The translations under genes were made by a program, and so were the position numbers. Source: Actinoplanes lutulentus (GTDB taxonomy: Bacteria > Actinomycetota > Actinomycetes > Mycobacteriales > Micromonosporaceae). Taken from it: a stretch of 64,000 bases of DNA. Below the pieces are notes generated by a model. The model did not search any database and was not told the origin of the DNA. It saw only the letters and a program-made list of their open reading frames with translations. The DNA lies in assembly GCF_003259845.1 (NCBI RefSeq), contig NZ_QLMJ01000020.1:62001-126000 (forward strand). Reading direction: 5' to 3'. Positions 1 to 64,000 of this stretch are shown here, in pieces (the stretch's first letter is position 1; every line of letters starts with the position of its first letter).

Positions 1-2
1 GC

Positions 3-1400
3 GGCAAGGTCATTGAGGTTGCCAACGCGCTGACCGCCGGCGTGATGGGTGAAGGCGTCGACCCGCAGGACAGCGCTGACGCGATCGGTGAGTACCTGAT
101 GTCGGCGCTGACCGGCCCCTCGGCCAACATCATGTTCGGCCTGCTCGGGATCGCCGTAGCGGCGCTAGGCATCGTCGCGGTGATTACCTTCGTGATGCGG
201 GTCGGGCTGTTCTTCGCGCTGATCGGGATCGGCCCGATCGTGCTGGTCATGCACGCCACACCCCAGACCGAAGGCATCGCCTACACCTGGTGGCGAGCCG
301 TCGGGGCGTGCGCGGGCCTCCAGGTCGGGCAGGCCGTGATCATGCTGGCCACGGTCAAGGTGTTCCTGACCCCCAAAGGCATGCAGGTGCTGGGCATCCC
401 GGCCAACGCGAAGGGCTTGATCGGGGTGCTGGTCTGCATCACGATGCTTTGGCTGTTGATCAAGCTCCCCGGACTCATGAAACAGTTCGTGCTCGCCCCG
501 ATCGGCTTGCAGAGCCAGGGCCGAGGGCTGATCGGGCAACTACTCCAGGCGTATGTCACGTTCAAAACTCTCGGCGCTGCCGCCGGGGTACTCAGCGCGG
601 GCCGCAACGCGCTACCGACCCGGCCGCCGAGCCCGAACCGAGCGACCGGGGCGGGGATGGCAACACGGGCCGTCCCCGCTCGGCGAGTATTGCCGGCCCC
701 AGGCCGGTCGCGGCCGTCCCCGGCCGTCCCGGTCCAGTTCAGTCACGCTCCGGCCACGCAAACCCCGCTCGCGGCACCGGCAGGCGTCAACGGGCCACCG
801 GCATTCAGCAACCCGCCGCAGCCTGCGGCACCCGTTCCGGCCTCGACCGGCACGCCAGCATTGCCGTTCTCTCATCCACCCACCACCGGACCGGCCACCG
901 CGCGGCCGAGCACTCCAGCGGCGAACCCGGCCTTCAGCAACAGCACACCCGCACCGCCGATCCCATCAACGACCGGGCCGCCACCTGCGGCAGCCTTCTC
1001 CTCGCCGCCGGCGCGACAGAGCGCACCGCGTCGTCCGCCGGCTCCAGTCGCACCGGTGTTCTCCAATCCGCCGGTAGTCCCGCCGAGTCCTTCGGCTCCG
1101 GCGCCAGACCGAACAGCCACGAGAACGAGAACCGCCGGGCGGCCGACCGCGGCGCGGCGAGCCGCTGATCCGCCGGCCCCGGCGAGTCCTCGACACGCCA
1201 CTGGCGGCCGGCGGCAGACACCTCCGCCTGCCTCGTCAGCGGAGCTGCCTCCGCGCCCTGGGCCGCGCGGCACCACGGCACCGGTCTTTCGTCCCGCTTC
1301 AACGCCGCCGCCTTCCCCGGACGCGGACACCGGGGCGGAGCCGTCTCCGCCTGCGTCCCCTCTGCCTGTGCGGCGCTGTCCCGGAAGAGGTGCTCAGTGA
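3..1400 (+). CDS. Type IV secretion/conjugation integral membrane protein (TrbL/VirB6-like position), 5' partial
   Basis: The reading frame is open to the left edge, so the gene begins outside the window. The visible N-terminal part holds several hydrophobic segments (about residues 30-60, 65-85, 95-120 and 140-160 counting from the window edge). They are followed by roughly 250 residues of Pro/Ala/Thr/Arg-rich low-complexity sequence with recurring PAFSNPP-like pieces. A multi-pass membrane region with a long disordered tail, placed directly before a PrgI-like protein and a VirB4-like ATPase, fits the polytopic channel component of actinobacterial conjugation systems. The stop overlaps the next GTG start (GTGA), so translation is probably coupled. 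The role is inferred from topology and position; no catalytic motif is visible. Confidence 0.75.
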   Translation, partial: GKVIEVANALTAGVMGEGVDPQDSADAIGEYLMSALTGPSANIMFGLLGIAVAALGIVAVITFVMRVGLFFALIGIGPIVLVMHATPQTEGIAYTWWRAVGACAGLQVGQAVIMLATVKVFLTPKGMQVLGIPANAKGLIGVLVCITMLWLLIKLPGLMKQFVLAPIGLQSQGRGLIGQLLQAYVTFKTLGAAAGVLSAGRNALPTRPPSPNRATGAGMATRAVPARRVLPAPGRSRPSPAVPVQFSHAPATQTPLAAPAGVNGPPAFSNPPQPAAPVPASTGTPALPFSHPPTTGPATARPSTPAANPAFSNSTPAPPIPSTTGPPPAAAFSSPPARQSAPRRPPAPVAPVFSNPPVVPPSPSAPAPDRTATRTRTAGRPTAARRAADPPAPASPRHATGGRRQTPPPASSAELPPRPGPRGTTAPVFRPASTPPPSPDADTGAEPSPPASPLPVRRCPGRGAQ

Positions 1401-2335
1401 GCCGCCGTACCGACGAGGCACCCATGCGCGCTCGCATCCCTGCTGATGTGGAGCGCCCGGATCGGGTCGCGTTCGGCATGACCTGGCGGCAGCTGGTCAC
1501 CCTGACTATCACCGGCCTGCTGCTGTACGCCGCCTGGACCTCCGTCGCCACGGTCGTGCCGCCGCTGGTGTTCCTCCTGGTCGCAGTCCCGATCGCCGGA
1601 GCGGCATTCTTCGTCGCGGTTGGCCGTCGCGATGGCATCAGCCTCGACCTGTGGTTGCTCAACGCGATCCGGCATCGTCATGCCCCGCACCAGCTCGTCC
1701 CGGTCAACGGCCCGATTACCCCAGCCCCCGCCTGGGTCGCGACCACGCACGGGCCAGGTGACCGGCTCCCGCTACCTGCACCGCTGCGGCTCCCGGCCCG
1801 GGGCATCACCGGCGACGGGCTGATCGATCTCGGCCCGGACGGCACCACCGGCCTGGTCAGCGCCTCGACCGTTGCGTTCGGGCTGCGCACATCCGCCGAG
1901 CAAAACGGGCTGGTAGCCGCGTTCGCCCGCTGGCTGCACAGCCTCGACGGCCCCGCGCAGATCCACGTGCGGGCTCAGCGCGTCGATCTGACCTATCTGG
2001 CTGACCGGCTCCTTGCCGAAGCACCCGGCCTGCCGGACCCGTCTCTCGAAGCAGCCGCACGCTCGCACGCCGCATTCCTCAAGGACCTCGCCGCCCGCCG
2101 GGAGCTGCTACACCGGCAGGTCACCGTCGCGGTCCGCAGCACTCGCAGCCCCGGCCACACGATCCACCAGGCCACCGAGACGGTTCGAGCGCTGTCCGGC
2201 TGCGAGGTCGCCGCTCGAACGCTCGGCCCCGAGGACACGTCTGCCGTTCTGGCCGACGCACTCAAACCGTCCACCCATGGCGCCCTCGTCGTTCGTACGC
2301 AGGTGGCCGACTTCGATGAAAGTGAGCCGCTGTGA
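1397..2335 (+). CDS. PrgI/SCO6880-like conjugation membrane protein
   Basis: This 312-residue protein starts with GTG overlapping the upstream stop. Residues about 10-75 contain the signature of the PrgI-like family: a short RIPADVERPD-type lead, then two close hydrophobic helices (about residues 32-50 and 52-72). The rest is soluble and carries no recognisable enzyme motif. In Gram-positive conjugation operons this small inner-membrane component always sits next to the VirB4-type ATPase, as here. It probably helps anchor the ATPase at the membrane. Its stop again overlaps the next start. Family call is from topology and context. Confidence 0.78.
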   Translation: MSRRTDEAPMRARIPADVERPDRVAFGMTWRQLVTLTITGLLLYAAWTSVATVVPPLVFLLVAVPIAGAAFFVAVGRRDGISLDLWLLNAIRHRHAPHQLVPVNGPITPAPAWVATTHGPGDRLPLPAPLRLPARGITGDGLIDLGPDGTTGLVSASTVAFGLRTSAEQNGLVAAFARWLHSLDGPAQIHVRAQRVDLTYLADRLLAEAPGLPDPSLEAAARSHAAFLKDLAARRELLHRQVTVAVRSTRSPGHTIHQATETVRALSGCEVAARTLGPEDTSAVLADALKPSTHGALVVRTQVADFDESEPL

Positions 2336-4080
2336 GCTTCCTGTCGCGTCGCCGTTCCGGCGCTGTCCCCGAGCCGGGGACGGTCGTCCCCGGTGCGCCG
2401 GACGCGGTTGAGGTCGGGGCACGGTCGGTACGGGTGGGGGACGGCTGTTCGACGACCCTGGCCGTGACCGGCTACCCGGCCGAGGTCGGTCCTGGCTGGC
2501 TCGAACCGCTGCTGTCCTACCCCGGCAGGGTCGATGTGTCGCTGCACATCGAACCCGTCCCGCCGGTCATCGCCTCCCAACGGCTGCGCAAGCAGCGCTC
2601 CCGGTTCGAGGCATCGCGCCGCCACGACGCCGGCAAGGGCCGCCTCGATGATCCGGAGCTGGACGCCGCCGCGGCCGACGCCGCCGATCTGGCCTCCCGC
2701 CTGGCCCGCGGCGAATCCCGCCTGTTCCGCTTCGGCCTCTACTTGACCGTTCATGCCGACAGCGAGCCGGAGTTGGCCGACCGGGTCACCGAGGTCCGCG
2801 CCCTCGCGGCATCGCTGCTGCTGGATGTCGCCCCGGCCACCTGGCGGCAGCTGCAAGGCTGGATCACCAGCCTGCCCCTGGCGTTCGATGCCCTCGGGAT
2901 GAAGCGGGTGTTCGACACCGACGCGCTCGCTGCCGTGTTCCCTTTCACCAGCCCAGACCTGCCCAGCACCACCGGAGCGGGGGTCTTGTACGGGTTGAAC
3001 CTGCACTCGCCCGGCGTGGTGGTCTGGGACCGGTGGGCGCAGCCGAATTACAACTCCGTCATCCTCGCCCGCTCCGGTGAAGGTAAGTCCTACCTGGCCA
3101 AACTCGACCTGCTGCGCAACCTCTACCAAGGCGTCGAAGCGTTCGTTATCGACCCCGAAGACGAATATGTGCGACTTGCCGAGGCGGTCGGCGGGACGAT
3201 CATCCGGCCCGGCGTCCCCGGAGTACGCATCAACCCCCTCGACCTGTCACCCGGGGACGGGGACGACGCGCTGGTGCGGCGGGCGCTATTTATGCAGACA
3301 TTCGTCTCGGTGCTGACTGGCAGGGCTGGGGTATCGCCTGAGGAAGCCGCCGCGCTCGACGTGGCGGTTCTTGCCGCATACCGGGCCAAAGGCATCACCA
3401 CTGACAGGCGCACCTGGCGGCGGCCCGCGCCACTGCTGGCCGACGTCGCTGCCGCCCTGGACAAATCCGGTGACGCGGGCCGAGTCCTGGCCGCTCGGCT
3501 TTACCCGTATGTCGCGGGCTCGTTCAAGGGCCTGTTCGACGGCCCGACCAGCAACGCCGCGACCGGGCACCTCGTTGTGTACGCGATCAAGGACCTGCCG
3601 GAGGAACTGAAACCGATCGGCACCTTGCTGATCCTGGACGCCATCTGGCGTACCGTCAGCACCTCTCACCACGCCGGCACGCGCCGCAAGCGCCTCGTCC
3701 TGGTCGACGAGGCATGGCTGATGCTGCGCGCCGGACTCGGCGCACAGTTCCTGTTCCGGCTGGCGAAATCGGCGCGTAAGTACGAGGCCGGCCTGGGTGT
3801 GATCACGCAGGACGCCGCCGATGTTCTGGCCACCGATGTCGGCCGGGCGGTCGTGTCGAACGCGGCTACGCAGGTGCTGTTGCGGCAGGCGCCGCAGGCC
3901 ATCGACGCGGTCACCGAGGCGTTCGGGCTCACTGACGGCGAACGCGCGTTCCTGCTGTGCTGCTCACGCGGTGACGCCTTGCTCGCGGCCGGCACGTCCC
4001 GGGTGGCGTTCCGCAGCATCGCCTCTGACGACGTCGAACACGACCTGGTCATCACAGGTTCTGTCCAGGCCCGCAGCTAA
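2332..4080 (+). CDS. VirB4/TraC-like conjugation ATPase
   Basis: A 582-residue P-loop ATPase. Walker A is ARSGEGKS at about residues 246-253, preceded by the NYNSVILA strand typical of VirB4/TraC proteins. Walker B is LVLVDEAWLM at about residue 456. The following VITQDAADVL and NAATQVLLRQ segments match the sensor and arginine-finger region of this family. The N-terminal third is the variable VirB4 assembly domain. The enzyme would energise assembly or substrate transfer through the type IV channel at the cytoplasmic membrane face. The GTG start overlaps the PrgI-like stop, which is the usual gene order. It lacks the extra C-terminal cell-wall hydrolase found in some Gram-positive versions; a hydrolase is encoded separately at 7879. 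Confidence 0.9.
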   Translation: MSFLSRRRSGAVPEPGTVVPGAPDAVEVGARSVRVGDGCSTTLAVTGYPAEVGPGWLEPLLSYPGRVDVSLHIEPVPPVIASQRLRKQRSRFEASRRHDAGKGRLDDPELDAAAADAADLASRLARGESRLFRFGLYLTVHADSEPELADRVTEVRALAASLLLDVAPATWRQLQGWITSLPLAFDALGMKRVFDTDALAAVFPFTSPDLPSTTGAGVLYGLNLHSPGVVVWDRWAQPNYNSVILARSGEGKSYLAKLDLLRNLYQGVEAFVIDPEDEYVRLAEAVGGTIIRPGVPGVRINPLDLSPGDGDDALVRRALFMQTFVSVLTGRAGVSPEEAAALDVAVLAAYRAKGITTDRRTWRRPAPLLADVAAALDKSGDAGRVLAARLYPYVAGSFKGLFDGPTSNAATGHLVVYAIKDLPEELKPIGTLLILDAIWRTVSTSHHAGTRRKRLVLVDEAWLMLRAGLGAQFLFRLAKSARKYEAGLGVITQDAADVLATDVGRAVVSNAATQVLLRQAPQAIDAVTEAFGLTDGERAFLLCCSRGDALLAAGTSRVAFRSIASDDVEHDLVITGSVQARS

Positions 4081-4104
4081 TTCCTTCAGGATCGGAGACC
4101 CGTC

Positions 4105-5427
4105 ATGTTAGTGCCCGTTCTCTCGTCCCCGGTCGTGTGCGTCCCGGGGCAGGGCGGCGTTCCCGGCTCGGTGATCGGTGACTTGATGTGCGGATCATGG
4201 GGGCAGGCAGCGCCGGAGGCGTTGTGGCACAGCCTCCAAGCTTCGTGGCCTCTTTGGACGGCCGGCATCGCCGTCACCGTCGGGCTTACGGTGACGTGGC
4301 GCGTCTGGCAGCGTAGGGCTTGGCGCAGGCACGCCCGGTCGGCGCGGTGGCTGGAGATCACCCCTCCGGTATCCGCGACCTCGGCCGCCACCGTCGGGCT
4401 GTGGAGATTGCTCGCCACCGCCCTGCCGGTCCCTGGTCGGTGGTCGCTGCGCCCGGCTCGTCTGGTCTGGGAGATCCGCGCGGATGCGTACGCAATGCGG
4501 TGCGGTCTCTGGCTCTCACCGGGGATCACCCCGACGGCCGTCCGCCGCATCCTCGAAAGTGCCTGGCCCGGCGTCCGCGTCGAACAAACCGCCGCACCGA
4601 ACGTCGCCGCCACCGGCACGACGACCACGCTGGCAGTACGCCCTACCCAGCCCGACTGGCTCCCCATCGTGGATGACCCGCCGACCGCGACACCCCGAGC
4701 GTGGGGGAACGCCCAGCCGGACGAAGATCAGCTCCGCGCGGTGTACGAGGGCCTGGCGGCGGCGGGGCGCACCGGCGGCGGCCTGTTGCAGGTTCACGTC
4801 AGCCGCGCCCCCGCCTTCCGGCTCCGGGTGCTGTATCGGGCGATGACCCATCCCGAGCGTGCCCGCCGCCCCAGCGGAGCGCTTCGTGTGGCGCTACTGC
4901 TGACCGACGGTCTTCGTCAAGTCCTACTCGGGGTGGCCGGCGTGTTCATGCCCGGTTCGTCGAGAACCAGCTATCAGCGGAACACTGCAACTGATCCATA
5001 CCTGACGGAGCTGGCACGCCGCGCACGTACGAAGTACAGCGCCGGGCCGCATTTCTTGGTCGCGGTCTTCGCCACCGCCGGCGGTCCGACGAAGCCTGCC
5101 GCGCGCTCGGCCGCCGCCGCTATTACGGGCGGATACAGCCTGCTGTCGGCGCATTTCACGCGACGGCGCCTTCGCCGAGGTGCGAGCGCGGCGGCCGACC
5201 GGTGGGTCCGGCCGCAGCGGATGAGCCTCGCCGGGGTGCAGGAGCTTGCCGCCCTGGCCGGGCTGCCGATCGAACCGGCCCTGCACGGGCTTCCGGCTGC
5301 CGCGTCCCGGCGGCGGCCCGGTGGCCGCGACGTCTTCCGTGCCGGGCCGGTCCCTGAGCGTCGGACTCGACCTGAGCAGCAGCGGGGCGATGGCGGCAGA
5401 GAGCCGACGGTGTGGAGCACCCCGTGA
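4105..5427 (+). CDS. Conjugation-operon membrane protein of unknown function
   Basis: This 440-residue protein begins at ATG 4105 with a GGAG ribosome-binding site about ten bases upstream. A single clear transmembrane helix lies near residues 48-66 (WTAGIAVTVGLTVTWRVW) and is followed by a basic stretch. The rest is a soluble domain of mixed alpha/beta character ending in a charged tail. Proteins of this shape sit between VirB4-like and TraG-like ATPases in actinobacterial mobile elements and are presumably an accessory that links the coupling ATPase to the channel. That role is inference; no enzymatic motif is seen. The stop overlaps the next GTG by four bases. Confidence 0.65.
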   Translation: MLVPVLSSPVVCVPGQGGVPGSVIGDLMCGSWGQAAPEALWHSLQASWPLWTAGIAVTVGLTVTWRVWQRRAWRRHARSARWLEITPPVSATSAATVGLWRLLATALPVPGRWSLRPARLVWEIRADAYAMRCGLWLSPGITPTAVRRILESAWPGVRVEQTAAPNVAATGTTTTLAVRPTQPDWLPIVDDPPTATPRAWGNAQPDEDQLRAVYEGLAAAGRTGGGLLQVHVSRAPAFRLRVLYRAMTHPERARRPSGALRVALLLTDGLRQVLLGVAGVFMPGSSRTSYQRNTATDPYLTELARRARTKYSAGPHFLVAVFATAGGPTKPAARSAAAAITGGYSLLSAHFTRRRLRRGASAAADRWVRPQRMSLAGVQELAALAGLPIEPALHGLPAAASRRRPGGRDVFRAGPVPERRTRPEQQRGDGGREPTVWSTP

Positions 5428-7010
5428 CCACCACCGCGGCGAACCCGGAGCGGCGGCTCACTCTCGTACCGGTCGACCAACGGCACGGGCTGGGTGGCAA
5501 GGTGATCGGAGTTGCCAACGCCGGCCCGCGTACGAGGATCGGCATCTCGTTGCCCGACTGCCGCTACCACCTCCATGCGCTCGGGCCGACCGGCACCGGC
5601 AAGACCACCCTGCTGCAACGCCTGATACTCGACGACGTCGAGGCCGGGCGCGGGGTAGCCGCGTTCGACCCCGCCAAAGGCGACCTGATCCGGGACCTTC
5701 TCGACCGGATGCCCGCCGACGCCGGACAACGCCTCGTCTTAATCGACCCGGACGAGAAACGTGCACCTCCGGCTATCAACCTGCTCGACCCACGTGTGCA
5801 CGGCGGCACCCCGCACGATGTCGCCGCCAACGTCACCGCCGTGATGTCGAAAGTTTTCGCACGCTGGTGGGGGCCACGCCAGGCCGATCTCTGCTACCAC
5901 GGGCTGCTCACCCTCGCCCACCTCGACGGCTCCACCCTCCCGCAACTGCCGCGCCTGCTGTCCGACGCGAAATGGCGCGCCGCCCGGGTCAAGGCCGTCG
6001 TACGCGGACTGAAAGCCTGGGAGGGCAACACCCTCGGCGAGTTCTGGGAGGGCTTCAACTCCCTTTCCGTCGGGCAGCGGGCCGGACTCGCCGCGCCGCT
6101 GCTGTCGCGGCTCCGGCTGGTGTTGGCACACCCGTTCGCCATGGAACTGTTCGGGGTCCCGGCCACCACCTTCTCGTTCGCCGAGATCCTCGACGGCGGC
6201 GTTCTACTGGCCCGCCTACCCAAAGGCGTGATCGGGGAAGACGGAGCCCGGCTGATCGGGTCATTGCTGCTGGCCGGACTGTGGCAGGCCACCACCGCAC
6301 GCGCGCGCATCCCCGAGCATCAGCGGCCGGACGCCAGCGTCGTGCTGGACGAGTGTCACAACTTCCTGCACCTGCCGATCGGCATCGATGACGCCCTCGC
6401 CGAATCCCGCGGCCTGCACGTCTCCTGGCTGCTCGCCCACCAGTTCAAAGGCCAGCTGTCCGGCGAAATGCAAGAGGCGATCGACGCCAACGCTCGCAAC
6501 AAGGTGTACTTCGCGCTCGCCCCACGCGACGCCATCGACCAGGCCCGCCATCTGCGCCCGTACCTCGATGACGGCGACTTGATCCGGCTCGGCGGCTACG
6601 AAGTCGTTCTCCGCCCGATCGCCGGCGGCCGCGCGCTGCCGCCGGTCACCGCCGACACCTTGCCGCCGCCGGCCGTGATCAAAGGCCGAGCCGCCGAGCT
6701 ACGCCAAGCGGCACGCGAGCTCACCGGTCTACCTCGGGCCGAGCGCAAGCGGCTGCTCGGTACGGCAACGGTGGCGGCCGGCGCCGACCCGGAGCCGAAC
6801 GAAGAGCATTCGCCGCTGCCGCTGGTCGGACGCAATACCTTCGCTGGTCAAACCTTCGCTGTTCAGGGCGAGGGGTCTAACGAGACCTCTAACGAGCGGT
6901 CCAACGAGGAATCCAACGAGGCCGAACACTCGCCTGAACAGGCCCCCATGAACACGCCACCTGCACAGGTGGATGACGGTGCGGAGGACTGGTGGACCGG
7001 AACCGACTGA
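5424..7010 (+). CDS. TraG/VirD4-like conjugation ATPase
   Basis: A 528-residue P-loop ATPase with Walker A GPTGTGKT at about residues 54-61 and Walker B VVLDECHNFL at about residues 304-313. The frame also allows GTG 5412, but GTG 5424 is chosen because it gives the GTGA overlap used throughout this operon. The segment AFDPAKGDLIRDLLDRMP and the later HQFKGQL region match DUF87/TraG-type transfer ATPases. The last ~90 residues are acidic and low in complexity, with repeated SNE units. It probably recruits the transferred DNA-protein substrate to the channel. No N-terminal membrane helix is present, so the membrane protein just upstream may anchor it. Confidence 0.82.
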   Translation: MTTTAANPERRLTLVPVDQRHGLGGKVIGVANAGPRTRIGISLPDCRYHLHALGPTGTGKTTLLQRLILDDVEAGRGVAAFDPAKGDLIRDLLDRMPADAGQRLVLIDPDEKRAPPAINLLDPRVHGGTPHDVAANVTAVMSKVFARWWGPRQADLCYHGLLTLAHLDGSTLPQLPRLLSDAKWRAARVKAVVRGLKAWEGNTLGEFWEGFNSLSVGQRAGLAAPLLSRLRLVLAHPFAMELFGVPATTFSFAEILDGGVLLARLPKGVIGEDGARLIGSLLLAGLWQATTARARIPEHQRPDASVVLDECHNFLHLPIGIDDALAESRGLHVSWLLAHQFKGQLSGEMQEAIDANARNKVYFALAPRDAIDQARHLRPYLDDGDLIRLGGYEVVLRPIAGGRALPPVTADTLPPPAVIKGRAAELRQAARELTGLPRAERKRLLGTATVAAGADPEPNEEHSPLPLVGRNTFAGQTFAVQGEGSNETSNERSNEESNEAEHSPEQAPMNTPPAQVDDGAEDWWTGTD

Positions 7011-7891
7011 TAAGAGATATCCCTCCTACTAGCGCCGCCGGCGCCGCCTCATCGGCAGGCCGGCTCACCGCCTCCGTCGTGGCCGGCGAACTTACGAGAC
7101 TCACTCCCCGAGACCGACTCCTGCTCGACCTGCTCGACCAGCACAAGACCTTCACCACCGAGCAATTTGTCGATCTCGCTTTCGGGTCCATCGGCCGAGC
7201 CCGCAACCGGCTCAACACCCTTCACACACGAGACATTCTCGACCGGTTCCGGCACTACCAGCGCCCCGGCTCGCAGTCGTGGAGGTGGACACTCGGCCCG
7301 GTCGGCGCGGCCATCATTGCCGCCACCAGCGGGGCCACGCTGCCGCGCCCGTCCGCCGTACGCGACGCCACGGCCCGGCTCGCGATGTCCCCGACGCTGG
7401 CCCACCTGCTGACCGCCAACGGGTTCTTCGTCGCGCTGACCGGGCACGCTCGCACGCACTACGGCGTACGCCTGGCCCGGTGGTGGAACGAGGCGCGGTG
7501 CCGTGAGGCGGTCGGCGCGGTCGTGCGGCCTGATGGTCACGGCGTGTGGCAGGTGGCCGGGCGGGCGGTGCCGTTCTGGGTGGAGGCCGACCTCGGCACC
7601 GAGACGCTGTCGCGGGTCGCTGGCAAACTCGACGGGTACGGAGCGTTACCACCCGCGCGGGCGTACCCGGTGCTGTTCTGGCTGGCCACCGGTGCGCGTG
7701 AGTTGAACCTGCACGCCTATCTGACCCGTGCCGGGGTGCCCGATGGTCTGACCGTGGCGACTGCCGCCGCCGACGACGCGGCCGAGCTGGGTGGTCCGGC
7801 CGGGCCGGTGTGGCGGGTCGCCGGACGCGGTGGGCGGGTGAACCTGGCTGACCTGATCCCGTCGGGGGACGGTGCCCGTTGGGACGCCTAG
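6992..7891 (+). CDS. Replication-relaxation (Replic_Relax) family protein
   Basis: This 299-residue protein overlaps the ATPase gene by 19 bases. Residues about 35-100 form a winged-helix domain: LTPRDRLLLDLLDQHKTF leads into TEQFVDLAFGS and RNRLNTLHTRDILDRF. The centre carries a nuclease-fold-like region around VEADLGTETLSRVAGKLDGY, as in the Replic_Relax family. These proteins are common on actinobacterial plasmids and integrative elements and are thought to act at the transfer or replication origin, possibly as relaxase substitutes. That makes it the best relaxase candidate in this window, because no classical MobF/MobP relaxase is visible. Family assignment is firm in feel; the role is inferred. 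Confidence 0.78.
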   Translation: MDRNRLIRDIPPTSAAGAASSAGRLTASVVAGELTRLTPRDRLLLDLLDQHKTFTTEQFVDLAFGSIGRARNRLNTLHTRDILDRFRHYQRPGSQSWRWTLGPVGAAIIAATSGATLPRPSAVRDATARLAMSPTLAHLLTANGFFVALTGHARTHYGVRLARWWNEARCREAVGAVVRPDGHGVWQVAGRAVPFWVEADLGTETLSRVAGKLDGYGALPPARAYPVLFWLATGARELNLHAYLTRAGVPDGLTVATAAADDAAELGGPAGPVWRVAGRGGRVNLADLIPSGDGARWDA

Positions 7892-8919
7892 CGGCCGGTG
7901 CCGCAGTGGCATTCCTGGTCTTCGTCGTGTTGATCGGGGCTACTGCCGCCGGGGTGATCGGCGCTGTTTTCGGCGGGGACGGCACTGGCTGCGCCGCGAC
8001 CGTGACCACGCCGGGCGCGAGTCCGCCGGGCCTGACCGCCGAACAGGCCCGTAACGCCGGGGTGATCGTTGCTGAGGGTGAGCGGATGCGGGTACCGGTG
8101 CGCGGGTGGGTGATCGCCGTCGCGACCGCACTTCAGGAATCCAACCTGATCAACCTCCGTACGCCCAGCGATCACGACTCGTTGGGACTGTTCCAGCAGC
8201 GGCCGTCGCAGGGCTGGGGGACACCGGCACAGATCATGTCGCCTGACTACGCGGCCGGGAAGTTCTACGAGCGCCTTCTCGTGGTGCCGGGGTGGCAATC
8301 GTTGCCGCTCACCGTGGCCGCACAGAAGGTGCAACGGTCGGCGTACCCGGATGCCTACGCCAAACACGAGCCGCGTGCCTCGGTGATCGTGGCGGCGTTC
8401 ACCGGCGGAACGATGCCTGTATGCGACAACCTGGGCGTGAGCCCGGCCGGGTGGGCTCGCCCTGTGGCCGGTGACGTCGGATCGGGGTTTCGTACGCCCG
8501 AACGGCCCGGCCATGACGGGACCGACATCATGGCTGACAGGGGAACAGTGATCCGGGCGGCGTCCGCCGGTGTGGTCGTACGGGTGCGGTGCAATGCGGG
8601 CGGCGGGTCGTGGGACGCCCCGTTCAGCGCCTCCATGCCGTGCGACACCGACGGATATCCGGGCCTCGGTGGGTGCGGGTGGTACGTGGAAGTCCGGCAC
8701 GCAGGCGACATCGTGTCGCGGTACTGCCACATGGTGCGCCAACCCATCGTGCAGGTCAGCCAATCCGTGACCGCCGGTCAGCCGATCGGCTATGTCGGCA
8801 CCTCCGGCAACTCTTCCGGACCGCACCTGCATTACGAAGTCCACCAAGGCTATCCAGCCACGGAAAGTAACGCCACCGATCCAGTCTCATTCATGATCAG
8901 TAAAGGCGTTCGGCTGTAG
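7879..8919 (+). CDS. Secreted/membrane-anchored M23 peptidase with lytic transglycosylase-like domain
   Basis: This 346-residue protein starts at TTG 7879; no ATG or GTG lies upstream in the open frame. Residues 8-31 are one hydrophobic helix that acts as signal or anchor. A lysozyme-like segment follows, with ALQESNL (Glu87) and GLFQQRPSQGWG. The C-terminal third is an M23 LytM-type zinc endopeptidase: His212 and Asp216 in GHDGTDI, and the HLH of GPHLHYEV at 316-318. Two-domain cell-wall hydrolases of this kind open the peptidoglycan for Gram-positive conjugation channels. It is the last gene of the transfer operon and is followed by a strong hairpin. Confidence 0.88.
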   Translation: MGRLAAGAAVAFLVFVVLIGATAAGVIGAVFGGDGTGCAATVTTPGASPPGLTAEQARNAGVIVAEGERMRVPVRGWVIAVATALQESNLINLRTPSDHDSLGLFQQRPSQGWGTPAQIMSPDYAAGKFYERLLVVPGWQSLPLTVAAQKVQRSAYPDAYAKHEPRASVIVAAFTGGTMPVCDNLGVSPAGWARPVAGDVGSGFRTPERPGHDGTDIMADRGTVIRAASAGVVVRVRCNAGGGSWDAPFSASMPCDTDGYPGLGGCGWYVEVRHAGDIVSRYCHMVRQPIVQVSQSVTAGQPIGYVGTSGNSSGPHLHYEVHQGYPATESNATDPVSFMISKGVRL

Positions 8920-9542
8920 GTCGGTAAAGTGATTCTTCACACAATCATGGACTTGACTTCATGGCCGTTTCGAGGGTTTATGAAAACCTAGAAATTACCG
9001 CCGGAAAACGAAATGACGAACACCGCCGGATGCGCCGTTGCTATCAATTCTGTTCAAGTCACCGTGAAAGCCGTAGCGCCCACATGTCGCGCCCCCGGCA
9101 CGCGGGCTGACCGGCGATGTTTGGGCCTTCACGGGCGAAACGGCGGCCGTCCGGAGGCCCGATGAGCGGACACCCAAACCTCCCACCCGCGCGCCCGGCC
9201 GATGGCCGGGCGCGCGTCGCGTTACCGCCAATTCCCGATCCGGTCACAACGCGATACGCGCGCCTGTGCTGGCGGTCCTGACCCACCTACCAATGCGTCG
9301 TGAAAACCGGCATGCGGCCACGGTGGGCCGTTTAAATGCGTTGTGTGTCATGCGTAGCCATCATGGGCCTGAGCTGAATGAGGATTAGTGCCCGGGGTCG
9401 CAAAGAGTCTTGGAAATGCGGGTTGACATTCGCCCGGCGCAGAGGGTCCATGGACGTGGGCAATAAAACGCCCCGCCAAACAAAAGCGCACCGCGTATTG
9501 CGGGAACGCTATTCCCATCCCTTTTCCGGAGGTTTCCGCGCC
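8920..9542. other. Intergenic region between the transfer operon and the next gene block
   Basis: These 620 bases hold no supported gene. The open frames here are short, start badly and have poor composition. The left half contains the terminator at 9188-9216. A TTGACA box lies at about 9422-9427, but no convincing -10 partner is seen at normal spacing. The ribosome-binding site GGAGG at 9528-9532 belongs to the gene starting at 9543. Confidence 0.5.
9188..9216 (+). terminator. Strong hairpin, probable terminator of the transfer operon
   Basis: A perfect 13-bp inverted repeat (CGCGCGCCCGGCC, loop GAT, then its complement) lies 270 bases after the M23 gene. There is no long T-run, which is usual for actinobacterial terminators. 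Confidence 0.6.
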
Positions 9543-10661
9543 ATGACCACAACCACCGCCCCGACCGCCACAGAGTCCGTCACCGCCGCCCTGACCACCA
9601 ACCCGGACGGCATGACAACCCGCAGCCTCGCCGACGCCACCGGCCTCACCGTCGCCGTGGTTTCGAAGGCACTGACCAGCATGGAGGCCGACGGCACCGC
9701 CCGCCGCGATGCCAACCCGAACGGCCGTAAGTCCGCCGATACCTGGCACTCCGCCACCCCGGTCGACGCGGCCCCCGCCGCCGACACCACCCCGGGGACC
9801 GAGACCACCGAGGACGCGGATGCCCCCGCCGCCGTGACCCTGGCAGACGAGCCCGGCGACACCCCGGCACCGGCCGACGAGGCGACCCTGCCGGAGGCCC
9901 CGGTGTCCGCCCCGCCGGTCGTGCCGCGCAAGACCGACCTGAAAGTCATGATTATGGCCGGGGTGCTCGGTGACCACCCGGACGGCATTACCGCCGACGA
10001 GGCAATTGACGAGAGCGGCCTCGCGCTCACCGTGGGCGAGGTCATCCTGGCCGCGATGGAGGCCGCCGCCGCTGCTCACCGTTTGCCGATTGCCGCTGAC
10101 GGCACCGAGTTGTGGGTGCCCGGCGACAACACCGACCTCGCCACCGTGGACCTGGACAACGCCCCGACCAGCCCCGCATGCCCGACCTGTGGCCAGGAGC
10201 GCAAGATCCGCCGCGTGGCGATGATGGCGCGTCGCACCACGACGGCCCCGGCCCGCCCCGCCGTCACGACCGCCAGCGAGATCAACACCGACGGATCGAC
10301 GAAGCTCGCAAAGGGTGAGCTGGAGCGCATCGTCGAGGCGTTCCACCGCGACCTCGGTACCGGCCACGAGCTGACCCCCGGCACGATCGCAAAGGCGATC
10401 GGGCGTAGCCCCGGCGCGATCGTGAACTCCCAGCGCAAACTCAGCGCGCACGGCGTGCTGGTCATGACCCGCCCGGCCCCGGAGACGTACGCCATGGCGG
10501 ACAACGCCCCGGCCCCGGCCGCCGATGTCCGCGCCCTCATGGCCCCGCCGGTGACCGTCCCGGCGGCCGACTCCGGCGACACCGCCACGAACGACGAGGC
10601 CGGTAACGACACGCCCGGCACGGACACCACCGACACGACACCCGCCGCCGCCGCGGCCTGA
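9543..10661 (+). CDS. Multi-winged-helix protein of unknown function
   Basis: The frame extends upstream, but ATG 9543 has GGAGG ten bases before it, giving a 372-residue protein. Three helix-turn-helix-like modules can be seen. The first is near residues 15-50 (NPDGMTTRSLADATGL). The second is near residue 140 (HPDGITADEAIDESGL). The third is near residue 290 (ELTPGTIAKAIGRSPGAIVN). They are joined by Ala/Pro/Thr/Asp-rich linkers. A CPTCGQ knuckle (about residue 216) lies between the second and third. Repeated MarR-like modules suggest a DNA-binding protein of the mobile element, perhaps structural or partition-like. A strong terminator follows, so it is probably a single, well-expressed unit. 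Function unknown. Confidence 0.72.
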   Translation: MTTTTAPTATESVTAALTTNPDGMTTRSLADATGLTVAVVSKALTSMEADGTARRDANPNGRKSADTWHSATPVDAAPAADTTPGTETTEDADAPAAVTLADEPGDTPAPADEATLPEAPVSAPPVVPRKTDLKVMIMAGVLGDHPDGITADEAIDESGLALTVGEVILAAMEAAAAAHRLPIAADGTELWVPGDNTDLATVDLDNAPTSPACPTCGQERKIRRVAMMARRTTTAPARPAVTTASEINTDGSTKLAKGELERIVEAFHRDLGTGHELTPGTIAKAIGRSPGAIVNSQRKLSAHGVLVMTRPAPETYAMADNAPAPAADVRALMAPPVTVPAADSGDTATNDEAGNDTPGTDTTDTTPAAAAA

Positions 10662-10672
10662 CACGCACCCCT

Positions 10673-10707
10673 ACCGGGGCCGGGCATCACGCCCGGCCCC
10701 GGTCTTT
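10673..10707 (+). terminator. Rho-independent terminator
   Basis: A perfect 13-bp stem (ACCGGGGCCGGGC at 10673-10685 and its complement at 10691-10703) with loop ATCAC is followed by CTTT. It lies 12 bases after the winged-helix gene. Confidence 0.85.
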
Positions 10708-10732
10708 CGCACCCGACCCGGAAGGCGCATTG

Positions 10733-11062
10733 ATGACCGCCCCACCGAACGATCCCGCTCACGGCACCCCGCCATGCCCTGTCCCCGGCTCGCAACCGGC
10801 AGACCCGATCACCGGTCCGGCCGCGCTGTTGGCGGAGGGGTTCGTGTACCTCGTCGCGGGCGGCGACATGGTCGCCGTGTTCGACTACGCCGACAGTGCC
10901 GCGACGCAACGGGCCGTCATGGAGGCCGCCGGACTCGACACCGCTTCCGCCCGGCTCGCCCCGGCGCAGTGGGACGCGGCCCGTGAACTGATCCTCGACG
11001 TGAACCCGGGCCTCGTCATCACCGAAGTCCGGCGCGGCACCGAGGAAAGCGGCCCGGCATGA
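10733..11062 (+). CDS. Small hypothetical protein
   Basis: A 109-residue protein starting at ATG 10733 behind GGAAGG; TTG 10730 is an alternative. It has a Pro-rich start and a compact alpha/beta body (FVYLVAGGDMVAVFDYADS, then WDAARELILDVNPGLVITEV). No domain is recognised. It is the first gene of a short coupled unit: its stop overlaps the next start by four bases. Such small soluble proteins are typical passengers of actinobacterial elements. Confidence 0.6.
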   Translation: MTAPPNDPAHGTPPCPVPGSQPADPITGPAALLAEGFVYLVAGGDMVAVFDYADSAATQRAVMEAAGLDTASARLAPAQWDAARELILDVNPGLVITEVRRGTEESGPA

Positions 11063-11616
11063 CCGTCCCCGCCGAACCCGCACCGCCGGACATGCCCGCA
11101 TCGCTGGCTGCCCGTCCCCGCGACGAACGACGTAACCTGCCGATCCCGCCGGTCAACATCCATCCGGCCCTGGGCGGCAGCACCTTCGCCCGCGTCGACT
11201 TCACCACGATCAACACGGTGTCCTCGACGGAACTCGCTGCCGCACGCTCGTGCTCGCTGTGCGCCGAGCCGATGGGGTATTGGGTCGCCTTTCTCGGCAG
11301 GCCTCGCACGGCGGAGCTGATGCGGTTCACTGACCCGCCGGGCCACCCCGGCTGCATGCGCTCGGCATTGACGCTGTGCCCGCACATCGCGATTGCCCGG
11401 CACCGGCGCGCCCGCGCCGACCGGCCCGGCGCTGGCGTCATCCCGGCCGGGTCGCACGGCGACAAACCCACCGGATGGACCCTGGGCATCACCCGTCAAT
11501 ACCGCATAGTGCCCGCCCAGGGATTCACCGTGTACCTACCGGCCCCGTTCCGCACCACGCAGACCTATCTGTACGGCCCGGACGGGCACCTGTCCGACCG
11601 GGCCGCCGCCGGGTAG
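11059..11616 (+). CDS. Hypothetical protein with Cys/His knuckle
   Basis: A 185-residue protein overlapping the previous gene by ATGA. The centre contains CSLCAEPMG, then HPGCMRSALTLCPH about 35 residues later. This spacing of Cys and His residues suggests a zinc-binding fold. The flanks are Pro/Arg-rich, and no catalytic motif is visible. Other genes in this block (13202, 13591) also carry Cys pairs, so this may be one related set of small zinc proteins. Function unknown. Confidence 0.6.
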   Translation: MTVPAEPAPPDMPASLAARPRDERRNLPIPPVNIHPALGGSTFARVDFTTINTVSSTELAAARSCSLCAEPMGYWVAFLGRPRTAELMRFTDPPGHPGCMRSALTLCPHIAIARHRRARADRPGAGVIPAGSHGDKPTGWTLGITRQYRIVPAQGFTVYLPAPFRTTQTYLYGPDGHLSDRAAAG

Positions 11617-11792
11617 GGCGGCACCGGTGCACGGCGTCAGATTCGCCCTAGAAACCTCGATCGACTCCAGCCGGCGGCCTTGATGCACTTGCGCAGGTAG
11701 GAAACATTGACATTGACGGCTTATCGCCGGGGTGCAACCCACCGGCGACATGCCGCACCCCATCCCACCAGTACGAGAAGGAATTGCAAGCC

Positions 11793-11933
11793 ATGGCACA
11801 CGAGCCGCCGAGACTCAACGAACGCAGCATTCACCTCGCCCCGGCCACGAGCGCAGAGGACCGCGGGACTCGAACGCCGACCTCGGCAGACACCGACGTC
11901 AAGGCCCGCATGTACGGGCTCCGCGCCGTCTAA
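11793..11933 (+). CDS. Possible 46-aa peptide
   Basis: A short frame starting at ATG 11793 with GAGAAGGA 10-18 bases upstream. It begins MAHEPPRLNERS and ends MYGLRAV, is charged, and has no hydrophobic segment. It fills a gap of 436 bases that otherwise holds nothing supported. The ribosome-binding site is the main evidence. Confidence 0.35.
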   Translation: MAHEPPRLNERSIHLAPATSAEDRGTRTPTSADTDVKARMYGLRAV

Positions 11934-12052
11934 CGAGCCGCCGCAGGTACCGGGGCCGACACCACACGGCACCGGCTTGCCCGGCAGCCGCACCGCCGCC
12001 GGTTCCCTCACCCCTGACTCGAACGATCTAGCCTTCGAGGGAGAGCCCCACC

Positions 12053-12586
12053 ATGACCAACCGAGACGACATTCTCGCCGCTATCAATAGCCTGTGCATA
12101 ACGTACGCGGACTCGCTGGTAGCGCACGAGCGCTCTCGTACCGCCACCACCGCCGAGGCTCATGCCGACCAGTACGCCCGCTCGCTGCGCGCCCATGAGG
12201 TGACACAGGAGAACTACGCCGCACTCCTGGAAATGCTCGTCGACACCGTGCCCTACGACGTGAGCGCCGAGGAGTTCCTGCCGGTACAGCCACTGCCGAC
12301 CGGCGAGGTAGCCCTCCACGCACGCGACGACCACGCGAACTCCGTACGGCTCAAGCTCACCGGGGCGCAGGCCCTCACCGTGGGTACGCACCTGACCGCG
12401 TACGCCGCGATCAGCCTCGACCGCTCCGGCGTCAGAGTCGCCGAGGCGCTGCCGTCGCTCACGGCGGGTCCGGAGACTCCGATGTACCCGGCACCCACTC
12501 CTTCCCCGATGCGGGCCACAGGCTCGGCCCCGGTGGTGCCGGGCGCACCGCCGCCCGCCGCTATGCCGCACGCGGCGACCCGCTGA
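12053..12586 (+). CDS. Hypothetical protein
   Basis: A 177-residue protein starting at ATG 12053 behind GGGAGAG. The N-terminal 60 residues are helical and charged (MTNRDDILAAINSLCITYAD). A beta-rich middle follows (FLPVQPLPTGEVALHARDDH), then LTGAQALTVGTHLTAYAAI, and a Pro/Ala tail. No family is recognised. It lies with similar small genes on the same strand, spaced by 60-100 bases, so it may be expressed with them. Confidence 0.6.
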   Translation: MTNRDDILAAINSLCITYADSLVAHERSRTATTAEAHADQYARSLRAHEVTQENYAALLEMLVDTVPYDVSAEEFLPVQPLPTGEVALHARDDHANSVRLKLTGAQALTVGTHLTAYAAISLDRSGVRVAEALPSLTAGPETPMYPAPTPSPMRATGSAPVVPGAPPPAAMPHAATR

Positions 12587-12653
12587 TCCGCCGTCGGCGC
12601 GGCCGGGACGATGGCACCGGTCGCGCCGCTACCTCCCTCAATGGAGATCGCGC

Positions 12654-13211
12654 ATGCCTCAGATCGAAATAGCCGCCACCACCTTCACGACGCTTTCACG
12701 CCGGGCCGAGACCGATGGCTGCACCCCAGCCGAAGTCCTGGACAACCTCGTGCTCGCTCTTACTCGCGAGGCCAGCGACGGCTCCGGAGCGGCGCCGGCC
12801 GTCATCGAAGTCGATCACGCCTCGAACCCCTCAACCCGTCGGCCGCAGCATCTGAGCGGTGTGGCCACCACTACCGACGGACTCGCCCCGTACAACGAAA
12901 AGGGCGGCGTCGTCATCGACATTTACCTGCAACCCGAGTTGCCCAACGGCGACCGATACCGAGTCGAGTTCCGGTACGGAGCCACCCTCATCAACTGGAA
13001 CAGCAAACCGATCACCGAGCCGTTGCCGGTCGACCAGCAGGCAGCGGTCTATGGACTCGCTGCCGCTCGCACGCTGCTCGATTTCGTCTTCGCCGAGCGC
13101 CGGCCCGAGGACGTCCTCCAGATGAAGGTCAGCGCGGTACTCGATCACCTCACACACATCGCCGCGACTCACCTGGACCTTGACTGGGGCAGGGAGGAGA
13201 GGTGCACGTGA
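12654..13211 (+). CDS. Hypothetical protein
   Basis: A 185-residue protein starting at ATG 12654 with GGAG upstream. It begins with a helical region (TTFTTLSRRAETDGCTPAEVLDNLVLAL) that looks like a ribbon-helix-helix or regulator-like lead. The rest is a mixed domain with a beta segment (GGVVIDIYLQPELPNGDRYR). Near the end, MKVSAVLDHLTHIAATHLDL is helical. It overlaps the next gene by ten bases. No enzyme motif is visible and the function is unknown. Confidence 0.58.
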   Translation: MPQIEIAATTFTTLSRRAETDGCTPAEVLDNLVLALTREASDGSGAAPAVIEVDHASNPSTRRPQHLSGVATTTDGLAPYNEKGGVVIDIYLQPELPNGDRYRVEFRYGATLINWNSKPITEPLPVDQQAAVYGLAAARTLLDFVFAERRPEDVLQMKVSAVLDHLTHIAATHLDLDWGREERCT

Positions 13212-13594
13212 TACCCGCCTGGACACACGGCCGATCCACCCGGCACTCCGGCGCGGTCTGTGGAGCCGACAACGGACCGCATACCCGCGTCACCGCCGAA
13301 CCGAGCCTCGTCACCTGCCCGGACTGCCCCGACGCTGCCGAGACTGAACTCATCCCGGACGACGCCAGCACCGGCGATCCGCACCTCATCGAGATGCTCC
13401 GGGAGGCGAGCGCCGGGCATACCCGCAAGATCGATGGAGTCGTGGTGGACGGCACCACCGCCTCAGCAATCCTCACCGTCTACGACGCTGCGACTCCCAA
13501 GACACAGGCAAAGATCGCGACCCTGCCGTTGACACTCATGGCGTCGTTGGCCTGGAACATCCTGGCCAGCGAGCGCGAAGGGGCGGCAGAATGA
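13202..13594 (+). CDS. Hypothetical small Cys/His protein
   Basis: A 130-residue protein starting at GTG 13202, inside the end of the previous gene. The first 45 residues hold H-x5-C (HSGAVC) and CPDCPD, a likely zinc knuckle. The remainder is an alpha/beta piece (GVVVDGTTASAILTVYDAA, then a helix). It overlaps the next ATG by four bases, so translation is coupled to the larger Cys-rich protein that follows. Function unknown. Confidence 0.55.
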   Translation: MHVIPAWTHGRSTRHSGAVCGADNGPHTRVTAEPSLVTCPDCPDAAETELIPDDASTGDPHLIEMLREASAGHTRKIDGVVVDGTTASAILTVYDAATPKTQAKIATLPLTLMASLAWNILASEREGAAE

Positions 13595-14226
13595 CCCTCA
13601 CTCCCGCGTGGACGGCGCCGACGCCCGACGAGGTGCCGTTCCACTGCCGTACCTGTCGCCGCGCTCTGCACCGCCACCAGGCTCCCAGCGGAGCGGTGAC
13701 CTTCCTACACCCGGCCGAGGTCCGCGGCGGCGAAGTCGAGCATCCGGCTCGGCCGGCGCCGGTAACCGAGATCCCGGATCCGATCATCGAGTGCGACTTC
13801 TGCTCGGGCCCGAACGCCTCCTGGGTATACGTGTGCGCCGACCAGGAGTCCGACGTCCGGATTGTCACCCGGCGCACCGTAAACCTCGGGGACTACCAGC
13901 GCCGCCACCATGCCGCACGGACTCGCGCTGTCGAGACCGCTCCCGGCCCGGTGCAGATTTGGGGTGAACGGTGGAGCGCCTGCGACGGCTGCGCCGAACT
14001 GATCGAGAATCGTGACCTCTACGGCCTGATCGCCCGGGTCACCGATGCCATGCCCGCCAAACTGACGCGCGGCAAACGGCTCATGAGCGTGCGCGGGCAC
14101 CTCCACGGTACTTTCAGCACCGTGCTCGACACGCTCCAACCCGGCCGATTCCAGATCACCCAGCACCACCCGCTCGGCGTGTGGCAGGAACCGCAACAAG
14201 GGTCGGGACGCGAAACAGACCGCTGA
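13591..14226 (+). CDS. Hypothetical zinc-ribbon-like protein
   Basis: A 211-residue protein coupled to the upstream gene by ATGA. It carries three Cys pairs: CRTCRR near residue 19, CDFCSG near residue 67 and CDGCAE near residue 132. His residues sit between them (HRHQAP, RRHHAARTR). This arrangement suggests two zinc-binding sites, one in each half. No catalytic motif is recognised. A structured hairpin at 14289-14334 follows and probably ends the unit. Confidence 0.6.
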   Translation: MTLTPAWTAPTPDEVPFHCRTCRRALHRHQAPSGAVTFLHPAEVRGGEVEHPARPAPVTEIPDPIIECDFCSGPNASWVYVCADQESDVRIVTRRTVNLGDYQRRHHAARTRAVETAPGPVQIWGERWSACDGCAELIENRDLYGLIARVTDAMPAKLTRGKRLMSVRGHLHGTFSTVLDTLQPGRFQITQHHPLGVWQEPQQGSGRETDR

Positions 14227-14288
14227 AACGACTACGCTGCCCGAGTAACCCGCCTCGCGGCGTAACGAGTTTTTCGGACCGTCGGCAG

Positions 14289-14334
14289 CCGGTCGGGGCA
14301 CACCCTCGAAAGGGCGTGCGCAACCCCCGACCGG
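14289..14334 (+). terminator. Nested hairpin, probable terminator
   Basis: A perfect outer 10-bp repeat (CCGGTCGGGG at 14289-14298, complement at 14325-14334) encloses an inner stem GCAC-A-CCCT / AGGG-C-GTGC with loop CGAA. It lies 60 bases after the zinc-ribbon-like gene and before an oppositely unrelated HTH gene. It could also be a leader structure of the latter. Confidence 0.55.
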
Positions 14335-14467
14335 TTACCTCGCTGCCTGAGCCACCCCTCGGCCCATCAGCCGCACCAGAGTCGAGCAGCGTGTCGCCGA
14401 TGCTAATCCGGCCGCCAAAGGCGGCTCTCACGTTGCCAGCTCGCTCGCACCCCGAAGACCCGCGACA

Positions 14468-15118
14468 ATGACCACCGTGGCTCGCCGCTCCTTTCACGAC
14501 CGTGTCGCCCTCGACCGCGACGGCGTCGCCGCGCACACCGGCGCGGCACGCACCACAGTCATCAACTGGATCCAGAATCGAGCTCGGTTTGGTTTTCCGA
14601 ACGCCTTCACAGACGGCTCCGGCCGCGAGTGGTTCTGGGTCGATGACATCGACGCCTTTCGTGTCGCGCACAAGGCCGCGAAGCTGGCCGAGCTAACGAA
14701 GGTCGACCGCACTGGCGACCCCAACGAACTAGTGACCTCCGGAGAAGCCGCGCGGATCCTCGGTTACAGCTCGTATCGGAACCTGCCCGACGAGTTGACC
14801 GGGCACCCGGACGACATCGAGATTCTTTCTGACGGGCGCAGACGGCGGTTCTGGTACCGGCGCACCGTATGGGCGCACGCCGACGCCCGCACCGGCCGCC
14901 GATCCACCGGCCACGCACCCCGCACCACCGGCCCCCGCAAGGCTTACTCCTACTCCGACGACCCTCGTCTCCAAGTAGCCGCCGACCTGCTCGCCGAGGT
15001 AAAGGCCGCCGGACGCGACCGGCGCGGCCTCGGCGCGGAACTCGCTCGCCGCCTGGGCATTCGACCGCGCACCGCGCAGCGATTGCTGGCCGCTGTCGAG
15101 GGAGATCAGCCCAATTGA
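14468..15118 (+). CDS. Helix-turn-helix DNA-binding protein (excisionase/MerR-like)
   Basis: A 216-residue protein with at least two helix-turn-helix-like modules. The first spans about residues 12-55 (DRDGVAAHTGAARTTVINWI). The second spans about 88-130 (VTSGEAARILGYSSYRNLPD), which resembles excisionase or MerR-type recognition helices. The C-terminal 50 residues form a third helical region (GRDRRGLGAELARRLGIRPR) ending in TAQRLLAAVEG. It probably regulates or directs recombination of the element carrying the preceding genes. The assignment rests on the helical patterns alone. Confidence 0.65.
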   Translation: MTTVARRSFHDRVALDRDGVAAHTGAARTTVINWIQNRARFGFPNAFTDGSGREWFWVDDIDAFRVAHKAAKLAELTKVDRTGDPNELVTSGEAARILGYSSYRNLPDELTGHPDDIEILSDGRRRRFWYRRTVWAHADARTGRRSTGHAPRTTGPRKAYSYSDDPRLQVAADLLAEVKAAGRDRRGLGAELARRLGIRPRTAQRLLAAVEGDQPN

Positions 15119-15195
15119 CATTAAGGACATGGGGCGCCGCCAGGCATGGCTATGGCGATACCTGGCGGCGAGCCGTTACTCCCCGTCGAGGGCTG

Positions 15196-15220
15196 GCTTC
15201 CGGCCTGTGCGGCCGGAAGC
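15196..15220. terminator. Bidirectional hairpin between convergent genes
   Basis: A perfect 10-bp inverted repeat (GCTTCCGGCC, loop TGTGC, complement) lies between the ends of the HTH gene and the convergent 665-aa gene. Confidence 0.6.
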
Positions 15221-15315
15221 TTCCGGGAGACAGAGGCGGGCGGTAGGCGGGACGACGGACGCCTTAAGCTCAACCACTGGCATGAATCTCTTGAAATGGT
15301 GGGGGTGTCAATCGC

Positions 15316-17313
15316 TCACGGTTCGTCTAGTGCCTGAGCGGCCACCTCATTGATGTCGCGAGCTTCGCGGAGAAGTCCTCCGATCTCCGCTACCTCGCCC
15401 GACCATCCGAAGAGAGTATTCGCGTGCTCGAGAAGCTCCAGCATGGCTATCGCGGCTGCACTACTGACGAGGTCGATCAGCGGGCGCGTCTCGACAGCCA
15501 CCCGGAATCTTCGGTGCTCATCGTCAACGCGCTGGACATGCCAGGTCGCCGTAGAGTACGCCGCATTGGCCGCAGCGTGGGCCATCTGCATCTCCGAGCC
15601 GAGACTCATGTACACCCGGGACGTCTCCGGCGTGGCGAGAACATCCGGGACCACGATGTTTCGCTGGTGTGCCATGGCCGCTAAGTCTGCTCTGCGTGAT
15701 CTCACTAGCTCCGCATCCACCCCCTGGCCTGATGCGAAAGCATCGATCTCGTCATAGACGAGGCGGAGGGCGACGCCGACACCTGGGCTGCCGATGTCCG
15801 TCATTTGCTCAAAGCGTGCTGCCAAGATCACCAGGCAATGCAACCCGGGTAGCGCCTCGACCGGTTGATGGGCGTCAAGCAGAACGGTGATGCTCTTGAA
15901 GTACGCAACGGCCTGACCGAACAGGTTGAACGCGATCATCGTTGCCTCGTCGTGCCCGATCCCCTCGCCGGTGGCAGCTGCTCCATCAACGAGCGGCATG
16001 ACTGCGTCAAGAACCCGTGCCGATGGGGCGAGCGTCTCGTGCTCGACGTCGACATCCTGCTCGGCAATCTCCACGACGGCTTGGCCATGCTGGAGCCGCC
16101 CGCGCACCTCAAGGCGTTCTGGCTGGAAGCCCACCCCTGGTCGGGCACGCACCGTGAACCGATCCTTCCGGTGGACGGCAATGGTGGTGCCGTTGCGTGT
16201 GATCGATCCGACGCCGGCGTGCCACTCCAGCGAGGGGTACAACTGTCCCTCGGGGGCAGGGTCCGCGGCGTCGCCGACCAGCCGTCCTCGCATTATCGTG
16301 CGGGTCGATTGGACGTCTCGGAGCTCGATGGTCATCAGTTCGTCTGCCGTTTGCTGATCGAGCGCGAGGAGATCGGTGAGGGACAACCGGATATAGCGAA
16401 ACGTCTTGTCGGCGCACTTGAGCGCGTTCGACGTGATCTTATTTATCTCCCATATGCCGTGCTCGATTCCGTCGCTGGCGTTTTTCGCTAGCTGGTAGGT
16501 GTCGGTGTCGCCAGCGAAAATGATCTCTTGTCGGACTCGTGCACCGAGTAGGTCCTTCCAACGCGGTCGGCTCGGGTCATTGGTAACCAGCTGGAAGCTG
16601 CGGGCTAGTTCTTCCTCGGTGATCCCGCGCGCTTCGGCGGTCTTGCGGACAACCGCTTTGGTGAGGTTCTCGCTGGCGATCCACAAGTGGTTGAGTGCGA
16701 GCCATTCTCCGCCAATGTGCCAGTTCCGTAAGGCGAGTTCGTAGTGACGCAGGGCACGGGTTATCCGGGCGCCGTCGGGTGTTTCGGCGAATATCGCCTT
16801 CCAGAGGGCCTCCAGGAGATGCGGTCGCACACGCTGCCCCTCCGAGACCGGACCGCGTTCGTCGGGGATGAAGACCTCGGCGAATTCTCGGCTCTGTTGC
16901 GTTGGCGTTGCGTCGTATGCGAGGTGGACCTCGAGGGCACCGACTCTAACGTTTGCCGCGAAGCCAACGATGGTGGCGACTGGTCGCGCGATCCTGGAGA
17001 AGGAGTCGATCGCATCATCCAGCGAGGCAGCGCGGCCTCGGACTTCGACGATTAGTTCGCGTGGAACCCCCGTGCCGCCCTCGTCGACCCAGCGTGTGAA
17101 GATCCGAATTCGGACGCCATGCGGCGCCAGTTTGGGCTCGTGCACAGTGGTCTCGCAGCCCTCCTCCGGCCAGAAACGAGCGGCGCTGGTGGCGCGAAGG
17201 ACAACGACGTACAACGAGGTGGCTGCATCAGCATTGGCGCTTCGCTCGATGTTCACGGCAGAACCGTATGCCCGCCGTTTGAGTCGCGGTAGTGGCTTGA
17301 GGTGCGGCTCCAC
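15316..17313 (-). CDS. Large protein of unknown function
   Basis: A 665-residue soluble protein with no signal peptide or membrane helix. The first ~180 residues are alpha/beta. The centre (about residues 185-310) is helical (HYELALRNWHIGGEWLALNH, later NASDGIEHGIWEINKI). A beta-rich middle follows. The C-terminal 200 residues are helical and similar in texture to DUF5677-like helical bundles. The central region vaguely recalls HEPN-type helical domains, but the R-x4-6-H ribonuclease motif is not convincing. It lies convergent to the HTH gene and divergent from the pentapeptide-repeat gene. Function unknown; a stress or defence role is only a guess. Confidence 0.6.
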   Translation of the reverse strand: MEPHLKPLPRLKRRAYGSAVNIERSANADAATSLYVVVLRATSAARFWPEEGCETTVHEPKLAPHGVRIRIFTRWVDEGGTGVPRELIVEVRGRAASLDDAIDSFSRIARPVATIVGFAANVRVGALEVHLAYDATPTQQSREFAEVFIPDERGPVSEGQRVRPHLLEALWKAIFAETPDGARITRALRHYELALRNWHIGGEWLALNHLWIASENLTKAVVRKTAEARGITEEELARSFQLVTNDPSRPRWKDLLGARVRQEIIFAGDTDTYQLAKNASDGIEHGIWEINKITSNALKCADKTFRYIRLSLTDLLALDQQTADELMTIELRDVQSTRTIMRGRLVGDAADPAPEGQLYPSLEWHAGVGSITRNGTTIAVHRKDRFTVRARPGVGFQPERLEVRGRLQHGQAVVEIAEQDVDVEHETLAPSARVLDAVMPLVDGAAATGEGIGHDEATMIAFNLFGQAVAYFKSITVLLDAHQPVEALPGLHCLVILAARFEQMTDIGSPGVGVALRLVYDEIDAFASGQGVDAELVRSRRADLAAMAHQRNIVVPDVLATPETSRVYMSLGSEMQMAHAAANAAYSTATWHVQRVDDEHRRFRVAVETRPLIDLVSSAAAIAMLELLEHANTLFGWSGEVAEIGGLLREARDINEVAAQALDEP

Positions 17314-17465
17314 CGCAGCTCAGCTTGCCGTCTACGTGCCCTTTCGGGACGTGAAGCCGAGTGCACTGCCTAGTTGATGAGCGTGCATCGGGGCGACGAG
17401 GAGACCAGCCCGGCTTAAGTCCGACAATTAGTACCGGAGTAACCCTCCCCGCGGCGTTCCTGCCC

Positions 17466-18917
17466 ATGTCTGCGACCATGCTGCTCGTGTTGAAGCGACC
17501 AAGAATCCGTTGGCGCCGGGCATCGGTCTCGGTGGACGGCGAGCTAGTGCCAGGCCAGCAGATCAGCGGCGCCGGGACAGAGTCAGGCGGCAGCGGGTAC
17601 AGCCCACCCCGGCCCAGCTTCTTGTCAAACACAGGGATTCTGCTGGCAAGCTTCGGGGTTGCTGGCCTCGGCGTCGCTGCATTCGCTTTCATGTGGATCA
17701 TCGCGAATGGCGCCGCCAGCGCGGAGCAGCCCTCCCTGCACATCTCCTCTGTCAAGTACGGCCTCGGATGCTTCGCCGCCGCTGCCGCCGTGGCCGCTCT
17801 TCTCCTGAACTTCCGCCGCCAACTGGTCACGGAATATGCGCACGATCTCGAACTGCGAAAGCAGTCCCATGTCGAGGCCGACGCGGCAGAGCGGAGGGTG
17901 ACGGAACTCTACGTGAAAGCGGTCGAGCAACTGGGCCACGCCGATGGCGTGGTCCGTCTTGGCGGGCTATATGCCCTGGAACGGGTAGCCCAGAAGAACG
18001 TCGACCAGCGGCAGACCGTTGTCGATGTCATCTGCGGTTACCTTCGCATGCCGTACGAGCCGCCTGCTTCACGATATTCCTCGGACGAAGAGAAGCAGAT
18101 GCTATCCAAGGCGTCTGCCGACCCTGCCGACGGAGCCGCTATGGGCGGCGGCCGGGATGAGCGCCAAGAGCTCCAGGTACGCGTGACCGCCCAAAGAATC
18201 CTGCGAAACCACCTTCGGATACCGGAGGGGGGCAATGTCGACGACCTGATTCGGCGGGGCGGGTCGCCTGATCGCGCCTTCTGGCCGGACATCGACGTCG
18301 ACCTGAGCGAGGCCACTCTCTTGGGCTTCGACTTCCGCAGCTGTGTCGTGCGTGTGGCCAAATTTGGACGCGCTTCGTTCTATGGCTCGGTCGGCTTCGG
18401 TGAAGCCACCTTCCTCGAAGACGTCCAATTCGGCAGTGCCGAGTTTCTGGGCGACGCATACTTCAGCGGCGCCACCTTTCGTAAGGACGCCTACTTCGGC
18501 AGGGCGAGTTTTCACAGGTCGGCGACCTTCGGCGAGGTAGAGTTCCTCGCGCACGCGATGTTTGGAGCGGTCCGCTTCTCCGGGGATGCGATGTTCCATT
18601 CGTCGGTGTTTACCGCAGCTGCCTGGTTCACGCGCGCTACGTTCGGCGACTTCACCATTTTCAGCCATGCGCGATTTCTCAACGGCTGCACCTTCATCGA
18701 ATCAGTTTTCCGAGGCGAAACCTACTTCGGCACGGTGATGTTCTCCGGGGACGACGTGAGTTTCGCCAAATCGGCTTTCGACGGGGATGTGAGGTTCGAT
18801 AACAGTCGTGTTGTGAACCGAAGCGACAGCCAAGACTGCTGGCCCGCGGGGTGGGACCTCGTGCCCGGCGCCGATTTTGCGAGTCTAGTCGAGCGGAAAC
18901 CAGACGAGGAAGTCTAA
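17466..18917 (+). CDS. Pentapeptide-repeat membrane protein
   Basis: The frame opens at GTG 17361, but ATG 17466 is the more likely start, giving 483 residues. Two hydrophobic helices lie near residues 54-75 and 96-112. A conserved segment follows (RVTELYVKAVEQLGHADG, VRLGGLYALERVAQ, then QRQTVVDVICGYLRMP). From about residue 280 onward a long run of A(D/F)xxF units forms a right-handed beta-helix, with repeated FGxAxF and FSGATF-like pentads. This N-terminal plus pentapeptide architecture is a known, widespread actinobacterial family of unknown role. It is divergent from the 665-aa gene across a 150-base gap. Confidence 0.85.
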   Translation: MSATMLLVLKRPRIRWRRASVSVDGELVPGQQISGAGTESGGSGYSPPRPSFLSNTGILLASFGVAGLGVAAFAFMWIIANGAASAEQPSLHISSVKYGLGCFAAAAAVAALLLNFRRQLVTEYAHDLELRKQSHVEADAAERRVTELYVKAVEQLGHADGVVRLGGLYALERVAQKNVDQRQTVVDVICGYLRMPYEPPASRYSSDEEKQMLSKASADPADGAAMGGGRDERQELQVRVTAQRILRNHLRIPEGGNVDDLIRRGGSPDRAFWPDIDVDLSEATLLGFDFRSCVVRVAKFGRASFYGSVGFGEATFLEDVQFGSAEFLGDAYFSGATFRKDAYFGRASFHRSATFGEVEFLAHAMFGAVRFSGDAMFHSSVFTAAAWFTRATFGDFTIFSHARFLNGCTFIESVFRGETYFGTVMFSGDDVSFAKSAFDGDVRFDNSRVVNRSDSQDCWPAGWDLVPGADFASLVERKPDEEV

Positions 18918-19132
18918 TTAGCGCTGCGGGTTGACATCCGTTTGGCTCTGAGCCGTCCAGTCACCCTCCGCAGGTCCGGCCGAGTCCGTCACGCAACAAA
19001 TTGACCAGACGCTGGGCCAAGCGGCCCAAGCCCTTCGGCGTATGCGCCCCGCCGGCTGATTACGGGAGTAGCGGGTCGAAGTGGCGCTCGACTATCGCGG
19101 GGACGACCGTCGAGCCGTTGCTCGGGTTCCGG

Positions 19133-22003
19133 TCATCGGTGGCCTCCGCTGGTGATGGGCCGCAACTGCCGGTCAGCGACGCGGCGAGTGGCTTCCGACG
19201 GCTCGGCGTCGAGATCAGCCAAGCGTTCCTCCAAACGACGCAGCGTCTGCCGGACTGCGTCCGGGTGCTGGACGCGACCCTGGATGCGCATGATCCGCTG
19301 GTAGAGCTCCTCGTTAATCGGGTCGAGGTCGACGGCTCGCTGTAGCGCGGCGATGGCCTGCTCCGGGAAGTCGACCTCGATGATCTCGGCGATCCGCGCG
19401 TACGCGACGAGGATTTGATGGCGGTAGCTGCCCGCGTAGTCGGTGACCCAGGCTCGGTCCTGGCCTTCGGCGAAGTCCCCGTTGTACAGGTCGGCGGCTT
19501 CGCGCAGCATGACGAGCGCAACGGCGTCGTCGGAAGCCTTGTTGGCGTGGTCGAGCGCGGTCAGCATCTGCCAGAGGTCGACGGTGAATAGTCGCGCGTC
19601 GATTTGGTAGCGGCCGATGCCCGGGTCGTAAACGACGAACATTTCGCCGGTTCTTCCGGTGGCGTTACGCAGCACGCGGCGTGCGGTGTTGATGTCGGTA
19701 CGGATGCGTTTGGCGGCGGTGGCAGGGTCGGTATCGGGGTGTAGGTCAGCGGCAAGCTGTTCCAGGCTGCGTCCCGCCGAGTATGCGGCGAGTGAGGCGA
19801 GCACGGTGTACGAGCCGCTGCGCATCCCGGTTGTAACCGGTCCGGTGTCGGTGGTGATCCGAACCGGCCCGAGCACGTGCAGCCGCACCGGAGCGGTGAC
19901 TTCGGCCGTCTGTGCAGGTGCCGGTTCGGAGGCCTCATTGGGTGAAGGGCCGGATGCCGTGGTGACCTGCTTGTTGGCTTGTGCGGGGGTGTCGATGTCA
20001 TGGCCAGGCGCGGGCCGCGGTGTCGTATCGGCCAGCGCGGCGAGCACTGCGGCGAGGCCGGTGGCGGCGAGGGTGGACAGCCGGCGTAAGCCAAGAGGCT
20101 GCTCGTCGATGGTGCCGTCGGCGGTGACCTCGAAGGCGATCAAGCCCTCCACCTCGCCGAAGACGACCGGGTGCAGGTGCAAGGCGGTGCGATGCGCGCC
20201 GACAGCAAGAAGCCGGGGTACGTGCCGAGGGCTCGCCTCGATTAGTAGTACGTACGCCGGTTGAGTTTCGGCGTGATCTGTGCGGGCGTTGAGGGCGGTG
20301 ATGCTGTCCGCGTCGAAGGTGTCCAGCAGCCTGCGCCGCAGGATCATCTCCTCTTCGGCGTGGGTGACGGCCGCCGCAGTGTCGGAGAGCACGATGAGCC
20401 GTTCGCCGTCGTAACTGGTTCCATCAGGGTCAAGACCGAGCAATGGGGCGCCGTCGGGCAAGAGGCGAGTGAGTACCTCGGTGGTGGTGACCACGATCGG
20501 GCGGGCCTCGAAACTCTGGATGGCGCCGCTAGCGAGGACAGCGGCGAGCAGCGCGCGAGTCGCTGCCTCGGCTCCGTCGCCGTGCAGGGCGAGGCCAGAA
20601 CCGGGCAGGTCGAACAAGCTCACCTCCCTAGCGTTGGCGTCCACGCCAATGGGCGCGGCGACCGCCGGGACGGAAGGCTGCTGCTGGCCGGGGTCGGAAC
20701 GCAAGCGGCGATCTGCGGCGGCCTCGATCGGTGTCAGGGATTCGGGTAACGGTGCTGGTTGTGGCTCGAGCCGGGCGGGAACGGGGAAGGTCAGCCGGGC
20801 ACGGCGGCGGCGTTGCAGTCGTACCAGCGAAGCGACGGCGGCCAGTAGTGCGGCCAGGCCGAGGCTCACCCACCCCTGAGTCGGCAACGCGATCCCGGCT
20901 TCGTCACGATCGTGCCCATTGTCATTTGGTGCCGTTGCGCTGGTCGCCTCCGATCCGGCGGTCATGGAACTGCTAGCCGCTGGCTGGGCGCTGGAGATCG
21001 CGCCTGGCGGCCTCGGGAAGGTTGCGGCCGGGCTGGAGTCGACCGGCGCCGGGCTCACCGTCCCATTCGGCGCGGGAATCACCGGCAGCGGTGAGGCCGT
21101 CCGGGGTGGTGCATCGGTGCTGGGCTTCTCTTCGGTTGCCGAGTCGGGTTCGGTGGAGGCTCCGGACGGCGTGGCGGGTTTCTGACGGGCTGGCGAGTCG
21201 CCGTGGGTGGGCAGCGCTAACACCCAGCCGACGTGGATCTCGTCCGGATCCCTGAGAGCGTGCCCGTTGACCTGCTCGTGACCCCGGTTGAGTTTGTAGA
21301 TCTCACGCCACCGATGGGCGTCGCCGAGCTTATGCTCGGCGATATCCCACAGGTTGTCGTGCTCGACGACGTGGTGCACGCCGCCCGGTGCGTCGCGCGC
21401 CCAGGCAGGTATGTCGTTGTCCCTGTGCGCGGACAACGGCCGGGCAGTGGCGGCGGCAACGACGATCGCCGAGTGAGTGCGGGGAACGGTCATTGACACT
21501 GAAACGGCCTGTGCCGGGGCTACGGCGATAGCGGGCCGGTGCGCGGCGGCATCAGCGGCGGCGCTGCCCCCGCCGATCGAGGCGGTACGGCCGACGTCGA
21601 ACAGCAGGCCGCCGAGGATCGCGCCGACGAGCATGGCCGCGACCCACCGGATCGGGCCACGACCGGCGACCGGCGGCCGAAGCCTGCCGTGACGGGCGGC
21701 TGCTGCGGTGGCCGATGCCTCGATGACTTCGATGACGGTGTCGCGGACGAACTGCACCCACAGCACCCAGCCAATCGAGGCGAGCAGCGCCACGATCATT
21801 TGATCCGACCAGGGACTCGTGATCGTCACAACCAGGTCGGACACCCCGGGCGGTACGCCGAGCTTTACCCAGCCGATCCAGTCCAAAGGCCATCCGGCCG
21901 AGGCGATCAGAAGCCAGGGCACCCCGGCGGCGAAGCCGAGCAGCATGGCGGCGGCGACCAGAGCGCGTACCAGGCGACCCAGGGTGACGAAGGCGCGGAC
22001 CAT
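19133..22003 (-). CDS. Membrane protein with LysM and BTAD (SARP-like) domains, Tad locus
   Basis: A 956-residue protein with hydrophobic segments at about residues 5-35, 65-87 and 118-137. A LysM domain lies at 210-265 (HHVVEHDNLWDIAEHKLGDA), and another membrane helix near 380. The C-terminal ~240 residues form a SARP-type module: a winged-helix half (HVLGPVRITTDTGPVTTGMR) followed by a BTAD helical-repeat domain (IMRIQGRVQHPDAVRQTLRR). Such membrane-tethered LysM-BTAD proteins sit next to Tad genes in actinomycetes. They might sense the wall and link pilus assembly to expression. It is the most downstream member of the Tad cluster here. Confidence 0.83.
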   Translation of the reverse strand: MVRAFVTLGRLVRALVAAAMLLGFAAGVPWLLIASAGWPLDWIGWVKLGVPPGVSDLVVTITSPWSDQMIVALLASIGWVLWVQFVRDTVIEVIEASATAAAARHGRLRPPVAGRGPIRWVAAMLVGAILGGLLFDVGRTASIGGGSAAADAAAHRPAIAVAPAQAVSVSMTVPRTHSAIVVAAATARPLSAHRDNDIPAWARDAPGGVHHVVEHDNLWDIAEHKLGDAHRWREIYKLNRGHEQVNGHALRDPDEIHVGWVLALPTHGDSPARQKPATPSGASTEPDSATEEKPSTDAPPRTASPLPVIPAPNGTVSPAPVDSSPAATFPRPPGAISSAQPAASSSMTAGSEATSATAPNDNGHDRDEAGIALPTQGWVSLGLAALLAAVASLVRLQRRRRARLTFPVPARLEPQPAPLPESLTPIEAAADRRLRSDPGQQQPSVPAVAAPIGVDANAREVSLFDLPGSGLALHGDGAEAATRALLAAVLASGAIQSFEARPIVVTTTEVLTRLLPDGAPLLGLDPDGTSYDGERLIVLSDTAAAVTHAEEEMILRRRLLDTFDADSITALNARTDHAETQPAYVLLIEASPRHVPRLLAVGAHRTALHLHPVVFGEVEGLIAFEVTADGTIDEQPLGLRRLSTLAATGLAAVLAALADTTPRPAPGHDIDTPAQANKQVTTASGPSPNEASEPAPAQTAEVTAPVRLHVLGPVRITTDTGPVTTGMRSGSYTVLASLAAYSAGRSLEQLAADLHPDTDPATAAKRIRTDINTARRVLRNATGRTGEMFVVYDPGIGRYQIDARLFTVDLWQMLTALDHANKASDDAVALVMLREAADLYNGDFAEGQDRAWVTDYAGSYRHQILVAYARIAEIIEVDFPEQAIAALQRAVDLDPINEELYQRIMRIQGRVQHPDAVRQTLRRLEERLADLDAEPSEATRRVADRQLRPITSGGHR

Positions 22004-22024
22004 ACCCGGTTTCTCCTCGAAGGC

Positions 22025-22495
22025 TCAGGTGTTGGGGCCGGTGATGCCTTGCACCGCGACCGCGGTCGCGGAGGCGGAGACGCGAAGGCTTCGCACTCCG
22101 ACCAGTTGCAGAAGCTGGGTGCGGCTCGTACGCCGCACGGTCACAGAGACGGTCGTGGTGGTCGCGGTCGCCTCGCCGGTGACGCCGGCGCGGGCGAGCC
22201 AGGACCGAGCCGCCGATGCGGCCCGGTCCGGATCGAGCTGAGCGCGGCCCTGCGTGCGGTATAGGTACAGGTCGAGTTCTTGTGCTCCGGCGCGGGCGGC
22301 GGCCTGCGCGGTGTCGAGCGCGGACACCTTGACCGACAGCGCCAGCCCGGCATCCAGGACGAGCCCGGCGACGGCGAACAGGGCCACGCTGAACAACACC
22401 GCGAACGGAGTGATCTGTCCGGCGTCCCGGCCGCCGGTGCGGCGGCGCATCCACGCTGCCACGGCATGCACTCTGCGGATCACGGTCCCGCCCAC
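22025..22495 (-). CDS. TadG/TadE-type pilus assembly protein
   Basis: A 156-residue protein. After a basic lead (RRRTGGRDAGQITPFAVLFS) comes one hydrophobic helix at about 30-50 and the pseudopilin-like segment ALDTAQAAARAGAQELD. That layout is typical of TadG/TadE-type minor pilins, with the charged cut region followed by a helix that leads into the pilus. The C-terminal part is beta-rich. It overlaps the next upstream gene by 16 bases. It would be processed by the prepilin peptidase and take part in Flp pilus assembly. Confidence 0.72.
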   Translation of the reverse strand: MGGTVIRRVHAVAAWMRRRTGGRDAGQITPFAVLFSVALFAVAGLVLDAGLALSVKVSALDTAQAAARAGAQELDLYLYRTQGRAQLDPDRAASAARSWLARAGVTGEATATTTTVSVTVRRTSRTQLLQLVGVRSLRVSASATAVAVQGITGPNT

Positions 22496-22926
22496 CTATC
22501 TACCGGCGAGGTCGCGCTCGCCTCCACCGTCCGGCTGCCGGGAACACCGAGCAGGAGCAGATCCGACAGGGCGACCCGGCACGAGACCCGCACCGTCACC
22601 GAGCCGCCGGGCTGCGGGTTGCCGGAGACCGTGACGCTGGCTGAGCGGCAGGTCCCGGTGTGCGCGGCCAACGTCGCCAGGGCGTTACGTTCAGCCTCCG
22701 CGACGCCGCCGCCGTGGCCGAGTAACGACGCCGTTCGAGCGCCGCTGCTGGCTGCGGCCTCCACGTCGATCTGTGCCGAGACGAGACGACCGCACATCAC
22801 CACGAATAGCAGGATCGCGACCAGTAAAGGTGTCAACAGGGCCATCTCGGCGGTGCTGGCTCCAGCATCCGGTGTCGCGGCCACCTTCCGGATGCGGGCG
22901 ACGATAGCCCGGCGAAGGCGCGTCAT
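22480..22926 (-). CDS. TadE-like minor pilin
   Basis: The frame is open far upstream, but ATG 22926 is chosen because it overlaps the previous gene's stop (ATGA). The 148-residue protein has DAGASTAEMALLTPLLVAIL at about residues 20-39, the TadE signature in which Glu at +5 after the cut site precedes a hydrophobic helix. Cys residues in the C-terminal part may form a disulphide. It lies third in a run of three pilin-like genes. Confidence 0.78.
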   Translation of the reverse strand: MTRLRRAIVARIRKVAATPDAGASTAEMALLTPLLVAILLFVVMCGRLVSAQIDVEAAASSGARTASLLGHGGGVAEAERNALATLAAHTGTCRSASVTVSGNPQPGGSVTVRVSCRVALSDLLLLGVPGSRTVEASATSPVDRWAGP

Positions 22927-23405
22927 GAAATGCCTCCACCGGTGACCCAGCGTTCTACCGGGCGGACCACTACGGCTCGGACATCCCATGCCATCCCGGG
23001 CACGACTGTCCCGGCGTGGCCCCGGATCTCTACGCGGACCTCGGTGGCGGTGCGGGTCACCGACACCGACGGATTCTTGAGTACTCCGCTGCCGATCGCC
23101 GAGAGCGTGTCGCGACCTGTACGCCGGCCGACACCGGCACTCGACTCGTATGCGGCGGCGGTGGTCGCGGCCCGGCTTGCGGCGGCCTGCGCGACGTGGG
23201 TGGCGTGCATCCATACTCCGGCCTGGATGACCATCATGATGATGAGCAGCAGCAACGGCATGGCGATGACCAGCTCGGCCGTCGCCGCGCCCGTGTCGGA
23301 ATGGGCAGCGGCCCGACGCCACCGGGCTCGCAGCTGCCCAGCCCCGACGAGCGCCGCCTTCGGTGGGCGGTCGGCATGGGGAACGCATATGCCGGTCATC
23401 AGCAC
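22923..23405 (-). CDS. TadE-like minor pilin
   Basis: A 160-residue protein; a start at 23399 is also possible. It contains DTGAATAELVIAMPLLLLII near residue 38-57, followed by ATHVAQAAASRAATTAAAYE. This is the TadE/TadF pseudopilin pattern. The C-terminal half is beta-rich (VSVTRTATEVRVEIRGHAG). Overlap with the next TadE gene suggests coupled expression and a mixed minor-pilin complex. Confidence 0.8.
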   Translation of the reverse strand: MLMTGICVPHADRPPKAALVGAGQLRARWRRAAAHSDTGAATAELVIAMPLLLLIIMMVIQAGVWMHATHVAQAAASRAATTAAAYESSAGVGRRTGRDTLSAIGSGVLKNPSVSVTRTATEVRVEIRGHAGTVVPGMAWDVRAVVVRPVERWVTGGGIS

Positions 23406-23409
23406 GGTC

Positions 23410-23601
23410 TTAGCCGAGGTTGATGCTGTTGGCCTTGCCTGACACCTTGGAGTAGATGATCCCGATGGCGAGGATCGCCAGGGTGACCAGCACCGCTGTC
23501 GCCACGACGGCTTCCGTGGTGTAGCCGCCGTCCTTGGTGTCGCGTACCGCCTGCCAGCGGTGTCGCATCTCGGCGGCGATGAGGTTCAGCAGGGCGTTCA
23601 T
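23410..23601 (-). CDS. flp: Flp-type major pilin
   Basis: A 63-residue protein. The cleavage region and helix read GGYTTEAVVATAVLVTLAIL (residues about 25-44), with Gly before and Glu at about +5 as expected for type IVb pilins cut by a TadV-type peptidase. Size and single helix match Flp pilins, the main fibre subunit of Tad pili. It lies between the minor pilins and tadC, with an 80-base gap before tadC that could allow extra expression from its own promoter. Confidence 0.82.
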   Translation of the reverse strand: MNALLNLIAAEMRHRWQAVRDTKDGGYTTEAVVATAVLVTLAILAIGIIYSKVSGKANSINLG

Positions 23602-23685
23602 TCCCTGTCCCTTCTCTGTGGGTGACGGTCAATGTGCCGCTGGAGCGGCCTTCGGCGTGTGCGACCTCTCGCCGGTTCGGAAGTT

Positions 23686-24579
23686 CTAGAGGCCGTTCAT
23701 CACGGCCGCCATTGCCGGATAGCCGAGAAAGATCAGGAATCCGGCGAAGAGGAACACGATGGGCAGCGCCATGCGTTCGGTCGCGGCGTTCGCCTCGCCT
23801 TCGGCATCGGTGAGCTGCCGATCCCTCAAGGCCACCGCCCGCGAACGCAGTGACGCCCGTACGCGCGCGCCCTCGGTGCCCGCGAGACCTACGGTCGCGG
23901 CGAGCTGCTGCAATTCCGCGACGGTGACGCGACGCCCCAGCGCCCCGAGCACGTCCCACGGCGGCACCCGGGCTAGCCGCGCCTCCGCGAGGGCGTACCG
24001 CAGCTCCGTGTATGCCGGCCCGGATCCGACCTTCGCGGCATCGTCGAGGGCTTGGTCCACGCCGGCGCCGGACGCGAGGCTGATCACCACCAGGTCCAGG
24101 AACGAGCTCAAGGCGTCCCGGAACGCCGCCCGGTACGTGGCCGCGTCCGCCCTTACGGATAGCTCGGGAGCCAGGAAGCCGGCCGCGCCGAGAACCAGCG
24201 ACGCGAAGACGGGCGTGCTCACGCCGATAGAGATCCCGGCGAAGCTGAGCATTGCCGCGGCTGCCGGAGGGAGTAGTAACCCGACCACGGCGGCGGTCGC
24301 TTGCTCGGCCAGGTGCACGTCGACCGGCTTGTCCAGCGCGGCGAGATCCCGGCGGGTACTGGTGACCGGGAGCCCGGCGGCACGGAGCCACCGTACGGCC
24401 GGGCGGCCCCACCGTCCGGTCCACCCAGAAGGCGCGCCGTGCGCTTCGGCAGCGAGGTACATCTGCTGCGGGGCGTCGAGGGCCTTGTCCAGGCGCGGCG
24501 GCCGGGGAAACCACCCGACGACGATCAGCCAGAGTCCGAGCCCGGTGCCGAGTCCGGCCAGCAGCACCATCCCGGTCAC
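23686..24579 (-). CDS. tadC: Tad pilus inner-membrane protein TadC
   Basis: A 297-residue type II secretion F-domain protein. Hydrophobic helices occur near residues 3-22, 96-115, 120-140 and 270-292. The cytoplasmic F-domain carries FRDALSSFLDLVVISLASGA and GVDQALDDAA, with LAGTEGARVRASLRSRA downstream. TadC and TadB form the platform that TadA drives. Its start overlaps the stop of tadB by four bases. Confidence 0.88.
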   Translation of the reverse strand: MTGMVLLAGLGTGLGLWLIVVGWFPRPPRLDKALDAPQQMYLAAEAHGAPSGWTGRWGRPAVRWLRAAGLPVTSTRRDLAALDKPVDVHLAEQATAAVVGLLLPPAAAAMLSFAGISIGVSTPVFASLVLGAAGFLAPELSVRADAATYRAAFRDALSSFLDLVVISLASGAGVDQALDDAAKVGSGPAYTELRYALAEARLARVPPWDVLGALGRRVTVAELQQLAATVGLAGTEGARVRASLRSRAVALRDRQLTDAEGEANAATERMALPIVFLFAGFLIFLGYPAMAAVMNGL

Positions 24580-25478
24580 GACCGCACCGCTGTCAGCTCG
24601 GCTGGGGCGGCCACGCCCGCGAGGACGCGGGCATTGTCGCGGTCACGCATCAGCTTCGCGAGCCACCAGAACGCGAACGCGAAACACGCCCCGGCCGCCA
24701 GCAGCACGAGTTGGCCAAAGGAGGTGTCAAACGGCACCAGATAGCCTCGGTTGAGCAAGGTCAGCACGCCGGCCATGGCTAGAGTCGCGCCGACGATCAC
24801 CCGTGCGGAGGTGCGGTTGCGTTTACGTCCGGCTGCGATGCGTTGCCGGGAGGCGACTTTCGCCCGTGCGGATTCCGCTAGCTCGCCCAGCACTTCGCCG
24901 AGCTGCCCGGCGCTGCCGCGTGCCGCCATCAGCAGCCCGGCGACGACGAGGTCAGCGGTCGGGTCGGCTAGCTCGGCGGCAAATCCGCGCAGCGCATCGG
25001 TCAGTTGCCAGCTGCGGCGGAGCCGGGTCGCTAGGCGGGTCACCTCGTCCCGGATCGGTTCCGGGGCTTCGATGGCGCTGGCGGCGATGGCCTGTTCCAG
25101 ACCGGCCGCACCGCCCAGGTTGTCGCGTAGCGACTCGGTCCAGGTGGCGATGGCCTCGATCCGTGAGACCCGGCGGGCATGATCGCGGTCCGGGCCGATG
25201 ACCGCCGGAAGCATCCACGCGCCCACCGCCGCGAGCCCGGCGGCGACCGGCCAGCGGGTCACCACGGCAACGACCATCGCCACAGCCACGCACAGCCCTA
25301 CCCGCCGCCGGTCGACGGGATCACGGGTCGAGGCAAGCCTCGACCACCATGAAGGCGCGTCGAGTTTGGCGGGCCCATCCTGACGGCCGGACAGCCCGAC
25401 ACCAACCAGCACCAGCCCGAACGCCGTTCCTAGCCCCAGCAGCGCGGCTAGGGGCACCGTCATGGTCATGACGGCCAC
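24576..25478 (-). CDS. tadB: Tad pilus inner-membrane protein TadB
   Basis: A 300-residue platform protein with helices near residues 5-25, 60-90, 230-250 and 255-275. The T2SSF region includes ATWTESLRDNLGGAAGLEQA and GSAGQLGEVLGELAESARAK, typical for TadB. It overlaps tadA and tadC, consistent with one operon transcribed leftwards. Confidence 0.88.
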   Translation of the reverse strand: MAVMTMTVPLAALLGLGTAFGLVLVGVGLSGRQDGPAKLDAPSWWSRLASTRDPVDRRRVGLCVAVAMVVAVVTRWPVAAGLAAVGAWMLPAVIGPDRDHARRVSRIEAIATWTESLRDNLGGAAGLEQAIAASAIEAPEPIRDEVTRLATRLRRSWQLTDALRGFAAELADPTADLVVAGLLMAARGSAGQLGEVLGELAESARAKVASRQRIAAGRKRNRTSARVIVGATLAMAGVLTLLNRGYLVPFDTSFGQLVLLAAGACFAFAFWWLAKLMRDRDNARVLAGVAAPAELTAVRS

Positions 25479-26878
25479 CCGCCACCCGGCGCCGACCGGG
25501 CCTGATCGAGCAGCCCAGGATCGAACCCGGCCGCCGCCAGCACGTGCACCAGAGCCGTCGAGGCCGGAGCACCAGGTACCGCCCAGCCGTCCGGGCCAGG
25601 CCGGAAGATCTCGTTGGAGGAGACGGCGGTGCTGTCGCTGTCGACCACCTCACGGACCGAAGTAACCACCCGGCGGCCGGTGTCAGTCAACGCGAGATGG
25701 ACGATCAGGTGCACCGACTCGGCGACAAGCAGGTTCGTGGTGGCCGGATCCAACCCGGCCTGCGCCGCGTATAGCACCAGCTTCTTGAACACGCCGGCCG
25801 ACGAGGAGGCGTGGATGGTGCCCAACGAGCCGTCGTTGCCTTGACTCATCGCGTTGAGCATCGGGATGACCTCGGCACCGCGTACCTCGCCGACGATGAC
25901 CCGGTCCGGTGACATCCGCAGACCCGACCGGAACAGCTGCGAGACGGTAAAGGCCCCAGCGCCTTCGACGTTGGCCTCCCGCGCCTGCATCGGCACCACA
26001 TCGGGGTGAAGATCCTCGTCCGCGTCCAAGGCCAGTTCGTAGGTGTCCTCGATCGTCACGATCCGCTCGTCCGGTGCGATCGCCGAGGCCAGCGCTCGGA
26101 GCATGGTGGTCTTACCCGCGTTGGTCTGCCCGGCGACGAGTACGTTGAGCCTGGCCCGCACCGCGGCCGTCAGCAGCTCGCGCAGCGCTGGGTTGAGGGT
26201 GGCGAGCTGCTCCAACTCCGTTAGCGTGACCTTGACGTAGCGGTGCCGGCGGATCGAGAGCGCCGGGCGCCGGGTTACCGACATAATCGCGTGCAGACGC
26301 GACCCGTCCGGCAGCTGAAGATTCAACTCAGGCGAGGCCCGGTCCCAGCGCCGCTCTTCCGCGCCTTCCCCATCCGCTTCAGCGCGGCCGGCGTCAGCGG
26401 CGAGTCGGCGGATTAGCGCCACCATCTCCGCATCAGAGTCGGCGATCGGGCCGACCCGTTTACGAGTGCCGTCGGCATAGCGCACGAAGACCCGGTCACA
26501 GCCGTTCGCGGTGATCCCCTCGATGCCTTCGTCAGCTAGTAGTGGTTGTAGGCCGCCTGCTCCCAACAACATGTCCGTCACCGCGCGGGACACTCGCGAC
26601 TCCACGTCTGGACGCAGCGGCGGCCGGCCGGCGCGCATCTCCTCCGTGGCGAACACATCTAACGCCTCGACGACCAGGCTTTTGGTGGTCTCCTGCTGCT
26701 GGGCGGCAGACATCGGCACACCGGTCTCGGCTTCGTGTGTGCGGGTGGCGCGGGTCAGCCGCTCGGCGACGTCCCGGCGGATCCGCCGGACCACCGTGAT
26801 CTCGCTGGCCTGCGCCACCGGTTGCGGGAAACTGCCAGGACGATGGCCGTTCAACGGCAGGGCAAGCGGTGAACTCAT
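25466..26878 (-). CDS. tadA: Tad secretion ATPase TadA/CpaF
   Basis: A 470-residue VirB11/GspE-type ATPase. Walker A is GQTNAGKTTM at about residues 248-257. The Asp box (IVTIEDTYEL), Walker B region (RVIVGEVRGAEVIPML) and His box (GNDGSLGTIHASSS) follow in the expected order. The N-terminal 150 residues carry the CpaF-type helical domain with the MLLGAGGLQPLLADEGIEGI segment. This hexameric motor powers Flp pilus assembly. It overlaps the TadZ-like gene upstream. Confidence 0.93.
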   Translation of the reverse strand: MSSPLALPLNGHRPGSFPQPVAQASEITVVRRIRRDVAERLTRATRTHEAETGVPMSAAQQQETTKSLVVEALDVFATEEMRAGRPPLRPDVESRVSRAVTDMLLGAGGLQPLLADEGIEGITANGCDRVFVRYADGTRKRVGPIADSDAEMVALIRRLAADAGRAEADGEGAEERRWDRASPELNLQLPDGSRLHAIMSVTRRPALSIRRHRYVKVTLTELEQLATLNPALRELLTAAVRARLNVLVAGQTNAGKTTMLRALASAIAPDERIVTIEDTYELALDADEDLHPDVVPMQAREANVEGAGAFTVSQLFRSGLRMSPDRVIVGEVRGAEVIPMLNAMSQGNDGSLGTIHASSSAGVFKKLVLYAAQAGLDPATTNLLVAESVHLIVHLALTDTGRRVVTSVREVVDSDSTAVSSNEIFRPGPDGWAVPGAPASTALVHVLAAAGFDPGLLDQARSAPGGGWPS

Positions 26879-27690
26879 CCTTTCGCCCCTTCACGAGTGG
26901 CCGGGTCGAATCCGGCAGGCGGCGTGACCGTCAGATCTGTGTTGAGGTCGTCGAGCAGGGCGGCGTACGCACGCATCAACGGCAGGTGCCGCCACCGTTT
27001 CCCTGCCAGCAGCTCCCCGCCGAGCAACGCCGCCGTCTTCCGGTCGTCCGGCAACGGTCCAAGCACCTCCACCGCACTGGGATGGCGCGCCAACTCCTCC
27101 GCGACGTAGGTTTGCAGGACCTGGGCCACCTCGGCGGCCGGGTACACGCCTCCGGCGGCGAGCAGCACCACGAGCCGACCCCCGCACACGTCCACCAGCT
27201 CCGCCAGGGACTCACGTACGTGAGCGAGCTCGTCCGCGCGGGCACGCGCCATCACCAGCACCACGTCGGCAAGCCCCAGCAACGGCCACGCCGCCGCCCC
27301 GGCCGACAGCCGCCCGCAATCGGCCACTACGAGCCGATCTGGGGCCGTCAGCGCCGCCCGGCCGGTACCGGTCAGCTCCGGCAACGCGGCTCGGGTCTGA
27401 CCGCCACCGGCCGGAGCCGCCACCACCGACACCACGACATTCCCCACGGTCACCGGCTGGACTCCAGCGGCGAACGCCGTATCCGCATCGGTGGCACCGC
27501 GTGCGGCGGCAGCCACATCCACCAGGCTCGGCGTGGCTGCCAGATGGAGACGGCGCATTACATCCCCGCCGGCTGGGTCGCACTCCACCACGGTCGCCCG
27601 CGCCTCGACCGGGGCGGCAATCGCCAGCCCGAGCGCGGTCGTGGTCACACCAGGACGGCCCTTGAGATAGGTCACGGCCAGCAACGGCAT
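26875..27690 (-). CDS. TadZ/CpaE-like ParA-family protein
   Basis: A 271-residue MinD/ParA-like protein. The N-terminus reads LAVTYLKGRPGVTTTALGLA, where the deviant Walker A has Val in place of the catalytic Lys (GRPGVTT rather than GGxGKTT). The second strand VVECDPAGGDVMRRL and the later VVADCGRLSAGAA match the ParA switch regions. TadZ proteins place the Tad machinery at a cell pole, and several lack ATPase activity, as predicted here. It overlaps tadA by four bases. Confidence 0.75.
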   Translation of the reverse strand: MPLLAVTYLKGRPGVTTTALGLAIAAPVEARATVVECDPAGGDVMRRLHLAATPSLVDVAAAARGATDADTAFAAGVQPVTVGNVVVSVVAAPAGGGQTRAALPELTGTGRAALTAPDRLVVADCGRLSAGAAAWPLLGLADVVLVMARARADELAHVRESLAELVDVCGGRLVVLLAAGGVYPAAEVAQVLQTYVAEELARHPSAVEVLGPLPDDRKTAALLGGELLAGKRWRHLPLMRAYAALLDDLNTDLTVTPPAGFDPATREGAKG

Positions 27691-27692
27691 TT

Positions 27693-28403
27693 TCAGCGAC
27701 CTCCCGGCGCGGTCTGCATCAGCACCACCGCGCCCTCCGGAGCAGCGGCCAGCCGCGGCCCGTCCGAGGCGTTCAACAACAGCGTGATCACCGTGGAACC
27801 CTGACCATCACCAGCGAGGTCCACGCCGAGGACCACCGCCTGTATTCGGGTCGGTGCCGCCGTAGCCCTGTCGGCCGCCGTATTCGAGACATCTGTGCCC
27901 GTGCCGCCCGTCGAGACGAAAGCCGCCACCTGTGCCCCGTTGGGGAGACCCTGCGGGTATTGGCCGGGTTTGAGCGCCAGCGACGCCGTCACCTTCCCCA
28001 CAGGAGGGAAGGCTGCCTCACCGATCAGCGCGGGAGTCAACAGGGTGCCGGCCACCAAAGGCACCACCGCCGTACGCCCAATCACCTCGTCAACCTGGGC
28101 GACCGGAATGAGCAACACTCCGGGGTCCTCAGCGGCCGAAACCTGGATGAGGTCCGCAGCGGTGATGCTCTGCCCGGCCGCGACCGGCCGCGCCACCGAG
28201 AGCACCTGGATCCGATCACCGAGCCGGACCGCACCCCAGGCGTACGCCAACACACACACGATGACCAACAACGACCCCAACGCGACGAACGGCAGTCGGC
28301 GGCGACGCCGGGCCGCCCGCCACGGACCGCGTCCAGCACGCGGAGGGGCAGCGGCCGAACGGTCGTCCGAACCTGTTTTCGGGCGCACGGAACCAAGCGC
28401 CAT
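27693..28403 (-). CDS. CpaB/RcpC-like SAF-domain protein
   Basis: A 236-residue protein with an Arg/Pro-rich cytoplasmic lead and one membrane helix near residues 38-60 (FVALGSLLVIVCVLAYAWGA). It is followed by a SAF domain (VLSVARPVAAGQSITAADLI, PLVAGTLLTPALIG). This layout is that of CpaB/RcpC proteins of Tad loci, which sit at the periplasmic or wall-proximal side. It is the start of the downstream half of the cluster, three bases before the TadZ-like gene. Confidence 0.75.
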   Translation of the reverse strand: MALGSVRPKTGSDDRSAAAPPRAGRGPWRAARRRRRLPFVALGSLLVIVCVLAYAWGAVRLGDRIQVLSVARPVAAGQSITAADLIQVSAAEDPGVLLIPVAQVDEVIGRTAVVPLVAGTLLTPALIGEAAFPPVGKVTASLALKPGQYPQGLPNGAQVAAFVSTGGTGTDVSNTAADRATAAPTRIQAVVLGVDLAGDGQGSTVITLLLNASDGPRLAAAPEGAVVLMQTAPGGR

Positions 28404-28453
28404 GACCGACGTCCTCCTTGATGTGGCGCTGCTACGACTGACGAAATCGCTGG

Positions 28454-29347
28454 TTAACGGCTGATGAGGGTCTTCGACTCCTGAACCTGGGCCTCAACCT
28501 GACCGGACGTGGCAAGCCCTGCCGCGGTGCCCGACTGGCCCGCCCCAGCCCAGGTCACTTCCCACTCCACCGTCGCGAGCACAGTGAAGACACCAGGCGA
28601 TTGATAGGTGTGCCCGCAATCAGGTGAAGGCTTTTCCGGATCGACGTCCGGAGTCCACGGCGTCCCCGGCCCGGCACACGTCACGCCCGAGCCGTCGCCC
28701 ATCGACCATGTCGCCTTCACCGGCCGGGCGGTCGCCGTCACGCTTACTCCCGGAACAGAAGCTGTCGCTGACTCCGTAGCCCAGGAACCCTGGTCAAGCG
28801 CCATCCAGACCGGCAGGTAACGGAGCTGGTTACCCGGCGGATTCAACTCGATCACAACGTCGGGCAGTTGCAACTTGGCCCGAGCCTGCCGCGCCAGCAC
28901 CTCCGGTGATACCACCGGTGGAGCGCCCGCGATCCAGATCGGCCCGACGTACCCCTCGGTGTCACCACAGTCCCGGTAATACCAGCCACCTTCCCCGGCG
29001 GGCTGACCGCCGAGGACCTCGATGATGGCTGGACTCAGGCCGGTGGCGGCCTTGTAGTAGCAGCCATCCGCTCCGACCTTGCCGCCATCCCGTTCACAGG
29101 GAATCACGGTGCCTCCGGGATTACGGCACTTGCCGTCGTTCCCTTCCCCGTCCTTGACACCTTCACCGGTGCCATTGTTGGGCTGCTGCGGAGTTCCGAC
29201 CGTGACGTTGCATGCAGGGCGGGGATCGTTCTCCGTGCACTTCACCGTGCCCGTGCCACCGCCCGCGTGGCCGGTGGAGGGCGAAAAAAGAACGGAGGAG
29301 ATGCACATAAGTACGAGCAGCGCACTCTGAATCGCCAGCCTCAGCAC
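28454..29347 (-). CDS. Secreted PKD-like protein of the Tad locus
   Basis: GTG 29347 is chosen because it overlaps the lipoprotein stop (GTGCTGA) behind GAGGA; TTG/ATG-like starts further upstream would overlap more. The 297-residue protein has a signal peptide (LRLAIQSALLVLMCISSVLF), then a Cys-rich Gly/Asn region, and a C-terminal PKD-like part (TWSMGDGSG, CGHTYQSPGVFTVLATVEW). It is likely an exported surface or pilus-linked protein. Its function is unknown. Confidence 0.7.
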   Translation of the reverse strand: MLRLAIQSALLVLMCISSVLFSPSTGHAGGGTGTVKCTENDPRPACNVTVGTPQQPNNGTGEGVKDGEGNDGKCRNPGGTVIPCERDGGKVGADGCYYKAATGLSPAIIEVLGGQPAGEGGWYYRDCGDTEGYVGPIWIAGAPPVVSPEVLARQARAKLQLPDVVIELNPPGNQLRYLPVWMALDQGSWATESATASVPGVSVTATARPVKATWSMGDGSGVTCAGPGTPWTPDVDPEKPSPDCGHTYQSPGVFTVLATVEWEVTWAGAGQSGTAAGLATSGQVEAQVQESKTLISR

Positions 29348-29886
29348 GACGCATCCTCGATGGTGAAACCGCTGACCCTCCACCCGTCGTCGGTACGGAT
29401 GACCTTGGCAGTAGTGCGGCTCGCGCTACCTGGGACGTCATCGACGAGCCCGCCAGATTTCTTGTGGAGCAGCCACTTCTCATCGTTGACGCAATCGAGG
29501 ATGTTGATCTCTTTCGGCGCATCCGCCGGTGTCATGGCTTTCACCTTCGGATCAATCTTCAACTCGCCGAGAATCACTCGATCTTCTTCCCGGTTGGTCA
29601 GGAGGGCGCCGGTGATCAACTTCAAGGCGTCACCTGTGGCGTACTCACGCAACTCCGGTGCCTCTGGGTCGGAAGTCTTCGCCGCTTCGACGAAGGAGTC
29701 CCACATGCCGCGGTACGCGCTCACGGCTTCCTCTTTGGCAGCGGCACCCGGCTCAAGAATTGGTGCCGCCGGCACCGCCGAGGAGGGCAACTTGGTTGGG
29801 AGTTCCGTCGGTTGCTCAGCGCTGCATCCGCTCGCGAGTAGCGTGACCGTCGTGATCAGGCCGACGATGACCGATCGGGTGAGCAC
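29341..29886 (-). CDS. Lipoprotein, Tad locus
   Basis: GTG 29886 is preceded by GGGAGG seven bases away; the longer open frame upstream is unlikely. The 181-residue protein begins VLTRSVIVGLITTVTLLASG with lipobox LASGC. The mature part starts SAEQPTELP and contains a helical region (AVSAYRGMWDSFVEAAKTSD) and a beta domain ending TTAKVIRTDDGWRVSGFTIE, resembling NTF2-like or Mce-associated mature folds. It is the first gene of the leftward Tad operon, so its upstream region holds the promoter. Confidence 0.75.
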   Translation of the reverse strand: MLTRSVIVGLITTVTLLASGCSAEQPTELPTKLPSSAVPAAPILEPGAAAKEEAVSAYRGMWDSFVEAAKTSDPEAPELREYATGDALKLITGALLTNREEDRVILGELKIDPKVKAMTPADAPKEINILDCVNDEKWLLHKKSGGLVDDVPGSASRTTAKVIRTDDGWRVSGFTIEDASC

Positions 29887-30054
29887 GGCAGAACCTCCCA
29901 GTGAGTGACCAGCACGCTCATAGTCGTGGCGTGTCGGCGGAACAACCACCACAGTGGACCAGCGCCCCAAGGTCACTGGTCGTGTCTACACCATCACCCC
30001 CTAATGATCACAAGGTCCTTACCTACATGCACGCACCTCTGTTGCGGCAAAGTC

Positions 30055-30072
30055 ACGTACCTTCAGGTACGT
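30055..30072. promoter_or_regulatory. Inverted repeat in the divergent promoter region
   Basis: ACGTACC TTCA GGTACGT is a perfect 7-bp inverted repeat between the leftward Tad operon and the rightward regulator. It is a candidate operator. Confidence 0.4.
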
Positions 30073-30203
30073 ACTTCGCTGTCGCCGTTGGCGGCAGCAC
30101 TGGAGGGCGGCGATCCTGTCGCTCAGCTGACACATTCCGGAGTGTCAGTTACGGGCTACGCTCACCGCAGTTCGAGCGGTCGCAGGGGAGGCGGCGCGAA
30201 GGC

Positions 30204-30536
30204 ATGGGGGACCACGACCGCGTCGACCACGCGCTAAAGCTGCTCGCGCATCCCGCGGCGTACGCGATCCTGCTGACCCTGCACGAGCGGGGTGGGGCAG
30301 CGACTTTCGTGTCCATATCGGCCCAGGTGTCGACTCCAGCTCGGCTCCTTCGCGCGATGGTGGCCGCAGAGCTCGTCGCCTGCCAGCAGGGCGGCACTCT
30401 GGATGTCGAGCCGGTGGCGGACGCTCAGTTCTGTTTCACGGCGAAGGGCGAGGCTATATTCGGCCACCTCATGCGGCTGCGGCAATGGCTCGACGCGCAG
30501 CCTGCAAGAGCTGAACAAGATCGCCGAATTCGCTAG
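30204..30536 (+). CDS. Winged-helix regulator
   Basis: ATG 30204 follows GGGGAGG; the frame reaches further left without good starts. The 110-residue protein begins MGDHDRVDHALKLLAHPAAY and contains AILLTLHERGGAATFVSISA, STPARLLRAMVAAELV, and a beta wing. That is an HxlR/ArsR-like winged helix. It has one Cys (ACQQGG) and no obvious sensor domain. Divergent from the Tad operon, it may regulate it. The same fold is encoded again at 30665. Confidence 0.7.
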   Translation: MGDHDRVDHALKLLAHPAAYAILLTLHERGGAATFVSISAQVSTPARLLRAMVAAELVACQQGGTLDVEPVADAQFCFTAKGEAIFGHLMRLRQWLDAQPARAEQDRRIR

Positions 30537-30620
30537 CGCCTCCGAGCCTGCGGGTGTTCCGCAGTGCCCTTCAAAGCTGTCCAGACACTGTGTGATTTTA
30601 TGATCACAATAAGGTAGTCA

Positions 30621-30642
30621 TCTATTGGTTTGATCCAATAGA
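30621..30642. promoter_or_regulatory. Palindromic operator upstream of the HxlR-like gene
   Basis: TCTATTGG-TTTGAT-CCAATAGA is a perfect 8-bp inverted repeat with 6-bp spacer, 22 bases before the HxlR-like start. Its AT-rich arms stand out from the local sequence. Confidence 0.6.
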
Positions 30643-30664
30643 CTGTCGCCCGCCTCGGAGTCGC

Positions 30665-31015
30665 GTGCTCACGTCGGGGAGGGCAGTCACGCTGACACAT
30701 GAACCCAACGACCTCGCAGATGTGCTTGCGATAGGTCGGCGAAAGCTAGCAATCCTGATCTTGAGGATCCTCCGAGATGGCTCGATGCGTTACTCCCGGC
30801 TGCAACATGCCGTATCGCGCGCCAGCCCTGATGTCGTGCACCCCAAGACGCTTACGAACACCTTGAACTTTTTGCGCGATGCAAGGTTGATCGAGCGACA
30901 CCAAGATCGGCACGGCACCGACTACCGCCTCACCGTAGGCGGCGCCGAGCTGACAGAGCTGATTGGCGAGCTTGAGCGCTGGATCAGGGAGTACCGCACT
31001 GGCGAAGATAAGTAG
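30665..31015 (+). CDS. HxlR-family winged-helix regulator
   Basis: A 116-residue protein with the HxlR pattern: IGRRKLAILILRILRDGSMR, YSRLQHAVSRA, HPKTLTNTLNFLRDARLIER and the wing RHGTDYRLTVGGAEL. The conserved N-terminal Cys of the redox-sensing HxlR members is missing. Together with the preceding palindrome it probably autoregulates. It lies directly before the prepilin peptidase gene. Confidence 0.8.
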   Translation: MLTSGRAVTLTHEPNDLADVLAIGRRKLAILILRILRDGSMRYSRLQHAVSRASPDVVHPKTLTNTLNFLRDARLIERHQDRHGTDYRLTVGGAELTELIGELERWIREYRTGEDK

Positions 31016-31027
31016 GCGTCACGAGAC

Positions 31028-31708
31028 GTGACCTCGTCCCTGGCTGTTGTTGCTGGCCTGGCCGCCGCGGCAGCGGGCATCCCTGCGGCGGCCGTCGCCT
31101 GCTCTGTTGGCTCCGAGGGGCCGGTGCGCTTTCCGCGGCGCTGGTGGAAGGGCCGACCGGCGACTCGTGGGATCATTGTCGCGGTATCTGCCATCGCTGG
31201 CCTGAGCGCTGGCCTCGTATGGGTGCGTGTGCCCCCTTCACCAGCGCGCCTGGCGTTCTGGCTCTTCGCCGTTGTTGGCGTCGTCCTCGCCATTATCGAT
31301 CTACGCCGCCGGCGTCTTCCGCATTCTCTGACGGGCTCGCTTTGGATAGCTTGTCTCGGCTCTTTCGTCGTTGACGCGTTGGTCACCGGCGAGGCACACC
31401 GCCTTGTAGTGGCTGTCGTGACCGGGGTGTTCGTAGCCGTACTGATGCTGGGCGTGGCCTTGGGATTTCCCGGACAGCTCGGCTTGGGCGACGTTGGTCT
31501 CGCCGGAACGATTGCGACGTCGCTGGGTTGGCTGAGTCCAGCAACAGCAGCGTTGGGGTTCGCAGCAGGTTGTGCCGTTCAGATGATGGTCGTCATCGGT
31601 ATGACCTGGCGGGCGAGAGGGCAGGGGGTCAAGCTGCCTCTCGGCCCTGCGTTGTTGGCCGGGTGGCTTCTGGCGATCACCACCTCTGGCGCGCTGGGCT
31701 TGTCTTGA
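31028..31708 (+). CDS. Prepilin peptidase (TadV/CpaA-like, A24 family)
   Basis: A 226-residue multi-pass membrane protein. The first catalytic Asp lies in IDLRRRRLPHSLTG (about residue 95). The GxGD motif reads GLGDVGLAGT (about residue 158). This is the short TadV-type peptidase without the N-terminal methylase. It would process the Flp and TadE-type prepilins encoded leftwards at 22025-23601. GTG 31028 is the chosen start. It follows the HxlR gene by 12 bases, so the two are probably co-transcribed. Confidence 0.85.
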   Translation: MTSSLAVVAGLAAAAAGIPAAAVACSVGSEGPVRFPRRWWKGRPATRGIIVAVSAIAGLSAGLVWVRVPPSPARLAFWLFAVVGVVLAIIDLRRRRLPHSLTGSLWIACLGSFVVDALVTGEAHRLVVAVVTGVFVAVLMLGVALGFPGQLGLGDVGLAGTIATSLGWLSPATAALGFAAGCAVQMMVVIGMTWRARGQGVKLPLGPALLAGWLLAITTSGALGLS

Positions 31709-31824
31709 CTACCCGCTGAACCGTCCGAGCCTCGACGGCGTAGACCTCTTCAGGCGGCAAGAAATTGAGCGGCACTGATGTTGACCAGGTGCCGTCGGAC
31801 TTGCGGTGACGGTGCGGGGGTGTC

Positions 31825-32922
31825 GTGGAACAGCTGTACGTGGACGTCAACGGGATCAACCGGCTGTATAACCAGCTCCTGCGAGCAAGTGACGACGCGA
31901 CCGACACTCTCAGCTACGTGAAACAGCACTGCAACCTGGACTTTCTTGAGGTCGGCATGCTATCCCAGCTGTTCTCCCCGCACGAGAAGGCCTATACCGA
32001 GCTCACCGCGGCGCTGACGCGTCTGAGCAGTCTCGCCCAGGCCGCCGGGAGCCAGGTCAACCGTGCGCAGATCGACTACCAGCGGACGGATCAGGAAGCA
32101 GCCGCAGCGCTCGATGCCGCCTACCCCGGCGCCAAAGATCCCGTTGCCCTCAACAGCGCACTGACAGAGCAGCGGGAGGACTTGCAAGCGAGCCACCCTG
32201 CCTTCGCCGATGTCAGCGAGCCGACCCGTTTGCTGCGTAATCCCGAGTACGCCATCGGGATCGAGATGTGGTCGATCAATCCGATGGCGGACCTGGTCAG
32301 CCCTTCCGCTTGGCTGCGGCAGACGATCATCTGGGTATTCGGTCACGACCCGTTTGAAGGATGGGCCAGCCAATTCAGTGGGGACTGGAAAGGGTACGTG
32401 CACTGCGGCAACGCGATGGGTCAGGCCGGGGGAGTGGCCGCTGCCATCGGGCGCAACCTGCTCGCAGGCGTAGCCGACGTACCGGAGGCGTGGCGAGGTA
32501 ACGCCGCCGACGGATTCCGCGAGTTCGAGCTCACGCTCGCCACGGCGGCCGTGAGCCTCGAGCAGGTGTGCCAGGACTACAACCGCCTCTACGACCAGGC
32601 CGCGGAAGCGATCAAGAAGCTGTACGACGTCGCCGCCAGCGCCATCGGCGACCTGCTCGACATGCTGCTGGTGATCAGTGGCTGCCTTGCCGCCGGCACC
32701 GCCACGATCGAGACCATCCTCGGCCCGATCGCCGGCTACTCGATCGCCGCGTACTACGCCTGGCAGGCCTACGACCTCTACAAACAGATCTCCACGTTCT
32801 TCGGCGCGGCGGAAGACACGATCAAGCTGATCAGCGGGTCGTTGATGACCCTTGACGCCTCGCTGTCCGTGAAGGACATTCCCGAGGTGCAGCCGTACGC
32901 ACACCCTGCCGGCTACCGATAG
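31825..32922 (+). CDS. WXG100-like type VII secretion candidate
   Basis: A 365-residue protein starting at GTG 31825 behind GGGGG. The N-terminal 110 residues are helical. The centre has PEAWRGNAADGFREFELTLA, a WxG turn between two helices as in ESX/WXG proteins. A hydrophobic segment lies at about 290-315 (LLVISGCLAAGTATIETILG). This looks like an actinobacterial secreted or toxin-delivery protein with a central WXG module rather than a classic 100-residue one. The two small genes following may be chaperone or immunity partners. Confidence 0.62.
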   Translation: MEQLYVDVNGINRLYNQLLRASDDATDTLSYVKQHCNLDFLEVGMLSQLFSPHEKAYTELTAALTRLSSLAQAAGSQVNRAQIDYQRTDQEAAAALDAAYPGAKDPVALNSALTEQREDLQASHPAFADVSEPTRLLRNPEYAIGIEMWSINPMADLVSPSAWLRQTIIWVFGHDPFEGWASQFSGDWKGYVHCGNAMGQAGGVAAAIGRNLLAGVADVPEAWRGNAADGFREFELTLATAAVSLEQVCQDYNRLYDQAAEAIKKLYDVAASAIGDLLDMLLVISGCLAAGTATIETILGPIAGYSIAAYYAWQAYDLYKQISTFFGAAEDTIKLISGSLMTLDASLSVKDIPEVQPYAHPAGYR

Positions 32923-32934
32923 GACGGGACTTCG

Positions 32935-33234
32935 ATGAACGGCGGCATCATGAACGAGCCCCTTGCCCAGGCGGTCATGCGCCATCTCGCCGACACCCGC
33001 GGTAAGGACGACCCGCTCGGCTCGCTCGCCCGAAGCGTGTTAAGCGGGGAGTCGACGCTTCGCGGCGCCGTTCGCTCGTCGTGGTACGGCGAAGGGCTCG
33101 CCACGGCCGCAGCCGACGGGCTACGAGCACAGGACTCGTTCTCCTTCGACCAGCGCGCTGCCGTTGAGCGTGACGCCGCCCGGCTGCGCTCTCGTTCGGA
33201 CACAGCAGACCCAACGTCGGGCGGTGACCAGTGA
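32935..33234 (+). CDS. Small hypothetical protein
   Basis: A 99-residue charged protein starting at ATG 32935; ATG 32950 is also possible. It contains AQAVMRHLADTRGKDDPLGS and a Ser/Gly region with no membrane helix. It lies 12 bases after the WXG-type gene, and its stop overlaps the next start. It may be a partner of the WXG protein. Unknown function. Confidence 0.6.
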   Translation: MNGGIMNEPLAQAVMRHLADTRGKDDPLGSLARSVLSGESTLRGAVRSSWYGEGLATAAADGLRAQDSFSFDQRAAVERDAARLRSRSDTADPTSGGDQ

Positions 33235-33515
33235 GAACCCTGACCCGATGGCGTCTCGCTATCCCGCTCACGTTCCTGTCCGTGATGCCGCTGATCGCGA
33301 CCGTCTTCGGCGCGGTGGCGTTCTGGAACGACTGGAGTACGCCCCGCAAGGCGATCACCGTGTTCCTCGGCATCATGTTCGCGATGTGCGTGGGCATCAG
33401 CCTGTCGATCGGTTTCGACCGGCGCATCCAGAACCCGCCGTGGCTGCGGATCGGCACCGTCCTCGTGTTCATCCTGCTCGGCTGCGGTGTCACGTGGGTC
33501 CGCGGCAAGGTCTAA
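33231..33515 (+). CDS. Small membrane protein
   Basis: A 94-residue protein with three hydrophobic helices at about residues 9-30, 40-60 and 72-90 (LAIPLTFLSVMPLIATVFGA, ITVFLGIMFAMCVGISLSIG, IGTVLVFILLGCGVTWV). It starts with GTG overlapping the previous stop. The terminator at 33653 lies after it. No family recognised. Confidence 0.65.
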   Translation: MRTLTRWRLAIPLTFLSVMPLIATVFGAVAFWNDWSTPRKAITVFLGIMFAMCVGISLSIGFDRRIQNPPWLRIGTVLVFILLGCGVTWVRGKV

Positions 33516-33652
33516 TAAGCGGCTGGGGAGAGCCTGAGGGCTACCCGGCGGTGTTAAAGCTGAAGGATTCGGTCAATTTCCCCTGGATGAATCCCTTGGG
33601 TTGATAGGTCTCGCCGACAGCCGGGCAGGGATTGTCGTCATTCGCAGCGGAT

Positions 33653-33680
33653 GCGGCGCGGCACCGAAGTGCCGCGCCGC
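33653..33680. terminator. Bidirectional hairpin terminator
   Basis: A perfect 11-bp inverted repeat (GCGGCGCGGCA, loop CCGAAG, complement) lies between convergent genes ending at 33515 and 33692. Confidence 0.75.
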
Positions 33681-33691
33681 ACTGGTCTATG

Positions 33692-33985
33692 TCATGGGCT
33701 GTCACCCCCGCTCGCGGGGCTGCCAGCCGGTCCGACGTCAGGATTCGACTCGGGTGGCTGTACTTCGGCCGCCCCAGCACTGGGCGGGCTTTCCGGCGTG
33801 AACGAAATCTTGAAGTAGAAACCCACGACCTTCAACGCAACTTCGACGTAGCCGCGGGCCTCCTGGAGCCGTCTTGCCAGCCACGGCACAAGCAGTACCG
33901 TGGTCAGCGTCACCAGGATGATCATCGCGGGTAGCGCGATCGCGTTGGGAGAAGCCGTCGGGTTCCATTCCGCGGCTGCTCCCAC
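33692..33985 (-). CDS. Small single-pass membrane protein
   Basis: A 97-residue protein with a hydrophobic helix at about residues 16-36 (LPAMIILVTLTTVLLVPWLA). An amphipathic region follows (RRLQEARGYVEVALKVVGFY), then a Pro/Ser-rich tail. No family is recognised. Codon pattern and the hairpin at its 3' side support it, but competing frames exist on both strands. Confidence 0.5.
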   Translation of the reverse strand: MGAAAEWNPTASPNAIALPAMIILVTLTTVLLVPWLARRLQEARGYVEVALKVVGFYFKISFTPESPPSAGAAEVQPPESNPDVGPAGSPASGGDSP

Positions 33986-34750
33986 AGTGGGCTTCTTACC
34001 TCGTGTCGCTGCGCGTCATGTGCAGCCTTCCTGGGTCTTGTGGTGGCGGACGACGTGGGGGCTTGAAAGTAGAAATCATATTTGTAGTGCCCCATTTTGA
34101 AACGTGCTCTGGTAGCGATGAGGGACGGCGGAGACGGACTGCCGATCTTTCCTCGTCACTTCCAAAGCCCTCCAGCTGCTGCTGACTCGCAGCTGGACGG
34201 GCCGGGCCGACTTGTGTATTGAAAGCTTTTTCTGCGGCCCTGGACCTCTTATAGAGCGGTCTTACCCAACGTCACGGCAATGCCGGTGACGCGGCACCCA
34301 GCTCCGGTGAAGCACCTGAGGCTGAGGGGGTCGTCCCGCATCTATCTTGGAGTGCCGTCGCCATGATCGGTAGACGGGTGCGGCCGAGTTACGCTATCCG
34401 GGTTACCCCGATGCTGGCTGCTGGCCGGTCGGAGAGATCCCTTCCATGCGGAGGAACACCGGTCGCATCGAGTTTCCGGAGCCCAGACGGCTTCGTCCTG
34501 GACACCCCGGCGCAGTTGGAGCGCGACGTCGTGGAAGCTCGGCGGTCACCGGACACAATCCGGTCGGACAACTAGGCTCAACCGGGTATGCCGCCGGAGC
34601 CGGTACGGAGAGTGAGCGCAGGGCTCGCCGGTCGAAGCCGAGAATGGGTAGATCGCCTCAGATTGCATGGGTGACGGCCAGCGGACGGTATCTGCACTGG
34701 CCGATGGGTATAGCGGGGTTACGGCATGCCAAGGAACGAGGTGCTCCGTG
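33986..34750. other. Intergenic region without a supported gene
   Basis: No frame here has a convincing start, composition or recognisable product. The sequence is less G+C-rich in the first 250 bases than its neighbours. The longest plus-strand frame (from 34446) runs against the 5-FCL gene and looks random. It probably holds the promoters of the membrane gene and remnants of lost DNA. Confidence 0.45.
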
Positions 34751-35473
34751 TCAGCTCGATAGGTCCTCGGCTCGAATTCCGAGCGCCGGAATCGCCTCAA
34801 CAATATCTGGGGTGAGGTCGGATCGGACTAGACCAGTCGGTCGCCGGCGCGGGGAGCACGGGATCACTTCGTCGGGTGTGACAATGAGATCCACGCTGAA
34901 ATCGTGATCTGTCTCCGGGATCTGATCCTCAATAACTTGGAGGTGATGAACCGGGGCCACGATAATGGTGCTGTCGGTAATAAGGCCGGCCTCAATGAGG
35001 AGAGCTACCTCAAGATCGGAGTAGCCGGCTCCCTTGCCAATTCGAGTACCCGACCGATTGACTGCCACGCTGCCGCAGATGACGATGTCAATCGGACTCA
35101 TCTCACTTACGGCGACGCGCGGTGCAGCGCTTTGAGCTCCACGCTTATCGGCCGCTTCTTCGGGCGGCACTTTTAATTCCTCGGGGCTAAGCTTGTAGAA
35201 TGGTTTAAGAGTGGCCATTCTTGGAACGGCCATGTAAACAAGCTTGCCGTCTTTGAGTGCACGGACTCGGACCGGAAGCTGAGCGTGGTCGGGGTTGGCC
35301 TTGACGGTGCGGGCTTGCTGCCAAATGTCGAGGTCTCCCAGCAGTGCCGCGGTTCGCTCGGCGCCTTCGAAGCTGGGGATCTTCCCGTGCGAACCCGACG
35401 GCACTGCCTGCTCTCGCTCCAAGAGTCCCCAGACCTTGTCGCGGATGGCTTGCTTGTCGTCGCCGATGCTCAT
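34751..35473 (-). CDS. 5-formyltetrahydrofolate cyclo-ligase family protein
   Basis: A 240-residue protein with the MTHFS/5-FCL pattern: a lead KQAIRDKVWGLLEREQ, a mid-section ICGSVAVNRSGTRIGKGAGY in which the last glycines and Tyr form the nucleotide-binding loop, and the ending DLIVTPDEVIPCSPRRRPTG. The family makes 5,10-methenyl-THF from 5-formyl-THF. Here it lies ten bases after the XRE gene and is co-transcribed with it. Whether it serves folate metabolism or the lanthipeptide locus cannot be decided. Confidence 0.85.
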   Translation of the reverse strand: MSIGDDKQAIRDKVWGLLEREQAVPSGSHGKIPSFEGAERTAALLGDLDIWQQARTVKANPDHAQLPVRVRALKDGKLVYMAVPRMATLKPFYKLSPEELKVPPEEAADKRGAQSAAPRVAVSEMSPIDIVICGSVAVNRSGTRIGKGAGYSDLEVALLIEAGLITDSTIIVAPVHHLQVIEDQIPETDHDFSVDLIVTPDEVIPCSPRRRPTGLVRSDLTPDIVEAIPALGIRAEDLSS

Positions 35474-35483
35474 GATGTCGATG

Positions 35484-36638
35484 TTAGTTCGGAGCCATCA
35501 GTGCGAGTAGACGGTCGTAGAGGTCCTGAGCCCAAGGCTCGTCCCGCCATGGCCGGAGCTCTCGACCGGCGGCGAACGCCAGATTGAGCCCTCCGCCGCC
35601 ACGGGTCAGCTCTACGGCGTCGATGGTCCGGTGCATGGTGTCGGCTGCTTCATCCAACTTGGTCTGGCGAAGGAGGGCCAAGGTCAGGTTTCCTAACGCG
35701 ATGGCCTGACTCTTTCGGCCGGCCAAGGACTTCGATGCTGTTTCAAGGATCGGCTGGGCCTCTTCCGGAAGTCCGAGAAATAGGTAACACGAGCCTGCGA
35801 GCCGGTTGTATTCGTTGATTGAGTAAGAGCCGGCTGCCACGTCGACATCATTCACCTCTCCGATCTGAGAGCCGGCCTCAGACAGGGCTGTCTCGCAGAG
35901 GGTACGGTTGCCGCTCATGGCGTGCCCTTCTGCCACATGCAGCATCGCTAATCCGGTCAATGAGGGGCTGCATGAACGAGCGACGTCGGCCGCCTCAGTT
36001 GCGAGCGCGCGGCCCTTGTCCGGGTCCTTCTCGCCATACAGGGCAACAAAGCTCTTGCGGAGCAGCGCGTAGGATTCATTGCACGGCTCGCGTGCCTGCC
36101 GGGCTGCATGAATGGCTTGATCTAGATACGTGACTGGCTCTAGATGATTGCGTCTCTGGCTAACGTCCCAGACGAGTTGGCCCATGAAGATTGCTGATTC
36201 GGCCTCGACTTCGAACAGCGCCCGGCGTACACGTGCGGTGGGCGCCTGTTTCCGGAGGTTGACCACCCGGCCGTGCAGCTGGCCGGCGGGACCGAGCAAC
36301 GTGGTCGACGGCGACTCGTCGTAGCGATCATTGAGATTGCGCACTTCTTCATGAAGAAGTGCGACAGAGACTAGATCCAAACTGGCGGGGCGGTCCTCGA
36401 TGCGTTCACTCGCCGAGTCCTGTGTCTGGACGACGTCGTCGAGCGCCGACCTCAGTTCGTCATCGCTGATTCTCAAGGCGCGCGCGAGCCTGGGCCGCAT
36501 CCACGGCTGCGGTTCCGTCCCGCCAGCTTCCCAGCGGACCACTGTCGACCGTTCGACACCGAGTTCTTGGGCAAGGGTCTCCTGGGTGTGACCAGCTGTC
36601 TTGCGGAACTTGACGAGGCGCAATCGTTTGGTCGCCAT
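35484..36638 (-). CDS. XRE-family regulator with C-terminal helical-repeat domain
   Basis: A 384-residue protein. Residues about 8-65 are a helix-turn-helix of the XRE type (FRKTAGHTQETLAQELGVER, STVVRWEAGGTEPQPWMRPR). The rest consists of TPR-like helical pairs (SYALLRKSFVALYGEKDPDK, LGNLTLALLRQTKLDEAADT). Such regulators are common beside RiPP loci and are thought to read small molecules or partner proteins with the TPR part. It heads a leftward two-gene operon and shares a 234-base divergent region with the lanthipeptide genes. Confidence 0.82.
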   Translation of the reverse strand: MATKRLRLVKFRKTAGHTQETLAQELGVERSTVVRWEAGGTEPQPWMRPRLARALRISDDELRSALDDVVQTQDSASERIEDRPASLDLVSVALLHEEVRNLNDRYDESPSTTLLGPAGQLHGRVVNLRKQAPTARVRRALFEVEAESAIFMGQLVWDVSQRRNHLEPVTYLDQAIHAARQAREPCNESYALLRKSFVALYGEKDPDKGRALATEAADVARSCSPSLTGLAMLHVAEGHAMSGNRTLCETALSEAGSQIGEVNDVDVAAGSYSINEYNRLAGSCYLFLGLPEEAQPILETASKSLAGRKSQAIALGNLTLALLRQTKLDEAADTMHRTIDAVELTRGGGGLNLAFAAGRELRPWRDEPWAQDLYDRLLALMAPN

Positions 36639-36714
36639 CGCGGCTGCCTCCAGGGGCGGGCGTGCGAGACACGATAGTCGATGTGTGCGCTTAGGCCCAG
36701 GTCAGAGCCATGCT

Positions 36715-36752
36715 TTGCCTCATTCGTGCTTCTATTTTGCCTCTTACGTGCT
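36715..36752. promoter_or_regulatory. Tandem direct repeat, candidate operator of the XRE regulator
   Basis: TTGCCTCATTCGTGCT (36715-36730) and TTGCCTCTTACGTGCT (36737-36752) match at 14 of 16 positions and start 22 bases apart, about two helical turns. They lie between the XRE gene and the rightward lanthipeptide genes. Confidence 0.6.
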
Positions 36753-36872
36753 CTGGAGATCGAGGGCAAACAAGCCTTTGCTAGATCTACACCGGCTTCA
36801 CCGGACGTCATCGCATGTAGACCGTGAGCGGCGTTCGGATCGTGACCTTGGCGAAGAAGGGACGAGCTTCAG

Positions 36873-37175
36873 ATGGCGGATTTGAGCCGTCCGGCGAACA
36901 CTTACTACGCGACAACAGCCGACGCGCAGCTCGGCGTGGCTCAGGCGATCCTCAACGAGCATGTGACATCAAGCGCGACTGGGCGCTGTCTATCCTGCGA
37001 CTCGTTCGGACCGTGTTGGCGGCGAGAGAACGCCGTCGTGATCTTTTCCCGGACGCTGCGTCTGCCGCTCCGTAGTCCGGGGGCCAGTCGACCGGAGCTG
37101 ATCGGCGCGAGGCATGTCGGACGCCCGAGCGGTTTCGCTCAGGATGCCGTCGATGCTCGGAGCTGGCCACAATGA
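36873..37175 (+). CDS. Small Cys-containing protein of the FxLD locus
   Basis: A 100-residue protein starting at ATG 36873. The middle reads EHVTSSATGRCLSCDSFGPC, a C-x2-C-x5-C motif typical of small zinc-binding proteins that accompany FxLD lanthipeptide and methyltransferase genes. It then continues WRRENAVVIFSRTLRLPLRS. It overlaps the methyltransferase start by ATGA. It is the first rightward gene after the operator. Function unknown. Confidence 0.68.
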   Translation: MADLSRPANTYYATTADAQLGVAQAILNEHVTSSATGRCLSCDSFGPCWRRENAVVIFSRTLRLPLRSPGASRPELIGARHVGRPSGFAQDAVDARSWPQ

Positions 37176-38692
37176 GCCACCTCGCTGCTCCGCCGACGGA
37201 GATGGTTGAGCACATCCCGGTACGGCCAAGCTGGGACTGTCGTGCTTGCGGTGAGCCGTGGCCCTGCAATGCAGCGCGCTCGGCTCTCAGCTCGGAGTAC
37301 CGCGCTTTCCCTTCGCTGCTGAAGATGTACCTGTCGACGCAGATGTACGAAGCGATCGGCGATCTCTTCGGCGTTAACTCGATCTCGCCCATCGATTTCT
37401 ACCAGCGATTTCTCTCCTGGATCAGGTCACCGCCGACGGACGACAGCGCCGTTCATGCCGAGGTCCCCACCAATGGAGCAACAGTGAGCACGCCGCCTTC
37501 GAATGATCCCGACAAGCTTCGAGCAGCCATGGTCCGGACTCTGATCGAGGAAGGCACGATTCTTTCCGGGGACGTGGCGGCGGCCTTTGCCGCCGTCCCT
37601 CGCCACCTCTTCGTTCCCGGAGAGGCCCTATGGCGGGCGTATGATCCTCAGCTCGCCCTTCTGCCGAAGACCGCTGCTAACGGCACGGACACGAGCGTCG
37701 TGTCCGCCGCCGAGGTGCAGGCCGCCATGTTGGAACAAGCGCAGGTCGAGCGCGGTATGAACGTCCTGGAGGTTGGCTCCGGCGGCTACAACGCCGCGCT
37801 GCTCGCAGAACTTGTTGGCCCGTCGGGTCAGGTCACGAGCGTCGACATTGACTCCGGCATCACGGCCCGTGCTGGCGCCTGCCTCCACAAGACCGGTTAC
37901 GACCAGGTCCGGGTGATTACTGCCGATGCGACGAAGCTCTTGCCCGGACAATCACCCTTCGACCGCATCATCGTCACGACCGCGGCGTGCGACATCGCAC
38001 CCGCCTGGATTGACGAACTCACGCCCTTTGGCCGGATTGTTGTCCCGCTGAGGTTCGCCGGCATCACCAGAGTCATCGCCTTCGACCGCAATCGCGGTAG
38101 CCGGGCGCTGTTCGCTCATAGTTATCGGCTCGGCTCGTTCGTCACAATGCAGGGTTGTGCCGAGGAACGGCTGATCCCGCTCACCCGTGATGTGGCGTTG
38201 CGAGTCGATTCCCAGCACACGCCGGAATTTCACCTGCCAGCGCTCCGGCATGCCATACACGAGCCGCCCATCGAACAGTGGGCCGGTACGGCTCACGACC
38301 TGCCCGACGAGCTACAACTGTTTCTACTCACCAACGCGCAACCGCAGATGCCGATCCTCCAGGCCAGCCAAGAACTGGTCGACCAGGGAGTCTTCCCGAC
38401 AAGCGCCCGCTACGGCGTGCCTGTCCTCATCGATGGCGGCAGCTTCGCCTACCGCACTTCGCGTCCTAATCCGGACATCATCACCGGCTACGAGACTGGC
38501 GTCGTCGCACATGGGCCGGCGGCGGCCAAGGTCGCCGATACGCTGCTGGCCCTAATCCGAGAGTGGGCCAACAACCACTTCAAACGGGATGCCGCCCGCA
38601 TCGAATATCACCCTAAAACCATGGACACGAGCGACCTTCTCGGCTGGCGCGTCATCACGCAGAACGGCGTGCTGACCGTCAGCTGGCCGTGA
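37172..38692 (+). CDS. FxLD-system methyltransferase with fused N-terminal Cys domain
   Basis: A 506-residue protein. Residues about 18-85 form a small domain with WDCRACGEPWPCNAARSALS and a helical region (LKMYLSTQMYEAIGDLF) that in related loci is often a separate small protein. From about residue 108 a PCMT-type fold starts (KLRAAMVRTLIEEGTILSGD). Its SAM motif I is NVLEVGSGGYNAALLAELVG and it continues to the C-terminal domain of the FxLD-system methyltransferases. A GTG at 37484 with GGAG close upstream could start the methyltransferase alone. It may convert Asp or a C-terminus in the lanthipeptide. No frameshift separates the parts. Confidence 0.8.
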   Translation: MSHLAAPPTEMVEHIPVRPSWDCRACGEPWPCNAARSALSSEYRAFPSLLKMYLSTQMYEAIGDLFGVNSISPIDFYQRFLSWIRSPPTDDSAVHAEVPTNGATVSTPPSNDPDKLRAAMVRTLIEEGTILSGDVAAAFAAVPRHLFVPGEALWRAYDPQLALLPKTAANGTDTSVVSAAEVQAAMLEQAQVERGMNVLEVGSGGYNAALLAELVGPSGQVTSVDIDSGITARAGACLHKTGYDQVRVITADATKLLPGQSPFDRIIVTTAACDIAPAWIDELTPFGRIVVPLRFAGITRVIAFDRNRGSRALFAHSYRLGSFVTMQGCAEERLIPLTRDVALRVDSQHTPEFHLPALRHAIHEPPIEQWAGTAHDLPDELQLFLLTNAQPQMPILQASQELVDQGVFPTSARYGVPVLIDGGSFAYRTSRPNPDIITGYETGVVAHGPAAAKVADTLLALIREWANNHFKRDAARIEYHPKTMDTSDLLGWRVITQNGVLTVSWP

Positions 38693-38795
38693 ATCACCCG
38701 GCCGAGGGTCGGGCTGCACCGGTGCAATGGCTCGAAGCACCGCTTGCTCCATATGCCGTTATTCAGAACAAGGTCAAGATGAAAGGAAGTCGCTG

Positions 38796-40082
38796 ATGAC
38801 TGACGCAGCAGCCGACGCTCGCCTCCGGCAACCCGAGAACGGCGCTCCGGGGCCAGCGAGCGGGAGTCAAGCTGAGCGTGGAGCCGAGCTGCGGGCTGCG
38901 CTGGTGGATCAGCTCCGCACGGAAGGCAAGATCACCAGCGCCCTAGTTAAGGCGGCATTCCTCACGGTGCGCCGGGAGCATTTCCTTCCAGAGGAGACGC
39001 CGTTGGAAACGGCGTACGGCTTCGACAGCTCGGTCGTGACCAAGCGTGACGAAGGCGGCGGGGCTCTCTCTTCAGTATCGGCCGCATACATTCAGGCTCG
39101 AATGCTGGAGCAGGCAGGGCTTTCGCCAGGCATGAGTGTGCTGGAGATCGGATCCGGTGGGCTGAACGCGGCCTTGATCGCCGAGATCGTAGGCGAACAG
39201 GGCCACGTGGTAACCGTGGATATCGACCCAGAGGTCACGGACCGCGCCACAAAGCTGCTCGACGAGGCGGGTTACGGCAGCCGGGTGCGGGTCGTGGCCG
39301 CAGACGCCGAGAACGGCGTACCCGGTAGAGCAGAGTTCAACGCGATCATCGTGACGGTCGGCGCGTGGGACATCGCCCCGGCCTGGTTGCGGCAGCTGGC
39401 CCAGAACGGCACGTTGGTTCTTCCGCTGGTCATGAACGGCGTTACCCGTACGGTCGGGCTGCGCCGCGACGGTGAACATCTGACGAGTACGTCGATCGAG
39501 GTAGCCGGGTTCGTCCCCATGCAAGGTATCGGCCGCCATGACGAGCGACTGTTCGTCCTGGCCGGCCCGGACGGTAAGAAGATCACGCTGCGCTTCGACG
39601 ACGGCGCGCCGGTCACCCCCGCTGAGCTCGATGATGTGCTCGCCTCTGGTCCGGTCGAGAACTGGTCCGGAGTGGTGTTCCCGCCCGCGACGTCGTGGGC
39701 GGATCTCTACCTCTGGCTCGCCTGGTACCTGCCGGGATTCTGTCGGCTGGTGGCGGAGGACAGCAGCGCACTGGAAAAGCACGGCACATGGTTCCCGTTC
39801 GGTGTTGTGAGCGGAGCCGGCTTCGCGTTCTTCGTAACGCGAACGGCGCCGAACGGGAAGGGCGTGGAATTCGGCGCCACTGCCTACGGCCGTGACGGTG
39901 AACTGGCCGCCGCGACTCTGGTCGAGCAGATCCGGGCATGGGACCGCGACGGCCGTCCGGTCGCTGGGCCGTCGATCGGTTACTGGCCGACCGGCAGCGA
40001 CCTTTCCAAGATTCCTTCCGACGCCGCGGTCATGGAAAAGACCCATGGAGTCGTCACGATTTCCTGGCCCCCGAAGGGCTGA
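38796..40082 (+). CDS. FxLD-system PCMT-type methyltransferase
   Basis: ATG 38796 follows AAAGGAAG; the frame extends to 38727 without a better start. The 428-residue protein has ELRAALVDQLRTEGKITSAL, SAAYIQARMLEQAGLSPGMS and the SAM motif VLEIGSGGLNAALIAEIVGE. A long C-terminal half follows (WADLYLWLAWYLPGFCRLVA, ending in VVTISWPP). It is a full-length member of the same family as the preceding gene, so the locus has two. It acts in the cytosol, probably on the precursor peptide at 40137. Confidence 0.83.
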   Translation: MTDAAADARLRQPENGAPGPASGSQAERGAELRAALVDQLRTEGKITSALVKAAFLTVRREHFLPEETPLETAYGFDSSVVTKRDEGGGALSSVSAAYIQARMLEQAGLSPGMSVLEIGSGGLNAALIAEIVGEQGHVVTVDIDPEVTDRATKLLDEAGYGSRVRVVAADAENGVPGRAEFNAIIVTVGAWDIAPAWLRQLAQNGTLVLPLVMNGVTRTVGLRRDGEHLTSTSIEVAGFVPMQGIGRHDERLFVLAGPDGKKITLRFDDGAPVTPAELDDVLASGPVENWSGVVFPPATSWADLYLWLAWYLPGFCRLVAEDSSALEKHGTWFPFGVVSGAGFAFFVTRTAPNGKGVEFGATAYGRDGELAAATLVEQIRAWDRDGRPVAGPSIGYWPTGSDLSKIPSDAAVMEKTHGVVTISWPPKG

Positions 40083-40136
40083 GCAGCGCGCGGCTCAGCC
40101 TGGGACAGGCCAGGTGGCATCACCCCTTCCCGCCGT

Positions 40137-40520
40137 TTGGAGAATGAAGTCAATGGCACCCACGGCCACGACCCTCGACCGGCCGCGGAGCCCGTCACCG
40201 ACGATTTCGAGCTGGACATGCGGGTTGTCGAGCTGACCACGACCCTGGTCCAGGGCCGATGCAACACCAGCGACGGCTGCGGCGAGACCTGTAGCGGCAG
40301 CGCATGCAGCACCGCTCCTACGACCCGGCCTGACGCAAAACGCACCAACCCTGACGTTGCCGGAGTCCACGCCCCCCGCTGGGCTCCGGCAACACCCCAA
40401 CCCTCTTGTGTACGGGAGGTGCGCCATGCTGTTCGCTCATCCCCGGTTTCATCCCGCTGGCCCGGTAATGGTCCGCGCCAGCACTTTTCCGGATCAGCCC
40501 GGTGGGCCAGCGTTGCCTGA
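40137..40520 (+). CDS. FxLD lanthipeptide precursor, frame-disturbed
   Basis: The frame carries FELDMRVVE, the FxLD-type leader motif, and a Cys/Thr/Ser-rich core CNTSDGCGETCSGSACSTA as in FxLD lanthipeptides. Its start is abnormal. The only start in this frame is TTG 40137 without ribosome-binding site, whereas a good GGAG precedes ATG 40153 in another frame that reads MAPTATTLDRP and stops. One missing base near 40175-40182 would join them. At the other end no stop follows the core for over 60 codons, and the frame runs into the dehydratase start. So the precursor is probably damaged, or the sequence has an error here. Confidence 0.6.
   Translation: MENEVNGTHGHDPRPAAEPVTDDFELDMRVVELTTTLVQGRCNTSDGCGETCSGSACSTAPTTRPDAKRTNPDVAGVHAPRWAPATPQPSCVREVRHAVRSSPVSSRWPGNGPRQHFSGSARWASVA
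40356..40393 (+). promoter_or_regulatory. Hairpin between precursor and dehydratase genes
   Basis: GTTGCCGGAG and its complement (40384-40393) form a perfect 10-bp stem. It lies between the core peptide and the dehydratase start, where lanthipeptide operons often place an attenuator that lowers readthrough. Confidence 0.55.
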
Positions 40521-40942
40521 CCCCACCGCCTCCGTCGCGGAGTCGGTTCGATGGCTGGCGACCGTATGGGACCACCCAGGTTTCGCCGAGGCCCTCACAT
40601 TCGCCAATCCCGGCCTCGCCGCGCACGTCGCCGGCGTCGTCGATGCCGGGGATGAGGTCCTTATAAAGGCGATCGGGCGGGCCACCTCGGCGGTGTCGTC
40701 CTACCTGGTTCGATGGCAGCGCCGCGCCACACCGTTCGGGCTCTTCGCCGGGGTGACAACCGCAACGCTCGGGCCTGCCGGTCGCGCGATTCGGCGAGCG
40801 ACACCGGGTGGTGGTCCGCGCTGACGCTGACTGGCTTGCTCGCATCATCGACCGGTGGTGGCAGGGCCGAGATGACGGGTTCATCCGGGGATGCCTGGAC
40901 GCGAGCCCGCACACGGCGACAGTCGTAGCGCAAATCGAATAG
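40426..40942 (+). pseudogene. Lantibiotic dehydratase (LanB-like) N-terminal remnant
   Basis: ATG 40426 follows GGGAGG. The frame reads MLFAHPRFHPAGPVMVRAST, WLATVWDHPGFAEALTFANP and SYLVRWQRRATPFGLFAGVT, the typical N-terminus of LanB. It stops at 40824, but homology-like sequence continues in the next frame from about 40787 (RHRVVVRADADWLARIIDRW) up to 40942. The whole fragment covers about 170 residues, while full LanB proteins have around 1000. The rest, and any LanC cyclase, is absent. Loss coincides with the start of the restriction-modification island. Confidence 0.8.
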
Positions 40943-41054
40943 TCATGTGTGTGGTGTGCCCGTAAACGAGATTATGATCAAGCGACCGCGACGCCCGTCG
41001 CACCTTTGCGTCGGAGTCGCGTTCATAGCAGCCATCTTCGATGTAACAGACCGA

Positions 41055-42137
41055 CTACGCTGGATGCCCACCCTCTTTCAAGGTGTAGAGCGAGGGTGGT
41101 CCATATTGCTCTAGCTTTGCCTGGTTCGCGGCGATGCCGCCCTCCTGGACAAAAGGCGAGAATTCTCGGATCGGGCGGAACATCGTAGGTTTATAATAGG
41201 CGGCATTTCGCGTCTCCCGCGGCCTGACATCTACAGAAAGGAATTTATCTTCCATGGACCAAAGGTCTGCCCACCATAGTCCGACTCCCCGATATATCTC
41301 AGTAGGAGGGTTTGCTCGCCCGATGATCTGCGCATGGACAAGGTAGATGGGGAAACTTTCACGATCCACCACAGTCAGTATGTCGTCACAGTCGGTGGTG
41401 TCCAACTGGAAACGTGACATGGGATCGCCGACTCCGTCACCTCTAGCGGCAGCCTTCTTGCCGCTTTTCAGTTCGAATCCAGCGACCGGAACATCATTCT
41501 GGTCGTACAAGGTGAAGTCAGGATTGCTGACGCGGTCCAGGTCGGTCCGGCGTCCCCGCGGTCGCAATTGTGGGGGATCCGTTTCGCGGAGACGAAGGCC
41601 CGTCTGTTCCTCGATATTTTCTGCTTTCCAGGTTTCGAGGACGTATTTGGCTGATGCGAGACCTCGTCCTATCGAACGAAGCACACGCTCGCAAACGCCG
41701 CACAGGAACCACTGGGTCAATCGTAAATCGCGGTATGATTCGTTACAGTGACCACAGTTGCCCTCTATATCCTCGCGCGATACCCATTCCGGATCTTTCC
41801 CACCAAAAGCCCTAACGGAGTACTCGTTACGGCATGTGTCGCAGAGAAAAAAACCCGCCAGGCCGGCGTCGCTGGCGGGCTTGCTGTCGCGCGCGCACGT
41901 GTACGCACCCCATGCATCCGGAGCGAGCCGCATCCCTGCCCCGTCAAGGACTGCCATGAGCTGCGTTGCGGTTTTCCCGCCTACGCCACGCAATGCGCGC
42001 AGTTCACGCTCGCTTAGGCGCAGAAGGCCCGCAGTCGACGTGATGCCGGCTCGCCTTAGCGCAGCCGCCACTCGTGGCGGCATGGAGATGTCAAGGTCCA
42101 GCGCAAACAGGCCATCGGGCGTATCCCCCAGGGTCAC
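41055..42137 (-). CDS. HhH/alpha-CTD-like, zinc-ribbon, PD-(D/E)XK nuclease-like protein
   Basis: A 360-residue protein with three parts. Residues 12-68 form a helix-hairpin-helix region of the RNA polymerase alpha-CTD type (ALRRAGITSTAGLLRLSERE, LRALRGVGGKTATQL). Residues 99-149 hold three CxxC pairs (Cys99/102, 128/131, 146/149), a zinc-binding unit. A PD-(D/E)XK core follows with NPDFTLYDQN (Asp207) and FELKSGKK (Glu222, Lys224). It lies divergent from a BsuBI/PstI-type methylase and endonuclease. It could be a second restriction enzyme or a control nuclease. The combination is unusual and not a known named family to me. Confidence 0.7.
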   Translation of the reverse strand: MTLGDTPDGLFALDLDISMPPRVAAALRRAGITSTAGLLRLSERELRALRGVGGKTATQLMAVLDGAGMRLAPDAWGAYTCARDSKPASDAGLAGFFLCDTCRNEYSVRAFGGKDPEWVSREDIEGNCGHCNESYRDLRLTQWFLCGVCERVLRSIGRGLASAKYVLETWKAENIEEQTGLRLRETDPPQLRPRGRRTDLDRVSNPDFTLYDQNDVPVAGFELKSGKKAAARGDGVGDPMSRFQLDTTDCDDILTVVDRESFPIYLVHAQIIGRANPPTEIYRGVGLWWADLWSMEDKFLSVDVRPRETRNAAYYKPTMFRPIREFSPFVQEGGIAANQAKLEQYGPPSLYTLKEGGHPA

Positions 42138-42734
42138 CGGAATACTCTAGCTGCTTCGTCGAGTCTGCCCGCGAGCAGTCAGTCCCCTAGTGGTGGCTGC
42201 GCGTTACGCGGCGGGAGCTTCGGCCGCGCTCGGCGCGGGACTGTCGATGACCAAAGGGGATCGAGGAATCACTCAGCGTGCGTGCGCCAGCGCGCGCACG
42301 CTGAGTCCAGTGCGAGAGAATCACGTGCCGATAGTCAGCGTGACGTTCTTGGATGGATGTCGAGCCGCTGACTATTAATTGGTTTCGGTAGTATTACTGT
42401 TGCACTCGACAAGTGGGAGGCGAATAAACGCGGCAGGGCCGCGAAATGTTACCGGGGGCATGCATGGGGGTTGCAAGTTTGACACGCATGAGAAGAGAAA
42501 ATCCATCCGGGAAGTTGATCATGTGAAATCGGAATCAGACCCGCGGGCTTGCTAGCTTGTCGCTTATGGTATAACTTGTCATCCGCATTCGGATATCAGT
42601 GGCCCTCGTCCGCCTCCTGGACACGGCAACTGTGCTGGGATGCTGATCGGTCCGACGGCGCTGCACCAAAGGTGCGTGCCGGCTGTGCCGAGCAATTACA
42701 GGTGCCATTTTCGAATGACGAATGACGCTGCCGA
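42138..42734. other. Divergent promoter region of the restriction-modification island
   Basis: These 600 bases hold no supported gene. The sequence is AT-richer than the flanks and includes the imperfect hairpin at 42271-42306. Several AT-rich stretches follow at about 42370-42520. The promoters of both the nuclease-like gene and the methylase gene must lie here. Confidence 0.5.
42271..42306. repeat. Long inverted repeat
   Basis: ACTCAGCGTGCGTGC and GCGCGCACGCTGAGT form a 15-bp stem with one G-T wobble around loop GCCAGC. It could be a terminator or a control site for the divergent genes; which one is undecided. Confidence 0.55.
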
Positions 42735-44303
42735 GTGAGTGGAACGGTAAATAGGATGCTTGAACAGGGTGGCGCAATCTCTGAAGTTGCACGGCAAATG
42801 CTGAAGCGCGCAGAGGTTCATCGCGTTGCTGCCCTACGGAACATACCTCAGGATCAGCAATCTAGTCTAGGGCAGTTCTTCACTCCGAATCGTGCAGCCC
42901 AGTTAGTTGCCTCAATTCCCCGTCTCCCCAAAAGCGGGCAGCTCCGCGTACTTGACCCAGGGGCTGGATCAGGAATGCTCCTTGCTGCGTTGGCAGCTCG
43001 AGCATTGGAAGAGTGCCTGGACGTCTCGCTAAGCCTCGTGGCAGTCGAACTAGATTCCCATGTGATGCCGTACTTAAAGGCGACACTTGCGGATCTCAAA
43101 TCTACGGTATCTGATTGTGGAATTAAGCTTGATTACGAAATCAAGCCGGGAGACTACGTCGAGCTACGTACTGGAGTGGTCGATGTGCTTAGCCAGGCGG
43201 AGCAGTTCGATCTTGTGATTATGAACCCGCCCTACCGAAAGCTCAGCGTTAGCTCGGCCCATCGCAAGGCACTGTCTCGGCTGGGAGCCGATTGCCCCAA
43301 TATTTACGCCGGCTTCCTTGCGCTCGGAGCATTGGGACTTCGCGATGGTGGGCAATTGGTAGCTATTACGCCGAGATCCTTCGCAAATGGTCCATATTTT
43401 GACCAATTCCGAAACTTCCTGCTGGACCGGGTAAATCTCGATAGGATTCACGTCTTCGAGTCGCGCTCGACGGTGTTTTCCGACACCGGAGTCCTTCAAG
43501 AGAATATTATTTTCTCAGCGACTCGCGCGGCCAGCCCTGGTTCCGTCGTGCTATCCGTTAGCCATGGACATACGGATGAGATTGTCATGCGCCGGGTGGA
43601 GTACGCGGATGTCGTCAAACCTGGGGATTCTCATCGGTTCATTCGACTTCTTGTCGACGACGAAGATACCGTCACTGCCGAGACGATGGCTGCGATGCCA
43701 GCCACACTCGGCGACATCAAGGTAGAAGTATCTACGGGACGAGTCGTGGACTTTAGATCCCGCGAGTGCTTGCTATCGCAACCTGATAACGAAAGCTATC
43801 CTTTAATTTATCCCGGTAATGTGCGGAATGGTCTTATTGAGTGGCCTCGGAAGCTCAAGAAGCCTCAAGCGTTTGCGGCGCGTGAACCCAAGGACCAAAA
43901 TTTCCTGCTGCCGCAGGGCTATTATGTCGTTGTTAAGCGATTTTCCGCAAAGGAAGAACGTCGGCGAGTCGTCGCTTCCGTATGGGACCCTTCAATCAAC
44001 TCTGGCCCAGTCGCATTCGAGAACCATCTCAACATCTTCCACAGAGGTGGTGAGGGGTTGCCCCGAAATCTTGCCGTAGGGCTGAGCTACTGGCTTAACG
44101 GCTCTGTCGTAGATCGGTTCTTTCGGACCTTCTCTGGCCACACGCAAGTTAATGCGACTGATCTACGGTCATTGCGTTACCCCTCGCTCGAAGTGCTGGA
44201 GCAGTGGGGCGGCATGCTTGAAATTGCACTACCTGAGCAAAAGGAAATTGACGCTAAGGTAGCCGCCATGTTTGAACTGCTAGGGGGCCAGGCCGGTGAG
44301 TGA
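42735..44303 (+). CDS. BsuBI/PstI-type N6-adenine DNA methyltransferase
   Basis: A 522-residue methylase. GTG 42735 and ATG 42756 are both possible starts. QFFTPNRAAQLVASIPRLPK leads to SAM motif I LRVLDPGAGSGMLLAALA (residues about 70-87). Catalytic motif IV is NPPY (about residue 164, in VIMNPPYRKLSVS). The C-terminal target domain includes YPLIYPGNVRNGLIEWPRKL. The order and companion gene match M.BsuBI/M.PstI, which protect CTGCAG at the inner adenine. Base composition is visibly lower in G+C than the neighbours, pointing to recent transfer. It overlaps the endonuclease gene by eight bases. Confidence 0.88.
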   Translation: MSGTVNRMLEQGGAISEVARQMLKRAEVHRVAALRNIPQDQQSSLGQFFTPNRAAQLVASIPRLPKSGQLRVLDPGAGSGMLLAALAARALEECLDVSLSLVAVELDSHVMPYLKATLADLKSTVSDCGIKLDYEIKPGDYVELRTGVVDVLSQAEQFDLVIMNPPYRKLSVSSAHRKALSRLGADCPNIYAGFLALGALGLRDGGQLVAITPRSFANGPYFDQFRNFLLDRVNLDRIHVFESRSTVFSDTGVLQENIIFSATRAASPGSVVLSVSHGHTDEIVMRRVEYADVVKPGDSHRFIRLLVDDEDTVTAETMAAMPATLGDIKVEVSTGRVVDFRSRECLLSQPDNESYPLIYPGNVRNGLIEWPRKLKKPQAFAAREPKDQNFLLPQGYYVVVKRFSAKEERRRVVASVWDPSINSGPVAFENHLNIFHRGGEGLPRNLAVGLSYWLNGSVVDRFFRTFSGHTQVNATDLRSLRYPSLEVLEQWGGMLEIALPEQKEIDAKVAAMFELLGGQAGE

Positions 44304-45252
44304 TCCTGAGGACCTTCGCATCGAAGAAGCGCGGGGCATTTTGGCCCGACTTGGCTTTGACCGCGAGCGAGCCAACGAGAGGTCCGCGCTGGTATTGCTT
44401 GCTCTCCTGGGGATGACCCGAGAGTCCCCATGGTCGAGCGCGACCAGCCCGCTCGTCGGGACGCGTGCGATCATGGATTGGATCAGAGATCAGTACGGTC
44501 GTAACTATGCGCCCAACACACGTGAGACGATCCGCCGCTTCACGCTCCACCAGTTCGCAGACGCGTTGCTCGTGGAACAGAACCCCGACAACCCAAGCCG
44601 CCCGGTCAACTCTCCCAAGTGGTGCTACCGGATTCACCCTCGCGCCCTGGAATTACTCCAGCATGTCGGTGAATCTGATTTTCAGGACTTGCTTGTCGAG
44701 TACCTAGATGAAGTTCCGGGTCTCCGGTCAATGTATGCCGCCGCGCGTGAACTCCGCCGCATCCCTGTCACACTCCCTGGGGGAGGAGCGGTAAGTCTAA
44801 GCCCGGGTGGGCAGAATGTGTTAATTAAAAGTATGGTCGAAGAATTTTGCGAGTACTTCACCCCCGGCGGCGAAGTGCTCTACATCGGCGATGCCGATGC
44901 AAAATGGGCGGTTCTTGTGCGCGAGTCGCTCGCAGCGCTGGGCGTCACCCTCGATCAGCACGGAAAAATGCCGGATTTGGTAATCTATTTGCGCGAACGC
45001 AACTGGCTTGTGCTTTTGGAAGCAGCCTCGTCCCATGGGCCAGTTGACGCAAAACGCCATCGCGAGCTAGCCAAATTGTTCGAGGGTTCGACCGCCGGCC
45101 TGGTGTATGTGTCGTGCTTCCCTGATCGGCGTGAAATGCGGAAGTACTTGGCAGATATCGCTTGGGAAACAGAGGTGTGGTGTGCGGAAAATCCTACGCA
45201 TCTCATCCACTTCAATGGCGAAAGATTCCTCGGCCCATACGGCAAAACATAG
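44296..45252 (+). CDS. BsuBI/PstI-family type II restriction endonuclease
   Basis: A 318-residue protein starting at GTG 44296 inside the methylase end. The conserved C-terminal half contains MPDLVIYLRERNWLVLLEAA (Asp and Glu of the PD-(D/E)XK core), SHGPVDAKRHREL, the segment AGLVYVSCFPDRREMRKYLA, and the ending AWETEVWCAENPTHLIHFNG. These blocks are typical of BsuBI/PstI enzymes, so CTGCAG is the predicted target. Known family members cut this site; target here is inferred. With the coupled methylase it forms a complete restriction-modification system. Confidence 0.88.
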   Translation: MSDPEDLRIEEARGILARLGFDRERANERSALVLLALLGMTRESPWSSATSPLVGTRAIMDWIRDQYGRNYAPNTRETIRRFTLHQFADALLVEQNPDNPSRPVNSPKWCYRIHPRALELLQHVGESDFQDLLVEYLDEVPGLRSMYAAARELRRIPVTLPGGGAVSLSPGGQNVLIKSMVEEFCEYFTPGGEVLYIGDADAKWAVLVRESLAALGVTLDQHGKMPDLVIYLRERNWLVLLEAASSHGPVDAKRHRELAKLFEGSTAGLVYVSCFPDRREMRKYLADIAWETEVWCAENPTHLIHFNGERFLGPYGKT

Positions 45253-45519
45253 GCGTCTGCATGGAAACTCGGCCGCCTGGGACGGCATTATAAGGGCAGT
45301 AACCGTGAAACAGCAATGCAGTTCCAGGAAGGGGGTTGACATGCGCAATCAGGAACGCCCCGGCACGTCTGTGTGGGGCTGAGGGATAGAGTTCGTGGCA
45401 ATGAGCGTCACGCTCTAAGAGGGCATCTTATTCTCTTAAGGCCACGAATGTTAGGCGCCAGTTCGTTGTCGCTTGCATTTCCCATAATTCGTGGCGGTGC
45501 TGAAGTATATCCGGGTGCC

Positions 45520-45630
45520 TTGGTCGGTCGATCCCGAACGCGGGTGCGCTCGGGCCGGGTGCCGGCGGACAAGGCGTACAGGCCGGCTAACTGCCACTAC
45601 CTGCGTCGATCGTCATTGGATAAAAACGAC
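45520..45630 (+). pseudogene. IS5-family transposase fragment
   Basis: A frame here reads GRVPADKAYRPANCHYLRRS, which resembles the VLADKAYSS-RAxRxxLRRRG block of IS5/IS427-type DDE transposases. Only about 30 residues are recognisable. It probably marks one border of the restriction-modification island. The 420 bases between 45252 and 45672 hold nothing else supported. Confidence 0.45.
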
Positions 45631-45671
45631 CGTCCCATGACAAACTCTATGGTGTTGTAAATGCTGCGGAG

Positions 45672-47642
45672 CTATCCGGCGGCGATCTCGATGTATAGGT
45701 CTCCGTCGGCGCCGCCGTTCCTCCCCGGAATGGCCAAGCCCTTTAAGCGGACTCTCATGCCTGGCTCGACGCCTGGCGGGATTTGGGCGGTGACGAATTC
45801 TCCCACCGTTCCCCGGTGATCCATCGCGATGACCTGGTTACAACCGTTAGCCATCTCTTCTGCGCTGAGCGCGATAACGATGATGGCGTCGTTTCCGTCC
45901 TGTGGCCGTGACTGAATCATCTCCGCAAACTTGGTCCAGTTGCCTTTCACGAACGCCCAGGTCTTGACGTACTCCTCGTTCAGGTTCCGTAGACTTCTCG
46001 ATGAGTTGCGATCAAGCTCGGGCAGGGGCAGGTTGTAGCGCCATGGTTCAGCGTCAACCCCGCCCACCAGCCACTGCTTCGTCTGGTCGACAGTTGCGCA
46101 AAGCCACAAGTTGGCCGACCAGTAAGGCAGAAGGTAGATATGCAGGGCTTCGGCTGTTCCGTGGGGAAACAGCAAGACCTCGTCGGGCCGCTCCGGGTTG
46201 CCGTTGGCGATCTCGTCCGGCGTTAGCCGCTTCCAGCGTTCGTAGCCCTCGTTCTGCGACTTCGACTCGGTGTACTCGAAAAGCCCTGACCCCTTGCCTT
46301 GTGTCTGCGACGTGGTCTGCATGGGCATGAGGTAGTCGCCGCCGAGCTCGGAGAAGGTGTTGATGGTCGCGGTGTCGCGCGTTCCAGGAAATACGAGGAC
46401 ATTCTGGAAGAGGCTAAGCAACGCCATGCCTTGCTCGCCCCATCGCTGGCGGGCCTGCCCCATGTCCTGGAGCACTCCAAGGGTCACGATGCCTTCTCCA
46501 CCGATGGCGAGGATTTCAGGCAATTGGGGGATCGGTGCCATGGTGGCCATCTCGTCGAGGGCGAACAGCACGCGATGCCGACTGTCCACTCCCAGGCGTG
46601 CCTTCTCACCTCGCACCTTCGCTACTGCGGCGCGAATCGAGGTCAGGAAAGCAACAACGATCGGCGCCAGTTCCACTTGACTCTTCGCCGAGATGTAGAT
46701 CGTGTCGAACCAGCCGCTCGCGTAGTTCGGGAACACACCCAGTTGTGCGGCTCGGGCCTGAGGGCTGTCGTCGCTTTCATATAGGAGGTCCCAGTTGCCT
46801 TCGACGGGGACGCCGCGGACGAAGCCTTCCATGTCGAAGTTCGGGTTGTCGGTTGAATCGAGCACGCCGGACCGCTCGAAGACCCGGAGTGTCACCGCTG
46901 CGGTGGAGAACACGCTCGCCCGCTCACGATCAGGCGCTTTGTAGATGCCACCGAGGATGTCAAGCTGCAGTCGGTGGCCGTCCTGATTGAGCTGCTTCAG
47001 CAAGGGCACGATTTCGTCCGTCAGGCGCTGGCCCGTGATCACGCTGAACACCCACCGCATGTCGTGGCCGTAGCGGGCGGCGCTCCAGAGCAGGACGCCG
47101 AGGAGAGATTGGGCTCGGCCCTCAAAGTGCAGGCCGGCATCTGATTGGCGAGCGTCGGACTTCTTTGAAGCGCTCACCATGGCGCTGGACATATCGAGCG
47201 CCGTGTCCCAATCGGCTGATTCGGCCACAGGGGACCACCGAAGCTGGTTGCAACCGGGTACCGTCGGTTCCGCGTCGGGTGTCCAGTGCCAGAGAGTGCC
47301 CCAGCTCGACCGAATTGCTGCAGTTGCACGTAGCACGTCGATCTTAGTGCTCGTCGAAACAACTGGGCCTGGCCAGGTCATGACGTTGGGAACGACGACC
47401 GAGGCGGTCTTGCCAATCGCGTGGCGCGCGGGCGCGATGGCCAGCAGGTTGGTGTCTGGGTTGCAGAAAATCGGACCGGAAACTCCGCTGATGCCGATCC
47501 ACAGGCGCCGGTCGTTCTCGGGAGCGGCCGAGCGGCGTTGCTTATTGAAGGCGCGAAAAGTGTTGTTCTCTCGCATCATGTCCCAGTGCCAGTTTTGGGG
47601 AATTTGCGGCGGTTTTGGCTTGCCGAAGAGCGGCATGAGCAC
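45672..47642 (-). CDS. VirD4/TraD-like coupling protein with C-terminal DnaJ-type domain
   Basis: A 656-residue protein; ATG 47636 is an alternative start. Walker A lies at 70-79 (APARHAIGKT, first Gly replaced by Ala). GPVVSTSTKIDVLRATAAIR follows as in VirD4 coupling proteins. Walker B is VLFALDEMATM near 350. Segments LGVLQDMGQARQRWGEQGMA and LVFPGTRDTATINTFSELGG complete the TraG/TraD pattern. From about residue 580 the sequence turns into a DnaJ C-terminal domain: IVIALSAEEMANGCNQVIAM, IPPGVEPGMRVRLKG, then GGADGDLYIEI. No N-terminal membrane helix is seen. A chaperone-type peptide-binding domain on a coupling ATPase suggests protein substrate recognition. Confidence 0.82.
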   Translation of the reverse strand: MLMPLFGKPKPPQIPQNWHWDMMRENNTFRAFNKQRRSAAPENDRRLWIGISGVSGPIFCNPDTNLLAIAPARHAIGKTASVVVPNVMTWPGPVVSTSTKIDVLRATAAIRSSWGTLWHWTPDAEPTVPGCNQLRWSPVAESADWDTALDMSSAMVSASKKSDARQSDAGLHFEGRAQSLLGVLLWSAARYGHDMRWVFSVITGQRLTDEIVPLLKQLNQDGHRLQLDILGGIYKAPDRERASVFSTAAVTLRVFERSGVLDSTDNPNFDMEGFVRGVPVEGNWDLLYESDDSPQARAAQLGVFPNYASGWFDTIYISAKSQVELAPIVVAFLTSIRAAVAKVRGEKARLGVDSRHRVLFALDEMATMAPIPQLPEILAIGGEGIVTLGVLQDMGQARQRWGEQGMALLSLFQNVLVFPGTRDTATINTFSELGGDYLMPMQTTSQTQGKGSGLFEYTESKSQNEGYERWKRLTPDEIANGNPERPDEVLLFPHGTAEALHIYLLPYWSANLWLCATVDQTKQWLVGGVDAEPWRYNLPLPELDRNSSRSLRNLNEEYVKTWAFVKGNWTKFAEMIQSRPQDGNDAIIVIALSAEEMANGCNQVIAMDHRGTVGEFVTAQIPPGVEPGMRVRLKGLAIPGRNGGADGDLYIEIAAG

Positions 47643-48277
47643 CCCCAGTGATCAGGTCGGTACAGATACAGACCACATCACACTGGGAATGGGGTCGCAT
47701 TCGGTAGAACGGCTAAGTGATATTAGTCACGTGACGGGGTGTGATGCAGGGTGGTCGCTTTATGAGCCGCCCTATTAGTTCAGCGCAAGCGGCTGAACGA
47801 CCTCGCCGGGTCGACCGCGGTCCGCCAGGTGATCTCGCCGCCATCGATCTTTCTGATCAAATCGCAGCTAGGAGTTATCAGCGTAAGTCACCCGCAGGGC
47901 TCATGGATAGTGCGCAGGGTATTGAGCCGCAGCAAGAAGGGCTGGGGGAATAGAGGCACCCAAGCGGTCACTCGAGGTCGGCAGCGCCGCCTCCGGGGTG
48001 TGGCGATGGTGATGCACAGTATTATGGTCATCTTCTGGACATCCAACAGTACCGATGTAATTCACCGGTCGAGTCGACCTGGCCAAAATCCCAGACTAGC
48101 CAAGAGGGCGGCCACGACCCGGACATGACCAACAAGGTGCGAGCCGTGATCAAGCGAGCGGAGAGTGCCCCGCTGCCATCGCAATGCTTACTGGCCCGAA
48201 AGCTGGGAATTTTCCTCAACGCACCGCACGATGGACCCTGCGAGGTTCATGTCGCATCTTGAGCTGAGGGAGACCGC
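47643..48277. other. Upstream region of the coupling-protein gene
   Basis: This 635-base stretch has no well-supported gene apart from the weak frame at 48125. The region just before 47642 should hold the leftward promoter of the coupling protein. The sequence is AT-richer around 47640-47720, with a GTGA-TATTAG-TCAC motif near 47716-47729. Confidence 0.45.
48125..48262 (+). CDS. Possible 45-aa peptide
   Basis: The frame begins MTNKVRAVIKRAESAPLPSQ and ends in CEVHVAS, 15 bases before the next ATG. It has plausible residue content, but no clear ribosome-binding site is visible, so support is weak. Confidence 0.25.
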   Translation: MTNKVRAVIKRAESAPLPSQCLLARKLGIFLNAPHDGPCEVHVAS

Positions 48278-48616
48278 ATGGCTGGCGAGTACCACTCGGG
48301 TTTGCGGGCAAAGTCCCTGGCGTGGAACAAGGTCAACAAAGCCATGGAGGACGCCAAGACCATCTACGGCAAGGACTCAGCTGAGTACGTCACCGCACGC
48401 GAGGAGGCCATCGACGCCCAGCTAGACTTCGTTGAGTACGCAAGCAAGCACGTTGACGACCTCCACCGCGAATTTAGCGATGCTCAGATGAAGATTGACG
48501 AGCTGGAGCAGGCGCAGCAGCGCGAGGTGTTCGAACGCGCGGACCTCGACCCGGACTTGGAGCGCAGGGTCCAGGACGACTTGGAGCGCAACCGCGGAGA
48601 CGAGTGGGAACGATGA
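48278..48616 (+). CDS. Small charged coiled-coil protein
   Basis: A 112-residue protein starting at ATG 48278 with GGGAGA upstream. It is rich in Glu, Lys and Asp with heptad-like spacing (FVEYASKHVDDLHREFSDAQ, MKIDELEQAQQREVFERADL), so a coiled coil is likely. It carries no membrane or signal segment. It sits on the opposite strand to the coupling protein and next to an IS remnant. It could be an accessory of that ATPase. Function unknown. Confidence 0.6.
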   Translation: MAGEYHSGLRAKSLAWNKVNKAMEDAKTIYGKDSAEYVTAREEAIDAQLDFVEYASKHVDDLHREFSDAQMKIDELEQAQQREVFERADLDPDLERRVQDDLERNRGDEWER

Positions 48617-48740
48617 ACGAGCCGTACTGACCATCGAGCAGTGCGGCCGTCGATGGTAACGCGATGCGCTGACCAATCTGTTCGACGAGCAGCGAACTGT
48701 TCCGCCCCGGGTTTGATGGAGACATCCAAACCTGGCAGAG

Positions 48741-49067
48741 AATTCAGTTAGATCGGCACCGAAGAATTACCCCGATGAGTTGCGTGAGCGGGCGACCCGG
48801 TTGGCGGTCGAGGCCCGCCGGGATCCGGCGTCGAGCGTGGGGGCGATCCGGCGGAACGCCGATCAACTCGGGATCCATCCGGAGGCGCTGCTTGGCTGGG
48901 TGAAGAAGGCCGAGACCGATGACGGCGTGCGGCCAGGCACGACCAGCAGCGACGCGGAACGCCTCGCCGCTCTCGAGCGGGAGAATCGGGAGTTGCGGCG
49001 GGCGAACCAGGTCCTGAAGTCCGCGGCGAGCTTCTTCGCGGCGGAGCTGGACCGTCCGTCGCGCTGA
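48741..49067 (+). CDS. IS3 transposase OrfA
   Basis: The frame reads APKNYPDELRERATRLAVEA, then RRDPASSVGAIRRNADQLGI and HPEALLGWVKKAETDDG, the helix-turn-helix of IS3-type OrfA. It ends with a leucine-zipper-like part (LAALERENRELRRANQVLKS, AASFFAAELDRPSR). The true start is unclear: no ATG lies upstream in frame, TTG 48780 is the first conventional start, and homology extends before it. It belongs to the remnant element above. Confidence 0.75.
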   Translation, partial: NSVRSAPKNYPDELRERATRLAVEARRDPASSVGAIRRNADQLGIHPEALLGWVKKAETDDGVRPGTTSSDAERLAALERENRELRRANQVLKSAASFFAAELDRPSR

Positions 49068-49420
49068 AGGTCGGCTTCGTCGACTCCCAGAAGGCCGAAT
49101 ACGGTGTCCAGCCTGTCCTGCAGGCGCTTGAAGGCACGCCGGCACAGATCGCACCGTCGACCTACTACGCCGCCAAGACCCGCCCCGCCAGCGCCCGAGC
49201 GAGGCGTGACGACGAGCTGACCGTCATGATCGAGCAGATCCACACGGCTAACTACGGCGTCTAAGGGGCCCGCAAGATCTGGCACGGAGCTGCACCGCCA
49301 CGGGATGCCGGTGGCCCGGTGCACCGTCGAACGTTTGATGCGTGCGGTCGGGCTGCGTGGGCTGCTACGCGACCGACCGGGCGCCGTCCCGACACATAGA
49401 GATCCACTGCGCCGCGCCGA
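49068..49420 (+). pseudogene. IS3 transposase OrfB, truncated
   Basis: The frame after OrfA reads LKVGFVDSQKAEYGVQPVLQ and DDELTVMIEQIHTANYGV, as in IS3 OrfB, then meets a stop at 49262 where YGVYGARKIW is expected. The continuation GARKIWH and, shifted, HGMPVARCTVERLMRAVGLR can be traced to about 49420. The catalytic DDE core is missing altogether. Confidence 0.75.
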
Positions 49421-49513
49421 GGTTCCCCCCCCACGGCAGGTACGCCAGAAGGCCTGAACATCCGACGAGGTCCCGGATCGGAGAACGTCGTAGGGGCCGG
49501 GTATCTTCCCCGC

Positions 49514-50956
49514 GTGTCGACCGTCCCACCAGCCTCTGCGTTCGGTGCACCTGCCCCGCCCGCCGGTGACGTTCACGCTGCGTTCCTGCGCCGCGGCGAT
49601 GCCCACCAAGTCTACGCCCGCGACATCACCGCACCGGAAGCACCGCTCTTCTACCTCGGCCGCGGCCGCGCCGACGAGGTACGCGCCTACACCCGCGCGT
49701 ACCTGCAATGTCCGTACCCGGACTGCCCGGCGCCGGAGTTGACTACCGCCGGCGGAAGTGCTGTGCGCGACCATTTCCGGCACCTGCCCGGCAGCAACGT
49801 CCGGCACCAGCGCGAGGGCATAAACCACTTCACCGCGAAACACCAACTTGCCCGCTGGGTTCGTACGCAGGCACCAGACGCGGTCGTACACGTCGATGAC
49901 ATCGTCCTCGAGAACGGCCGGCACCCGGACGTCTATGCCATCGTCGGCGGGAACCGGATCGTGTTCGAGATCCAGTACTCGCCGCTGAAGTGGCCGGAAA
50001 TGCGGAAGAGACGCGCAGCCTACGACCGGATCGGCGTCACGTTCGTCTGGGTTTTCGGGCACACCGGCGCCTTCTGCCAGCCGGTCGCCGCCACTAGCCC
50101 GGAGCAGCAGGCCACCGCCCTCACCATCGACCGTGCATTGTGGGAAGCGGCATACAACGCGATGCCGCTCCTCTGGATCAACCCGTTCGAAGAACTAATC
50201 GCCACCGCCGCGTTCACCCCGTCGGAAGTGCGCAAGCTAATGGCCTGGGGACAGGGGCTGCGTCAGGTAAACATCGACATCTGCACACTCGACGAATGCC
50301 GCCTGGAGTTCCGGGACCGCACCGATATCTCGGCGTCGTGGGCCTGGAACGCGGAGCACGGCTGGCCGACAGCCGGCGACATCGCTCCGTACCTGACGGG
50401 ACTGATCACCCCGGCGGCAAGAAAGGTCAGCGCTGAGGCGGACGCTCGGCTGACCGCGATCCGGCAGCAGCGCGCAGACGAGGCCGCCGCTGAAGCCGCC
50501 GCCGAAGATGCCGCCCGCAGGCAAGAGCTTCCGTACCAGAACTGGCTGGGAGAGAAGGCGAAACTCGAGGAGAGGTACGGACCGTTGCCTGCAATGGTCC
50601 TGGACAATGCTTCCCGGAGGTTCACGGTCCGTGGAGTGGCGAAGGAGCACTGGATGGCCGCTCTGCTCGAGATCTTCGATCAGGTGGTAGGTGACCAGGT
50701 TTCGGAAACCTGGATTCGGTCGCAGCTGGGCAGTCGCTTCGGTTGGCCGGCAGGGATGGTCACCGTCACGGATTGGTACCCGCTCATCCAGTACCTTCGC
50801 GATCTTCGCGATGACGGTTGGGTCGATCTCCCTTCTACTACCTCGCTCTTGGACGGTGACCACATCACCGTCCTCGCCAGCCTCCGAAGGCCGCCCTCCC
50901 CGCCCACCAACTCCGACCCGAGCCAGGTAGAGCGACAGCGCACGCCGCCGGCATGA
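49514..50956 (+). CDS. CoiA-like competence/PD-(D/E)XK nuclease
   Basis: A 480-residue protein starting at GTG 49514. After a Cys/His lead (CPYPDCPAPE, VRDHFRHLPG), KHQLARWVRTQAPDAVVHVD leads into the CoiA nuclease core: HPDVYAIVGG (Asp139) and RIVFEIQYSPL (Glu152, Gln154). The hallmark is E-x-Q rather than E-x-K. WVFGHTGAFCQ follows. The centre has an Ala/Glu-rich coiled part, and the C-terminal 120 residues look like a separate helical domain. CoiA proteins act in competence-like DNA processing; here the gene sits on apparently mobile DNA, so a role in element transfer or recombination is also possible. Confidence 0.7.
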   Translation: MSTVPPASAFGAPAPPAGDVHAAFLRRGDAHQVYARDITAPEAPLFYLGRGRADEVRAYTRAYLQCPYPDCPAPELTTAGGSAVRDHFRHLPGSNVRHQREGINHFTAKHQLARWVRTQAPDAVVHVDDIVLENGRHPDVYAIVGGNRIVFEIQYSPLKWPEMRKRRAAYDRIGVTFVWVFGHTGAFCQPVAATSPEQQATALTIDRALWEAAYNAMPLLWINPFEELIATAAFTPSEVRKLMAWGQGLRQVNIDICTLDECRLEFRDRTDISASWAWNAEHGWPTAGDIAPYLTGLITPAARKVSAEADARLTAIRQQRADEAAAEAAAEDAARRQELPYQNWLGEKAKLEERYGPLPAMVLDNASRRFTVRGVAKEHWMAALLEIFDQVVGDQVSETWIRSQLGSRFGWPAGMVTVTDWYPLIQYLRDLRDDGWVDLPSTTSLLDGDHITVLASLRRPPSPPTNSDPSQVERQRTPPA

Positions 50957-51494
50957 CGTGAGGAGCCGGGGATGATAGCGAGACCGCCACTCGACTGGTC
51001 CGCGCTGCAGGCGCACGTCTCGACATACTCGTTGAAGCTCTGGCGCGCGACTATCCCAGGCGCCGCGAACTCATCCTCGACGCCGGTCGTGCTCTGACAC
51101 GCCCGGGGTAGCAGTGATGCCGGATGTCGTAGGCGTGCGCTACAGTCACCGGCGTCGAGATCCACCAAGGACTCGGCCGCGCACCGCTTCGGTGGTCCGT
51201 ACGTCTGGACGCCCCGGCACTTTGAGCCGTGGCGAGCGCGAGACCGGCAACCATCCGCGAGGATGGGAACCCGTACCCGCAACCCCGAAGTCTCGGGGGA
51301 GCGGCGGGCCGACCGGGATCGCCCTGGACACGCGGCAACTCCGACCCGGCCCGCACGAGTGCAGCATCGTGAGCTGTACCCGGACGGGAAGGATGCCTGC
51401 CTACGTACTCAGTACGTCGGGCGGCGGCGGGGTCGAGATCGTCTCGGCCCGCGGTCATCCCGCGTGTGCGTTAGGCCTGAGGAGGCCACGCACG

Positions 51495-53600
51495 ATGAGT
51501 TCCACACCTGCCACGTCGCCGGACAACGTGTTCCCGGCGGTCAAGCACCGACCCCGCCCGGCCGTCGCGCCGGCCGTGACGCGATCACTCGCCCCGGCCC
51601 GCAAGGCGCTGCTCGGCAACTCGGACGTAAACCTGTGCGAGCACGGCGCCGGCGCCGTCACCGGCGGGCTCGTCGACCCGCACCGGTTCAGCATGCTCGT
51701 CCAGGCGTACCAGGCCGCGAACGGCAACGCCTCCCTGCTGGTCGAGAAGCGAGTCAGTGAAGGCGTTGTCTTCGTCACCCAGCAGCACGACCGTTTCCTG
51801 GATTTGGGCATCCTGCCGGACATCGCCGGCGCCCGCTGGCTGCACCAGGTCAAGAGCCGCCTGCAGCTCGACGCGGGCCGGCCGGTGGCGACGCTCGGCA
51901 CCTCCACCGAGAACGGCCGCCCCTGGGCGGTGATCGAGCTGACGGTCACCGACCACGCCGAGTTCGCCGACCGGATCCGGGAGGCTTTCCGGCGCACCGC
52001 CCCCGACGGGCAGGCCGTCAAGAACGACTACACCAACAGCATCCTGCAGTCTGGGGTCAAGGAGCCGCTGACGCTGGTCGTGATGCGGGTCGTTTTCGCC
52101 GACGGCTCCGAACCGGAGTACTACCTCGTCGCTATCGACGGGAACTCCCGGCTCGTGTCGACGTGGAAGGCCCGCGTCGGCGGTGACGCGGAGCAGGCCG
52201 CGACGGCGTGTATCGAAGCGGTCGTCGGCACCGCGTCGGGTAAGACGTTCCGGCACGTGACGCAGCGCGCCGCCCGTGACGCTATCTCCGCGCAGGTCAA
52301 TCTGATCAATCGTGGGCTGCAGGACGAGCAGCTGACCGAGACCACGATCCGGCTCGGGCAGACGCTGACGGTCCCGTCGGTCGTGGTCGTCGGCGGCTGG
52401 GCCGACGGGGCGACCGGTAACCCGCTGACTGACCTGCCGGCCGCGCGCGAGGACCTGATCGCCTCCATTCATACCGAGGCGGCACCGTGGGATGAGGAGG
52501 CCAAGGCCGAGCAGACCATGACCCGGATGCTGCGCCGCGCGGTGCTGGAGACCGGGGCGATCGACGCGGACACCCGTCAGGCGATCGAAGGTCGGCTGAC
52601 CGTCGACGAGATGCACGCGCGTCTCGGCCTTCCGCCTAACCGGCTGTGGGCGACCGCGCTGACGTTGCAGGCGATCCTCAACGGCTGGGACAAGGGCGTC
52701 TCCACCCTGTTCGCTGAGGAGTTCGCCAACCGGCGCCCGACCCGGATGGTGATCGGCAAGCAGCTGTCCACGACCGCGCTGGCGGCGTACAAGACCGATC
52801 CTCAGTACGCGGTGGCGAAAAACGCGTTCGCGGACGGCGGACCGATCACCGACCGGGTCTGGAAGTCGCCGTGGACGCTGACCACCGGCGACAGCGCCCA
52901 GAAGGTCCTCGACGACATCCTGGACCGGGCGCTGGCCGGGGAGTCCAGCGCGATCGCGGAGCTGTCGGTGCTCGGCGGGACCGCGGCGATGCTGCAAGCC
53001 CTGCTGACCCGCGACCGCGGGTCGAAGCTGACCGAGTCCGGTGAACGCGTCGACCGTAAGGTTCCATACCGCACCCGGCCGGACAAGGTGATCGCCAAGC
53101 TGACCGAGTCCGCCGGTGGCCTGCGGATGCTGCACTCGCTGGCCACGGCGTTCGTCGGCACGGGCAACCCGAAGATGTTCCACACCGAGGACGACCCCGC
53201 GGGCACGTTCACCGCCGGTGACCCGGTCACCGACAACGCCGGCGCGCAGGTCAACATCGACTACGAGTGGGACTTGTTCGCCGCGGCGGACCCGGCAGGC
53301 ACCCGCGAAGCGCTGGCGGAGATCGCGGCGCACGTGCCCGTCGACCAGCAGGAGAAGGAGCCGCCGGCCGTGACGGCCCGCAACCTGCTGCGCGACTCGG
53401 CGAAGAACGCGGTCGCGGCCGTCGACACCCTCGTGGTGCTCTCCGCCAGCCAGGGCCGCGACGTGTTCGGCGACCCGGTGAAAATCGAGGAAATCAAGAG
53501 CAAGCTGCAGAAGGCCCGCGACAAGCTCAACCAGAACGCCCCGGAGCCGTCGACCGATCCGTTCCAGGAGGAGTACGACGACGAGGATGGTGACGGCTGA
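51495..53600 (+). CDS. Large conserved-type protein of unknown function (ParB-like segment)
   Basis: The frame opens at 51114, but ATG 51495 with GGAGG ten bases upstream gives the likely 701-residue protein. Residues about 55-220 include LVEKRVSEGVVFVTQQHDRF and then VVMRVVFADGSEPEYYLVAI and DGNSRLVSTWKARVG. The DGNSRL element recalls the DGxxR loop of ParB/Srx-type proteins. The rest is helical and acidic towards the end (PSTDPFQEEYDDEDGDG). No nuclease or ATPase motif is visible. It overlaps the GIY-YIG-like gene by one base. Possible role in partition or replication of the element; not proven. Confidence 0.55.
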   Translation: MSSTPATSPDNVFPAVKHRPRPAVAPAVTRSLAPARKALLGNSDVNLCEHGAGAVTGGLVDPHRFSMLVQAYQAANGNASLLVEKRVSEGVVFVTQQHDRFLDLGILPDIAGARWLHQVKSRLQLDAGRPVATLGTSTENGRPWAVIELTVTDHAEFADRIREAFRRTAPDGQAVKNDYTNSILQSGVKEPLTLVVMRVVFADGSEPEYYLVAIDGNSRLVSTWKARVGGDAEQAATACIEAVVGTASGKTFRHVTQRAARDAISAQVNLINRGLQDEQLTETTIRLGQTLTVPSVVVVGGWADGATGNPLTDLPAAREDLIASIHTEAAPWDEEAKAEQTMTRMLRRAVLETGAIDADTRQAIEGRLTVDEMHARLGLPPNRLWATALTLQAILNGWDKGVSTLFAEEFANRRPTRMVIGKQLSTTALAAYKTDPQYAVAKNAFADGGPITDRVWKSPWTLTTGDSAQKVLDDILDRALAGESSAIAELSVLGGTAAMLQALLTRDRGSKLTESGERVDRKVPYRTRPDKVIAKLTESAGGLRMLHSLATAFVGTGNPKMFHTEDDPAGTFTAGDPVTDNAGAQVNIDYEWDLFAAADPAGTREALAEIAAHVPVDQQEKEPPAVTARNLLRDSAKNAVAAVDTLVVLSASQGRDVFGDPVKIEEIKSKLQKARDKLNQNAPEPSTDPFQEEYDDEDGDG

Positions 53601-54007
53601 TGCGTCCCAGCGCGCCTATGTCCGCGCAGATCCACCGGGTGCGCCGCCTGATCGGAGAGCACCTCGCAGAGCCGGGCCCGGCGACGGTGCCTGTTGCGGC
53701 GCTGACCGCGGCGGTGCGTACGCCCCGCTCGGCCGTGTACGTGACGTGGGACAGCCGCGGCCGGTGCCGCTACGTCGGCAGTGTGCACCGGCCCGCGGCG
53801 CGTGCTGCGGTCGCTGACCGGCTAGCCGAGCACGCCAGGATCCCGGCGCGGCGCAGGACCTGGTACGCCGTCACGGTGTTCCCGTTGCTCGACGGCGTGA
53901 CCGTCGACTTGGTGCGCCACCACGAAGGCTGGGCCGCGTACGCCCTCGACCCGCTCGACGGGTCCGCGCACCCGGCAGCCGGCATGCAGGTGCCCGGGTT
54001 GAACTGA
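53600..54007 (+). CDS. GIY-YIG-like small protein
   Basis: A 135-residue protein starting at the final A of the preceding stop (TGATG overlap). The centre reads SAVYVTWDSRGRCRYVGSVH, resembling the paired GIY...YIG strands (VYV and YVG) of GIY-YIG nucleases, followed by a helix with Arg (VADRLAEHARIPARRRTWYA). The usual catalytic Glu and Asn further on are not evident. It may be a truncated or DNA-binding derivative. Its translation is tied to the 701-aa protein. Confidence 0.5.
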   Translation: MRPSAPMSAQIHRVRRLIGEHLAEPGPATVPVAALTAAVRTPRSAVYVTWDSRGRCRYVGSVHRPAARAAVADRLAEHARIPARRRTWYAVTVFPLLDGVTVDLVRHHEGWAAYALDPLDGSAHPAAGMQVPGLN

Positions 54008-54015
54008 CCGGCCGG

Positions 54016-54048
54016 CCGGCGCCGTGGGCTTCAGTTTCACGGCGCCGG
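54016..54048. terminator. Bidirectional hairpin terminator
   Basis: A perfect 11-bp inverted repeat (CCGGCGCCGTG and complement) with an 11-base loop containing TTCAGTTT lies between the convergent GIY-YIG-like and DnaA-domain genes. Confidence 0.7.
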
Positions 54049-54172
54049 TCGCCCGGGTGGGGACTGTGCCACGAAAGGCTCTGGCATAGAAACCTTGGTC
54101 GAGGTGGCCGCCGTCCTATGGTCCAAGACGTGCGTGATCATGATGCCCGTAGCCGGCTGGCGGAAGCGAGTA

Positions 54173-54832
54173 TCAGGCCGCCGTGGAACCGAACCGGCCC
54201 TCCAGCCCTCGAATGATCTCCAGCGCCTCGCGGAGCACCTCGTCCCGGCTGCCCGAACCCTTCCCAGCAGACGCAGGCGCCGGCTGCCGGACCGGATGCG
54301 GGTCCACCGTGTCGATGCGGACCGCTACCTGCATACTTCGGCCCAGCAGACGCGACAGGGACTCCGCCAGCGAGGGCCGCAGCCGAGACTCGACGACGTC
54401 GCGGGTGAAGGAGTCCGGAACGGCCAGCAGCACCGTGTCCCCGACGATCGTCTCGATCCGGGACCGTTCGATGTAGGCGCGCTGCTGCGCCGACGCGATC
54501 ATCATGGACAGGTCGGTGACCACGTCCGCCCACAACTGGTCGGGATCCAACGCGGGTGCGCAGACGACATCACGCACTAGCCGGGCTGCGTACACCCAGT
54601 CCCGAGTCCCGGTTCGTTCGGCTTCCCTGTCCAGTGCTGCGGAGGTCTGCGCGTCGACGGGAACGAACAGGATCCGGGACCTGGGCTGAGCTGATGTGAC
54701 CGCGTCGATGAGGGCCTGCTGTCGGCCAACGGAGGCGAGCCAATCGGCGACGGGAACCCCGGCGCCGGCGGCGGGTGCAGTGAACGTTTCGAGGTCGGCA
54801 GTGCTGATCTTCACCTTCGGCATGGCGGCCAT
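54173..54832 (-). CDS. Protein with a DnaA-domain-I-like segment
   Basis: A 219-residue protein. Residues about 99-174 look like DnaA domain I: QLWADVVTDLSMMIASAQQR, ERSRIETIVGDTVLLAVPDS, FTRDVVESRLRPSLAESLSR and LLGRSMQVAVRI. No AAA+ domain or DNA-binding domain IV follows. The N-terminal part carries RILFVPVDAQTSAALDREAE and a ribbon-helix-helix-like run, and the C-terminus is a helix (DEVLREALEIIRGLEGRFG). Such a segment could bind DnaA or DnaB partners and regulate or recruit replication for an element. A perfect palindrome lies 480 bases upstream. Confidence 0.6.
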   Translation of the reverse strand: MAAMPKVKISTADLETFTAPAAGAGVPVADWLASVGRQQALIDAVTSAQPRSRILFVPVDAQTSAALDREAERTGTRDWVYAARLVRDVVCAPALDPDQLWADVVTDLSMMIASAQQRAYIERSRIETIVGDTVLLAVPDSFTRDVVESRLRPSLAESLSRLLGRSMQVAVRIDTVDPHPVRQPAPASAGKGSGSRDEVLREALEIIRGLEGRFGSTAA

Positions 54833-55508
54833 TCAACCTGGGCGCGCAACGACACGCGAGACCTGGAACGAGTCGACACCAGTGGCCAATGTCGCTCCCG
54901 CCAAACCCGCCTAACGAAGGTCCCAGCGGGTGGAACACGCGTGAAGATTTTGGTGATCACGTGCTGAAACGTCGGGAGTGTTCCCGGCGCTTTTCCGGCT
55001 CCGGCAACACTGCCGGTGTCGAGGTGCTGGTCGCCGTCAACGGTCTGGCCCTCCGACAGATGCGGCTCCTCGACCCAGGCACCACCAGCGGAGCACGCCC
55101 AGCCCGCGAGGCCGATAAGCAGGTCGGTCAGGTGACGGCAGAGCAGGTCATCGAACCGGGTCGAGGTCCCGGCAAGGTAGGCGTGGATGACCGTCTCCTC
55201 ACCGGGGTGCACCGGCTGTGCTGCCGGTCCGGTAACCGGCAGTGATCTGCGTTGAGCTGATTGCGCGCAAGGCACTCCGGTGGCGCTCAAATTTGGCTCT
55301 GGCGCAGATTTGGTGATCGATCACCATATGCCTGCTGGCGCCGACTCCGGATGTGGTTCGCGCAGATTCCACGGTTCGACCTGAGCTGTAAGCGGTCCAT
55401 CGCCGGACTACTGAAACCGCAACGTCGGCGGCTTGTCGGCCCGGGTCGGTCAGGGGATGCCTGGGCCGGCGTCAACGGCTCGGATTAGGGGGACACCGCA
55501 GTCTGCGA
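54833..55508. other. Noncoding region with repeats upstream of the DnaA-domain gene
   Basis: No well-supported gene. Two copies of AGATTTTGGTGATC / AGATTTGGTGATC occur at about 54946-54959 and 55306-55318, and the second forms a perfect 16-bp palindrome at 55311-55326. Frames on both strands here are open because of high G+C but lack starts and family features. Confidence 0.5.
55311..55326. promoter_or_regulatory. Perfect 16-bp palindrome
   Basis: TGGTGATCGATCACCA is self-complementary over its full length. It lies in the gap between the DnaA-domain protein and the HNH nuclease gene and could be an operator or a partition/origin site. Confidence 0.5.
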
Positions 55509-56534
55509 TTATCGGGCGTGCTGCTCGCGGTGGTAGGCCAGCTGGACGGCGTCGATCCGGTGCTCCGGGACTTGGTGCAGCACGCCCACCGGCGCGTGGT
55601 CATCGGTATCGCGGACCGTCCCGTCGTCGTCGATGTAGATCGCACCGGTATCGAACATCACGTGGTGGTTCGGGCAGAGGCAGAGGATGTTGGCCTTGGC
55701 GTCGGGGCCGTTGTGCGGTCGGCCCAGAGCGCGGATGTGCGCCGCCTCGGCGTACCGGCCGGCGGGGGTGACAATCTGCAGGCCGCACACCTGGCAGGCG
55801 TACTGGTGCAGATCCTTGACCCGGCGGGCCTTCTCGGTGCTGCGGACGATGCGCTGCACAGTCGTCCGGATCCGCGGCGCTTCGGTCCCGGTGGCTGCCT
55901 CGTCCTCTTCATAGCAGTACCAGAGCATGAAAACCATGGAGACGATCGCGAGGTGTCGCATCTCTTGACCGATTTCGTACCCGAAATAATCCAACTCGTC
56001 CGCCCTGACATGCCGTGATATCGCCGCCCCGGGTGACGCTTTCTCCAACCATTCATCCAGGTCCGCCAGATCATTTTCGCGGCCTAATCCGTATTTCGGG
56101 AGTAACCTCCTGAGTCCTTCACGGTCGTATCCTGGGAGCGTTCTGAGCCGTTCCTGCAGGGGCGATGGTGCCACCCCGGCCCCTATTCGCAGCATCAGAT
56201 CAACGCCTTCGGCCGATACCGCCAGCGCGATGTGCAAGCCGAGATCCGGGTTCTTCGCCTCGGCGGGGAAAACGCAACACCACATAGCGTCGACCGGCTT
56301 GGCACCCTGCGGAACATCGCTGGTGAAGACCGCCATCGACGGCTCCCTGCCGATGTACTGCTCAACGACGTCATGACCGATACCGGCCAGCCTTTCCCGC
56401 AACGCCTTGAAATGCTTCGCATCCTTCGCGGAGATCTTGCCACCACGCGAGCAACGCGCGATGAGGTCGCAATCCTCGCTGCCCACCAATCGCACTAGTT
56501 CCCGAAGGATGTGATCCTCGTCGAATGCCGTCAT
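55509..56534 (-). CDS. HNH endonuclease with large N-terminal region
   Basis: A 341-residue protein; ATG 56534 follows GGAG, and TTG 56543 is a longer option. The C-terminal ~100 residues hold an HNH domain: YACQVCGLQIVTPAGRYAEA, AHIRALGRPHNGPDAKANIL, CLCPNHHVMFDTG, with the Cys pairs and the His-Asn-His residues in order. The N-terminal 230 residues are of unknown fold and may recognise the target DNA. This layout is common for McrA-like and other modification-dependent restriction enzymes, but the target is unknown. It stands alone on its strand. Confidence 0.78.
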   Translation of the reverse strand: MTAFDEDHILRELVRLVGSEDCDLIARCSRGGKISAKDAKHFKALRERLAGIGHDVVEQYIGREPSMAVFTSDVPQGAKPVDAMWCCVFPAEAKNPDLGLHIALAVSAEGVDLMLRIGAGVAPSPLQERLRTLPGYDREGLRRLLPKYGLGRENDLADLDEWLEKASPGAAISRHVRADELDYFGYEIGQEMRHLAIVSMVFMLWYCYEEDEAATGTEAPRIRTTVQRIVRSTEKARRVKDLHQYACQVCGLQIVTPAGRYAEAAHIRALGRPHNGPDAKANILCLCPNHHVMFDTGAIYIDDDGTVRDTDDHAPVGVLHQVPEHRIDAVQLAYHREQHAR

Positions 56535-56713
56535 ATGCTCCAACCTAGGTCGGCGACAGACGCCGCGTCCCTCGATCGCCGCCCCCAGCTAGCCGAACGA
56601 TGGAGAGCGGATCGGGTGAACGGGTGGAGTGCACGCCGCATACGCGCTGTTGCGCGCCGGGCGTCCCAATCCGCCGAGGGTTCTTGTCGGACCCCGTCCG
56701 TACGGTCCGGCGC

Positions 56714-57211
56714 ATGGCATCGGAGATTTTGGAACACTTGACCGGCGCGGCTGATGCCGCCGGCGAAAAGCTGACCGAAGCGGAGGTCAGCCAGGTGAAC
56801 GTCGACCGGCTGCTGGCAGATCTTGCCACGGCCCGCACGAGCACGGTCCGTACCTTGCCTCCCGACCCGTTCGCCCCTGTGCCGCGGCGCTGGGTCGACG
56901 CGAACGGCCGCACGATGGTCGACATCGAGATCGAGGTCGACGACGCCTTCGGGGCACATCTTGACTCACTGCCCGACGCCAACGCGTTCATATTGGACGC
57001 CGCCCTGCGCGAGGTGAATCGATCCACCCTCGGCCGACACGCCTACTACCGCCGGTTGACAGCCGCCGCGCAGGAGCTCGGCCTCCGTGTCGGCTGGGGC
57101 GCCGACCTTGACCAGTGGATGGACCACTACCCCGAACCGCCCGCCCACCTCACCGCCGACGTGCTCGCCGCGCACGCCGAGTGGCTGAAGCAGCGCACCA
57201 CCCGACGGTAA
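56714..57211 (+). CDS. Hypothetical protein
   Basis: ATG 56714 is the likely start of a 165-residue protein; the open frame reaches further left. It is helical with ILEHLTGAADAAGEKLTEAE and a region RWVDANGRTMVDIEIEVDDA, then HAYYRRLTAAAQELGLRVGW. No catalytic motif is seen. It overlaps the next small gene by 31 bases. Function unknown. Confidence 0.5.
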   Translation: MASEILEHLTGAADAAGEKLTEAEVSQVNVDRLLADLATARTSTVRTLPPDPFAPVPRRWVDANGRTMVDIEIEVDDAFGAHLDSLPDANAFILDAALREVNRSTLGRHAYYRRLTAAAQELGLRVGWGADLDQWMDHYPEPPAHLTADVLAAHAEWLKQRTTRR

Positions 57212-57468
57212 GGAGCAAGAAAAAGAACGGCCAGACCAATGAGGCACGCGTACGCAACCTGGAAGCGCACGTCTTCCGGACCGACTGCCGCCTCCGCGAC
57301 TTGGAAGCCCTGGTGGCCGAACTGACCGGCACCGACGAACCGTCGCCGGGCGGCCACCGCAATCGCCTGGACCGCCTCGAACGGGAACTGCAGAGGCTCA
57401 GTCAGTTGGTCTCGGCTGCCCGGCGCACGGGCAACGACGCCGAAACGAACACCGGCACGCCGAAGTGA
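57181..57468 (+). CDS. Small coiled-coil protein
   Basis: GTG 57181 is the nearest in-frame start and gives 95 residues; GTG 57115 is a longer option. After a Lys-rich lead come ARVRNLEAHVFRTDCRLRDL and RNRLDRLERELQRLSQLVSA, strong heptad patterns for a coiled coil. It overlaps the end of the preceding gene. Function unknown. Confidence 0.45.
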   Translation: MAEAAHHPTVRSKKKNGQTNEARVRNLEAHVFRTDCRLRDLEALVAELTGTDEPSPGGHRNRLDRLERELQRLSQLVSAARRTGNDAETNTGTPK

Positions 57469-57640
57469 GCCTGGACACCGGGGCCCCGCACCGAGCATGT
57501 GGGGCTCCGGGCAATCGGCGAGGCTGGGCCACACACCGAACGGCGTCGTCGCTCAGCCGCGGTGGAGCTAAAGTTCTGGCCGACGTCGCGGGCATGGCAG
57601 GCTCTTCGTCTGAGCGCCAGCGAAGGAGGACCTTACGGCG

Positions 57641-58339
57641 ATGGACGACTTCCAGCCCGGCTACCCAATCGACCTGCGCTCCGATGGCATGCGGGGGCGC
57701 GACGCTCGCAGGTATGAGGGCGACTTCGAGTACCTGGCCGCGCGTGTCATTGCTCGGCTGACGGGTGAGCGCGTGGTAATCCAGGACGACAACAGCATTC
57801 AGAGCATGGCGGACGTTCGTATCGAGTATGGGGACCGTCCAACCGCGTTCGTGGAGATCGTGTCTGACGTCGACCCCGATTATGCCCAGCTGCATCAGTT
57901 GGTCTTCCGGGGCCAAGAGATGGGCTCCCCTTCGCTTGGCCGGATCTGGTACGTCACGGTCTCGAAGTTGGCCAAACTCAAATCACTTAAGCCCGCCCTG
58001 GAGGCGTTCCTCCGACGGCTGGAGGACGCGGGCGTGTTTCTGGAGCTCGTGCAGCCCGACGGCAGCCTTGCCCAATCCCCGGTGGAAGAACTACGCCAAC
58101 TCAATGGCCTCGGCGTCGTACAGCTCTGCTCTCGGCTACCGCAGCCGGACGAGGAGCCGAAGATCCTTCTCTACCCTCAGGGCGTAGGCGGTCTAGCAGA
58201 GCAGGACTGGCAGACGTTCATCACCTGGTTGGCAGGCTTCCTGAGTGCACCCGGTCAAGCCGACGTGCGCAAGAAGCTTGAGCAGACGGGAGCCGTCGAG
58301 CGCCACGCCTTTGTCGGTGAGTCCCCACGTGTTCCGTAA
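57641..58339 (+). CDS. Hypothetical protein, possibly nuclease-like
   Basis: ATG 57641 follows AAGGAGG. The 232-residue protein has MADVRIEYGDRPTAFVEIVS, where the strand-Asp-strand-Glu pattern faintly resembles a PD-(D/E)XK core, but the Lys is not at the expected place. The middle is helical, and the C-terminus (GAVERHAFVGESPRVP) may be cut short by the integrase stub that follows in another frame. No named family is recognised. Confidence 0.5.
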   Translation: MDDFQPGYPIDLRSDGMRGRDARRYEGDFEYLAARVIARLTGERVVIQDDNSIQSMADVRIEYGDRPTAFVEIVSDVDPDYAQLHQLVFRGQEMGSPSLGRIWYVTVSKLAKLKSLKPALEAFLRRLEDAGVFLELVQPDGSLAQSPVEELRQLNGLGVVQLCSRLPQPDEEPKILLYPQGVGGLAEQDWQTFITWLAGFLSAPGQADVRKKLEQTGAVERHAFVGESPRVP

Positions 58340-58484
58340 GACCGTCGCCACCGTCTTGAGTGGACAGGGCCTAGTCACCGAAGCCGCCGGCCAGCTCGGG
58401 CACGTCGACGAGAGCATCACCAAGAAGTTCTACATCCAGAAACCAGCGACCGCCCCGACGTCAGCCACGCCCTGGAACTGCTGA
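58305..58484 (+). pseudogene. Tyrosine integrase C-terminal remnant
   Basis: The frame reads SPHVFRKTVATVLSGQGLVT, then AGQLGHVDESITKKFYIQKP. The HxFR, GH and Tyr (FYIQ) residues are those of the tyrosine recombinase active site. The N-terminal half is missing. It overlaps the previous gene's end, so an integrase once ended here. Confidence 0.75.
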
Positions 58485-58754
58485 TCGGCGGCGGAAATCG
58501 TCAATGAGATGACCGTCGGGCGGATAGCTAAACGTGGACCATGCGGGATGCGGGCGGTGCCCGCCGACGTCGTCCACCACTGCGGCAGGACCAGTAACGG
58601 CTGAGTTTCCTAAGCCTCGTCGTCGGCGCCGTGCGCGGCCGCGGCCAGCCGCACGTGCTCGCCGGTCAGCGTCCCGGCCGCGCACAGCTGCAGCAGCCGT
58701 GCCACCGTAGCCGCTCCGCTGCTGTGCGGGATCTGCCGCCCTACGAGTGCGCCG

Positions 58755-59060
58755 CTACCGGTTCCGTGGCGTGCGGCGGTTTTTCAACGCCCAGAACAGG
58801 TTGCCCGCGCAGACCAGAGCGCAGGCGCCGAACGTGACCGGCGGCCACCACGCCCCGCCCGGGGTCCACCAAGAGGCAAGCGCCAGCCACGCGAACACGA
58901 TCAGCAGCACCGTCCAGCCGATTACGAACCACGGCACTCGTCGACCGGCCACACGCCCTCCCCAGCGCTCGTCACAGCGGCCCAGCAAAGGCGGGTCGTC
59001 CGGACACATTTCACAGTCAACTACACCCAGAGATCCGCAGGCAACGATGCCGTGCGTCAC
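58755..59060 (-). CDS. Small two-helix membrane protein
   Basis: A 101-residue protein with hydrophobic helices near residues 44-66 (WFVIGWTVLLIVFAWLALAS) and 72-92. A CEMCPDDPPLLGRC segment lies before the first helix. The rest is basic. The real start may be later than ATG 59060. The downstream 58485-58754 stretch holds nothing else supported. Confidence 0.45.
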   Translation of the reverse strand: MTHGIVACGSLGVVDCEMCPDDPPLLGRCDERWGGRVAGRRVPWFVIGWTVLLIVFAWLALASWWTPGGAWWPPVTFGACALVCAGNLFWALKNRRTPRNR

Positions 59061-59091
59061 TCGACGGGTGGAGGCGCGGGTTGTCTGACCC

Positions 59092-60075
59092 TTATGCGAC
59101 GTCCCACCCGATGTTTCTCAGGAGGACCTTCGCGGACGCGACCAGGTACAGCGCGAGCTGGTTCTCGCCCTCGGCGAGGATCCGGTTCAGGTTCCGGTTA
59201 AACACCGCCCGGACTATCCCTTTCGACTCCGGCGTCTGCTGCTGCAGTTCCCCCTCAATGATCTCGGAATCCCGGCGAATTGCCTCCACGTCGTCATCCG
59301 GTAGCCCGAGCACGGGAAGCGCCAGCACAATCGCCTGCACCAGCTGGCGCAGCTCGTCACCGACAAGCCCGGACGAGGTGGTGGCGTTCTGGGTGACGTG
59401 GTCGCCCCAGTTGAGGTTGCTGCCGCTGATAGTGCCGATGTGAAAGACGTGGCCCGGCTGTGTCTGCCTTTGTTTGTTCAGGAACTCTTCCACGCTCACC
59501 CCTGACTCGATGCACCTCTGGCCCAGTCCTGTCAGCCGTACTGTGAGCGGACCTTCCAGCTCTGCGACATAGCTGCCGCCTTCGATGAGGCCAGCTTCCT
59601 TGAGCTGCTCGGCGACGCGCCCGACGAGATTGTCCGGCAGTGTTGATCCTTCAAGGACGATCTTCAGGCCGTCATCACCCCGAAGCTGCGTCCACTCCGT
59701 CCCGTTGGGACTTTCCTGGTAGAGGTACTGAAGAATGCCTCGTTCTGTGGCGCTGCGCATCTCCGCTGGGTTCGTACGCCGACGGCGACGTTCCTCCACC
59801 TCAGCCCTGCCGGTATCGGTCAGGTAAGCAGCGGTTCCACCGAAACCCATCGTCTCGGCGAGCTTGATCAACCCTTGGTTGTGAAGGAGACGCAGCGTGC
59901 CTCGCCAAAGATCCTCGGCGTGGTCGTCAGGAGTGTCACTGAGGAGATCAACAAAACTCGGAATCTCGCCGGCGTTCTCCGGTACGTGGTCGTAGAGAAG
60001 TTCGAGTGCTCGGATGCGACGGCTATGAGAGTCGGACACCAGGTCCTCCAACGCGTTCGGTGAGCATGCATTCAA
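59092..60075 (-). CDS. Hypothetical protein with winged-helix-like modules
   Basis: A 327-residue protein. Two winged-helix-like parts occur in the first 190 residues (HAEDLWRGTLRLLHNQGLIK with LTDTGRAEVEERR, and LVGRVAEQLKEAGLIEGGSY with VRLTGLGQRCIE). A Gly/Asn-rich link follows (FHIGTISGSNLNWGDHVTQN) that resembles the GNxxxGDxxxN motif seen in signal-transducing effector proteins, then a helical end. No enzyme motif. It may be a regulator or effector-associated protein of a defence or stress unit. Function unknown. Confidence 0.6.
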   Translation of the reverse strand: MNACSPNALEDLVSDSHSRRIRALELLYDHVPENAGEIPSFVDLLSDTPDDHAEDLWRGTLRLLHNQGLIKLAETMGFGGTAAYLTDTGRAEVEERRRRRTNPAEMRSATERGILQYLYQESPNGTEWTQLRGDDGLKIVLEGSTLPDNLVGRVAEQLKEAGLIEGGSYVAELEGPLTVRLTGLGQRCIESGVSVEEFLNKQRQTQPGHVFHIGTISGSNLNWGDHVTQNATTSSGLVGDELRQLVQAIVLALPVLGLPDDDVEAIRRDSEIIEGELQQQTPESKGIVRAVFNRNLNRILAEGENQLALYLVASAKVLLRNIGWDVA

Positions 60076-60151
60076 TCAGGGCCGCGCCCACGGACCGCCG
60101 CATGGATTACGGCATGTCCGAGCCGTACGGACATAGAGGCCTGCGACGTGA

Positions 60152-60604
60152 GTGCCGACGAACGTCCGCGGCAAGGGCAGCACCAGCCGCACCGTATTCC
60201 TCGGCGCCGACGGCCGCACCGCCCTGGCCGACTACCCGGAACACGAGCGTCCCGCCGACACCGAACCGGCCGCGCTGTTCCTGTCCGCCGCCTCCATCGG
60301 CTCCCGCCGCCGCGACGGCCGGCTCTCCCCGCGCTCGATCAACCTGATCTGCGAGCAGATCCGGCCTTTGGCACGACGCCGAGCACACCGGCCCGGCCCG
60401 GCACATCAGCCCGCTGCGACCCACGACCTGCGCCACTCGTTCGCCTTCGCGCTCGCCGCGGCCACCGGCAGCGACGCCTACAAGCTCGAACCCCAGCTCG
60501 GCCGCCAGTCCCAGCGCTATATCCACCGCTACCCGAACCCACCCGAAGACATAGCGGCCCGGCTACGTCGAACAGATGTGATCACCGCCGTTTGCGGTTG
60601 GTGA
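60152..60604 (+). pseudogene. Tyrosine recombinase catalytic-domain fragment
   Basis: The 150-residue frame starts with GKGSTSRTVFLGADGRTALA and contains RLSPRSINLICEQIRPLARR, the H-x2-R of ATHDLRHSFAFALAA, and the Tyr of QRYIHRYPNPPEDIAARL. It is the C-terminal catalytic part of a XerC-like or integrase protein, without the N-terminal core-binding domain. The second integrase trace in the window; probably inactive. Confidence 0.72.
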
Positions 60605-60626
60605 CACGGTTCTTACCGGTGACCGC

Positions 60627-60841
60627 GTGATCCGGGTACGGATCGTCGCCGACGACATCGACGAGCTGTACGCCGCGGCCGCCGCCTTTAAGGCGGCGCT
60701 CGCCGTCACCCGCACCAGCCAGCCGGTCGCCGCCGCTCCGAGGACGGCGTCTCGCTCTACCTCAAGGCCCAACTGCCCGCCTCGGCCGACGCCGCGGCGG
60801 GCGCGGCGTCGGCCGAGCACGGACCCCACCGCGGTGCCTGA
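60627..60841 (+). pseudogene. Frameshifted small gene
   Basis: From GTG 60627 the frame reads VIRVRIVADDIDELYAAAAA and then FKAALAVTRTSQPVAA. In the next frame a protein-like continuation follows (RSEDGVSLYLKAQLPASADA) to the stop at 60841. One missing base near 60735 breaks it. Function unknown; it follows the integrase fragment by 23 bases. Confidence 0.5.
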
Positions 60842-60856
60842 CTACGGAGTTGCTCG

Positions 60857-60940
60857 ATGCAGCGAGCCGCCTACGCCCCCGACCAGCTCGCCGCCGAGCT
60901 CGGCTGGAATGGCCCCCGACGGGTGATCTTGCGAAACTAG
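60857..60940 (+). pseudogene. Truncated HTH-like gene start
   Basis: The 27-residue frame MQRAAYAPDQLAAELGWNGP RRVILRN looks like the start of an excisionase-type helix-turn-helix gene that stops inside the first direct repeat (60922-60952). Confidence 0.35.
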
Positions 60941-60952
60941 CGGTAGGGCTGG
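60922..60952 (+). repeat. Imperfect direct repeat, left copy
   Basis: This copy shares GGTGATCTTGCG, then AAA, CTA, GGTA and GGCTGG in order with the copy at 61766-61798. Two single-base gaps and four substitutions separate them. Together they flank the 61097 gene. Confidence 0.55.
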
Positions 60953-61096
60953 GTCAACCACCACGAGGCCCGGACCCCCACGGCCCTGGGCCTCACCCGT
61001 ATCTGCCGTGCGGCCGTACCCGCAACCGGACACGGCCAACTACCATCCCGGGTCGGAACGGCCGAACCCGTCGGCCAGCAGCGGAACGGACACAGC

Positions 61097-61753
61097 ATGC
61101 CTGACCTGGGGAACGTGCCCGAATGGGGCGCAATCGTTGTCGCCCTCGTGGCAGGCGTGTACGCGGCCTGGTCCCGTCACGAGGCGAAGCGGTCAGCCAA
61201 CGCCGCCGAGGAATCCCTGCGCCACCAGCAGGCCCCACAGTTCACCGCTGAGGTCGAAAACCCCGGCGGCGACTCCGAAGGCAGGCACGGCACGCACCAG
61301 CTCACCGTCCGCCTCATCGCTTCGTCCGCCGGCCCCATCGACCGGCTGCAGGCCGACATGCTCACCGAAGGGGTGGCCTTCCCCCGCTGGCAGAACGGCG
61401 TCGAGGCAACGATCCGGCCACCCGAGGCGGGTTGGGACGCGGGCGGTTACCACAAGTTCAGAGCGGTACACGCCTACGAAGACACGACCCCAGCCAGCCT
61501 CGAGGTCGGCGATCGCGCCTCGTGGCGGATCGAGTTCGAGGACGAAGACGAAGGCCTGCCGAAGCTGGAAGAGATCGAGGTCCGGGTGACCGCCGTGCAG
61601 GGCGAACGGTCTCCATGGGTGTGCGTGGTGCACGCCCCGCTCGTCGCGCACCGCACCCACAAGAAGTACCTGGAGCAGCTGAACCGGATCCGCGACCACA
61701 TGTTCAAACCGCCTGGCGAGCGCGGCTCGGCTCGGAGCCCGTACAGCTCGTGA
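61097..61753 (+). CDS. Single-pass membrane protein of unknown function
   Basis: A 218-residue protein starting at ATG 61097. A helix near residues 10-24 (GAIVVALVAGVYAAW) is followed by a charged linker (RHEAKRSANAAEESLRHQQA) and a beta-rich cytosolic domain (HQLTVRLIASSAGPIDRLQA, DRASWRIEFEDEDE). The end is helical. No known domain. It lies alone between two direct repeats, suggesting it was mobilised or inserted as one unit. Confidence 0.58.
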   Translation: MPDLGNVPEWGAIVVALVAGVYAAWSRHEAKRSANAAEESLRHQQAPQFTAEVENPGGDSEGRHGTHQLTVRLIASSAGPIDRLQADMLTEGVAFPRWQNGVEATIRPPEAGWDAGGYHKFRAVHAYEDTTPASLEVGDRASWRIEFEDEDEGLPKLEEIEVRVTAVQGERSPWVCVVHAPLVAHRTHKKYLEQLNRIRDHMFKPPGERGSARSPYSS

Positions 61754-61765
61754 CAGCCCCCAACT

Positions 61766-61798
61766 GGTGATCTTGCGGAAAGCTAATGGTAAGGCTGG
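61766..61798 (+). repeat. Imperfect direct repeat, right copy
   Basis: This copy reads GGTGATCTTGCGGAAAGCTA and continues ATGGTAAGGCTGG. It matches the left copy at 60922 in the same orientation, 845 bases away. Confidence 0.55.
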
Positions 61799-61821
61799 AA
61801 AGGGCCATTTGGGGAGGCTGC

Positions 61822-62154
61822 TCACCACGTGAGAGTGCCCATCTCCGGATGTACGGACAGGTCGTCGCGGATCCGGCGGATGTGTGCGACCGCCTGGTCT
61901 ATTAGGTGATCAACGACGGTGCCCTCCGCGACGTTTAGGCGCACCTCCAGCGCACGCGCGATCCCGAGCTCGTCAAGGTGACGCCTTCGCCTCTCGGTGA
62001 CGATGTCGCCGGTTCGGCTGGGCATTGAGCGGTTGATCCAGAATGGGCTCGGCCAGGCGACAGGCGCTCGGGCCGTCAAACGGGTACCTTGGTCGCCGGG
62101 GATGAGTGCCCAGTAGTCAACGTCGTACCCGACCCAGAACTCGTGGTCAAACAC
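61822..62154 (-). CDS. Hypothetical small protein
   Basis: GTG 62154 lies two bases after the upstream stop and gives a 110-residue protein; the longer frame to 62250 overlaps the nuclease. It has FDHEFWVGYDVDYWALIPGD, APVAWPSPFWINRSMPSRTG, then a helical tail ending HPEMGTLTW. No domain recognised. Paired with the PD-(D/E)XK gene, it could be its partner or regulator. Confidence 0.5.
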   Translation of the reverse strand: MFDHEFWVGYDVDYWALIPGDQGTRLTARAPVAWPSPFWINRSMPSRTGDIVTERRRRHLDELGIARALEVRLNVAEGTVVDHLIDQAVAHIRRIRDDLSVHPEMGTLTW

Positions 62155-62156
62155 GG

Positions 62157-62903
62157 TTACCCGACGTAAACCTGATCGCCCCGGTCTCGAATGGTGCTGA
62201 CCTTGTGGGAAACGCCGGCGTTTGTTAGACGGCCCGAGAGTCGCTCGCACATCCGGCGAGCGATCCGCACAACCTGAGCAGTGGTCCGGCCGACTGCCGC
62301 ATCACGCACCATCTCGGTGAACGGCACGAACTCGGTGACCTCCTCTACCTCCGCGGCTAAAGCAACCAGCTCATCGAACCGCTTGCCGTCGTCGTCGGCG
62401 ACATCGTTCAGGAATCGGTTCCACGCCACCAGCAGGACAGCCTTCCCGCCGGCCGTTCCATGCCACACCCCGCCGCGTTCAGTGATCGGCACCCCAAGCT
62501 GGTGCTGCACTTCGGCCGCGAGGGCAGCGGGTAACGGGTCTCGCGTCACAAACACCAACAATCCGTCGCCCGCCGCCGCATCCAGGCGACGCTGAGCCTG
62601 ATCCTCCGACGTCAACGCGGAGTCGACCTTCGTCTCGATCACCGCGAGGTGCTGGCCGTTCCGAGACACCTTGAAATCGAAGAACGACCGTTTGCCGGTC
62701 ACCGGATCGGCCAGGTACGCCTCGCGCTCGATGAATGATCCGCTCAGACCACGATCGCCGAGTCGCCCCAAGGTCTTCAGAAACGCTGCAGCGATCGCAT
62801 GGTCCCCGTCGAGCACAGACTGGAGTGCGTTGTTGGTGGAGATCTCCGGAGCACCGGACGACCGGATCAGATGACGAAGGGCTTGGTATTTCGGCCATCT
62901 TGC
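62157..62903 (-). pseudogene. PD-(D/E)XK nuclease-like gene, 5' truncated
   Basis: A 219-residue frame starts at GTG 62816, but protein-like sequence runs further upstream in the same frame to 62903 (KYQALRHLIRSSGAPEISTN, NALQSVLDGDH) and then meets a stop without a start codon. So the N-terminus has been lost at about 62905. The core RSFFDFKVSRNGQHLAVIET holds the Asp, and ETKVDS supplies the Glu and Lys, like the PDDEXK-4 family of nucleases, often phage or defence linked. An IS701-type fragment lies beyond the break. Confidence 0.65.
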
Positions 62904-63109
62904 TCAGTTGCAATGGCAAGCGGTCCAGAGGACGCTGCTAGTACTCCGGCAGGAGATCCGTTCTGAGCTGTGGTGACGGTGTGGTTTGTCCGTGGACAGC
63001 AAGCAGCCACCGTCGAGTCTCAGCGGTTGTGTGGACTACCGAAAACGCGGCGGTGGCTGCCGCCTACAGAGTAGACGCTTAGCGATGGTCTGAGCTGTTC
63101 AGCGACCTG

Positions 63110-63625
63110 ATGGACACGATCGAGGCACGCTTCACCCGGCCTGAGCCCCGGCGCCGGGTCCGCGATTTCGTCGCCGGTTTGTTGGCGCCGCTGCCGGTCA
63201 AGAACTGCTGGACGCTCGCCGAGCACGCCGGCGACGACGGCCCCGGCGGGATGCAGGACCTGATCGGCCGCGCCAGCTGGGACGACGCCTTGGTCCGTGC
63301 TGACGTCCGGGACTTCGTGACGGCCCGGCTCGGGCATCCGGACGGGGTGTTGCTGGTTGACGAGACCGGCGATCTGAAGAAGGGCACCCAGGCTGTCGGG
63401 GTGCAACGGCAGTACTCCGGAACGGCCGGGAAGATCGAGAACTGCCAGCTCGCAGTACATCTGTCCTATGCCTCACCACTCGGGCACACTCTGGTCGACG
63501 TCGCGCTCTACCTGCCGAAATCCTGGACCGATGACCCGCAAAGACGTACGCAAGCAGGGGTCCCTGATTCCGCCGCCTCTTACTCGTGTCCGGAGCGCTC
63601 TGCCGAGCGTTCGGACGCCGGCTGA
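63110..63625 (+). pseudogene. IS701-family transposase fragment
   Basis: The frame reads RFTRPEPRRRVRDFVAGLLA, KNCWTLAEHAGDDGPGGMQD, HPDGVLLVDETGDLKKGTQA and VGVQRQYSGTAGKIENCQLA, as in IS701/IS4-type transposases, including the first catalytic Asp in LLVDETG. It breaks off after DDPQRRTQAGVP with unrelated sequence. Sequence before ATG 63110 (SELFSDLM) fits the transposase too but meets a stop, so both ends are damaged. Confidence 0.8.
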
Positions 63626-63891
63626 CCTCGCCCCAGTTTCAGGAGTTGTCTTGGGCTCGCCTTGTCGGTGGGTCGGTATCCGTGGTTGGAACTGGCGAGC
63701 AGCTCGACGGGCTGATCTCCGCGAGGCGGGTCCCACTGCTTAGCAGTGCCGCACAGTGCTGAGCGCTCGAAGGTGCCGACCACTGCCTAGCGGTTCAACC
63801 GGGGAGCTTGGGCATTCCACCCTTACGGTGGCCTTCCTTGTGCTTGCCTAAGAGGTGAATAAGTGCACGACGACGGCGAAGGCTGAAGACT

Positions 63892-64000
63892 GTGGCCGAG
63901 TCCTTCCGGGATGTCTTGGGGCAGCTTTTTAAAGCTCGTTTCCCTCTGCTTTACATCGAATCTTTCGAGGAGCAGCGGGTTATCGCGGAAGTTACTGCCG
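63892..64000 (+). CDS. AAA+ ATPase, start only (3' partial)
   Basis: GTG 63892 starts a frame that runs off the window: VAESFRDVLGQLFKARFPLL, YIESFEEQRVIAEVTA. It matches the N-terminus of Ycf46-like AAA ATPases, in which LxxLIRARYPLIYIxSxEExRV precedes the P-loop domain. The Walker motifs lie beyond the edge, so the call rests on 36 residues. The 260 bases before it show no gene. Confidence 0.6.
   Translation, partial: MAESFRDVLGQLFKARFPLLYIESFEEQRVIAEVTA

Follow-up and report, generated by a model that had tools for sequence, protein, structure and literature searches.

A putative HhH, Cys-rich and PD-(D/E)XK nuclease tied to PstI-type methylases in actinomycetes

Introduction

Gene N, which lies beside a PstI-type methylase (M) and endonuclease (R) in the 64,000-nucleotide stretch of DNA analyzed here (the window), may encode a Type II restriction endonuclease that serves PstI-type (CTGCAG) modification systems as a second or alternative cutter. 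We give this reading, which draws on comparative sequence data, about an even chance of being correct. What appears to be new is a PstI-type system whose usual cutter is supplemented or replaced by another, and the genetics of N look like those of a Type II endonuclease. A literature search, with subscription papers and REBASE outside its scope, returned nothing on such a third gene of PstI-type systems. The common picture of an R-M system is of a single cutter paired with a single protector, the two traveling together.

Architecture and conservation of N

A first-pass annotation had described an open reading frame with an HhH domain, three CxxC pairs and a proposed PD-(D/E)XK core of Asp207, Glu222 and Lys224, and all of these parts are borne out at that place (Table 1). 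The HhH domain matches PF14520 HHH_5 (E=7e-5) and RNA_pol_A_CTD (E=2.5e-4), both under the Pfam gathering score, and a profile of the four N sequences described below matches the RpoA CTD structure PDB 1doq (3.9e-5). The HhH assignment is therefore safe, whereas "alpha-CTD" is merely the nearest named HhH. The HhH region of BREX PglW is also matched weakly (0.0021, PADLOC), and the rest of PglW has nothing in common with N.

Table 1. Gene N, its predicted parts and the neighboring R-M genes in the window
Feature	Position	Strand	Description
N	41055..42137	-	360 aa; GTG start at 42137, stop ends at 41055; HhH + Cys-rich + PD-(D/E)XK
HhH domain of N	41922..42092	-	residues 16-72 (approximate); profile matches
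Cys-rich region of N	41691..41897	-	residues 81-149; invariant columns; proposed zinc ribbon
PD-(D/E)XK nuclease domain of N	41148..41690	-	residues 150-330, predicted; invariant motif and AlphaFold2 model
Inverted repeat, N-M intergenic	42271..42306		17-nt arms, 2-nt loop, 94% complementary
M	42735..44303	+	PstI/SdaI-type N6-adenine methyltransferase; Eco57I 1.2e-11, N6_Mtase 1e-6, PADLOC MTase_II 9.9e-158
R	44296..45252	+	BsuBI/PstI endonuclease; PF06616 1.8e-58, PF17728 2e-45, SdaI 2ixs 6.6e-78; PD...EA motif intact

The CxxC pairs (C99/C102, C128/C131 and C146/C149) comprise six cysteines that are invariant in the four homologues, as are Cys81 and His130, and we propose that this region might fold as a zinc ribbon. 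Asp207, Glu222 and Lys224 are invariant in the same four proteins and form the D-x(n)-ExK motif of the PD-(D/E)XK superfamily. N is overall ~50% identical between the window and the Streptomyces homologues; identity to the window protein amounts to 54-59% in the Cys-rich and nuclease parts vs. 32-39% in the HhH domain. The dN/dS ratio is ~0.14 among the Streptomyces copies and 0.14-0.25 wherever computable. Because 50% identity is kept across distant homologues at such dN/dS values, N is a real gene. Moreover, selection acts to keep its nuclease part. The architecture of three parts holds up, and neither a family name for N (weak HhH matches aside) nor a named family with this architecture was found in Pfam, NCBIfam, PADLOC or PHROGs.

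Structure prediction for the nuclease region

The AlphaFold2 model of the nuclease region alone, computed from four sequences, is of low confidence (pTM 0.54, pLDDT 48) and places strands and helix in the order strand-strand-helix-strand around D207 and E222/K224, as in a PD-(D/E)XK core. In a Foldseek search of this model against the PDB, EcoRV, HincII, Hjc Holliday-junction resolvases and PvuII come out on top and nearly all of the best matches have the REase fold; the best match has E=0.0067 and none passes E=0.001. The model thus supports, but does not prove, an REase fold for this part of N. EcoRV, HincII and PvuII have the PD-(D/E)XK motif in common with N and are its best, albeit non-significant, structural matches, whereas a sequence relation is absent and the HhH and Cys-rich parts are extra in N. 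The full-length model from three sequences reaches a pLDDT of 40, and only the HhH domain is modeled passably (pLDDT 58-74).

The M-R pair and its surroundings

M is intact and carries an NPPY motif. The M-R pair of the window combines the endonuclease domains with an adjacent Eco57I-type adenine methylase, which defines a PstI/BsuBI-type Type II system, and R aligns over its full length to SdaI (PDB 2ixs). N is divergent from M across a gap of 597 bp, and M and R, both intact, overlap by 8 bp, so that the earlier description of N as divergent from a complete type II system holds. The standard PstI/BsuBI/SdaI systems seen here consist of M and R only, whereas N is an extra, unrelated protein. 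Third-position G+C is low in all three genes (N 0.61, M 0.55, R 0.64 vs. ~0.70-0.85 in most neighboring genes), as expected for one cargo unit.

On the other side of N, the window contains FxLD lanthipeptide genes (37172-40520), namely two FxLD-system methyltransferases (TIGR04364) and a precursor (TIGR04363, 6e-12). The open reading frame that follows them (40357-40824) ends abruptly just ahead of N; it has no family match and may be a truncated dehydratase. Conjugation/secretion genes lie at 2332-4080, 25466-26878 and 45672-47642 (TraG P-loop, T2SSE ATPase, T4SS coupling protein), and the coupling protein (45672-47642) has an unusual C-terminal DnaJ_C-like domain (3e-9).

Linkage of N to PstI-type methylases

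Single-protein searches of relatives, 68 genus genomes, plasmids, phages and viral contigs yielded no homologue of N beyond the window. Scanning 84,980 species genomes with peptide patterns revealed two Streptomyces loci, L008 and, in Streptomyces sp. NBRC 110468, L009, and a profile search added one further Streptomyces locus, L016; the four homologues represent three independent loci. The scan used exact patterns, so homologues of N are probably more numerous than the four counted. N is rare (2/393 and 2/395 sampled genomes). Genome matches near E=5e-4 cover the HhH region only, probably stem from RpoA or other HhH proteins and were set aside. A possible remnant of N in locus L034 was rejected as chance short matches; the same locus holds a BsuBI/PstI endonuclease remnant (6106-6387), C-terminal part only, between relaxase-like and P-loop ATPase-like genes.

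In L008 and L016, the genes are co-directional in the order N-M-R. Downstream of this module, L008 has an Mrr_N + HNH_2 nuclease gene (13958-14716). L009 has N divergent from M, with an unrelated metalloprotease-like gene at most 70 bp after M. R is absent from the 20.8-kb locus, and no BsuBI/PstI endonuclease was found in the whole L009 genome. A PstI-type M, presumably cognate to N, thus adjoins N in 4/4 loci, which is the opposite of homologues that are never linked to R-M genes, the outcome that the first-pass annotation had named as speaking against its proposal. On its question whether homologues co-occur with BsuBI/PstI systems, the methylase is present in every locus and the endonuclease is missing in L009. 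Because one N-M locus resides in a genome without a BsuBI/PstI endonuclease, it is the PstI-type methylase, not the endonuclease, to which N is linked. L009, with N and M intact and R missing, also disagrees with a requirement of N for R as in a heterodimeric, Type IIT-like partnership.

M-R pairs without N occur in L030, from the same order as the host of the window, in the viral contig L036, on eight Proteobacteria plasmids and in four Streptomyces genomes (L051-L054), which were negative in the N profile search of the sampled genomes. Most PstI-type systems seen here lack N. With M-R pairs so common without it, N is thus an accessory that some of the actinobacterial PstI-type loci carry.

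The M of L009 is ~70% identical to those of L051-L054, which without exception have R and lack N, vs. 48% to the M of L008, and the N proteins of L009 and L008 share 71% identity. The M tree places L009 together with L051-L054 (support 94/98); a clade of L008, L016 and L009 is rejected (AU p=0.0004), and a clade of all four N-carriers is rejected more strongly. Some long branches meet in this tree, which leaves exact placements uncertain; the conflict between N and M identities is clear nonetheless. Since the M tree rejects L008+L016+L009 although the Ns of L009 and L008 are 71% identical, N has changed its M partner. The cause is either a move of N to another PstI-type M or an exchange of M beside N; in the L009 lineage, R is gone and N is intact.

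Avoidance of CTGCAG

CTGCAG was named as the site beforehand and its expected counts were taken from a maximal-order Markov model. In the R-less L009 genome with N and M, CTGCAG occurs 35 times in 400 kb sampled vs. 105 expected (0.33, the most avoided of 50 six-base palindromes), and in an N-M-R genome (G863) 9 times in 200 kb sampled vs. 48 expected (0.19, rank 1 of 44). Four Streptomyces controls without a BsuBI/PstI domain, at 120 kb each and not close relatives of the N-carrying test genomes, give ratios of 0.58, 0.89, 0.66 and 0.78. Variation between genomes is considerable: a 40-kb control has a ratio of 0.46, and M-R genomes give 0.19 in one case and 0.70 and 0.93 in two smaller samples.

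Positions 1-46,964 of the window contain 0 CTGCAG sites vs. 10 expected, the lowest of 38 palindromes at a split point picked after seeing the sites, and positions 46965-64000, the last 17 kb, contain 15 at equal G+C. This suggests two segments of different history in a conjugative-element-like region. GGGCCC and CTCGAG are also rare in window 1-46964. The rest of the host genome displays no special avoidance of CTGCAG (0.73; genus controls 0.81). Hence, only the first 46.9 kb of the window support avoidance in N's own host. The avoidance is consistent with CTGCAG being the target and with a cutter that remains active in the R-less genome, where it could also be a relic of a lost R. SdaI-like relatives may read longer sites that contain CTGCAG, which bears on CTGCAG recognition by the M-R pair of the window.

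The proposed second or alternative endonuclease and rival explanations

If N is a second or alternative endonuclease, its HhH and probable zinc-ribbon parts would hold DNA and its EcoRV-like PD-(D/E)XK part would cut unmodified DNA, while the neighboring adenine methylase M would shield host DNA from N as from R. The site of N would therefore have to contain the site methylated by M. Where N and R are both present, two unrelated cutters would stand behind one methylase, and in L009 N alone would take the cutter's place. Linkage to M, the N-M locus without R and the avoidance of CTGCAG lend this reading indirect support. Nuclease activity, zinc, specificity of N and protection by M are what we infer. 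Against this reading, there is just one clear case of N without R, and the loss of R there may be recent. Furthermore, N is not needed, because M-R pairs without it are common and work alone elsewhere. Among the options raised in the first-pass annotation, that of a second nuclease is favored, whereas a "new restriction type" is too strong a term; what the evidence suggests is a new family of enzymes that follows the usual Type II logic.

Binding of DNA by HhH domains is as a rule not sequence-specific. This would suit an accessory nuclease of the module that acts on another substrate after R or M, by nicking, degrading or processing DNA such as replication intermediates or R-cut fragments, and that is not a site-specific restriction enzyme. 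R is also present at most N loci, and Hjc resolvases score close to REases in the predicted model; yet purifying selection maintains N next to M in a genome that lacks R, and most M-R pairs do without N. We consider such a role rather unlikely. A smaller chance goes to a modification-dependent, Type IV-like nuclease directed at phages whose other base modifications escape R. It would fit the layered-defense idea, and DpnI combines a PD-(D/E)XK site with a Cys4 zinc site in one restriction enzyme (PMC4081073), a combination that N would share if its proposed zinc site is real. DpnI, however, has a winged helix in place of the HhH domain and cuts methylated DNA, whereas N is tied to a methylase, and N matches neither DpnI nor any other Type IV family in Pfam, NCBIfam or PADLOC. 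A Type IV enzyme needs no partner methylase, yet N keeps a PstI-type M at its side even where the M lineage has changed, and a 6mA-directed nuclease would here attack its own host. Like N, Vsr endonuclease, the third gene of some R-M systems, is linked to a gene for a methylase; it is a small nuclease that contains zinc (PMC4081073). N as a Vsr repair endonuclease was rejected: a Vsr profile match is absent and its partner M is an N6-adenine methylase. Vsr serves 5mC methylases.

The similarity of the HhH domain to the RpoA CTD, the divergent layout and the 17-nt inverted repeat in the N-M intergenic region would be in line with a regulator of the R-M genes, analogous to a control protein, in which the HhH domain acts on transcription and the nuclease core is vestigial. 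The catalytic residues are invariant, however, conservation is higher in the nuclease and Cys regions than in the HhH domain, and the layout varies, being divergent in the window and L009 and co-directional in L008 and L016. We therefore regard a regulator as very unlikely, and no support was found for the earlier suggestion of a regulator that cuts. Least likely of all is that N is an unrelated passenger in defense islands. R-M genes do cluster with other mobile cargo, and the rarity of N would fit, but N adjoins R-M genes in all four cases, at three independent loci with differing gene orders and M lineages. Chance adjacency is very unlikely because PF06616 is present in only ~2% of the sampled class.

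Implications

A further-reaching version of the second or alternative endonuclease reading is that N founds a new restriction endonuclease family that is unrelated to PstI and swappable for R while the CTGCAG-type methylase stays the same. In some actinomycetes, one methylase would then serve two unrelated cutters, and the newcomer would have displaced the original in at least one lineage. We put this forward tentatively, as possible but doubtful in its entirety. If it is true, a cutter would move between methylases of one specificity, added to or replacing the original cutter, and N would show how restriction enzymes get replaced by unrelated ones. Moreover, it would add an unclassified nuclease architecture of HhH, Cys-rich and PD-(D/E)XK parts that present defense-system profiles miss.
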